A program made the translations under genes and the position numbers. A model generated the notes under the pieces. It made no database searches, was not told where the DNA came from, and saw only the letters and a program-made list of their open reading frames with translations. Positions 1 to 36,048 of a stretch of DNA of 36,048 bases are shown one piece after another (the stretch's first letter is position 1; each line of letters starts with the position of its first letter). Origin of the DNA: Rhodospirillaceae bacterium (GTDB lineage: Bacteria; Pseudomonadota; Alphaproteobacteria; Rhodospirillales; JABHCV01); contig JACNJU010000073.1 of NCBI GenBank assembly GCA_014382375.1, positions 1-36,048 of the forward strand, in the 5' to 3' direction.

Positions 1-245
1 CACAACCCTCTGCGGCGCCAGACGCCCCCGGGGGTTTTGGCTTATTGGCCCCTAGCACCAGCCACCGCAATGGGAGAGCCGACTTGCCGGGATTGCTGGT
101 CATAGCCGCCGGGACCAACCCTTGCCCCTTCACCGCTGCGGGCCTGGTCCATTTTATGGCCGGCGTATGCACCGATCAACGCGCCCAGGGGTCCGCCAAG
201 CGCAAAACCGGCGACGCCGCCGATCACTTTTCCCCAAATGCTCAT
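1..245 (-). pseudogene. djlA: DjlA-type co-chaperone N-terminus, frame apparently broken, cut by window edge
   Basis: Reading from an ATG at 245, the first ~34 residues (MSIWGKVIGGVAGFALGGPL and on through a glycine-zipper stretch to GHKMDQ) are the membrane-anchoring N-terminus typical of alphaproteobacterial DjlA, an inner-membrane DnaJ-domain co-chaperone with a TerB-like middle domain. The frame then hits TAA at 42-44 after 67 residues, where DjlA should continue into the TerB region. Just before the stop the reading is SRQVGSPIAVAGARGQ, and a shifted frame there gives VLGA. Family members usually have something close to RQVAFTIAV..LGAKMAKADG at this point, so small indels around 20-75 are likely, from either real decay or sequence error near an edge. 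It lies 16 bp after the DUF4863 gene in the same direction. The N-terminus is clear; pseudogene status is inferred. Confidence 0.5.
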
Positions 246-261
246 GCGAAATATCCGGCCA

Positions 262-723
262 TCAGGTAAATTGAATTTCGCCGCCGGGCAGCAGATAAAG
301 GACCAGCGCTTCGCCGTCTGAAACGGTCGGACTATGGGCCGAACCCGGCTCGTTAACGCACCAGCCGGCACCATGACCATCAAATTTCGCCGACGCTGTC
401 ACCGGCATGGTCATACACACTTCACCGGTTGGATGGCTGTGATGGGGGCCGACGATGTCCGTCAGCTGGACCACATCAACGCTCAGGTCATGGGTTTCTG
501 GCGATGGTTTGATCACCCGCCCGAAGCGCCGTCCCTCATCGCCATGGGCACACATCCAGCCCGCCTTGATGGCTTCGTGACAGGCCGCATCGATGGCCTT
601 GAAGGCATCACTTTCGGCAGGGAAGTCACGGTTCAGGTCTGCTGCCAATCGCTGGTCAATGGGCTTGCCCGAAATGGCGTCCATGACCGGTTGCATCAAT
701 GCCTGGAATTGATCTTCATTCAT
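262..723 (-). CDS. DUF4863 family protein (4-hydroxylaminobenzoate lyase/PnbB-like)
   Basis: A 153-residue cytoplasmic protein with no signal peptide. The C-terminal two thirds resemble DUF4863, the family containing PnbB, which converts 4-hydroxylaminobenzoate to protocatechuate and ammonia. Recognisable parts are GRVIKP (68-73), SVDVV (81-85), a cupin-like metal-site candidate GPHHSHPTGE (92-101, with H94, H95, H97 and E101), PGSAH (126-130) and ALVLYLLPGGEI near the end. The ATG at 723 has a GAGG ribosome binding site seven bases upstream. It lies 24 bp after the thioesterase gene and is probably co-transcribed. The family call rests on recalled motifs. No nitrobenzoate reductase is visible here, so the true substrate may be another aromatic; homologues also sit near benzoyl-CoA genes, which would fit this locus. 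Confidence 0.65.
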   Translation of the reverse strand: MNEDQFQALMQPVMDAISGKPIDQRLAADLNRDFPAESDAFKAIDAACHEAIKAGWMCAHGDEGRRFGRVIKPSPETHDLSVDVVQLTDIVGPHHSHPTGEVCMTMPVTASAKFDGHGAGWCVNEPGSAHSPTVSDGEALVLYLLPGGEIQFT

Positions 724-747
724 TGTTCGTCCTCAACTGTTGAAATT

Positions 748-1194
748 TCACGCATTGTCCCGATTAGCGTCCTGATAGGCAAGAATTCGTTGCCGGAACT
801 GATCGGGTATTTCCGTCGATTTATAGGCAGGAACACTGACAAGACAGGAAATCACCTTAACATGGAAATAGATCGTGCCCGAACCGTCATGACCGGTGAC
901 AATCGAGGTCAATGAACTGTGGCCAAGTTTTTCCACTTTCAGCTCAAGGACAACTTCGTCATCGACTGCCGGGGCGCTGATGAAATCCATTTCCACACGC
1001 ACCGTCGGGAAACCCATGGACAACTCGCGGTTCAATTTTATCCACGGCACCCCAAGAATTTCACGGTTCCAGGTCTCGAGCGTTTCCATGGCGTAATCAA
1101 GAACCCTTGGCGTGTAAATAATACCCGCCGGGTCACAATCACCCCAGCGGACCGTGCGGGTCAAGCGTAAGGGCTGAATGTCGCCGGGTTGCAA
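748..1194 (-). CDS. 4-hydroxybenzoyl-CoA thioesterase-family protein (hotdog fold)
   Basis: A 148-residue single-domain hotdog thioesterase of the 4HBT family. The motif WGDCDPAGIIY (17-27) matches the GDCDPAGIV of Pseudomonas 4-hydroxybenzoyl-CoA thioesterase, whose second aspartate is catalytic, so D21 is the expected nucleophile or base. It should hydrolyse an aromatic or related acyl-CoA in the cytoplasm, freeing CoA when intermediates accumulate. The start is a TTG at 1194. The best purine-rich site (AGGAG, 1215-1219) is about 20 bases upstream, so the start is uncertain, but the motif sits at the normal distance from this TTG. It leads the minus-strand group with the DUF4863 and djlA genes. 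The upstream gap (1195-1330) is shared with the divergent GNAT gene and holds an FNR-type palindrome. Confidence 0.8.
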   Translation of the reverse strand: MQPGDIQPLRLTRTVRWGDCDPAGIIYTPRVLDYAMETLETWNREILGVPWIKLNRELSMGFPTVRVEMDFISAPAVDDEVVLELKVEKLGHSSLTSIVTGHDGSGTIYFHVKVISCLVSVPAYKSTEIPDQFRQRILAYQDANRDNA

Positions 1195-1271
1195 TGACGG
1201 GGTTTCAAAGGCCTCTCCTGTACGATCAAAAGGTTGACGGTGGCTTAATTAAGCATTACAGTACCGGATTA

Positions 1272-1285
1272 TTGATTATTGTCAA
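1272..1285. promoter_or_regulatory. FNR/DNR-type operator and probable class II promoter
   Basis: TTGAT-TATT-GTCAA is a 5-4-5 palindrome differing at one base from the FNR consensus TTGAT-N4-ATCAA. Its centre is 1278.5. A -10-like TACGAT lies at 1309-1314, one base from the ideal class II distance, giving a start of transcription near 1320 for the GNAT gene that begins at 1331. The thioesterase start at 1194 lies on the other side. The site is seen directly; the regulator and the direction of control are inferred. Confidence 0.55.
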
Positions 1286-1330
1286 AATCGAAAGCAACCC
1301 AAACACTATACGATAAGGTGCGAGCTTCTT

Positions 1331-1795
1331 ATGAGCGGAAATACATCATCCACTATCCGGCCTCTGAGACCGGATGATCTGGAACGAGTTGTCGGAATCG
1401 ACAGCCGGATCATGGGCCGACCCAGACGCAAATTCTTTGAAAAAAGACTGCAAGCGGCGATCGCTGATGCCCACGGCTTTGTCGCCCTTGCCCTGACTGA
1501 CCCATCTGGCGCACTGAAAGGCTTCGCCATTGCCCGCATTCAAAATGGCGAATACGGTGATGAAAAACGCGCCGCCGTTCTTGATGTCATCGGTGTCGAC
1601 CCCGACGCCCGCCATGATGGCGGCGGCCATGCCTTGCTCAACGGCATGACCGATATTTTGAAAAAACTGAAGATTTCCGAATTACGGACCCAGGTCGACT
1701 GGCAGGATTTGGGGCTATCCCGGTTCTTCGCATCGACAGGTTTTCAATTGGCGCCAGAACAAATCCTCGAACGCCCGGTTTCGCGCAATCTTTGA
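1331..1795 (+). CDS. GNAT family N-acetyltransferase (first of a tandem pair)
   Basis: A 154-residue GNAT-fold protein. The fold begins with IRPLRPDDLERVV (9-21). The acetyl-CoA-binding motif A is visible as VIGVDPDARHDGGGHALL, though the usual Q/R-x-x-G-x-G/A loop is slightly diverged. The end, RFFASTGFQL, is the typical GNAT motif B. It transfers an acyl group from acyl-CoA to an amine; the acceptor is unknown. It is a paralogue of the next gene: both share V-V-x-I-D, GF-x-x-AR, IGV-x-PD and the F-x-x-GF ending. The ATG at 1331 has only a weak AAGG site 12 bases upstream. The location between thioesterase and paa genes suggests a possible role in acetylating CoA-pathway enzymes, but that is inference. 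Confidence 0.75.
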   Translation: MSGNTSSTIRPLRPDDLERVVGIDSRIMGRPRRKFFEKRLQAAIADAHGFVALALTDPSGALKGFAIARIQNGEYGDEKRAAVLDVIGVDPDARHDGGGHALLNGMTDILKKLKISELRTQVDWQDLGLSRFFASTGFQLAPEQILERPVSRNL

Positions 1796-1816
1796 AGCAA
1801 GTGAACAGGCTCTAAC

Positions 1817-2356
1817 ATGAACAACCCAACTGACAGCGGCGTCAACCGGCAACGAATGGACGCTGGTATGCCCGATTACAGTGAACACCACGGCAGCGAT
1901 TTTGAATCCCTGCCTCGTGATCGCACAAGAGTCCGTTCCATGCAGCAAGAAGATCTGGACAGTGTGGTGCGCATCGACGCCAAATTGACGGGCCATCAGC
2001 GCCCGGAATATTTCACAGCCAAATTACAGGAAATGATGAGCGAAACAGGCGTTCGTGTCTCTCTGATTGCCGAAGTCGACGGCCTTGCCGCAGGTTTCAT
2101 TATGGCGCGGGTTGATTTTGGTGAATTTGGCCATGCTGAAGCAGCCGCCCACATTGACACCATCGGGGTTAATCCTGATTACGCCCACGAAGGCATCGCT
2201 ACTTCCCTGTTGTCCCAGTTGCTGATCAATCTGGAAGCATTGCACGTGGAAACTGTCGGCACCCGTGTCGGCTGGAATAATCTGAACCTGTTGGGATTTC
2301 TTAGCGCCAAGGGGTTCCGTCCGGCCCAGCAGTTGTCGCTGGTCAAAACAATTTAA
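1817..2356 (+). CDS. GNAT family N-acetyltransferase (second of a tandem pair)
   Basis: A 179-residue GNAT protein and clear paralogue of the preceding gene, 21 bp downstream and presumably in the same transcript. Domain landmarks are VRSMQQEDLDSVVRID (39-54), GFIMARVDFGEFG, motif A IGVNPDYAHEGIATSLL and motif B LGFLSAKGFRPAQQ. Compared with its neighbour it has about 30 extra N-terminal residues, so an internal ATG at 1856 or 1868 is an alternative start; none has a strong ribosome binding site. Its stop codon (2354-2356) overlaps the stop of the convergent paaH gene, inside TTTAAA. The acceptor substrate is unknown. Confidence 0.72.
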   Translation: MNNPTDSGVNRQRMDAGMPDYSEHHGSDFESLPRDRTRVRSMQQEDLDSVVRIDAKLTGHQRPEYFTAKLQEMMSETGVRVSLIAEVDGLAAGFIMARVDFGEFGHAEAAAHIDTIGVNPDYAHEGIATSLLSQLLINLEALHVETVGTRVGWNNLNLLGFLSAKGFRPAQQLSLVKTI

Positions 2357-3843
2357 AGGTTTTTGTTTCGTATCCAGGTCGAACAGCGGTAGCGGGGATC
2401 ATCGTAAACCGCAGCCATGTTGTCGAGCACCCTTTCAACCATCCCATAACCGATAACTCCGGCCCAGTGCAACGGACCGGCAGGATAATTGACGCCGTAG
2501 CACATGGCGGTATCGACAGCCTGTTCGGTACAAACCTGATTGTCGACGGCGTCGGCCCCTTCGTTGGCGAGCATACAGACGGTTCGCATCACCACCATCC
2601 CGGCAAGGTCGGAGATCACCGATACCGACTTGCCAAGGCCCTGAAAGAGGCCAACAGCGGAGGCCAGCGCTGTCGGATCACAAGATGCCACCGGGGCCAG
2701 GGCGATCCGAGTGGTTTTTTCGTAATCAAGGGCGAGATCAAAGGCGATGGCATTATCACCATGGTTGGCGGCCAGTCCGCCATCACATAAATACAGGTGC
2801 GCCGAACCAACTTCCAGATAACCGTGGTCGCTATCAGAGGATTTTTGCTGAACACGCAGACCGGCTTTTTCGATTAGTTCGACCAGCACCGATGCGCAGC
2901 CCAAATCGCCGCAAATGGTGACGCTTTCGGGTGGCGGGGTGGCCGCGCTTGTGGTCACCCCGGCGGCAGCCGCCCCTTCGCTGTAATCGTAGAAACCACA
3001 GCCGCTCTTGCGCCCCAGCTTTCCTGATGCAACCAGCTCTTGCTGAATGGATGAGGGCTTGAAGCGCGGGGCTTGTTCAAACGCATTATAAACAGACGTT
3101 GTCACCGCCAGATTGACATCATTGCCAATCAAATCCATCAGTTCGAACGGCCCCATGCGGAAACCGCCGCTTTCGCGCATGATGGCATCGTAGGTGGCGG
3201 CGTCCACTGCACCTTCCTCGAGCACCCTGAGGGCTTCGCCGTAAAAAGACCGGGCCACCCGGTTGACAATAAAGCCCGGGGTCGAAGCGGCATGGACCGG
3301 TTTTTTCCCCCACGCTTCGGCAGTCGCAAAAGCGCTGTCGGCGACGCTTGAGGCACTCGCCGAACCGCTTACCACTTCGACCAGTTTCATCACCTGTGCC
3401 GGATTGAAAAAATGCAGACCGATAAAGTTTTCAGGTCGTTCGAGATTTTCGCCGATGGCAGTGATCGACAGGGACGAGGTATTACTGGCCAGAATGGTGT
3501 TTGCCTTGCAGATGTTTTCAAGGTTTTTGAACAGCGTCTGCTTAATGTCCAGATCTTCGATGATCGCTTCAATCACCAACCCGGCCGGGGACAAATCTTC
3601 AAGTCCTTCAACCGATGTCAGGCGTGACAGGGTGGCGGCGACGTCTTCGGCGCTAAACTTTCCCCGCTCGACCAGACGTTCCAGACCATTGGCGACTTTT
3701 GCAATAGCCTTTTCAGCGCTCCCCGGGGCGGCGTCATAGAGCAATACCGAATGTCCCGCCTGGGCTGCGACCTGGGCGATACCGGCCCCCATCGTGCCTG
3801 CACCGATAACGGCGACGACTTGTTCTATTGACAGTGCGGCCAC
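2353..3843 (-). CDS. paaH: 3-hydroxyacyl-CoA dehydrogenase, PaaH type
   Basis: Catalyses NAD-dependent oxidation of 3-hydroxyadipyl-CoA to 3-oxoadipyl-CoA in the phenylacetate pathway. The N-terminal Rossmann domain begins VVAVIGAGTMGAGIAQVAAQ (GxGxxG), followed by the LHFFNPAQVMKLVEVV segment and a first 3HCDH C-domain (FIVNRVARSFYGEALRVLEEG). A second 3HCDH-like domain near the end (ANEGADAVDN through NYPAGPLHWAGVIG) gives the PaaH/PaaC two-domain layout, about 496 residues. I place the start at GTG 3843, directly after the paaG stop (TAACGTG) with an AAGGG site, rather than at the upstream TTG 3879. Last gene of the minus-strand paa operon. Confidence 0.88.
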   Translation of the reverse strand: MAALSIEQVVAVIGAGTMGAGIAQVAAQAGHSVLLYDAAPGSAEKAIAKVANGLERLVERGKFSAEDVAATLSRLTSVEGLEDLSPAGLVIEAIIEDLDIKQTLFKNLENICKANTILASNTSSLSITAIGENLERPENFIGLHFFNPAQVMKLVEVVSGSASASSVADSAFATAEAWGKKPVHAASTPGFIVNRVARSFYGEALRVLEEGAVDAATYDAIMRESGGFRMGPFELMDLIGNDVNLAVTTSVYNAFEQAPRFKPSSIQQELVASGKLGRKSGCGFYDYSEGAAAAGVTTSAATPPPESVTICGDLGCASVLVELIEKAGLRVQQKSSDSDHGYLEVGSAHLYLCDGGLAANHGDNAIAFDLALDYEKTTRIALAPVASCDPTALASAVGLFQGLGKSVSVISDLAGMVVMRTVCMLANEGADAVDNQVCTEQAVDTAMCYGVNYPAGPLHWAGVIGYGMVERVLDNMAAVYDDPRYRCSTWIRNKNL

Positions 3844-3844
3844 G

Positions 3845-4645
3845 TTATCGACCCTTGAAGGCGGGTTTTCGTTTTTCAAGAAAGGCGTTTACCCCCTCGC
3901 TGTAATCTTCAGTTTGGCAGGCGCGCCGTTGCAGGTCGCGCTCAAGATCCAGTTGTTGATCAAGGGTGTTGCCGTGACTTTCGTTAATCGCCTTCTTGAT
4001 CAGGCCAAGACCGACCGTCGGTTGCGTGGCCAATGTTCTGGCCAGGGTGTGAGCTTCATCCATCAGGGCGTCGTCATCGATGCATTTCCAGATCATACCC
4101 CACTGCTCAGCTTGTTCCGCTGACAGGTCACCGCCCAGCATCGCCAGCCCCAAGGAGCGGGCACGGCCAACCAGACGCGGCAGCGACCACGTCCCCCCGG
4201 CGTCAGGCACCAGCCCCAAGCGAACAAAGGGCTGAATGAAGCGTGCCGATCTTGCCGCCAGCACCAGATCACAGGCCAGCGCCACATTGGCGGCGGCCCC
4301 GGCGGCGACGCCGTTTACGGCGCAAATCACAGGCTTGTCCATGCCCCTTATCTGACGGACAATGGGGTTATAGCGCTTGTCCAGAGACTCCCCAAGGTCA
4401 GGTGGCGGGTCGCCGGGTTTGACGTCCCGTTCGGATAAATCCTGACCGGCCCCGAAGGCCCGCCCATTACCGCTGAGTAAAACTGCGCGCACCTTTGCGT
4501 CCCCTGCGGCTTCACCCAAAGCAGCGGCGATTTCTTCCAGCATGACAGCTGTGAAGCTGTTGAGCTTTTCAGGGCGGTTGAGCATCAAAATGCCGACGCT
4601 ATCTTTGATATCATAATCTATGAATTGATAAGTCACGGTTGTCAT
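3845..4645 (-). CDS. paaG: PaaG-type enoyl-CoA isomerase (ring 1,2-epoxyphenylacetyl-CoA isomerase)
   Basis: A 266-residue crotonase-fold protein. PaaG isomerises the ring 1,2-epoxide of phenylacetyl-CoA to the oxepin and can also move the double bond of 3,4-dehydroadipyl-CoA to the 2,3 position. The oxyanion-hole segments are GRAFGAGQDL (61-70) and NGVAAGAAANVALACDLV (111-128). The catalytic acid position is Asp148 in RLGLVPDAGGTW, as in PaaG, instead of the hydratase glutamate pair. The C-terminus (LERDLQRRACQTEDYSEGV, KRKPAFKGR) is also PaaG-like. Its ATG overlaps the paaF stop as ATGA (4642-4645), and the downstream gene starts at its stop, so translation is coupled. Because the second reaction would serve benzoate degradation too, it may link the paa and box routes. 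Confidence 0.88.
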   Translation of the reverse strand: MTTVTYQFIDYDIKDSVGILMLNRPEKLNSFTAVMLEEIAAALGEAAGDAKVRAVLLSGNGRAFGAGQDLSERDVKPGDPPPDLGESLDKRYNPIVRQIRGMDKPVICAVNGVAAGAAANVALACDLVLAARSARFIQPFVRLGLVPDAGGTWSLPRLVGRARSLGLAMLGGDLSAEQAEQWGMIWKCIDDDALMDEAHTLARTLATQPTVGLGLIKKAINESHGNTLDQQLDLERDLQRRACQTEDYSEGVNAFLEKRKPAFKGR

Positions 4646-5415
4646 CGTCCCTTGAAGGTGGCTTTTCGTTTTTCCAGGAAGGCGGCGATGCCTTCCTTTC
4701 GGTCTTCGCTGGCCGCTAAAATAGTGAACGAGCGGCGTTCAAAATCAAGGCCGTCGGCAAGCGAAGTCTCGAAGGTTTTGAGCACCGATTGTTTCGCCAT
4801 CTCAAGGGCGAGCGGTGATTTTTCGGCTATTTTGCAGGCCAGCGCGCAAGCACGCGAGATGGTTTCACCTGCTGGCGTCACCTCTGCCACCAGTTCCGCA
4901 TCAAGAGCGGCGGCGGCATCGATGAATTCACCGCTAAGGATCATTTTCATGGCCAGCGACTTGCCGACCGCGCGGGTCAGGCGTTGGGTGCCGCCAGCCC
5001 CCGGGATGATGCCTAAATTAATTTCCGGCAATCCGAACTGGGCGCTCTCGCCAGCGATGATTATATCGCATTGCATGGCCAGTTCGCAGCCACCACCCAG
5101 CGCGTAACCGTTGACGGCGGCGATCAGTGGTTTGGGAAAAGCGGCGATGGCCCGCCAATGACCGGGCCGGGCATCGCGGTAAATACCAATGGCATCAAGA
5201 TCAGCCATCTCCCTGACATCGGCCCCGGCCGCAAAAACCTTTTCGCCACCGGTGAGCACCACAGCATTGATATCATCTTGCGCTGAAAGACGCTCAAGAG
5301 TCTGGGCCAGCGCTTCGAGCACCGCCGTGTTCAGGGCGTTGTGAACTTCGGGACGGTTCAGGGTCAGCACGGCGATGGCATCGTCCGGCCGCTCGTCAAT
5401 AATCAGTATGCTCAT
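4642..5415 (-). CDS. paaF: Enoyl-CoA hydratase, PaaF type
   Basis: A 257-residue crotonase. It probably hydrates 2,3-dehydroadipyl-CoA to 3-hydroxyadipyl-CoA. Both catalytic glutamates of true hydratases are present: E111 in GGGCELAM (107-114) and E131 in GLPEINLGIIPGAGGTQRL. The oxyanion segment is FAAGADVREM (61-70). I start it at ATG 5415 (MSILIIDERPDD); the frame is open further upstream, but that extension overlaps the preceding small gene. There is no clear Shine-Dalgarno, and the start lies four bases after the RAM-domain gene stop, suggesting coupled translation. The next gene, paaG, overlaps by four bases. The PaaF label rather than a general hydratase rests on the operon context. 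Confidence 0.85.
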   Translation of the reverse strand: MSILIIDERPDDAIAVLTLNRPEVHNALNTAVLEALAQTLERLSAQDDINAVVLTGGEKVFAAGADVREMADLDAIGIYRDARPGHWRAIAAFPKPLIAAVNGYALGGGCELAMQCDIIIAGESAQFGLPEINLGIIPGAGGTQRLTRAVGKSLAMKMILSGEFIDAAAALDAELVAEVTPAGETISRACALACKIAEKSPLALEMAKQSVLKTFETSLADGLDFERRSFTILAASEDRKEGIAAFLEKRKATFKGR

Positions 5416-5419
5416 GTTT

Positions 5420-5662
5420 TCAAGTAAATGCGTTGAAGGTGATGATTGTTTGCGTATCCTTGATACCGGAAATCGCGTGAACCTGCTCGTTAACGAAATG
5501 GCCGATGTCGCTGTCATTTGGTATATAGAATTTCGCCATCAGGTCAAACTCGCCGGAAATTGAATACACTTCCGAGGTCTGCTCGACTTTCTCGATCAGC
5601 GCGTTGGCGACCGTATATGCACAGCCGAGTTCACATTTTACAAAAACGAAGACCGCTTGCAT
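5420..5662 (-). CDS. Stand-alone Lrp/AsnC-type ligand-binding (RAM) domain protein
   Basis: An 80-residue protein made of only the effector-binding half of Lrp/AsnC regulators (RAM domain, alpha-beta sandwich). Recognisable are MQAVFVFVKCELGCAYTVAN at the start, VEQTSEVYSISGEFDLMAKF in the middle and a GIKDTQTIITF ending. No helix-turn-helix is encoded in frame upstream. The start at ATG 5662 has a strong AAGGAGAG site. Such proteins form rings that bind amino acids or other small ligands; they may modulate a full-length partner or act alone. As first gene of the paaFGH operon it is placed to sense a pathway-related ligand, but nothing in the sequence shows which. Confidence 0.82.
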   Translation of the reverse strand: MQAVFVFVKCELGCAYTVANALIEKVEQTSEVYSISGEFDLMAKFYIPNDSDIGHFVNEQVHAISGIKDTQTIITFNAFT

Positions 5663-5739
5663 GTTTCTCTCCTTGCGTTGTTGCCCAAGAGATTACTCTG
5701 GACTCCAAGGCGGCGCAATCGGTGCTGTACCGGGTTTTA

Positions 5740-5753
5740 TTGACATCCGTCAA
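5740..5753. promoter_or_regulatory. FNR/DNR-type operator (TTGAC-N4-GTCAA) upstream of the NO/oxygen operon
   Basis: TTGACATCCGTCAA is a perfect 5-4-5 inverted repeat in the form used by FNR/DNR/NNR regulators. From its centre at 5746.5 the -10 candidate TAGGAT (5776-5781) is at exactly class II spacing, predicting transcription from about 5788 toward the DUF2249 operon. For the opposite direction, a -10-like TAATCT (rc of 5690-5695) is at about class I distance before the RAM-paaFGH operon, so the site could serve both. Seen in sequence; the binding protein is inferred. Confidence 0.65.
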
Positions 5754-5787
5754 ATACAGCTTATCCCGATCGCCTTAGGATGCACCG

Positions 5788-6123
5788 ATGACGCAAAATG
5801 GAAAAGAAAGTGTGCCGGAGATCTGCCCGGTTTTGCCCTCGACAGATGGCACAAGGCCTGCCCGGACAGGCCCATCCATATCCATCCATGGCACCGAGAC
5901 GCACATTGATGTACGCGGCCTGGAATCCCCCGAGCCGCTGGTCAGCATTCTGACCTTGCTTGAAAACCCGGATGTAACCGATACGGTTATTGTCATCCAT
6001 GACCGCGACCCGCTTCTGTTATACCCTGAACTTGAGGATCGCGACTGGGACTGGAGCCAACTTCCCGCGCCCATGGGCCAGTTGCACCTTCGCCTGACCC
6101 GGACCCCACGGGCGGAGGGTTGA
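5788..6123 (+). CDS. DUF2249 domain protein
   Basis: A 111-residue cytoplasmic protein. The last ~70 residues (from HIDVRGLESPEPLVSILTLL, about 39 on, through IVIHDRDPLLLYPELEDRDW) are the DUF2249/SirA-like fold often found beside hemerythrin and denitrification genes; its biochemical role is not established. The annotated ATG at 5788 has an AGGA site seven bases upstream. However, the FNR-type promoter predicts transcription starting at about this base, so GTG 5812 (24 bases later, in frame, and still before the domain) is a serious alternative. The next gene starts five bases after its stop, so the three genes to 7914 form one operon. Confidence 0.75.
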   Translation: MTQNGKESVPEICPVLPSTDGTRPARTGPSISIHGTETHIDVRGLESPEPLVSILTLLENPDVTDTVIVIHDRDPLLLYPELEDRDWDWSQLPAPMGQLHLRLTRTPRAEG

Positions 6124-6127
6124 TTTT

Positions 6128-7408
6128 GTGCAATTAGCAGGAACGATCATCGCCGGTGCCGGTGCCCGCTTGCTGCCGCCGTCCATTCCTTACCGATTCT
6201 TTTTCGCCTCAGGTCTTTATCATCTGCTGGGCTGGGCGCTGATGTTAAAGGCGGCCGTTCAGGTGCCTGTGTTTCAGGGTGGTCCGGGATTTACGCTGGC
6301 GGCACTACACGCCCTGACCCTGGGCGTTTTTGTGATGACGGCCATGGGTGCGTCACTACAAATTTTCCCAGTTGTAACCGGCCAATCCCTTAAAACCCTG
6401 TGGCCCGCCCGCCTGGCGTCATGGTTATTTATTCCTGGCGTTGGCGTCCTGATCGCGGGCTTTACGAGCGGTCATACTGAGACCATGGCCGCTGGCGGGA
6501 TTTCCCTTAGCGCCGGATTGACACTTTATGTCAGTGTCATCGTCAGGCTGCTGGCCCAGGCGTCCAGTTTCAAAGTCTTAAGATATCATTTCTGGTTGGC
6601 GCTGGTGGCTCTGGCAGCCCTGGTTCTGATCGGTCTCGCCATGATCTTCGATTTGCTGTCCATCGATCAGGATGTAGCCGCGGCCCATGGAACGATTGCC
6701 CTGTACGGATTCATGGGCTTGCTGGCCATGGGATTTTCTTCGGTTCTGGTTCCCATGTTCGCGCTCGCCAATGCCCCATCGCAAGGATATTCGCTGCTTG
6801 TCATGGCCCTTTACAGCGCCGGGTTAGTGGTTTGCGTCGGTGCCGGATTGGCAGGTCAGCAGCAGATAGTGATAATTGGAGCGGGCATGATGCTGATGGC
6901 CACCCTCGCCCATGTGCTGAGCATGAACAGGGTGATAAAAGCGGGCATGAAGAAGAAGCTCGGCATCTCCTTCATCCTGATCCGGGCAAGCTGGATCGTT
7001 TTCCCGCTCAGTATCGCAAGCGGTATCGCCGCCGTCTCCGGTGTGCCCTTTGAACCGGCCCTGTTGTTGGCGGGATACCTTGCCGTTTTCGGCTGGCTTC
7101 TGACATTTGTTCTGGGAGTTCAGCAACAGATCATGCCTTTTCTTGCCGCCATGAACGCCTCTACAGCCGGCAACAAACCGCCACGCCTGTCACAACTGGC
7201 GCGTGGTGCGCCTCTTAAAATTCATGCCGTGTGCCATTTCATCGCCTTCGTTTTTGTCGGCATCGGCATTGCCATAGACATGGAAACTGCCGTTCAGGCA
7301 GGAGCGTCATTCGGACTGATCGGGGCTTGCGCCTTCCTTTGGTTCACCGCCGATGTTTATCGTCGCATGAACATTCAATCATCAAAAAATGAAAGGCCAC
7401 AGATATGA
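6128..7408 (+). CDS. Polytopic membrane protein, NnrS/heme-copper-oxidase-subunit-I-like
   Basis: A 426-residue integral membrane protein with about 12 hydrophobic segments. The N-terminal region (PYRFFFASGLYHLLGWALML, 21-40; then LHALTLGVFVMTAMGASLQI, 60-79, followed by FPVVTG) resembles NnrS and NorB-like proteins, with histidines H32 and H61 placed like possible heme or metal ligands. More histidines lie in AAHGTIALYGFMGLLAMG and LAHVLSMNR. The GTG start at 6128 has a strong GGAGGG site. Together with DUF2249 and hemerythrin this suggests a nitric oxide or low-oxygen stress role at the inner membrane. Exact family uncertain; it lacks the length and complete histidine set needed to call a working oxidase by eye. 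Confidence 0.62.
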   Translation: MQLAGTIIAGAGARLLPPSIPYRFFFASGLYHLLGWALMLKAAVQVPVFQGGPGFTLAALHALTLGVFVMTAMGASLQIFPVVTGQSLKTLWPARLASWLFIPGVGVLIAGFTSGHTETMAAGGISLSAGLTLYVSVIVRLLAQASSFKVLRYHFWLALVALAALVLIGLAMIFDLLSIDQDVAAAHGTIALYGFMGLLAMGFSSVLVPMFALANAPSQGYSLLVMALYSAGLVVCVGAGLAGQQQIVIIGAGMMLMATLAHVLSMNRVIKAGMKKKLGISFILIRASWIVFPLSIASGIAAVSGVPFEPALLLAGYLAVFGWLLTFVLGVQQQIMPFLAAMNASTAGNKPPRLSQLARGAPLKIHAVCHFIAFVFVGIGIAIDMETAVQAGASFGLIGACAFLWFTADVYRRMNIQSSKNERPQI

Positions 7409-7914
7409 TGGAGTCCCCGTTCAACATCCTGCGCACCCTGCATGACGAGCACTTCGCGACCATGGCATTGCTTGAAAAACTTGAAACAACCCTAAGCGGT
7501 GCCAGGACGGCACCTGCCAATGATGATCCGGATATGAACCGCTTGCTGGGCGATCTGGAAGCCATTCTGGATGAGGAAATTTCACATCATTATGCTTTCG
7601 AGGAACAACATCTTTTCCCACTGTTTGCCGAATTCGGCGATATGGGCATCACCCAGATGCTTAAAGGCGAGCATGAAATCATCCGCCCCCTGGCCCGCGA
7701 ACTGAGTGAACGGGCCAGAACCGGACGCAAGGATGGATTTAACCCGGAAAGCTGGGAAATTTTCCGTGAAAAAGGCCTGGAACTGGTCGAACGCGAAGTC
7801 TTCCACATCCAGAAAGAAGAAATGGGTTTCCTTCCGGCCCTTGATCAGATGATTGATGAGGAAACAGATCAGACATTAAGCATGGCCTATCAGGACATTA
7901 AAAACGCCAGTTAG
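7405..7914 (+). CDS. Hemerythrin HHE-domain protein
   Basis: A 169-residue helical protein with the spaced His/Glu pattern of a diiron hemerythrin: H13 or H16 in LHDEH, H61 or H62 with E66 in EEISHHYAFEEQH, H90 in GEHE, and H134 with E138/E139 in REVFHIQKEEMGFLPAL. Such proteins bind O2 or NO, or repair iron-sulfur centres damaged by NO. The ATG at 7405 overlaps the upstream stop (ATGATG; a second in-frame ATG at 7408 is equally possible). It is the last gene of the DUF2249 operon. Its TAG stop overlaps the stop of the kinase-like remnant on the other strand. Confidence 0.88.
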   Translation: MMESPFNILRTLHDEHFATMALLEKLETTLSGARTAPANDDPDMNRLLGDLEAILDEEISHHYAFEEQHLFPLFAEFGDMGITQMLKGEHEIIRPLARELSERARTGRKDGFNPESWEIFREKGLELVEREVFHIQKEEMGFLPALDQMIDEETDQTLSMAYQDIKNAS

Positions 7915-8069
7915 TCTTTGTCTTGAACCGGCAGGTCGACCCAGAATGTCGATCCTTGCCCTTCGGCGCTTGTAAAGCTAATTTTTTGGGGCTGGCGAGC
8001 ACCAGCAGCGCAAACAATGCCGAAGAGATAAGACGCCCCGCTTTTGTCCCTGAAAACCCCCCTTTCCAT
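7911..8069 (-). pseudogene. Histidine-kinase-like C-terminal remnant (52-codon open frame)
   Basis: Read on the minus strand from ATG 8069 to TAA 7911. The last ~24 codons (KISFTSAEGQGSTFWVDLPV, then QDKD) match the G2-box end of histidine-kinase ATPase domains (GxGSxFxVxLP). The first half, MERGVFRDKSGASYLFGIVC and on, does not resemble the rest of such a domain, and no H-, N- or G1-box is present upstream. It is therefore most likely the leftover 3' end of a deleted kinase gene. A purine-rich AAGGGA lies about 10 bases before the ATG, so a translated 52-residue peptide cannot be excluded. The stop overlaps the hemerythrin stop. Bases 8070-8211 beyond it are AT-rich with no recognisable gene. 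Confidence 0.5.
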
Positions 8070-8211
8070 TTAATCTAATCCCTTGTTATTAGTAATCTTT
8101 TCTTATATTTCCCTGACAGGCGGAAATTTCAAGTCACCCTAGTTTATTAAGGTCTTTTTGTGAAAATACGTCACTTGTCATGCTTGGCAATAAAAGGCAT
8201 GTTTCATCATC

Positions 8212-8973
8212 ATGAAAACTAAATCACCACCCCCGATTATCGGTGTTTCTGGCTGTCGAAAGGATATTGACGGTTACGACTACGACAGCGCCCCCCATAT
8301 GTTTGTCGACGCCCTGGAAAAGGCCTGCGGGGCGGTGCCGCTTATTGTTCCGACGCTGGGTGCAGCATTGGACCGGAAGACCCTGATCGCCCACGTTGAT
8401 GGCCTGTTATTTACAGGCAGTGTTTCAAATGTAGAACCCCATCATTACGATGGACCCGATAGCGTCGAAGGCACTGCTCACGACCCCCACCGTGACGCCA
8501 CAACCCTTCCCCTGATCGTCGAGGCGGTCGAAGCCGGGGTGCCCATTTTTTGCATCTGTCGTGGGTTTCAGGAATTGAACGTTGCTTATGGAGGCAGCCT
8601 GCATCAACGGGTTTTCGAGGTGCCAGGTTTGCTTGACCATCGCAGCGACCGTACACAACCGATGGACATCCGTTTTGATCTGGCCCATGAAATGAGCCTT
8701 GTCGAAGACAGTTACTTTGCCGCGTTGGCCGGATCAACAACGATTATGGTCAACTCGCTGCACGGCCAGGGGATCGAGAGGGTTGGTGATGGATTGAGCG
8801 TTCAAGCTATCGCTCCCGACGGCCTTGTTGAGGGACTGACGGTGAATGGTGCCAGGCGATTTGCCGCAGGCGTCCAGTGGCATCCGGAATTTAAAGTCAT
8901 GGACAACTCGTTCTCGCGCGCCCTGTTCGAGGCTTTCGCCGAGAGTGCCCGGGAAAAAGCCGCCGAATCCTGA
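8212..8973 (+). CDS. Class I glutamine amidotransferase-like hydrolase, PuuD/peptidase C26 family
   Basis: A 253-residue protein of the gamma-glutamyl-gamma-aminobutyrate hydrolase (PuuD) family, which cleaves gamma-glutamyl amides. The nucleophile is Cys116 in FCICRGFQELNVAYGGSLHQ, preceded by DGLLFTGSVSNVEP; the His-Glu of the triad is H224/E226 in GVQWHPEF. Length is normal for the family. The ATG at 8212 lacks a clear Shine-Dalgarno, but the protein starts at the usual place (PIIGVSGCRKD). It stands alone, flanked on both sides by kinase-like remnants, which suggests past rearrangement. The real substrate is unknown; no putrescine-pathway partner is visible in the window. Confidence 0.85.
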   Translation: MKTKSPPPIIGVSGCRKDIDGYDYDSAPHMFVDALEKACGAVPLIVPTLGAALDRKTLIAHVDGLLFTGSVSNVEPHHYDGPDSVEGTAHDPHRDATTLPLIVEAVEAGVPIFCICRGFQELNVAYGGSLHQRVFEVPGLLDHRSDRTQPMDIRFDLAHEMSLVEDSYFAALAGSTTIMVNSLHGQGIERVGDGLSVQAIAPDGLVEGLTVNGARRFAAGVQWHPEFKVMDNSFSRALFEAFAESAREKAAES

Positions 8974-8974
8974 T

Positions 8975-9082
8975 TTATTCAGCCACAGGCAAGGTGATGC
9001 CAAAAATCGAACCCTTGCGGGGTTCGCTTTCAACATCCAAACCGCGATTGTCTGAAAATTCCCCAACTGACAAGAGAGGCAT
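8975..9082 (-). pseudogene. Second histidine-kinase-like C-terminal remnant
   Basis: On the minus strand the frame ending at TAA 8975 reads GEFSDNRGLDVESEPRKGSI, then FGITLPVAE, closely fitting the end of a kinase ATPase domain (xVxSEPGKGSxFxxxLP). Only about 30 codons are recognisable. An incidental ATG at 9082 would give 35 residues. Upstream (9083-9160) another frame, EAFELEDIASYEEAIKEIGL and on, is open between stop codons and may be more of the same debris, but I cannot assign it. The remnant begins two bases after the amidotransferase stop on the opposite strand. Confidence 0.5.
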
Positions 9083-9202
9083 CGTGCCTGTCTAGGCCAA
9101 TTTCCTTTATCGCCTCTTCATAGGAAGCGATGTCTTCGAGTTCGAAGGCTTCCTACATTGAGAGGATCACCACAAAGGTAATAAACTTTAATTGATTTCA
9201 AA

Positions 9203-9250
9203 TTGACGCTTATCAATTGTGACAATCGGAATAAAGACATAATCCCCTTA
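9203..9250 (+). promoter_or_regulatory. FNR/DNR-type operator and class II promoter for paaK
   Basis: TTGAC-GCTT-ATCAA (9203-9216) is a 5-4-5 FNR-type palindrome with centre 9209.5. A -10 element CATAAT (9238-9243, one base from consensus) is within one base of ideal class II spacing, predicting a transcript from about 9250 and a ~124-base leader before paaK. The leader holds a possible weak hairpin (CCGGGT at 9259-9264 with ACCCGG at 9295-9300). The rest of 9083-9373 shows no gene I can support. Confidence 0.58.
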
Positions 9251-9373
9251 GGCTTAAGCCGGGTTTGCTGTTGACGGTTGTCCATGGCAATGATACCCGG
9301 TGGGCTTCAATCCTTATGATACAATGTGCTACGTTACACGCCCTCAGAATTTTTAAGTTTTTGGAGATGAACC

Positions 9374-10678
9374 ATGAACGCAAAGGCCGCGCTTGATCCC
9401 ATTGAAACAGCATCGCGCGATGAAATCAGCGCCCTGCAACTTGAACGCCTGAAATGGTCAGTCAAGCATGCTTATGACAATGTAGATCATTATAAGAACA
9501 GTTTTGATGAGGCCGGTGTTCACCCAGATGATATTCAGAGCCTGTCCGATCTGCCTAAGTTCCCCTTGAGCCGGAAAAAACATATTCGTGATAACTACCC
9601 CTTTGGCATGTTCGCCGTGCCAAAAGAGCAGGTTATCCGTGTTCATGCTTCCAGTGGCACGACCGGCAATCCGACGGTTGTCGGATACACCAGAAAGGAC
9701 ATCGATACCTGGTCGGATCTGGTCGCCCGCTCACTGCGCGCCGCTGGGGCACATTCGGGGCAGATCGCCCATATCGCCTTTGGCTACGGCCTGCGCACCA
9801 ATGCTTTTGGTTTGCATTACGGTGCCGAGAAGCTGGGTTGCATGGTTATCCCCATGTCCGGCGGCCAGGCCGAAAAACAACTTCAGCTGATCAATGATTT
9901 CAAACCCGATATCGTGATGGTGACACCATCTTATATGTTGTCTTTGGGCGATATGCTTAAGCGCAACGGTATTGATCCTCGCGACACATCAATCAAGATC
10001 GGCATTCATGGGGCCGAACCCTGGACCTATGCCATGCGCGACGAAATCGAACAGTTGTTCGGCATTGACGCCCTGGATATTTACGGCCTTTCGGAAGTCA
10101 TGGGACCCGGCGTTGCTTGTGAATGCGTCGAAGATAAGGACGGCCTGCACATTTGGGAAGATCATTTCTACCCGGAAATCATTGATCCAGAGACCGAAGA
10201 AGTGCTGCCCGATGGTGAGCAGGGTGAACTGGTTTTGACGTCCCTGACCAAAGAAGCCTTGCCGGTGATCCGCTTCCGCACCCGCGATCTGACCCGCCTG
10301 ATGCCTGGAACGGCGCGTTCCATGCGCCGCATGGAACGGGTCGGTGGTCGTTCCGACGACATGCTGATTATCCGCGGTCGCAATGTTTTCCCATCCCAGA
10401 TCGAAGAAGTGATTTTGCAGGACAAACGTCTCTCACCTCATTATTCGCTTGAGGTGACCAGGCATGATCGTATGGAAAACCTGACTGTGTTGGCTGAGGT
10501 CAGGCCAGACGCCGGTGGATTTGGCGAAACCTTCCGCCAGGAAATTTCGGCGGACCTGGCCCGTCGGATCAAACTTTCTGTTGGCTTTTCTGTAAACACC
10601 AAGGTCTTGCCCGTTGACGAAATCGAACGTTCCATGGGCCGCGTCAAGCGCATCATCGATCTAAGGGAAGCGGACTAA
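9374..10678 (+). CDS. paaK: Phenylacetate-CoA ligase
   Basis: A 434-residue AMP-forming ligase that activates phenylacetate with ATP and CoA, the first step of the phenylacetate pathway. It has the PaaK form of the adenylation loop, HASSGTTGNPTVVGYT (91-106), the YGLSEVMGPGVACEC segment, the RTRDLTRL hinge-region motif, GRSDDMLIIRGRNVFPSQIE in the C-terminal domain and the GRVKRIIDLR end. Length is normal. The ATG at 9374 has a GGAGATG site. It stands alone on the plus strand with its own FNR-type promoter, separate from paaFGH; the ring epoxidase genes paaABCDE and paaZ are not in this window. A related aryl-acetate or indoleacetate specificity cannot be excluded. Confidence 0.92.
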   Translation: MNAKAALDPIETASRDEISALQLERLKWSVKHAYDNVDHYKNSFDEAGVHPDDIQSLSDLPKFPLSRKKHIRDNYPFGMFAVPKEQVIRVHASSGTTGNPTVVGYTRKDIDTWSDLVARSLRAAGAHSGQIAHIAFGYGLRTNAFGLHYGAEKLGCMVIPMSGGQAEKQLQLINDFKPDIVMVTPSYMLSLGDMLKRNGIDPRDTSIKIGIHGAEPWTYAMRDEIEQLFGIDALDIYGLSEVMGPGVACECVEDKDGLHIWEDHFYPEIIDPETEEVLPDGEQGELVLTSLTKEALPVIRFRTRDLTRLMPGTARSMRRMERVGGRSDDMLIIRGRNVFPSQIEEVILQDKRLSPHYSLEVTRHDRMENLTVLAEVRPDAGGFGETFRQEISADLARRIKLSVGFSVNTKVLPVDEIERSMGRVKRIIDLREAD

Positions 10679-10702
10679 CGCCGCTTGTTTGGATGATGTA
10701 AT

Positions 10703-10970
10703 GAATATCATGAAAAATGGAACGGCAGTGGATACCCGAAGGGTCTGAAGGGCGAGGAAATTCCTGTCGAGGGACGCATCGCCTTTCTCTGCGCTGTTTT
10801 CGACTCCCTGACATCCGAACGACCCTACAAGAAAACCTGAGCGGTTGAGAAAACCGGCGATTGTATTAAAAAAACGCTGGCAGCAACTCGACCCCGAACT
10901 CGTCGGCCATTTCGAAGATGCCCTGGATAAAACCCTGGAAATTAAAGAGGCTTACGCTGACGAGAGCTGA
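10703..10970 (+). pseudogene. HD-GYP domain remnant (3' end of a c-di-GMP phosphodiesterase-type gene)
   Basis: Starting 25 bp after paaK, the frame reads EYHEKWNGSGYPKGLKGEEI (HEKWNGSGYP is the HD-GYP signature), then PVEGRIAFLCAVFDSLTSER and PYKKT. It is broken by TGA at 10838-10840, where the family normally has a tryptophan. After the stop it continues AVEK and shifts frame at a run of seven A (10868-10874), resuming as KKRWQQLDPELVGHFEDAL and ending at TGA 10968-10970. The N-terminal half, with the HD residues, is missing. This is a truncated, doubly broken gene fragment. It ends just before the 3' end of the intact diguanylate cyclase gene on the other strand. Confidence 0.78.
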
Positions 10971-10984
10971 ATTTGCCGCTCACT

Positions 10985-12385
10985 TTAGTCGCTGATGAAA
11001 CGGAAACCATTCCGTCCACCTTTTTTGACCTTGTACATGGCTTCATCGGCTTTTTTCAAAAGGGCATCACAATCGCTGCCGTCATCAGGATATAAAGCAA
11101 TACCAATGCTTCCGCTGATTTCACCCTTGGCCGTGCCAACCGGATAAGACGCAGAAAGAAACTTCACCATCTTTTGGGCAAACTTACCGACAGAAACCTT
11201 GTCAGTTATATCGCTCAACAAAATTACAAATTCATCGCCACCAATTCTGGCCGCCGTATCGGTTTCGCGAAGATGATCGGAAATTCGGCTTGCAGCTTCA
11301 ATAAGAAGCTGGTCCCCGGCTTCGTGACCCAGGTTATCATTAACCGCCTTGAAACCATCCAGATCAATGAACAGAAGGGCAAATTTCTTTTCTTCCCGAT
11401 GCCCAAGAGCCAATGCAGCTTTGATACGGTCCAGTAAAAGGCCGCGATTAGGAAGCCCGGTCAATCCGTCGTGACTGGCGCTATGGCGAAGCTTTTTCTC
11501 TACCTCCTGGCGCAACACAATCTCTTCGGTTAATTCACGGGTCCTCTCTTCAACTCTTTGCTCCAGGGTTTTGTTAGCCTGATAAAGAGCTGCTACGGCC
11601 TTGTTATGATCCGTAATATCACGGGCCTCAAGCATCAGTTTGGAGCCGGAAACATCATAAGTCGTCACACCCACTTCGACATCAACATACGACTTGCCGA
11701 CACGGACAAGGCGTGACGGAAACAACATTTCCTCCTCGACCAGACTGTCCAGATTTTCAGTAAATATTTCTTCATAATCAGGATGGAACAAGACTGAAAC
11801 ATCCTCACCGATAAAATTTTCGGCATCCTTGGCACCAAGCATGGTGAGGCCAGCTTCATTGATAAAATTGATCTTGCCGTTTTCGCATGTACAGATCAAA
11901 TCAAGGGCATTGTTTACCAGTTTGCGATACCGGGCTTCGCTTCTGCGAATGGCTTCGGATATACGCACCTGATGGGTAACATCACGGGCAAGAATAATCG
12001 TGTAATCACCGCCCAATTCCCGTGCCTTGAACAGGTTGATCTTGACGCCCATCTCGTTACCGTTCATGGCCGTCATTTTGGCAGGGAAAGGTTCGGTTTC
12101 TTCTGCCAGAACATCGAAAAAATTATCGATTGCGGTGGAGTATTCAGGCGCCAGAAATTCCAAAAATGGCTTCCCGACAAGACCGTCCGAGTCACCGTCT
12201 CCTAGTAAGTCGACGGCCACTGAATTTACATTGGTGATAATGCCACTGTCGCAGATGCAGATAATATCCGAAGACATTTCGAGGATTTTCAACAGATTAT
12301 CAACATCGAAACGGGGGCCCCTTACCCGCCTTTCCTGCAGTGGGGCCTCTTCAATCGTTTTATTTGACGAAGAATTTGTCATCAT
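10985..12385 (-). CDS. PAS-PAS-GGDEF diguanylate cyclase
   Basis: A 466-residue soluble protein that should make cyclic di-GMP from GTP. Domains: PAS 1 (about 30-140), PAS 2 (about 150-260), a coiled-coil linker (about 262-300, LYQANKTLEQRVEERTREL) and GGDEF (303-463). The catalytic motif is intact (GGDEF at 382-386 in ARIGGDEFVILL), as are HDGLTGLPNR and the GTP-binding FIDLDGFKAVNDNLGH. The inhibitory I-site RxxD is present as RETD (373-376), so product feedback is expected. No transmembrane segment is seen; the PAS domains sense a cytoplasmic signal of unknown type. The ATG at 12385 is followed by a second ATG; a GGTGAT site precedes it. Single gene next to HD-GYP debris. Confidence 0.93.
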   Translation of the reverse strand: MMTNSSSNKTIEEAPLQERRVRGPRFDVDNLLKILEMSSDIICICDSGIITNVNSVAVDLLGDGDSDGLVGKPFLEFLAPEYSTAIDNFFDVLAEETEPFPAKMTAMNGNEMGVKINLFKARELGGDYTIILARDVTHQVRISEAIRRSEARYRKLVNNALDLICTCENGKINFINEAGLTMLGAKDAENFIGEDVSVLFHPDYEEIFTENLDSLVEEEMLFPSRLVRVGKSYVDVEVGVTTYDVSGSKLMLEARDITDHNKAVAALYQANKTLEQRVEERTRELTEEIVLRQEVEKKLRHSASHDGLTGLPNRGLLLDRIKAALALGHREEKKFALLFIDLDGFKAVNDNLGHEAGDQLLIEAASRISDHLRETDTAARIGGDEFVILLSDITDKVSVGKFAQKMVKFLSASYPVGTAKGEISGSIGIALYPDDGSDCDALLKKADEAMYKVKKGGRNGFRFISD

Positions 12386-12574
12386 TATACGATCACCAAT
12401 ATCACGGGCACCCCTTCATATTGGTTAACCCAACCGGATCAACCGGAATCACAGGATATTCTTATTTCGCCAGATATGTAAGATTTCTTAGCGGCATAGA
12501 AACCATTTTCAGTTTTAATTTTCTTAGTCACCACGACACTGTTATTTTTAAATAAAACTCTGTATTTTAAAATC

Positions 12575-13753
12575 ATGAAACTCATTCCACTTATACTTGC
12601 TTTATTTCTTGCTCTTATCTCGGCTCCGGTTTTTGCCGCCTCTGACGAGGTGATGGAACCCGAGTCGGCCGATACCGGCGACAGCCCGTTAGATTCTGTG
12701 ATGCCTTATGTTCGAAGATATTTAACCCCGGCCAAAAAATTCCTCAACACCGAAGCCCGCGCCCTTAAAAAGTGGATCAACGAAACCTTAAGTGACCCTG
12801 GCGGACAGACACCGCCTAAGGTCGTAATCGAGCTGCCAGCCCCTGCTGCGAAAACCACGCCGACAATAGCCCCCATGCCCGAACAGCCAGAGGAACCCCC
12901 AACGAAGGAACAGGAACCCGATGCGCCCGAACCAAAGGCCGAGATAAAACCGGAGACCCCAATTGTCGTTAACGATAAGGGTGATGAAAAAGTTAAGGAA
13001 GAAAAAAGCCTGCAAGAGCCAGTCCGCGAGGTCCGAAAATTGCTTCCGGGCACACCAAAACCTGAGCGGCCTGTTGAAGTGGCTAAAGCCCAAAAGGTTC
13101 AAAAATCCTCCCCGCCGCCGACACCGACACCTGAAGCTGATGTTCCGATAGCAAATCAGGAAAAACCCGTTTCTATTCCTGTTTCTATTCCCGTCTCTGT
13201 TCCTGTTGTCACCACAGGCCTGTCTCTGGGGCAATCCATGACGTTGGGATCACCTTTTGACGGCAATGACAAAAATTGCATCAGCAAACAAAACGGTTAT
13301 GTGTTTTTCTGCACCAGGGACATCATCTGGCCTGAACACATTCGAAAACTGTTTGATAACGCATCCACTATTCATCGGGAAGCGCAAGCGATCGTCCGAT
13401 ACGACGGAAAAAAACTAACCCATGCCCATGCCCTGTTTTTAACAGCCCGTTTGAAAGAAATTGTCTCCTACACCGAAAAACGTTTCGGTCCACCGCTTGA
13501 GACCCTGCAACGCATCGTCACGCCCTTTGAAGGTCGGCCGAAGAATAACCCGACGCTAATCTGGCGCAAAAATGACACTATTGACGGGAAAATGAAGTCT
13601 ACAACACTCGAAGTCAGGGCTTTTGACGATTCCCGAGGTGGTTTCCCCGACATGGAACATGGAGTGGTCAGGCTTTACGATTCAGAATCGTTGCCAATTT
13701 TCCCGCGTGTCAGCGCCACTGAAATGATGTTGGTAAAACACGCCATAAATTAA
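12575..13753 (+). CDS. Proline-rich periplasmic protein of unknown function
   Basis: A 392-residue exported protein. It has a Sec signal peptide (MKLIPLILALFLALISAPVF, cleavage probably after FAA, about 22), a short N-terminal segment with a helical stretch (VRRYLTPAKKFLNTEARALK), and a long Pro/Glu/Lys-rich linker (about 85-205) ending in the repeat VSIPVSIPVSVPV. A folded C-terminal domain (about 215-392) begins LGSPFDGNDKNCISKQNGYV and contains two cysteines (CISK and FFCT) that could pair. The linker suggests it spans part of the periplasm. I do not recognise the family. The upstream region (12386-12574) is AT-rich; no clear ribosome binding site precedes the ATG. A lone receiver gene follows after 63 bp. 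Confidence 0.75.
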   Translation: MKLIPLILALFLALISAPVFAASDEVMEPESADTGDSPLDSVMPYVRRYLTPAKKFLNTEARALKKWINETLSDPGGQTPPKVVIELPAPAAKTTPTIAPMPEQPEEPPTKEQEPDAPEPKAEIKPETPIVVNDKGDEKVKEEKSLQEPVREVRKLLPGTPKPERPVEVAKAQKVQKSSPPPTPTPEADVPIANQEKPVSIPVSIPVSVPVVTTGLSLGQSMTLGSPFDGNDKNCISKQNGYVFFCTRDIIWPEHIRKLFDNASTIHREAQAIVRYDGKKLTHAHALFLTARLKEIVSYTEKRFGPPLETLQRIVTPFEGRPKNNPTLIWRKNDTIDGKMKSTTLEVRAFDDSRGGFPDMEHGVVRLYDSESLPIFPRVSATEMMLVKHAIN

Positions 13754-13816
13754 TGCTGGAAAGAACAACCATTTTTTTTATTTAATAGAGGCCCTTAAAC
13801 ATTCAGGAGATGGGAT

Positions 13817-14206
13817 TTGAGTGCATCCTTAAATAAAATTCTTCATATCGAGGATGAAGTTGATATTCAGGAAATCACCAAAATGGCTCTTGAAGCCGTC
13901 GGCGGCCTGAACGTCAGAACATGTAGTGATGGCGAGGAAGCATTATCGGTGGCACCCGAATTCGAGCCTGATCTATTTCTGCTCGATGTCATGATGCCAG
14001 GCATGGACGGTCCTGAAACCTTTCAGGCGTTGCAAAAATTACCCGGATTCGAAAACACCCCGGCGATCTTCATGACCGCCAAGGTGATGGAAGCTGAAGT
14101 TGCCCGGTTTAAGGAAATTGGTGCCCTGGGTGTCATTGCCAAACCCTTTGACCCGATGACTCTTAGCGATCAAATCAGGGCTCTCTGGGATGAACGAAAC
14201 GCCTAA
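13817..14206 (+). CDS. Single-domain response regulator (CheY-like receiver)
   Basis: A 129-residue receiver domain without output domain. The acidic pair is E12/D13 (LHIEDE), the phosphoacceptor D57 (LFLLDVMMPGMDG), and the conserved switch residues T87 (IFMTAK) and K109 (IAKPF). It would relay phosphate to or from a partner kinase not present in the window as an intact gene. The start is a TTG at 13817, well supported by AGGAG (13805-13809) seven bases upstream; no in-frame ATG fits. It may be co-transcribed with the proline-rich protein, and it converges on the tolC-like gene. The nearby kinase-like remnants might have been former partners, but this is speculation. Confidence 0.9.
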   Translation: MSASLNKILHIEDEVDIQEITKMALEAVGGLNVRTCSDGEEALSVAPEFEPDLFLLDVMMPGMDGPETFQALQKLPGFENTPAIFMTAKVMEAEVARFKEIGALGVIAKPFDPMTLSDQIRALWDERNA

Positions 14207-14227
14207 GACATCCTTAAGAAAAATGCG

Positions 14228-15661
14228 CTAGTTCTTCATCGCCAAATTCAGGTAACTTGGATTAAGGCGCCCCATGGCCAGAAGCAACTGATAGATAGCC
14301 AGTCGTTCCTCATAGGAGGCGGCGGTGAAGTTTATTTGCGCGTTGGAAACTTCATTTTCCGCATCCAGAACATTGATCACCGTCTCCTTACCCGCTTCGC
14401 GTAATTTTTTACGGGAAACAAATACTTCGGTTGCGATGTTGACGGCATTTTCCAGAAGCTCCAGGCGTGAACGGGCGGTCAACAGGGCCTGCCATGACAG
14501 TTTTACCTGCTCGATAATCTTATCAATGGTCTGGTCGTGGTTGGAGCGACTGGTGCCGTAATCGTAAGCAACCTGGGTTAGGCTTTCACTGGTCGTTAAT
14601 CCGGTAAACAGGTTCCAGTTGGCCTGCAACTGAACTGAATAATCACGCCGCGTCCCCAATGTGCCAGCATTGTGTTTTTCATAGTTTGCAGTGCTGACAA
14701 CATCGACTACCGGGGCATATTCAGACATCACCGTTCGGCGGCGTTCGCGAGTCATCTCAACAGTGACGGCGCTGTTTGAAATGGCCGGGTTCTCCTGAAT
14801 GGCAATTTCAATGGTCTTGTACAGATCACTTGGAATCATTTCCACCGGTGGCACCGGGTCAGTCATCGTTTCAAGATCGGGAACATGATCAAATACCTGA
14901 ATGTAGCGACTGACCGCGTCTTCAAGGGCCCCTTCAAAGGTGACGCGGCGTTCCTTAGCAATCTGCAGGCGGGATTTTGCCTGCAAGACATCAACGGCGA
15001 TACCCGATCCACGTTGCACCCGTTCGTCCTCAAGATTTAGCTGGCGTAAAATCGTCGCTTCATTGCCGTGTGCCAACTGGACAAGGCGGTATTGGCGAAG
15101 CACATCAACATATGTGGCGGTTCCTTCGAACAAGGTGTTCTGAAGGGTGCCCTCCAGGGTGATCAGGGCCAGCGCCTTGTTCAACCGTGCCGTCCTGACT
15201 GTCGAGTGGGTCAGGTAGCCGTTATAGAGATTCTGGGTCAGCGTCAGTCCAACCGTCTGCATCGTTCGCTGCCAGTCTTTTTCAGCCAACCGGGTGGTCG
15301 GGTTATCAATGTGTTGGGGGCCAGCGACAGCGGTCGCTTGCAAGGTTGGCAGATAGCCAGCTTTTGATAACTTGATCCCCTGTTCTGCCGATTGCGTGGA
15401 TGCCTTGCCCGCCTTCACCAATGGATGAAGGTAGATAAAATTGGCAAGTTCCTCTTCCAGCGAAGCAGCCGTTGCAATATACGGCGCGAGCAAAATCGAC
15501 CCTGCAACCATTGCAAGGCAAAAGGACCTTATGGCACCCGAATTTCTGGCACTGCTCACGAGAGAGATGCCCCCTGCTTTTACAAGTCGTGATTCACACA
15601 CGTAAACCATGGTCCTGCCATCACTCAGTTGATCGATCACAGGTGCCCGAAAAGAACGCAT
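14228..15661 (-). CDS. TolC-family outer membrane efflux/secretion protein
   Basis: About 477 residues; an outer-membrane channel partner for type I secretion or efflux. After a signal-like hydrophobic stretch (IRSFCLAMVAGSILLAPYIA, then TAA) comes SLEEELANFIYLHPLVKAGK, the usual TolC start, followed by two outer-membrane-factor repeats (QTVGLTLTQNLYNGYLT, VQLQANWNLFTG) and the typical VLDAENEVSNAQ segment. I start at ATG 15661, which has a GGGAGG site six bases upstream, rather than ATG 15682. This leaves about 40 residues before the signal peptide, unusual for Sec export; a later GTG start is possible. No adjacent ABC exporter or membrane-fusion protein is present. The upstream gap holds the DnaA-box-like cluster. 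Confidence 0.85.
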   Translation of the reverse strand: MRSFRAPVIDQLSDGRTMVYVCESRLVKAGGISLVSSARNSGAIRSFCLAMVAGSILLAPYIATAASLEEELANFIYLHPLVKAGKASTQSAEQGIKLSKAGYLPTLQATAVAGPQHIDNPTTRLAEKDWQRTMQTVGLTLTQNLYNGYLTHSTVRTARLNKALALITLEGTLQNTLFEGTATYVDVLRQYRLVQLAHGNEATILRQLNLEDERVQRGSGIAVDVLQAKSRLQIAKERRVTFEGALEDAVSRYIQVFDHVPDLETMTDPVPPVEMIPSDLYKTIEIAIQENPAISNSAVTVEMTRERRRTVMSEYAPVVDVVSTANYEKHNAGTLGTRRDYSVQLQANWNLFTGLTTSESLTQVAYDYGTSRSNHDQTIDKIIEQVKLSWQALLTARSRLELLENAVNIATEVFVSRKKLREAGKETVINVLDAENEVSNAQINFTAASYEERLAIYQLLLAMGRLNPSYLNLAMKN

Positions 15662-15735
15662 TTTTTGCCTCCCAGGCGACATGCATACGAGTACAAAAAC
15701 TAGGCCGATGGTTTTGGGACATCAATTGGACAAGC

Positions 15736-15795
15736 TGTGGACAAGTTCATACAACTGTTGATAACTAAATATTCACGTGGATAACCTGTGGATAG
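15736..15795 (-). other. Cluster of four DnaA-box-like 9-mers next to AT-rich DNA (possible replication origin element)
   Basis: Read on the minus strand, the 9-mers are CTATCCACA (15787-15795), TTATCCACG (15776-15784), TTATCAACA (15756-15764) and TTGTCCACA (15736-15744). Each differs from the DnaA box TTATCCACA at one base, and all point the same way. Their starts are spaced 20, 20 and 11 bp, close to whole helical turns. A weaker match is at 15725-15733. The following 15830-15893 is strongly AT-rich, like an unwinding element. The gap 15662-15985 contains no gene I can support. It could be oriC, the origin of a second replicon, or a DnaA-controlled promoter. Confidence 0.5.
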
Positions 15796-15985
15796 GTATA
15801 GGCTGCGAAAAAAGCGACCTCAATACAGGAAGAAATATTTCTATATCTTGTGTTTTCTCTATAAAAAACTGGCGAATTTAGTATGATTTTTAGAATCAGG
15901 CGGATTCGCAGAGATTCGATTTCAAATGCAGGTGTGTTTGTTCGTTTTTCCCATCAAAAATCTATCCGCTGGAGCCGGAACTATC

Positions 15986-16306
15986 ATGAAGAAGGTGCTT
16001 GCAGCGGCAATCTTCCTTTCCTTTATGTCTTGGTATGAATTTGGCATGACATCGGTCTCTGCTGAAGTGGCGACAGATATCGTCTGTGTGGACCGGATTA
16101 AATTTATCGAGCGACTCAAACAGAGCTACGGCGAACGCCAGGTCTCAAGGGGCATAAGTTTTAACGGTGTCATGGTCGAAGTGTTTGCCTCTGATGAAGG
16201 CCACTTCACCATTCTGGCGACCCGGCCTGACGGCGTCAGTTGCCTGATCGCCAGTGGTGATGAATGGCAAGCCTCACCCCTGCTGAAAACGGAAATCGGT
16301 ATCTAG
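15986..16306 (+). CDS. Small exported protein of unknown function
   Basis: A 106-residue protein with a Sec signal peptide from ATG 15986 ([20 protein letters not shown], cleavage probably after VSA). The frame is open 20 codons further upstream, but the signal peptide and a GGAG site support this start. The mature part, ~75 residues, contains two cysteines (IVCVDR and [11 protein letters not shown]) that may form a disulfide, with a segment [20 protein letters not shown] and then TRPDG that looks like a small beta fold. I recall similar hypothetical proteins in other alphaproteobacteria but know no function. Its TAG stop overlaps the stop of the convergent 5-oxoprolinase gene within CTAG. 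Confidence 0.72.
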
Positions 16307-19300
16307 GCTTTTCCGTAACCACCACCCCCGGGCGTTTCAATAACGAAAACATCACCTGCTTCGGCTTCAACCTGACCGGTTTCCTGTAAAGCAACATCGT
16401 CACCAGTTGCCCGTTCAAGCCGGTTCAAGCCGCAGGCCCCGGGTTCCCCACCGGCCATGCCGTAGGGTGGAATGCGTCGATGACCCGACAGGATTGCTGC
16501 CGTCATCGGTTCAAGGAAACGCAGCCGTCGAATGGTGCCATCGCCGCCGCGGTGAGCGCCTTTGCCGCCACTGCCCTTACGGATGGTAAAATCCTCCAGC
16601 AGCACCGGGAAACGCCATTCCAGTATTTCAGGATCCGTCAGGCGCGAATTGGTCATGTGGGTATGAACGGCGTCAGTACCGTCAAAATCTGGTCCCGCCC
16701 CGGTGCCCCCGCAAATGGTTTCGTAATACTGATGGCGGTCGTTACCGAAAGTCAGGTTGTTCATGGTTCCTTGCGCTGCAGCCATAACGCCCAAGGCCCC
16801 GTACAAGGTATCGACAACGGCCTGGCTGGTCTCCACATTTCCGGCGACGACTGCCGCAGGATAACTGGGCTTTAGCATACAACCATCTGGGACGATCAGT
16901 TCTATGGGTTTCAGGCAGCCCTCGTTCATGGGAATATCATCATCAACCAGGGTCCGGAAAACATAAAGAACGGCGGCCCGGGTGACCGCCAATGGGGCGT
17001 TGAAATTAGTCATTTGCTGGGTCGCAGTGCCGCTGAAATCAACACGCGCGCTACGGCCTTTCCTATCGATGGAAATGGCGACCTTGATTTCAGCGCCGCT
17101 GTCCATTTCGTAAGTGAACGAGCCGTCTTTCATGACATCCAGAACGCGGCGCACGGATTCTTCGGCATTATCCTGAACATGGCACATGTAGGCCTGGACG
17201 ACGCCCAAACCAAAATGATCAACCATGCGGTTCAGTTCACCCACGCCTTTTTCATTGGCAGCGACCTGGGCCATCAGGTCGGCGATGTTCTGATCGGGAT
17301 TACGCGCCGGATAGGGGCCTGAAGCCAGCAGGTCACGCATTTCCTGCTCCCGGAAGCGGCCCTGTTCGACCAAAAGGAAGTTATCGATGAGGACGCCTTC
17401 TTCTTCGACGCTGGTGCTATCAGGCGGCATCGACCCCGGCGTCACACCGCCGATGTCGGCGTGATGGCCACGCGAGGCAACGAAGAACAGGATCTCTTTG
17501 CCCCTATCGTCGAACATCGGCGTCACCAGGGTGATATCCGGCAGATGGGTGCCGCCATTGTAGGGGGCATTGAGGACGCAGACATCGCCGGCTTTCATTT
17601 CGGCCCCGCGCTCGCGGATCACCGTCCCGACACTTTCGCCCATGGAACCCAGATGAACAGGCATATGGGGTGCGTTGGCGACGAGGCCACCACGCTTATC
17701 AAAAATGGCACACGAGAAATCAAGCCGCTCCTTGATATTGACCGAATAGGCCGTATTGGCCAGAACCGCGCCCATCTGTTCGGCGATCGACATAAACAGA
17801 TTGTTGAAAATTTCCAGCATCACCGGGTCGGCCCCTTCGCCCTCACCAAGGCCAGTACCGATGGCGTTGGCCGCAGGGCGTGGGGTAACGCGACGCAGGA
17901 TCAACTGGCGCTGGGCTGCCGTTTCGGCGCTCCAGCCGGGTTCGACAATGGTCGTCCCGGTCTTCTCGATGATGATCGCCGGGCCACAGACTTCGCTGCC
18001 CGGAGGCATGTTTTCGCGATCATAAACCGGTGCGGGATGGCTTTCCTGAGCGCTGACGAAAGCCGTCATTTCCAACTGTGGTGGTGTATTGGCGCTGGCT
18101 TGCTGAGCTTCCGCAGTCTCACTTGCGGCCGTCTCTGTGCTACCGATTGCCTCAACGGAGAGGGTTTCAACAACCAGCCCGCGCCCCGGCATGACGAACC
18201 CGAAACGCTGTTTGTGAAGGGTTTCAAATGCGTCAGCCATTTCCTGAACGCCCTGATAGTCCACCATCAAGGCGGTATCGGTACCATCGTAACGAATATG
18301 GGCCTTGCGCACGACGCTCACAGCATCACGACTGACCCCCTGACCTTCAATTTCCCGGACCGCTTCGGCTTCCAGATCGGCAAGAACCTGTTTTTGACTG
18401 GCAAGGCCTTCCTCGCCAAGCGGTGTTTCCGCCGAACGTTCACGCATCGCCCGCATTTCGGCAAGCCCCATGCCGTAAGCGGATAACACCCCTGCCAGAG
18501 GATGAACAAACACTGTGCTCATACCCAGCGCGTCAGCAACCAGACAGGCGTGCTGACCGCCGGCCCCGCCAAAACAGCTGAGCGCGTATTCGGTGATATC
18601 ATAACCACGCTGCACCGAAATCTGCTTGATGGCGTTGGCCATGTTTTCAATGGCGATCATCAGGAAGCCTTCGGCGACCTGTTCGGGGGTTCGCTTGTCG
18701 CCGCTCCTGGCTTCAATTTCAGCAGCCAATGCGGTGAAGGCTTCAACAACGGCTTCCCGGTCGAGCGCTTGGTCGGCGCCCGGGCCAAACACATGGGGGA
18801 AAAACCTGGGTTGGATTTTCCCTAGCATGACATTGCAATCGGTAACGGCCAGCGGTCCGCCGCGCCGGTAACTGGCGGGTCCTGGTACCGCGCCCGCACT
18901 GTCCGGGCCAACCCGGTAGCGGGCCCCGTCAAAATGCAAAATAGAGCCGCCACCGGCGGCAACCGTATGGATGCTCATCATCGGGGCACGCATCCGAATA
19001 CCGGCAACCTGTGTTTCAAAGGCGCGCTCGTAGGTGCCGTCAAAATGCGAGACATCCGTCGATGTGCCGCCCATATCAAAGCCGATGACCTTGCCGAAGC
19101 CAGCCTCGCCAGCCGTGCGGACCATACCGACAACACCGCCTGCGGGGCCTGAAAGAATACTGTCCTTACCCTGAAACAGGCGGGCGTCGGTCAGACCACC
19201 GTTGGATTGCATGAACATCAACCGGGTATCGCCCAGATCGGCTGCAACCCGGTCAACATAGCGGCGCAGGATCGGCGACAGGTAAGCATCAACGACGGTG

Positions 19301-19950
19301 GTATCGCCCCGGGAGACAAGTTTGATCAGCGGCGAAACCTGATGGGAAACGGAAACCTGGGCAAAGCCGATCGCGGCGGCCATGGCAGCAACCTTCTTTT
19401 CATGATCGGCAAACCGGTAACCATGCATGAAAACGATGGCCACGGAACGCAAGCCGTCATCGAAAGCGCGTTGTAAATCTGTCTGTACGGTTTCCTCATC
19501 CAGGGCCACAAGCACATCACCGCTGGCGCCGGTTCTTTCATTGACTTCGATAACCCGGGTGTAGAGCATTTCAGGAAGCTGGATATGGCGATCGAACAGG
19601 CGCGGTCGGTTCTGATAACCAATCCGCAGGGCGTCCTTGAAGCCTTTGGTAATCACCAGAATCGTCGGCTCGCCTTTGCGTTCAAGCAAGGCGTTGGTAG
19701 CCACCGTGGTTCCCATCTTGACCGCCTCAATGGCAGCACCCGGAATCGGCTCTTCGGCCTTCAAACCCAGCAGATTGCGCATTCCTTCAAGGGCCGCATC
19801 AGGATAGCGTTCGGGATTTTCCGATAATAATTTATGGGAAAGGATTTTGCCTTCAGGTGTCCGCCCGACAACGTCGGTAAACGTGCCGCCCCGGTCGATC
19901 CAGAACTGCCACCTGTTTTTACCGAGATCAGAATTATTAAAAGAGGGCAC
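16303..19950 (-). CDS. 5-oxoprolinase (ATP-hydrolysing), HyuA-HyuB fusion
   Basis: About 1215 residues, the normal length of the fused enzyme that opens 5-oxoproline (pyroglutamate) to glutamate with ATP; related hydantoinases and acetophenone-type carboxylases share the fold. HyuA part: [20 protein letters not shown] near the N-terminus, [13 protein letters not shown], and the ATPase segment [18 protein letters not shown]. HyuB part (from about residue 710): [40 protein letters not shown] and the C-terminal glycine-rich PGGGGYG. I move the start from the distal ATG (20040) to GTG 19950, because an AGGAG lies seven bases before it and the family starts here. It is divergent from the TRAP operon across 173 bp, which suggests a shared inducer. 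Confidence 0.88.
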
Positions 19951-20049
19951 GACTTCGCTCCTGCGTAAACAATATCTGTTCGAAGGCCGCCGAAAACATA
20001 GCATACCGCTCCATATTGGCACCGACGATTGAGCAGACAATTACATAAC

Positions 20050-20080
20050 GTTGACAAATCGTCAACATTTCAATAATGTT
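20050..20080. promoter_or_regulatory. Two overlapping palindromic operators in the 5-oxoprolinase/TRAP divergent promoter
   Basis: GTTGAC-aaatc-GTCAAC (20050-20066) and AACATT-tcaat-AATGTT (20064-20080) are perfect 6-5-6 inverted repeats, each 17 bp, overlapping by three bases. The first contains a -35-like TTGACA (20051-20056), and AATAAT (20072-20077) is a -10 candidate for the TRAP operon, so a bound protein would cover the promoter. The local MarR-like regulator (23053-23601) is the obvious candidate binder, by inference. No other element was recognised in 19951-20123. Confidence 0.55.
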
Positions 20081-20123
20081 TCCTTTCTTTAGTCATCAAT
20101 GAATTCTTGCAGGGAGAAAAATC

Positions 20124-21101
20124 ATGCGTTTGTTAAACAAGGCGATCCACGCCGGTGCAATTATCGGCGCGTTGGGACTTGCGACGGCGGCTCAGGCCGC
20201 GTCATGGGATATGCCGACCCCGTATTCAGACAAAATATTCCACACCGCCAATATTATTGAATTCGCCAAGGACGTCGAGACGGCAACAGGCGGAGCCATG
20301 ATGATCAAGGTTCATTCTGCCGGTTCGCTGTTTAAACATCCGGAAATCAAAAACGCCGTGCGTGGCGGACAAGTTCCCATCGGCGAATTCTTCCTGTCCA
20401 GGCTGAGCAATGAGAATGCCGCTTTAGGGGCCGATTCTCAGCCATTCCTGGCCACCAACTACGAAGAGGCCGCGAAGTTGTGGGCAGCGCAAAAGCCCGT
20501 CGTTTCCAAGCTGCTCGAAGAACAGGGACTGATGGTTTTGTTCTCTGTTCCGTGGCCTGGCCAGAGCCTCTACAGCAAGAAGCCGATTAATTCCGTCGCT
20601 GACCTTAAGGGCCTGAAGTTCCGCGCTTATAACGCAACGCTGGAAACTTTCGCCAAAATGGCCGGTGCGGCCCCGACCCAGGTCGAAAGCCCCGACATTC
20701 CGCAAGCCTTCGCCACCGGTCGCGTCGAAGCCATGATTACATCGCCTTCGACAGGTGTCAGTTCCAAGGCTTGGGATTTTGTCTCGCAATTCACCGACAT
20801 TCAGGCCTGGCTTCCGAAGAATATTGTCGTCGTCAACACGAAAGCCTTCCGCAAACTCGACAAGAATGTCCAGGACGCCATTGTCGCCGCCGCAGCCAAG
20901 GCCGAAAAACGCGGCTGGGAGATGAGCCGCAAGGAAACCGATGACAAGGTCGAAACGCTTAAAAGTAACGGCATGGCAATTGTCAATCCGTCGGCCGAAT
21001 TAATGGGTGGCCTCAAGGCTATTGGTGCCGAGATGCTTAACGACTGGAAAGCCAGTTCGGGGGCCGAAGGAGCCGCGATCCTAAAGGCTTACGCTCACTG
21101 A
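20124..21101 (+). CDS. dctP: TRAP transporter substrate-binding protein (DctP family)
   Basis: A 325-residue periplasmic solute receptor. The Sec signal peptide is MRLLNKAIHAGAIIGALGLA plus TAAQA, cleaved after A25. DctP-type hallmarks include GGQVPIGEFFLSRLSNENAA, the central LKGLKFRAYNATLETFAKMA (where the conserved arginine holds the ligand carboxylate) and VEAMITSPSTGVSSKAWDFV. It delivers an organic acid to the DctQM permease using a sodium gradient. The ATG has an AGGGAG site. First gene of the TRAP operon. The ligand is not known; the divergent 5-oxoprolinase makes pyroglutamate or a similar cyclic amide or acid a reasonable guess. Confidence 0.92.
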   Translation: MRLLNKAIHAGAIIGALGLATAAQAASWDMPTPYSDKIFHTANIIEFAKDVETATGGAMMIKVHSAGSLFKHPEIKNAVRGGQVPIGEFFLSRLSNENAALGADSQPFLATNYEEAAKLWAAQKPVVSKLLEEQGLMVLFSVPWPGQSLYSKKPINSVADLKGLKFRAYNATLETFAKMAGAAPTQVESPDIPQAFATGRVEAMITSPSTGVSSKAWDFVSQFTDIQAWLPKNIVVVNTKAFRKLDKNVQDAIVAAAAKAEKRGWEMSRKETDDKVETLKSNGMAIVNPSAELMGGLKAIGAEMLNDWKASSGAEGAAILKAYAH

Positions 21102-21112
21102 CAACCGATATG

Positions 21113-21155
21113 ATAAAGGCGGTGTTTCTTTTTGAGACATCGCCTTTATTTTATT
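21113..21155 (+). terminator. Hairpin with T-rich tail between dctP and dctQ (attenuator)
   Basis: A 16-bp stem (21113-21128 with 21134-21149, two G-U pairs) closes a five-T loop and is followed by TTTTATT. It fits an intrinsic terminator that is read through part of the time, which would keep the receptor dctP more abundant than the permease genes. Confidence 0.7.
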
Positions 21156-21179
21156 AAAACCCACGGGGAGGGCGAGCTT

Positions 21180-21743
21180 ATGCGGCGATCTCTGGATTTG
21201 TTGTACCGCAGCAGCGGTTGGGCGGCGGCGCTGTTTATTCTAGCTATTTGTGCCCTGATCATGGCCCAGGTAGCGCTCAATCTGATCGATAAAATCGCCT
21301 CCAGGTTCCTCGGCGAGGCGATCGGCCTGACGATTCCGTCCTACGCCGATTTCACCGGTTTCTTCCTCGCCGCCGCTTCGTTTCTGGCCCTGGCCCATAC
21401 CTTGCGCGAAGGCGGTCATATCCGGGTTTCCCTGGTCGTTCAAAATTTGCCGCTCCGGGTACGCCACTGGGTGGAAATCTGGTGCGTCGCCATGGCCGGG
21501 GCCGTGACAATATTCTTCACCTTCTATACGGCGTTGCTGACCCATGAATCCTTCGTCTATCACGATTTGTCGCCGGGCATGGTGGCGGTGCCGATCTGGA
21601 TGCCCCAGGCGGGCATGTTGTTCGGGCTTTTCGTCTTATCCATCGCCTTGATTGACGAATTGGTCTGTTTGCTCGGCGGCCATCAAGCCAGCTACGAAGG
21701 CAAAGGGGAAAACCTTTTGGATGATGTAGAGGCGTCCTCGTGA
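21180..21743 (+). CDS. dctQ: TRAP transporter small permease subunit (DctQ family)
   Basis: A 187-residue membrane protein with four hydrophobic segments (about 12-38, 52-75, 95-120, 140-165) and the DctQ hallmark HTLREGGHIRVSLVV after the second. It forms the membrane complex with DctM. The start is ATG 21180 with a strong GGGGAGG site (21165-21171), not the open upstream extension. Its stop overlaps the dctM GTG start as GTGA, so the two are translationally coupled. Confidence 0.88.
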   Translation: MRRSLDLLYRSSGWAAALFILAICALIMAQVALNLIDKIASRFLGEAIGLTIPSYADFTGFFLAAASFLALAHTLREGGHIRVSLVVQNLPLRVRHWVEIWCVAMAGAVTIFFTFYTALLTHESFVYHDLSPGMVAVPIWMPQAGMLFGLFVLSIALIDELVCLLGGHQASYEGKGENLLDDVEASS

Positions 21744-23035
21744 ACGAAATCGTCTTAACCGTTTTTCTACTGACGCTGCTCTTCATCCTGCTCGGCTCGG
21801 GAATCTGGGTCGCCTTTTCCCTGACCATGGTTGGCCTTGTCGGCATGTTCCTGTTCACCGAGGCGCCGGTCGGCGAGGTTATGGCGACGACGATCTGGGG
21901 GGCCAGCAATTCATGGGCCCTGGCGGCGTTGCCCCTGTTTATCTGGATGGGTGAAATCCTGTTTCGCTCGCGCTTGTCCGGAGACATGTTCATAGGCCTG
22001 GCGCCGTGGATGAAGAACCTTCCGGGGCGTTTGTTGCACGTCAATATTTTCGGATGTGGCATTTTCGCTGCCGTCTCCGGATCGTCGGCGGCGACGGCGG
22101 CGACCATCGGCAAGCTGTCGATCCCCGAGCTTTCCCGGCGCGGATATCCGGAAAAGCTGATTATTGGGACGCTCGCCGGATCTGCGACCCTGGGGCTGCT
22201 GATCCCGCCATCGATCATTCTCATTGTTTACGGCGTCGCCACGGAACAATCCATCGCCCGGTTGTTCATCGCCGGCGTGTTGCCGGGACTGGTGCTGGTA
22301 TCTTTGTTCGTTGGTTTCGTCATTGTCTGGTCGATTTTTTACAAGGACGCCATTCCCGCAGAATCCGAAACATTGCCCTTTCGGGAAAAGCTGTATCGCT
22401 CGCGCCGTCTGATTCCGGTTCTGCTGCTGATTGCCGGCGTCATTGGCTCGATCTATTCCGGTATTGCCTCGCCGACGGACGCCGCGGCCGTCGGCGTTAT
22501 CCTGGCCTTGCTGTTGTCATGGTCGATGGGGACGCTGAACCGGAAGTCCTTTATCGACGGCCTGATGGGGGCGACGCGGACGTCTTGCATGATCGCTTTC
22601 ATCCTGGCCGGGGCAGCCTTTCTAACGGTCGCCATGGGCTTTACCGGAATTCCAAAATTATTGGCCCTATGGATCGGCTCGCTGGGCCTGTCCCACTACG
22701 GGCTGTTGGCGGCGCTGACGGTTTTCTTCGTCATCCTGGGCTGTTTCCTGGACGGAATATCGGTGGTCGTGCTAACCACGTCAGTGATTATGCCGTTGAT
22801 TGAGCAGGCCGGCATCGATCCATTGTGGTTCGGCATCTACATCGTCATTGTCGTCGAGATGTCGCAAATTACCCCGCCCGTCGGCTTCAACCTGTTCGTC
22901 CTGCAGGTATTGACGGGCCGCAATATTCTCAACATCGCCAAGGCGGCGCTGCCGTTTTTCCTGCTGATGTTTGTGGCTTTGGCGTTGATTGTGCTGTTCC
23001 CCTCGATTGTCACGTATCTTCCCAATCAAATGTAA
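21740..23035 (+). CDS. dctM: TRAP transporter large permease subunit (DctM family)
   Basis: A 431-residue polytopic membrane protein of standard DctM length, the sodium-driven transport subunit. Recognisable motifs: GLAPWMKNLPGRLLHVNIFG, CGIFAAVSGSSAATAATIGK, the LIPPSIILIVYGVATEQSIA loop, ASPTDAAAVGVILALLL, and near the end EMSQITPPVGFNLFVLQVLT. The start is a GTG at 21740 overlapping the dctQ stop. The MarR-like regulator gene follows 17 bp later, so the whole operon is dctP-dctQ-dctM-regulator. Confidence 0.93.
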   Translation: MNEIVLTVFLLTLLFILLGSGIWVAFSLTMVGLVGMFLFTEAPVGEVMATTIWGASNSWALAALPLFIWMGEILFRSRLSGDMFIGLAPWMKNLPGRLLHVNIFGCGIFAAVSGSSAATAATIGKLSIPELSRRGYPEKLIIGTLAGSATLGLLIPPSIILIVYGVATEQSIARLFIAGVLPGLVLVSLFVGFVIVWSIFYKDAIPAESETLPFREKLYRSRRLIPVLLLIAGVIGSIYSGIASPTDAAAVGVILALLLSWSMGTLNRKSFIDGLMGATRTSCMIAFILAGAAFLTVAMGFTGIPKLLALWIGSLGLSHYGLLAALTVFFVILGCFLDGISVVVLTTSVIMPLIEQAGIDPLWFGIYIVIVVEMSQITPPVGFNLFVLQVLTGRNILNIAKAALPFFLLMFVALALIVLFPSIVTYLPNQM

Positions 23036-23052
23036 AGTGATAGGAGCCTTCG

Positions 23053-23601
23053 ATGCCGAAAACACCGCCGCCCGCCGCCGATAAGGACGCCGCCCACAGC
23101 ATGCCGCTGATCGTTTCATCGGAGCATCTGGCAACCGAGGGCGGCTGGCAATTCAGCGAGTTAGAATATGGCCTGATCATCGCCTACAACGCCTTTAGCC
23201 GTTGGATGACCCGCTGCATGGGCGCCGTCGGTTTTCAGGATTTCAATCCCCTGGACGTTCTTGTCCTGCATAACGTCAATCACCGCAAGCGGGCGAAACG
23301 GCTTATCGACGTGGCCTTCGTGTTGAATGTCGAGGACCAGCATACGATAAATTATTCGTTGAAAAAATTGACCAAGGCGGGATTGGTTGAGGGCGAAAAG
23401 CGCGGCAAGGAAATGTTTTATTCAACAACCCAGATCGGAAAAAAGGCGTGCGCCGAATATGGTCGGGTGCGTGAGCTTTGCCTGATCAGCCCGGCCACAT
23501 CGACCAATGTCAACAAAGAGGAGATCAGCCGCACGGCGAAGGTCCTGCGCAGTACATCGGGCCTCTACGGCCAGGCATCCCGCGCCGCTGCGTCCCTGTG
23601 A
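23053..23601 (+). CDS. MarR-like winged-helix transcriptional regulator
   Basis: A 182-residue DNA-binding protein of the predicted MarR-like group found next to TRAP transporters (COG5631 type). The winged helix spans about residues 68-130: LDVLVLHNVNHRKRAKRLID, recognition helix DQHTINYSLKKLTKAGLVEG (95-114) and a wing with KRGKEMFYSTTQIGKKA. Start at ATG 23053 with TAGGAG six bases upstream. As the last gene of the TRAP operon it probably controls this operon and the divergent 5-oxoprolinase through the palindromes at 20050-20080; the ligand is likely the transported compound or a product. Confidence 0.82.
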   Translation: MPKTPPPAADKDAAHSMPLIVSSEHLATEGGWQFSELEYGLIIAYNAFSRWMTRCMGAVGFQDFNPLDVLVLHNVNHRKRAKRLIDVAFVLNVEDQHTINYSLKKLTKAGLVEGEKRGKEMFYSTTQIGKKACAEYGRVRELCLISPATSTNVNKEEISRTAKVLRSTSGLYGQASRAAASL

Positions 23602-23623
23602 ATCCGATCGACCCGGAACTTCC

Positions 23624-24535
23624 CTAATTGATGCTGCTGACGGCGATACGCTTGATGATGTAATCGCCGCCCCGGTTGCTGATGACGATGCCCTGGAAGG
23701 GATCGCTGAAACTGCGGTCTGTGGTGCTCAGGACAACTTTAGCGTCGATGGAAACGGTCATCCTGGCGCTGCTGTCGCGACTCCATTGGATGGTGTGGAA
23801 TTTTTGATCTTCCAGCGGTACCAGACTTGCTCCTTGTTTGACGACGCTGGAACCCCGGGAAGAAACCCTGTGAATGGCAAGCGATCCACCCGGCGCATAG
23901 GACAACCGGTAGCCAGAACCCGTATCTGTGCCCTGAAACGGACCAATATCAAAACGTCCCTGGGGCTGCCAGGAGCTTAGCTCGAACACAATGGTAAAGG
24001 CGTTGGCGATGGCGGCGGTGCTGTGGATGGTGGCAACTTGTGGTTTAGCCGCGGTGTTTTGGGTTGGTTCGCTCTTGCTTTTCGTCGCCTTTTTCAGAAC
24101 AGCACCGAAGATGGCGATGGCCAGATCCTTGCTGCTGGCCTTCTTTTCCGGCTCTGGTGCTGTTGTATCCCCGGGGGTGATAGCACTGCGCAAGCCCCAG
24201 TCTTTTTCGATCCAGAAGCGTCCTTCGTTAACCGTCCACACCGGGTTGGTGTTGAAGTCGCCATCGCTGAAGTCGTCGCTCAGGACGGAAACATCTTTAG
24301 GGGCAACATTTTCCGGCACCGCAAAACCGCTGGTCAGGGCGCGCAGATCGCGCAGGAAAACCGGGTCGGCGGCGCGGGATTTCTCGGCTTCATCGATAAG
24401 GGCGTTGAGCTTGTCGACAAGCTCTTTGGTTGTTCCGCCGCTGCCATCGGGATTGGACCACGCCGAATATTTCTGCTCGGCTGCAACCGGCAAGCTTAAA
24501 AATACAAGGGCGCTAAAAGCGAGAATAAAACGCAT
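23624..24535 (-). CDS. Exported protein with a putative beta-sandwich domain, function unknown
   Basis: About 303 residues from ATG 24535, which gives a good Sec signal peptide (MRFILAFSALVFLSLPVAAE). The first part (25-95) is helical (WSNPDGSGGTTKELVDKLNA, FLRDLRALTSGFAVPENVAP). A segment VLSDDFSDGDFNTNPVWTVN and FWIEKDWGL followed, after a Lys/Ser/Thr-rich linker, by IVFELSSWQPQGRFDIGPFQ and TMSIDAKVVLSTTDRSF looks like a LamG/concanavalin-type beta sandwich, which often binds carbohydrate. That fold call is from pattern only. It is divergent from the DUF3750 gene with a 62-bp gap, and tail-to-tail with the MarR-like gene. Confidence 0.68.
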   Translation of the reverse strand: MRFILAFSALVFLSLPVAAEQKYSAWSNPDGSGGTTKELVDKLNALIDEAEKSRAADPVFLRDLRALTSGFAVPENVAPKDVSVLSDDFSDGDFNTNPVWTVNEGRFWIEKDWGLRSAITPGDTTAPEPEKKASSKDLAIAIFGAVLKKATKSKSEPTQNTAAKPQVATIHSTAAIANAFTIVFELSSWQPQGRFDIGPFQGTDTGSGYRLSYAPGGSLAIHRVSSRGSSVVKQGASLVPLEDQKFHTIQWSRDSSARMTVSIDAKVVLSTTDRSFSDPFQGIVISNRGGDYIIKRIAVSSIN

Positions 24536-24597
24536 GACGTAACCTAAAATGATCCCGGCAGTTGATGTTGACGAGCCTAACACCTACCTTATTAGCT

Positions 24598-25335
24598 ATG
24601 AAAGTCCTTATGTTAATGCTCTCGGTCGTTGCCGCGGCCCTCACGCTGGTCTGGATAAAAACATCTTTGGCCCATGGAAGCGGTGGCGACTGGCGCACGG
24701 CGAGCCGGGAATCTGCCGGTATTGCGCCTGATCCTGCGACAACGAAAGAAGCGATCGTTCAAGTCTACGCCGCCCGCGCCTGGAGCTGGCGCGGTTTTCT
24801 TGGCGTCCATACATGGATCTCCGTCAAGGGCACGGACGCCCCGGCTTTCAATGTTTACGAGGTTATCGGCTGGCGCAGTTACCGGGGTTTGCCGGTGGTC
24901 TCCATTTCCAACCGCCCGGCCGACGGGCGCTGGTTCGGCGCGACCCCGCAACTGCTCGCCGATATCCGCGGACCGGGCGTTGATGATGTTATTGAGCGTA
25001 TCGACGCGGCGGCGAAAAGCTATCCCTATCCCAATCAATACCGGGTTTGGCCAGGCCCCAATTCCAATACCTTTACCGCTTACGTGGCGCGCGCCGTTCC
25101 CGAACTGAAACTGGACCTGCCGCCGACGGCCATTGGCAAGGATTATCTGACCAGTGACGGGTTCCTCGCCGCTGCCCCCAGCGGCACCGGTTATCAATTT
25201 TCCCTGTTTGGGCTGCTGGGCGTTCTTGCCGGAACCGAGGAAGGACTGGAAGTCAATGTGCTGGGCCTGACCTTCGGCGTTGACCCCGCCGATCTAGCCA
25301 TCAAACTGCCAGCCATCGGTCGTGTCTCACCCTGA
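24598..25335 (+). CDS. DUF3750 family protein
   Basis: About 245 residues from ATG 24598 (MKVLMLMLSVVAAALTLVWI, a signal peptide or single membrane anchor); TTG 24562 and ATG 24565 are open but less suitable starts. The body fits DUF3750: VQVYAARAWSWRGFLGVHTW, NVYEVIGWRSYRGLPVVSIS, NRPADGRWFGATPQLLADIR and YRVWPGPNSNTFTAYVARAV. The HTW and the W-P-G-P-N-S-N-T-F segment recall a compact papain-like (NlpC/LRAT-like) enzyme core, with FTAY where a cysteine might be expected; activity is unproven. It faces the outside of the membrane. Convergent with livF, 15 bp between stops, with no terminator seen. Confidence 0.7.
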   Translation: MKVLMLMLSVVAAALTLVWIKTSLAHGSGGDWRTASRESAGIAPDPATTKEAIVQVYAARAWSWRGFLGVHTWISVKGTDAPAFNVYEVIGWRSYRGLPVVSISNRPADGRWFGATPQLLADIRGPGVDDVIERIDAAAKSYPYPNQYRVWPGPNSNTFTAYVARAVPELKLDLPPTAIGKDYLTSDGFLAAAPSGTGYQFSLFGLLGVLAGTEEGLEVNVLGLTFGVDPADLAIKLPAIGRVSP

Positions 25336-25350
25336 GGATACAGCCAGAGA

Positions 25351-26070
25351 CTAAACACCCAGATGCTGGACGTGAATATCGGGATTGGCTGCAAGTTCCG
25401 TTGAACTGCCGCTGAAAACGGCCGTACCCTTGACCAGAATGAGGCACTTGTCAGATACCGATAACAGCGCATCGACATCCTTATCGACGAGGATTGTGGC
25501 GATCCCGGTTTCCTTGATACGGCGAACCACCGACCAGATTTCCTTGCGAATAAGTGGTGCCAGCCCTTCTGTCGCCTCGTCAAGGACCAGCAAGTCGGGG
25601 TTGGTCATCAGCGCCCGTCCGATGGCAAGCATCTGCTGCTCGCCACCCGAAAGATGATTGCCCATATTGCTTAAGCGTTCGGCAAGACGGGGGAATGTTT
25701 CGAGCACCCGCTCCAAAGTCCAGTTGTTGGAGCCATCGCGGCCCGCTCTGGCCGTCATCAACAAATTTTCCTCAACACTCAAATTGGCAAAAATTTCCCG
25801 ACCCTCCGGCACCAGCCCCAGGCCCTGACGGGCAATAACATGAGGGGCGCTGGCGGTGACCACGTTGCCAAAGACCCGGACTTCACCTTTGCTGGGGGGA
25901 GTCAGGCCGAAGATGGAACGAATGGTTGTCGTCTTGCCCATGCCGTTGCGGCCCATCAGACTTAAACATTCGCCGCGAGCCACCGAAAAATCGATGCCGT
26001 GCAGAATATGGCTGGCACCGTAATGGGTATGCATGTCGCTGACCTCCAGGATCGGTGCGTCGGCTTTCAT
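25351..26070 (-). CDS. livF: ABC transporter ATPase, branched-chain-amino-acid type (LivF)
   Basis: A 239-residue ATPase of the HAAT family. Walker A is GRNGMGKTT (40-48), the signature LSGGEQQMLAIGRALMTNPD, and Walker B LLVLDEATEGLAP, with the LivF-type ARQGLGLVPEGREIFANLSV in between. The ATG at 26070 overlaps the livG stop by four bases. It is the last gene of the minus-strand ABC and box set. Together with LivG, LivM, LivH and the binding protein it forms an importer; next to benzoate activation genes the likely cargo is benzoate or a similar aromatic acid, not leucine. Confidence 0.93.
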   Translation of the reverse strand: MKADAPILEVSDMHTHYGASHILHGIDFSVARGECLSLMGRNGMGKTTTIRSIFGLTPPSKGEVRVFGNVVTASAPHVIARQGLGLVPEGREIFANLSVEENLLMTARAGRDGSNNWTLERVLETFPRLAERLSNMGNHLSGGEQQMLAIGRALMTNPDLLVLDEATEGLAPLIRKEIWSVVRRIKETGIATILVDKDVDALLSVSDKCLILVKGTAVFSGSSTELAANPDIHVQHLGV

Positions 26071-26828
26071 GTCGCTTCCTCCTCACCGGTTCCCAGATAG
26101 GCATCCTGAACCTGGCTGTTGGCGCGTATTTCCTCTGGATTTCCGGTGGCCAGAACCCGGCCGTTGACCATCACCGTCAGCACATCGGCGACGGCAAACA
26201 CCGCGTCCATATCGTGCTCGATCAGAACAACTGTGTGATCCTTGGCCAGTCGCTTGATCAGCGCCACCACTTGCCGCGATTCATCTGTCCCCATACCGGC
26301 CAGCGGCTCATCAAGCAACAGCAGTTCGGGTTCGGTTGCCAGCATCATGCCGATTTCAAGCTGGCGTTGCTCACCGTAGCTCATGGCCGAAGCAACCGTG
26401 TCCATACGTTCCGTCAAGCCACACAGTTCAAGGGCCCGTTCGGCCCGTGCCCTGACCTCATTATATGCCTTGGCGGGCCTGAAAAAGCGCATTGATGTGC
26501 GCATCCGCGACTGCGCGCCAAGCCAGCAATTCTGCAAACAGGTAAAATCGGCAAAAATATTTGTCTTCTGGTAACTGCGTCCGATTCCCAGTTGTGATAT
26601 GGCGTATGCCTTCTTCGGCGTCAGGTCGTGTTCCTTGAAGGTGATGGCGCCGCCAGTTGGTGGCAAATCACCGGACAACAAGTTGATCAGCGTTGTTTTT
26701 CCCGCCCCGTTGGGGCCGATGATGGCGTGTACCTTTGCCGCCTCGAAATCGATGCTGACATCATCGACGGCAACCAGACCACCGAAGCTTTTGTTTAAAG
26801 CGTGGGTCGAAAGAAGCGGCTGGCTCAT
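26067..26828 (-). CDS. livG: ABC transporter ATPase, branched-chain-amino-acid type (LivG)
   Basis: A 253-residue ATPase, partner of LivF. Walker A is GPNGAGKTTLINLLSGD, the signature MSYGEQRQLEIGMMLATEPE (SYGEQ in place of SGGEQ is usual in LivG), Walker B LLLLDEPLAGMG, and the LivG C-terminal VLTVMVNGRVLATGNPEEIR. The ATG overlaps the livM stop (ATGA, 26825-26828), so translation is coupled. All catalytic residues are present. Confidence 0.93.
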   Translation of the reverse strand: MSQPLLSTHALNKSFGGLVAVDDVSIDFEAAKVHAIIGPNGAGKTTLINLLSGDLPPTGGAITFKEHDLTPKKAYAISQLGIGRSYQKTNIFADFTCLQNCWLGAQSRMRTSMRFFRPAKAYNEVRARAERALELCGLTERMDTVASAMSYGEQRQLEIGMMLATEPELLLLDEPLAGMGTDESRQVVALIKRLAKDHTVVLIEHDMDAVFAVADVLTVMVNGRVLATGNPEEIRANSQVQDAYLGTGEEEAT

Positions 26829-27793
26829 GGCGCGTCTCCTCCCTTGCCCCGTCGCAACTGGGCGACCAGACCGGCGATGCCGTTAGGCAGGAACAGCACC
26901 ACGGCAATGACAAAAACGCCCATCAGCAACAGCCAGTGATCGCTCCACAGTTCCTGGAAATAATCCTGCAGGAACCCCATGGCGAATGCCCCCAGCACCG
27001 GCCCGTACAGGGTTCCCATGCCGCCCAGAATGACGACCATCATGACGATTCCTGACTCATGCCAGCCCAGATGGGCCGGGCTCATGATGCCGCCGTGGCT
27101 GGCCTCGAGAAAGCCTGCAAAACCGGCAAGCGTTCCGGCGATAACAAAGCTGACCAACTTGTATTTGCGGGTGTTGAAACCGAGCGCCAGGGTCCGCGCC
27201 TCGTTTGCCTGAATACCCCTGATCACTTGACCAAAGGGTGCTTTCAGAATTTTCGATAACAACACGTAGGAAAGCACCAGACTGGCCAGAACAAAATAAT
27301 AGAAGGTGTTGTGGTTGCTTAAGTCGAGAAGCTGGAAATCGCCAATGGTGACGCTCGGCTTGAAGAAAATAAAGATACCGTCCGAGCCGCCCAGGTCCTG
27401 ATTTTCATTGAAGTAGTAATAGAACATCTGGGCGAAGGCGAGCGTGATCATGATGAAATAAATGCCCGACGTCCTGACCGAAAACCAGCCGATAACCAAA
27501 GCCGCAAGCGCCGTTCCCGCCAAGCATAAAGGCAAGGCGATCCAGATGCTGACCGGCCCATATTCAGGGGTGAGGATGGCCAGCAGGTAACCAGACAACC
27601 CGAAAAAAGCGGCATGGCCGAAGCTGACCAACCCGGTAAAGCCAATCAACAAGTCCAGGCTCATGGCAAAGATGCCCATGATCATCAGGCGGGTGACGAG
27701 GCCCTGATAGAACTCCTCGCCAACCAGCGGAAAGGCAGCCAGTGCGGCCAGTGCGAGAAGCAGAAAAATCAACAGGGGGCGTGAAGGGGTCAT
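26825..27793 (-). CDS. livM: ABC transporter permease, LivM family
   Basis: About 322 residues with eight to ten membrane segments and the LivM signature (LDLLIGFTGLVSFGHAAFFG, GGSDGIFIFFKP, GTLAGFAGFLEASHGGIMSP, LGGMGTLYGPVLGAFAMGFL). I use ATG 27793, one base after the livH stop, in place of the distal TTG 27811 that overlaps livH; an AGGG lies nine bases upstream. It forms the inner-membrane channel with LivH. Confidence 0.92.
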   Translation of the reverse strand: MTPSRPLLIFLLLALAALAAFPLVGEEFYQGLVTRLMIMGIFAMSLDLLIGFTGLVSFGHAAFFGLSGYLLAILTPEYGPVSIWIALPLCLAGTALAALVIGWFSVRTSGIYFIMITLAFAQMFYYYFNENQDLGGSDGIFIFFKPSVTIGDFQLLDLSNHNTFYYFVLASLVLSYVLLSKILKAPFGQVIRGIQANEARTLALGFNTRKYKLVSFVIAGTLAGFAGFLEASHGGIMSPAHLGWHESGIVMMVVILGGMGTLYGPVLGAFAMGFLQDYFQELWSDHWLLLMGVFVIAVVLFLPNGIAGLVAQLRRGKGGDAP

Positions 27794-27794
27794 T

Positions 27795-28661
27795 TCAGGT
27801 GACCCTGCCAAAAAGGCCCTGCGGCCGCCACAGTAAGACCAGCGCCATCAGGGCATAAATCACCATGGAAGAAAATTCCGGCACCAACACCTTGCCAAAC
27901 GTATCGGCAAGGCCGACCAGCATGGCGCCAACGAAAGCACCTTTGACCGAGCCGATGCCGCCGATAACGATAACAACGAAGGAGATGATGAGAATGTAAT
28001 TTCCCATTCCCGGATACACCGAACTGAGCGGCGCATCGATCATGCCCGAAAATCCGGCCAGGGCCGCGCCCAGGCTGAAGACAACGGCGAAAACACGGCT
28101 TATGTTGATCCCCAGCGCCTGCACCATTTCCCGGTTGCTGGCCCCGGCCCGGATCATCATGCCCAGCTTGGTCTTGCCGATAACCACGTACATACCGGCG
28201 GCGACAACCATACACACAAGTGAAACGAACAGTCGATAAACGGGGTATTCCTGATTGCCCATGGGAATGGAACCTGACAGGACTTCCGGGATCGGCACAC
28301 TGTAGAAGTCACTGCCCCAGAGGATTTTCTGCATTTCATTGAGGATCAGGATCAAACCGTAGGTCATCAACACCTGATAAAGGTGGTCACGCTTGTAGAG
28401 GACAGAAATCGCCAGTCGCTCGATTGCGTATCCGAAAACAAACATGATCGGGATGCCTGCCATAATGGCGACCAGCAACGAGTCCGTAATGCCAAACAGC
28501 CAGAAGCAAATGTAAGCGCCGATCATATAGAACGCGCCATGGGCAAGATTGATGATGCCCATGATACCGAAGATCAGCGTCAGGCCACTGGCAACGAGAA
28601 AAAGGGTAAATCCGTACTGGACCCCGTTCAGAACCTGAATAAGAAAAGTAACGAAATCCAT
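27795..28661 (-). CDS. livH: ABC transporter permease, LivH family
   Basis: A 288-residue membrane protein of typical LivH length: VLNGVQYGFTLFLVASGLTL and IFGIMGIINLAHGAFYMIGA at the N-terminus, RAGASNREMVQALGINISRV in the cytoplasmic EAA-like loop, and VIVIGGIGSVKGAFVGAMLV near the end. The ATG at 28661 lacks an obvious Shine-Dalgarno. It is separated from the upstream binding-protein gene by a 97-bp gap holding a strong terminator hairpin, so permease expression depends on read-through or an unseen promoter. Confidence 0.92.
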   Translation of the reverse strand: MDFVTFLIQVLNGVQYGFTLFLVASGLTLIFGIMGIINLAHGAFYMIGAYICFWLFGITDSLLVAIMAGIPIMFVFGYAIERLAISVLYKRDHLYQVLMTYGLILILNEMQKILWGSDFYSVPIPEVLSGSIPMGNQEYPVYRLFVSLVCMVVAAGMYVVIGKTKLGMMIRAGASNREMVQALGINISRVFAVVFSLGAALAGFSGMIDAPLSSVYPGMGNYILIISFVVIVIGGIGSVKGAFVGAMLVGLADTFGKVLVPEFSSMVIYALMALVLLWRPQGLFGRVT

Positions 28662-28689
28662 AGCGTCGATACGTTCAATTTGTTGAGTA

Positions 28690-28745
28690 AAAAAGAACCC
28701 CGGGCCCAGTCATAACAGACCGCGCACCGGGGTTCGCCTTTTTTT
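28690..28745 (-). terminator. Rho-independent terminator after the binding-protein gene
   Basis: A nine-pair GC-rich stem, GAACCCCGG (28695-28703) with CCGGGGTTC (28727-28735), is followed on the minus strand by a six-T run (28689-28694 as A on plus) and on the plus strand by an eight-T run from 28739. It can stop transcripts in either direction. It lies between the binding-protein gene and livH, the usual place for lowering permease expression relative to the receptor. Confidence 0.75.
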
Positions 28746-28758
28746 TCAGGCAGAAGCC

Positions 28759-29967
28759 TTAAGCCATCTTGCAGCCGGCAGCAGGATCTTCCAGTGCTTC
28801 GGCGGCAATACCGAGGAGCTTCTGCTGGCCATCAGCAACCTGACGCAGATAGATGTTCTGGATCGGGTTATGGGCCTTCGACATGGCCCACGGACCACGC
28901 GGGCTATCAGGCACCTTCGACGTTTCCATCACATTGATGACATCCGCCGTTGCTTCAACGTCGCCGCCAACAGCGGCTGCGGCCTGCAACAGAAGCGATC
29001 CGGTGTCATAACCCTGAACCGAGAACACGTTCGCACTTGCGCCAAAGGCGGCTTCGTAATCGGCGCGGAACTTGTGATTTGCCTGGTTATCCAGGTTAGA
29101 GGCATAGTGAAGGGTGGTCTTGATGCCGTCAGCGGCGGAACCGGCGGCCTTTTCCACGCCTTCGGTCAGGAAGCCCGGGCCATAGAGCGGAATTTTGTCT
29201 TTAAGTCCGGCAGCTTCGTAGTCTTTCAGGAACTTGGTCGCACCACCGCCCGAGAAGAAGGCGAATACGCAATCGGGCTTCAAGGCAGCGATTTCAGACA
29301 AGTGGGCCTGGAATTCAACGTTCGGGAACGGCAGCAGAATGTCCTTTACGGATTTACCGCCCGTCGTCGCAAAGCCATCACGACCGGCCGCCATCATCTG
29401 GATACCGGCGCCGTATTTCCATGAAATGGTGACGCAGGTCTTATGACCTTCCTTGCCCATCAAGACACCGCCCGGATAGGCAGGCTGCCAGTTGGAGAAC
29501 GAAGTGCGGAAGATGTTGGGCGCGCACAGCGGACCGGTCACCGCGTTGGAACCGGCATTGGGTACGATCATGATCGGTGTTTTGCGCTGACCCATGATTT
29601 TAGCCATAGCCGCAGCAATACCCGAATGAACAGGGCCGACCAGGAAATCAACTTTTTCCTTCTGGATCAGTTTGTTGGTGTTTTGTGGTGCTTTAGGAAC
29701 CGACATTTCACTATCGACGGCGACATAGTCAATGGGGCGTCCGCCCATTCTGCCACCGGCCTGCTCGATACGCATTTTCATGGCGTTGGTGATCGAGTTT
29801 CCAAGCATGGCATAAGTACCTGAATACGGAAGCAAAATACCAACTTTGATCGGCGCCATCGCACCAATGGCAAAACGACTTGGAATAAAGCTGCTGGCTG
29901 CAACCAGACCGGTTGTCGCCGCCGCGCCGGCAATAAAATGACGCCTTGATTTGTTATTTTTACTCAT
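28759..29967 (-). CDS. ABC transporter periplasmic substrate-binding protein, Leu/Ile/Val-type (probable aromatic acid receptor)
   Basis: About 402 residues from ATG 29967 (GGAG site nine bases upstream). The frame is open 54 codons further up, but the signal sequence starts here: MSKNNKSRRHFIAGAAATTG, a twin-arginine-type leader (R8 R9 H F). The mature part begins IKVGILLPYSGTYAMLGNSI, the classic type I periplasmic-binding fold, with FLVGPVHSGIAAAMAKIMGQ and VFSVQGYDTGSLLLQAAAAV further on. In this family, members next to benzoate-CoA ligase genes bind aromatic acids, so a benzoate-type ligand is inferred. The 130-bp gap upstream (29968-30097) may hold its own promoter, but none is clear. 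A terminator follows the gene. Confidence 0.88.
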   Translation of the reverse strand: MSKNNKSRRHFIAGAAATTGLVAASSFIPSRFAIGAMAPIKVGILLPYSGTYAMLGNSITNAMKMRIEQAGGRMGGRPIDYVAVDSEMSVPKAPQNTNKLIQKEKVDFLVGPVHSGIAAAMAKIMGQRKTPIMIVPNAGSNAVTGPLCAPNIFRTSFSNWQPAYPGGVLMGKEGHKTCVTISWKYGAGIQMMAAGRDGFATTGGKSVKDILLPFPNVEFQAHLSEIAALKPDCVFAFFSGGGATKFLKDYEAAGLKDKIPLYGPGFLTEGVEKAAGSAADGIKTTLHYASNLDNQANHKFRADYEAAFGASANVFSVQGYDTGSLLLQAAAAVGGDVEATADVINVMETSKVPDSPRGPWAMSKAHNPIQNIYLRQVADGQQKLLGIAAEALEDPAAGCKMA

Positions 29968-30097
29968 CGTTATAGTCTCCCTTTTCATTCTCCCAGTGGG
30001 TTTATGGTAGCCTATTATTGTCTTTTCAGCACCCCACGACATGAACCTGGGTAAAATCCTATGCGAAGCGAGGGTTGCTGTCACCTTTTCCGACGAT

Positions 30098-30853
30098 TTA
30101 TCGCCAAAAACCTTCCTTGTCAATTTCATGAAGCGCCGCCATTTCTTCGGCGCTGGGTGGTGGCGTTTCGACCATTTGTGGCAAAACCTTCAGATTCCAG
30201 CCTGTTTTTTCCTGAACCTCCTCGACACTGTGACCCTGGTGAAGCGAGGCCAGATGCATCTCGTTGTCCGGCCCGTAAGGTCTCAGGATGGCCAGGTCAG
30301 TAATAATCGCCGAAGGGCCGCCTTTCAGGCCTGCTGTGGCTCTACTGTCACCGCCGTCCAGATATCCAGGCGAGGTCACGAAATCGACTTTTTCTACCAA
30401 TCGGCGTTGCTCATGGTTGATAATCACCAGCAACCGCTTCGACATCGCGGCAATGTCAGCGGCGCCGCCGGAGCCCGGCAATTTGATCTTTGGATTGTTA
30501 AAGTCACCGATATAGGACGTATTGACATTGCCGTACCGGTCAACCTCTGCCCCGCCAATGAACCCGGCATCGACCCGGCCACGCTGCAATTGGCTCATCA
30601 CCGGGATCAGGCCGGTCGTCCAGGCGGCATTCAACTGGTTTGGCGGGTCGCCCATGGTATAGAGCATATCGGTGGCTGGCGCGTAGCGGGCGACCCCGCA
30701 CTCAAACAGGCCGACGGCGTCCGGCGCGTGGGTCAACCGCGCGACGCCGTAGGCGGTGATCGGCAGGCGCATTCCGACAAACACCAGCTCACCGTCCTTT
30801 ATTTCACGGGCCGAAGCGATAATCATCAGTTCCTGAATGGAATAATCAGTCAT
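30098..30853 (-). CDS. CoA-transferase subunit B, glutaconate/3-oxoadipate CoA-transferase type
   Basis: A 251-residue beta subunit of a class I CoA-transferase, cytoplasmic, pairing with the preceding gene. The segment VGLFECGVARY puts Glu51 where these enzymes keep the glutamate that carries the acyl-CoA thioester, close to E54 of glutaconate CoA-transferase B. Other family traits: RVDAGFIGGAEVDRYGNVNT, KLPGSGGAADIAAMSKRLLV and VDFVTSPGYLDGG. Related IpdAB ring-cleaving hydrolases share the fold but, as I recall, lack this glutamate, so transferase activity is favoured. It starts three bases after the subunit A stop. Likely substrates are 3-oxoadipate and succinyl-CoA, or an aromatic acid; the sequence does not decide. 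Confidence 0.78.
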   Translation of the reverse strand: MTDYSIQELMIIASAREIKDGELVFVGMRLPITAYGVARLTHAPDAVGLFECGVARYAPATDMLYTMGDPPNQLNAAWTTGLIPVMSQLQRGRVDAGFIGGAEVDRYGNVNTSYIGDFNNPKIKLPGSGGAADIAAMSKRLLVIINHEQRRLVEKVDFVTSPGYLDGGDSRATAGLKGGPSAIITDLAILRPYGPDNEMHLASLHQGHSVEEVQEKTGWNLKVLPQMVETPPPSAEEMAALHEIDKEGFWR

Positions 30854-30856
30854 TGC

Positions 30857-31780
30857 CTATCCCGCCGCGTAATTGGTTGGGGCGGCCAGGTTTGAACCGG
30901 TGATGCGCAGGTCTTCCAGTTGGGAACCCAGTTTTTGACAATACGCTGCGTGATCTTCAACACCCAAAATCCATTCCTGCAGCCATTTATCAAAGCCTTC
31001 TACGCTCCGGCTTTCGGCATGATAATCGCCGAAGAACGCATTATCGCGCTTCCAGCAACCGGTTTGCGGCGACGGATGGGCGGCGGCGGGCACATGGCAC
31101 ACGGCGCTCACCAGATAACCCGGCACAAGGACCCTGCTGGGGTCAGAAGCGATGACCCCGGGCTCAACAATTTCATTGGCCAGCACAATGACGTTTTCGG
31201 CGGCCAGGGCGGCTTCCTGGACGACCCCCCGGCTACCCCAATGATGGTTATTGCCAAAAACATCGGCGCGTTGAACCACAACAACGGCGACATCAGGCAC
31301 CAACGGCGGCACCAGGATGACCGGTTCCCTGTCGTCAGAAAAAGGGTTTTCAGCCATCATCATATCCGGGTTGGACTTTGTGATATCGGAACCCAAAATC
31401 GAGCGTATGGGTGCGTAAGGCATACCGTAAGCCCCGGCCATCAAGGCCATGGCGATGGAAAAATTTGAATGATCGTGTAGTTTGACCGCCGCTGCGTCGG
31501 GATCTTCGAAAGCCCGTCGATAGTTGTGACCAAGACCACCCGAAACATTGCCAACCCAGGCCCCGGTTACCTCATTACAGCATCCGGCACCGATCAGCAT
31601 ATCCGTTGAAGCATCGGATATGGGGGCGATGACGTTCAGGCCCTTGATCCCCTGACGGATAATCTCGTGGGTCGCGGCAAACGGCACATCCGGCTCAAGA
31701 ACCGCACCCAGAACCACCGAACTGTTCGCGACAACAAAACGGGCGATGGCGTCTTTTAGAGGTAAGATTTTTTTCTTCAT
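30857..31780 (-). CDS. CoA-transferase subunit A, glutaconate/3-oxoadipate CoA-transferase type
   Basis: A 307-residue alpha subunit. Family landmarks: LKDAIARFVVANSSVVLGAV at the N-terminus, AATHEIIRQGIKGLNVIAPI, MLIGAGCCNEVTGAWVGNVS and DVAVVVVQRADVFGNNHHWG with a following AAENVIVLANEIVEP. It binds CoA and, with subunit B, exchanges it between carboxylic acids. The ATG at 31780 overlaps the benzoate-CoA ligase stop by four bases (ATGA), and subunit B follows three bases after its stop, so ligase, A and B are translationally coupled. This placement ties it to benzoate catabolism. Confidence 0.78.
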   Translation of the reverse strand: MKKKILPLKDAIARFVVANSSVVLGAVLEPDVPFAATHEIIRQGIKGLNVIAPISDASTDMLIGAGCCNEVTGAWVGNVSGGLGHNYRRAFEDPDAAAVKLHDHSNFSIAMALMAGAYGMPYAPIRSILGSDITKSNPDMMMAENPFSDDREPVILVPPLVPDVAVVVVQRADVFGNNHHWGSRGVVQEAALAAENVIVLANEIVEPGVIASDPSRVLVPGYLVSAVCHVPAAAHPSPQTGCWKRDNAFFGDYHAESRSVEGFDKWLQEWILGVEDHAAYCQKLGSQLEDLRITGSNLAAPTNYAAG

Positions 31781-33345
31781 CCGCGCAACTTAAAGCGTTG
31801 GATTTTGCCGGTCGCCGTTTTCGGCAGGTCTTCGACAAAGTTAAACCAGCGTGGATATTTATACTTGGCAAGCCCGCCCTTGCAGTGGGCCAGCAATTCA
31901 TCGGACATCGCCTCACCGGCGTCAGTCGCGTCGTTCAGGACAACAAAGGCTTCCGGCTTGATCAGGTTATCCGCGTCGGCGCGACCGACCACTGCGGCTT
32001 CCAGCACCTTGGGATGTTCGATCAGCTTGGCCTCGATCTCGAAGGGCGAACACCAGATACCACCAACTTTAAGCATGTCGTCATTGCGGCCGCAGTAGTG
32101 GAAGTAGCCGTCTTCATCCAGAATGTAGGTATCACCCGTATCAAGCCAGCCATCGACCATGGTTTCGGCTGTTTTATCCGGATTGTTCCAGTAATATTTG
32201 GCCGTCGAACCGCCGCGAATGATCAAACGGCCACTGTCCCCGACCGCACACTCATCCCTGTTCTCATCAATAATCCTGGCCGCGTAACCGGGCACGACAC
32301 GACCGCTGGTGCCCGGATTAAAATCGCCAAGAATGTTGGAGATAAAAATATGCAAGGCCTCGGTCGAGCCAATACCGTCAAGAATGACGGTGCCGGTCTT
32401 TTCCTGCCAGCGACGGAAAATATCGGCTGGCAATGCTTCCCCCGCTGACACACAGGCCCTGAGCGAGGACAGGTCCTTGTCCTCTTTTTCAAGCAGCCTT
32501 AATTGCGCCGCATACAGGGTCGGGACGCCGAAATAAACTGTCGGTTTGAATTTTTCGATGACATCGAAGGTACTGTCAGGGGTGGGCGGTCCGGGCAGTA
32601 GAACTGTCGATGCACCAAGCCAAAGCGGAAATGTCATGCCATTACCAAGGCCGTAGGCAAAGAACAGCTTGGCCGCCGAAAAACAAACATCGTCCTCGCC
32701 GAGGCCCAGCATATTGGCGGCGTAGTGTTCGCTGGTTTCGACCATGTCCCGATGCGCATGGACAGCCCCTTTTGGGGTGCCGGTGGTGCCCGATGAATAG
32801 AGCCAGAAACAATCATCATCGGCGCTGGCCGGTGCCGCCTCCAAATCGTCCGACGCATTCACCATCATTTGCGACAATGTGTCCGTCAGGAAGGTCTGCT
32901 CTGGTTTGCGAGATGCATTTTCCAGCGCCGGTTCTACTTCGCCTGCAAATTCCGGTGAATAGAGGAGCCCGGCGCAGCCGGAATCCTCAATCATGAACTG
33001 ATAGTCCTTGGCCCTGAGCAGGGTGTTGATGGGAACAGGAACGATCCCCGCCTTGATAGCACCCCAAAACCCGTAGAAGAATTCCGGGCAGTCCTTGACC
33101 ATCATCAGCAACCGCTCGCCCTTGCCAATGCCAAGTCCCAGCAACGTGTTCCCGGCCCGGTTAACATTTTCCGCCAATGCGCCGTACGTGACCGTCTCAC
33201 CTGTGGCACTGCGGATAATGATCTTGTCGGCGCGACCTTGTTCAAGATGACGGTCGATAAAGGACGGCGCCACATTAAACGTCGGCGCGTAAGTTATCGT
33301 CGCCGGTGTCGTTGATTTATCTATGGAGACTGTGTGATCACGCAT
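31777..33345 (-). CDS. Benzoate-CoA ligase family protein
   Basis: A 522-residue AMP-forming ligase, the usual length for benzoate-CoA ligase (BclA/BadA). It activates benzoate to benzoyl-CoA with ATP. Motifs: adenylation loop YSSGTTGTPKGAVHAH (183-198), GIGSTEALHIFISN (aromatic-type A5 motif), GWLDTGDTYILDEDGYFHYC, GRNDDMLKVGGIWCSPFEIE, and the C-terminal lysine K514 in TATGKIQRFKLRG, the residue that GNAT enzymes acetylate in related ligases. The ATG at 33345 has a GGAG site. It starts 11 bp after boxB and overlaps the CoA-transferase A gene. A 4-hydroxybenzoate or aminobenzoate preference is possible, but boxB and boxC beside it favour benzoate. Confidence 0.92.
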   Translation of the reverse strand: MRDHTVSIDKSTTPATITYAPTFNVAPSFIDRHLEQGRADKIIIRSATGETVTYGALAENVNRAGNTLLGLGIGKGERLLMMVKDCPEFFYGFWGAIKAGIVPVPINTLLRAKDYQFMIEDSGCAGLLYSPEFAGEVEPALENASRKPEQTFLTDTLSQMMVNASDDLEAAPASADDDCFWLYSSGTTGTPKGAVHAHRDMVETSEHYAANMLGLGEDDVCFSAAKLFFAYGLGNGMTFPLWLGASTVLLPGPPTPDSTFDVIEKFKPTVYFGVPTLYAAQLRLLEKEDKDLSSLRACVSAGEALPADIFRRWQEKTGTVILDGIGSTEALHIFISNILGDFNPGTSGRVVPGYAARIIDENRDECAVGDSGRLIIRGGSTAKYYWNNPDKTAETMVDGWLDTGDTYILDEDGYFHYCGRNDDMLKVGGIWCSPFEIEAKLIEHPKVLEAAVVGRADADNLIKPEAFVVLNDATDAGEAMSDELLAHCKGGLAKYKYPRWFNFVEDLPKTATGKIQRFKLRG

Positions 33346-33356
33346 CTCGATGCTCC

Positions 33357-34772
33357 TTAGTTAAAGCGGACGTATTCGAAATCTCCCGGTTGGCCGTTGA
33401 TACCCTTGGCGGGCGGGGCGATCCAGGGAGCGTACTTGCCGGGTTCGGTGACCGCCTTCATCAAGGATGTAACATACTCCCGGTCAGCATCGGTTGGCAG
33501 CCACTGCCCATGCTGGTGGTCCCAGTCGGCCTCGGTAATGATGCGTCCGTCCGGCGTCGCCTTGACGGTCGAGAACGATCCTATGCCACGATGGAAAGCA
33601 CGGCTGGGCAAGGTAATTTTAAAATCGATACCGGCCCCGGCGATAATCTTGTTCCACTTGTCGACGCCGCGCTGGCAGTCATGGATATAATCATCACGCA
33701 AGCGTTCGTTAACCGCCGTCAGGGCATTTTGATCGGTGAAGATGATCCCTTCCCCCCTGACTTCGGCAACCTGATAAGGATTGTCACCCAGCAAGTGATC
33801 GTCGTCGATTTTGGTTTCCTGGTAACGTCCCTTAAGGCCCATGGTGTAGTAGTTGGCGGCGTTGGTGGAAATTTCCTGACCGAACAGGTCGACCGACACA
33901 CTGAAATGGAAATTGACGTATTTCTGAATCGTCTCAAGGTCGATGCCGCCATGTTTCCTGACATCGTCAGTCTTGTATTCAGTCATCAACTGGCAGGCCC
34001 GGGCAATAACACGACCGACGCCGGTTTCGCCGACAAACATATGATGGGCTTCTTCTGTGAGCATAAAACGACAGGTTCGCGATAGCGGATCGAAACCGGA
34101 TTCCGCCAGTGAGGCGAGCTGATATTTTCCATCCCGGTCGGTAAAGTATGTGAACATGAAAAACGACAACCAGTCCGGCGTCTTTTCGTTAAAGGCTTCA
34201 AGAATGCGCGGCTTGTCGGCATCACCGGAATGGCGTTCCAGCATGGCCTCCGCTTCCTCGCGACCATCGCGGCCAAAATGGGCGTGTAGAAGATAGACCA
34301 TGGCCCACAGGTGACGGCCTTCCTCGACGTTGACCTGAAACAAATTGCGCAGGTCATAAAGCGACGGACAGGTCAGGCCAAGATGGCGCTGCTGTTCAAC
34401 CGAAGCCGGTTCCGTATCGCCCTGCGTGACAATCAGGCGGCGCAGTTCGGAACGGTATTCACCGGGAATTTCCTGCCAAGCCGGTTCACCCTTGTGGGCA
34501 CCAAAATTAATCAGACGGCCTTCTTCGGCAGGCGCCAGAAAAATGCCCCACCGGTATTCAGGCATTTTGACATACCCGTAATTGGCCCAGCCGCCGGGTT
34601 CCACACTGATCGCCGTGCGCAGGAAGACATCCATGTTCTGGCTTTCTTCAGGGCCCAGTTCAGCCCACCATTTCTGATAGCCCGGTTGCCATTTCTCGAG
34701 CGCCCGTTGCAAGCGGCGATCGTCATTCAGGTTGACGTTGTTCGGGATCTTTTCCTGATAATCAATACTCAT
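33357..34772 (-). CDS. boxB: Benzoyl-CoA 2,3-epoxidase subunit B
   Basis: About 471 residues, as usual for BoxB, the diiron oxygenase component that forms the 2,3-epoxide of benzoyl-CoA with electrons from BoxA. The ligand set matches in spacing that described for BoxB: E121, E151 and H154 (VEEGRHLWAMVY), D212, E241 and H244 (LTEEAHHMFVGE), so the centre should be intact. Other conserved stretches are RTAISVEPGGWANYGYVKMP and RWGIFLAP. Start at ATG 34772 (TTG 34775 precedes it); the ribosome binding site is weak (AGAG). It is 21 bp downstream of boxC. boxA is not in the window and presumably lies beyond the right end or elsewhere. Confidence 0.95.
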   Translation of the reverse strand: MSIDYQEKIPNNVNLNDDRRLQRALEKWQPGYQKWWAELGPEESQNMDVFLRTAISVEPGGWANYGYVKMPEYRWGIFLAPAEEGRLINFGAHKGEPAWQEIPGEYRSELRRLIVTQGDTEPASVEQQRHLGLTCPSLYDLRNLFQVNVEEGRHLWAMVYLLHAHFGRDGREEAEAMLERHSGDADKPRILEAFNEKTPDWLSFFMFTYFTDRDGKYQLASLAESGFDPLSRTCRFMLTEEAHHMFVGETGVGRVIARACQLMTEYKTDDVRKHGGIDLETIQKYVNFHFSVSVDLFGQEISTNAANYYTMGLKGRYQETKIDDDHLLGDNPYQVAEVRGEGIIFTDQNALTAVNERLRDDYIHDCQRGVDKWNKIIAGAGIDFKITLPSRAFHRGIGSFSTVKATPDGRIITEADWDHQHGQWLPTDADREYVTSLMKAVTEPGKYAPWIAPPAKGINGQPGDFEYVRFN

Positions 34773-34793
34773 CAAATTTCTCTTTCAGCCTTG

Positions 34794-36048
34794 CTATACG
34801 CGCTTGTTGTCGAAGGACGCCTTCAAACCGGTTCCAAAGCGCTTCAACGCGCCTTCTTCGCCAACCGCATTGGGGCGTTGGAATATCCAGTTCTGCCAGG
34901 CGCTCAAGCGTCCAAAAATTTTAGTCTCCAGGGTTTCGGGACCGGCAAAACGCAGGCTTGCCTCCATACCAGTCAGGGAGTCGGGCGAGAAGCTGGCCCG
35001 CTCTTCGATGGCGATACGGACCTCGTCTTGCCAGTCGATATCGTCAGGGATAAACGTCACCAGACCCATTTCCTCGGCTGCTTCGGCATCCAGATCCTTA
35101 CCGCTTTCTTTACCCAGTGCGGCGAGTGCCTGTTCCTCGCCAAGGAAGCGGGTTTGAAGGCGGGTCAGGCCGTTGCACATGGGAAAAGGACCAAAATTCA
35201 TGGCTCCCGGTCGCACCGTCGCAGGGGCCCGGTTGTCACCTTCAAAAACACCGTCGAGCATGAAACTGCGATCGGCGACAAGCAGCAATTCCATCAGGGT
35301 TCCGCTAAAGCAGCTTCCCGGTTCAACCAGTGTAATAAGACTGCGCGAGGTTACGTCGATGCGTTTGAACACCCGTTTCAGATACAGCGTGATTTCACGG
35401 ACCAGCCAGTCGCCGGCATGATCCATGAGCGCCCTGTCGGCGGCATCGACCATATCGGCATCGCCACTGGTGGTGAAAACCCAGGTGCCGATTTCAGCCT
35501 CGTTGGTGCGCAAGTGTAGAATTGCGTCATCAAGTTCACGGGCCAGTGCCAGCGGCCAAAAATCAACACCCTGGGCGTGAATGCCTGGCAGATCCGAAGG
35601 CGGCGCAACCAATGGCGCCGAAACGTTGATCATCGCCACCTTGTCGTCACGGATGATCTGGATGCTGACATTGTCATAGGTGATGGCGTCTGCATTGATT
35701 TTGCGGTTCGGGGCTGTCAGTTCAATGCCCTTGGCATTTTCCGGGCGGTCTGATTTTTCAGCATATTCCAGGGCCCGCTTGCGGGTGGCTTCTTCAAGGC
35801 CGGAACGCGGCACGATTTCATCGACCAGCTTCCACTGTACCGAGCGTTTGCCCTTGACCCCTTCGGTCAGGGTGCAGAAGAAATCCGCATGATCGCGACG
35901 CACCATGCGTTTGTCGACAACCCGGGTCAGACCGCCGGTTCCCGGCAGCACCGCCAGCAACGGCACTTCGGGCAGGGAAACCGCACTTGAGCCGTCATCA
36001 ATGAGAATAATATGATCCGCCGCCAGCGCCAGTTCGTAACCGCCACCG
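34794..36048 (-). CDS. boxC: Benzoyl-CoA-dihydrodiol lyase, partial (N-terminus beyond window)
   Basis: The C-terminal 417 residues of BoxC (full length usually about 550), open to the window end. BoxC is a crotonase-like lyase that opens the epoxide ring of benzoyl-CoA to 3,4-dehydroadipyl-CoA semialdehyde and formate. Visible: GGGYELALAADHIILIDDGS right at the edge, VPLLAVLPGTGGLTRVVDKR, the second crotonase-like half with LITLVEPGSCFSGTLMELLL and the GFxxFGxFPMCNGLTRLQTRF-like stretch, and LETKIFGRLSAWQNWIFQRP near the end. GTG 35966 is an internal valine, not the start. Most upstream visible gene of the minus-strand box operon. Confidence 0.93.
   Translation of the reverse strand, partial: GGGYELALAADHIILIDDGSSAVSLPEVPLLAVLPGTGGLTRVVDKRMVRRDHADFFCTLTEGVKGKRSVQWKLVDEIVPRSGLEEATRKRALEYAEKSDRPENAKGIELTAPNRKINADAITYDNVSIQIIRDDKVAMINVSAPLVAPPSDLPGIHAQGVDFWPLALARELDDAILHLRTNEAEIGTWVFTTSGDADMVDAADRALMDHAGDWLVREITLYLKRVFKRIDVTSRSLITLVEPGSCFSGTLMELLLVADRSFMLDGVFEGDNRAPATVRPGAMNFGPFPMCNGLTRLQTRFLGEEQALAALGKESGKDLDAEAAEEMGLVTFIPDDIDWQDEVRIAIEERASFSPDSLTGMEASLRFAGPETLETKIFGRLSAWQNWIFQRPNAVGEEGALKRFGTGLKASFDNKRV

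Follow-up and report, generated by a model that had tools for sequence, protein, structure and literature searches.

Does a tight array of DnaA boxes beside AT-rich DNA mark a replication origin when it lies between the gene of a TolC-type outer membrane protein and that of a small exported one, or does it serve another role? The locus lies in a window of 36,048 nucleotides, the whole stretch of DNA analyzed here, which is the entire contig C23 of a 3.30-Mb draft genome (G000; 205 contigs) and is not joined to any other contig of it. The presence of GcrA, of a CcrM-like enzyme, and of the hemE locus suggests that the host is an alphaproteobacterium. A sequence-only reading of the window had offered three explanations: an oriC moved by rearrangement, the origin of a secondary replicon, and a DnaA-regulated promoter. 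The third survived as the most probable.

The DnaA-box array and its surroundings

The four 9-mers that the sequence-only reading had placed in a single orientation, each one mismatch from TTATCCACA, were found on the minus strand at exactly the starts and the 20/20/11-bp spacing claimed, and the weaker match, the AT-rich tract, and the reported neighbors (a PF02321 outer membrane efflux protein, a small signal-peptide-like protein, and a hydantoinase/oxoprolinase) were likewise present (Table 1). With the weak box included, start-to-start distances are 11, 20, 20, and 11 bp, a symmetric layout in which 2-bp gaps separate the boxes at 15776 and 15787 and those at 15725 and 15736. The tandem spacing of 2 or 3 bp typical of double boxes is clear for the first pair and holds for the second only with a three-mismatch partner; both spacings are the same in a genome of the same genus, G001. 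Helical phasing alone was not accepted as proof.

Table 1. Features in and around the noncoding gap that holds the array (positions in the window; G001 is the relative of the same genus)
Feature	Position	Strand	Remarks
TolC-type outer membrane protein gene	14228..15559	-	PF02321; GTG start at 15559 gives 443 amino acids, same length in G001
Candidate tolC control region	15640..15740		Two blocks (about 15640-15685 and 15700-15735) near-identical in G001 by sliding identity
Weak DnaA-like box TTGTCCAAT	15725..15733	-	Three mismatches; 2 bp from the 15736 box; identical in G001
DnaA box TTGTCCACA	15736..15744	-	One mismatch; perfect TTATCCACA in G001
DnaA box TTATCAACA	15756..15764	-	One mismatch; reads TTACCCACA in the reconstructed G001 site, into which an IS630-like element has inserted
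DnaA box TTATCCACG	15776..15784	-	One mismatch; same in G001
DnaA box CTATCCACA	15787..15795	-	One mismatch; double box with 15776 (2 bp); CCATCCACA in G001, two mismatches
AT-rich tract	15830..15893		15 G/C in 64 bases
TATGAT, candidate -10 of the small exported protein gene	15882..15887	+	Read from the sequence; identical in G001; no -35 seen
Three GANTC motifs	15893, 15903, 15913 (15893..15917)		Possible CcrM/GcrA sites; first two kept in G001
Small exported protein gene	15986..16306	+	ATG at 15986; 106 amino acids; signal-peptide-like N terminus

The four-box cluster is real and beyond chance. The total of one-mismatch boxes in the window is unremarkable, nine (five of them outside the cluster) against a shuffle mean of 5.4, with 12 of 100 shuffles reaching nine, and no box in the window is better than one mismatch from the consensus. 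At the box rate of the window itself, 6e-8 clusters of four same-strand boxes within 60 bp are expected per window and 5e-6 per genome; the genome-wide rate gives 2e-7 per window and 1.6e-5 per genome. When positions 15683-15925 were shuffled 20,000 times with dinucleotides preserved, the maximum was two boxes (53 times) and no shuffle reached three. Genome-wide, 595 one-mismatch boxes (265 + 330) were counted, compared to 323 matches to the reversed pattern. A search for further clusters, one of the checks proposed at the outset, found same-strand TTNTCNACA pairs no more than 30 bp apart at four places in the genome and none for the reversed pattern; this cluster is among the four, as is window position 12286. 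By chance, about 0.1 pairs of one-mismatch boxes on the same strand and 2 or 3 bp apart are expected in this genome.

Likely start codons (GTG at 15559 and ATG at 15986) leave a noncoding gap at 15560-15985 between divergent genes, with the DnaA boxes upstream of both. The TolC-type protein scored 220.5 bits with TIGR01844, just below the cutoff of 225.15. The small exported protein had no Pfam or NCBIfam match; relatives occur in 17 of 40 genomes, its own included, and the family is present in multiple copies in certain genomes of the order (L020 and others). No relatives of this protein were confirmed in the genome_contigs collection, and none of the oxoprolinase in viral_contigs. A promoter and terminator consensus scan of 15500-16050 returned neither a consensus sigma-70 promoter nor a terminator, and folding of the 5' leader was no better than that of shuffled sequences (z 0.16). 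The sole Rfam match in 14000-17000, to MS2, was taken as chance, at 17.1 bits against a gathering score of 40. Farther along the window, at 28759-34775, genes for a benzoate-CoA ligase family protein and BoxB (benzoyl-CoA epoxidase) lie near branched-chain-type ABC transporter and CoA-transferase genes, and this region probably serves aerobic benzoate degradation.

Candidate replication origins in the genome

Of special interest for the origin question is the hemE locus. In this genome hemE is on contig C62, where a gap at L057:8697-9170 (C62:26696-27169) separates it from a gene for a PF03618 kinase/pyrophosphorylase, a family we take to be COG1806/DUF299; hemH-, rho-, and mnmE-like genes, as read from translations, follow hemE. 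The gap is 36.9% GC and contains eight TCCCC/GGGGA motifs where 0.35 are expected; TCCCCA-type sites are weak DnaA sites in Caulobacter. Cumulative GC skew computed on all 82,886 bases of C62 fell to its lowest point at 27140, within this gap, before rising by 788. In the window, by the same calculation, skew drifted down to its lowest value at the last base (36047) with only seven small dips, each followed by a rise of between 21 and 74. The dip that precedes the cluster starts at 13525 and climbs 46 by position 16200; its minimum lies away from the cluster, and a larger dip exists elsewhere. Run on C62 and the window, the skew check that the sequence-only reading had called for placed a minimum in the hemE gap and none at the cluster.

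The same region was compared across 30 hemE loci, G000 included, with five further matches above the cutoff left out. At least one one-mismatch box was present in the 520 bp before the match at 29 of them. In these loci, which are roughly 4 kb long (one is 2.9 kb) with the hemE start near position 1501, the skew minimum fell within 1142-1896 in 21 cases and elsewhere in 9. The origins of Caulobacter and Rickettsia are reported to lie between hemE and COG1806 (PMC1914354). Like such alphaproteobacterial origins of the Caulobacter Cori type, the window cluster combines several DnaA boxes with adjacent AT-rich DNA; it differs in its flanks, which are the PF02321 gene and the small protein gene rather than hemE or COG1806, and in the absence of a skew minimum at the site. 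The better candidate is the hemE gap, and the chromosomal origin most likely sits there, away from the cluster, judging by the flanking genes and skew of that one contig.

That the cluster is the chromosomal origin, moved by rearrangement, is thus contradicted by an intact hemE/PF03618 gap that encloses the skew minimum of its contig. Besides the pairing of boxes with AT-rich DNA, a moved origin would explain why the hemE gap of G000 has a single one-mismatch box and lacks exact motifs for CtrA and IHF. It would also have to accommodate the small skew dips of the window, where the nearest running minimum is at 13525, and an insertion sequence inside the cluster of G001, and we regard it as extremely improbable. 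Since CtrA motifs (TTAA-N7-TTAA), TTAACC, and the exact IHF consensus were absent from the cluster gap and from the hemE gap alike, these motifs give no means of telling the two apart. Boxes can form a convincing, origin-like cluster away from oriC, and the call of an origin depends here on which genes flank the site and on its skew rather than on the number of boxes.

An origin belonging to a secondary replicon or an integrated element would suit the box cluster with its AT-rich tract and a contig that is not joined to any other. Among the 32 window proteins scanned for families (smaller and overlapping open reading frames were left out), none belonged to a replication or partition family, and those with a family match look catabolic, transport related, or regulatory. 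The window has no major skew turn. In G001, alignments to the flanks cover 10001-15763 and 15761-19911, the latter on a 120-kb contig. The exact-spacing pattern occurred in no stretch of viral_contigs and none of genome_contigs, collections that may omit near relatives. With the insertion sequence in the G001 cluster added, the proposal of a secondary-replicon origin found no support and is very unlikely.

Conservation of the gap and the insertion in G001

Across 40 surveyed genomes, G000 included, the gap was found only in G000 and G001. In G001 it is split, with 15683-15758 matching the end of contig C36 and 15761-15952 matching the start of C12. Copies 100% identical to the additional sequence that opens C12 are found at the starts of C11 and C21, the pattern that a repeat at an assembly break should give. 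The 42-amino-acid end of a reading frame in this sequence had no Pfam match; similar translations occur in five plasmid records, of which two carry the annotation IS630 family transposase. All three copies share GGGGTATA and then diverge, and duplication of a TA target is the habit of IS630 elements. We infer that the insert is an IS630-like multicopy element with TA as its duplicated target, and that C36 and C12 are adjacent in G001.

The G001 empty site reconstructed with a TA target equals the corresponding stretch of the window in length and keeps all boxes in register, reading in order TTGTCCAAT, TTATCCACA, TTACCCACA, TTATCCACG, and CCATCCACA. The four main boxes there carry 0, 1, 1, and 2 mismatches and retain the 20/20/11 spacing; the second, at 15756, has changed at two positions and is still one mismatch from the consensus. 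A four-base target would make the site two bases longer and break both the second box and the register. Alignment of the gap in relatives, another of the checks proposed at the outset, thus showed the 9-mers in register in the reconstructed site of one relative, although the cluster is split by the insertion sequence in G001 itself. Because of that split, the full array seems dispensable there.

Gap identity between G000 and G001 is 82 to 87%, compared to 64 to 72% at third codon positions of three flanking genes. Higher conservation of the boxes themselves had no statistical support: 41 of 45 box bases and 29 of 37 spacer bases are identical (P = 0.13), and comparison with the rest of the gap gave a P value of 0.20.

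The array as a candidate regulatory site

The spacing of the array has a parallel in Escherichia coli, where DnaA in vivo is reported to bind mainly box pairs 2 or 3 bp apart (PMC11317965); double boxes occur there at purH, polA, and other genes. Tandem spacing of 2 bp is seen twice in this array, which differs in being a series of five sites at 11/20/20/11 and in having a weak partner box, with three mismatches, at 15725. In Caulobacter crescentus, DnaA is described as activating gcrA and mipZ (one box each), ftsZ (two boxes), and hdaA (up to six) (PMC3193534). As at those promoters, the boxes here are upstream of genes; those targets are cell cycle genes, whereas the candidate targets here encode the TolC-type and small exported proteins.

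As in Caulobacter, DnaA, GcrA, and a CcrM-like enzyme are all encoded by the host genome. DnaA has the helix-turn-helix domain PF08299. GcrA matched PF07750 above the cutoff and scored 89.6 with the NCBIfam equivalog model, whose cutoff is 280. The CcrM-like enzyme is a RAMA-domain methylase, a family that among 14 control genomes was matched only by Caulobacter. With GcrA and this methylase present, the three GANTC motifs within 25 bp near the start of the small gene are a weak sign of a GcrA/CcrM promoter; one other such trio occurred in the 152,935 bases of this genome examined. DNA bound by GcrA in Caulobacter is reported to be rich in GANTC (PMC3667746).

Upstream of gcrA, TGTGGATA, which has eight of the nine DnaA-box bases, is invariant in all six aligned genomes (G000 to G005) while its flanks vary; in G000 the region is at L059:10071-10177. 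The gcrA start was located by motif in five of the six genomes, and in G004 it is visible only in the alignment. The box lies 186 to 216 bp before gcrA in G001, G002, G003, and G005, and 326 bp before it in G000, where a repeat intervenes. This dispersed repeat of about 107 bp (L059:10327-10433) has diverged copies at several places in G001, G003, and G004. The conserved box suggests that in this genome's family, as in Caulobacter, DnaA is linked to gcrA. Its direction relative to gcrA is the direction of the cluster boxes relative to the small exported protein gene, and the box at 15787 is 199 bp before that gene. The likeness in direction and distance is suggestive only.

On balance, the cluster is probably a DnaA-binding regulatory site between the divergent TolC-type and small exported protein genes, a reading that we hold with moderate confidence. 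It draws on a cluster beyond chance, on the 20/20/11 register kept in the reconstructed G001 site, on a gap more conserved as a whole than flanking third codon positions, on 2-bp pair spacing as in E. coli, on the DnaA-activated genes of Caulobacter together with the conserved box before gcrA, and on the presence of DnaA, GcrA, and the RAMA-domain methylase. DnaA binding at the cluster and an effect on transcription are both predicted. DnaA would occupy the two box pairs and the central box as a phased array on one helix face, and the bound protein would act as a switch on one promoter or on both, so that expression follows the replication cycle. The GANTC motifs beside the candidate -10 element of the small gene, a weaker hint, may provide a second input through CcrM and GcrA.

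Several observations weigh against such a regulatory site: no consensus sigma-70 promoter was found in 15500-16050, the boxes are not conserved significantly better than the spacers or other parts of the gap, the box at 15787 is weaker in G001, and the region occurs in 2 of 40 genomes, in one of which an insertion sequence splits the cluster. Neither a TolC-type gene nor a gene for the small exported protein was found among the DnaA targets named in the literature consulted. Narrow searches likewise found no link between DnaA boxes and TolC promoters, which does not imply its absence in print.

DnaA-box clusters in Bacillus subtilis are an example of sites that titrate DnaA or switch its nucleotide state. 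The main rival explanation is that this cluster is such a site, similar to datA or DARS, and tunes replication timing without mainly controlling its neighbors. The genome-wide excess of one-mismatch boxes is consistent with this role, and a nonessential function fits the insertion in G001. A cluster of several boxes outside oriC is also what datA (five boxes) and DARS1 (three) present; datA and DARS2 use IHF, and DARS1 is reported to need no protein factor (PMC4585315). The exact IHF consensus WATCAANNNNTTR is absent from both strands of 15562-15985, which distinguishes the cluster from datA and DARS2 and does not count against DARS1. The conserved blocks reach beyond the boxes, which also argues against titration. 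E. coli boxes are reported to gather near the origin (PMC12371093), whereas the cluster, in an assembly of 205 contigs, may lie at any distance from oriC. A titration or nucleotide-switch site is credible but, in our judgment, unlikely.

Sites of some other regulator, whose tandem motif resembles TTATCCACA by chance, would explain why no box in the window matches the consensus exactly and why some flanking blocks are conserved equally with the boxes. The changes in G001 speak against this: the first box there is the perfect consensus, and the second, though altered at two positions, has stayed one mismatch off. The 2-bp pair spacing also fits DnaA, and we consider another regulator distinctly improbable.

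If the cluster is a DnaA-binding regulatory site, a more elaborate scheme can be put forward tentatively, and we consider it unlikely: DnaA on the symmetric 11/20/20/11 array and GcrA on methylated GANTC would form a two-input cell cycle switch, by which an outer membrane export channel and a small periplasmic protein would be expressed in time with replication, with the array broken by an insertion sequence in one relative. Such a switch, if true, would have a target class outside the DnaA targets found in the consulted literature. The split array of G001 offers a natural comparison. Should DnaA act at this cluster, two envelope genes would be tied to the initiation of replication in a lineage with Caulobacter-like cell cycle regulators.
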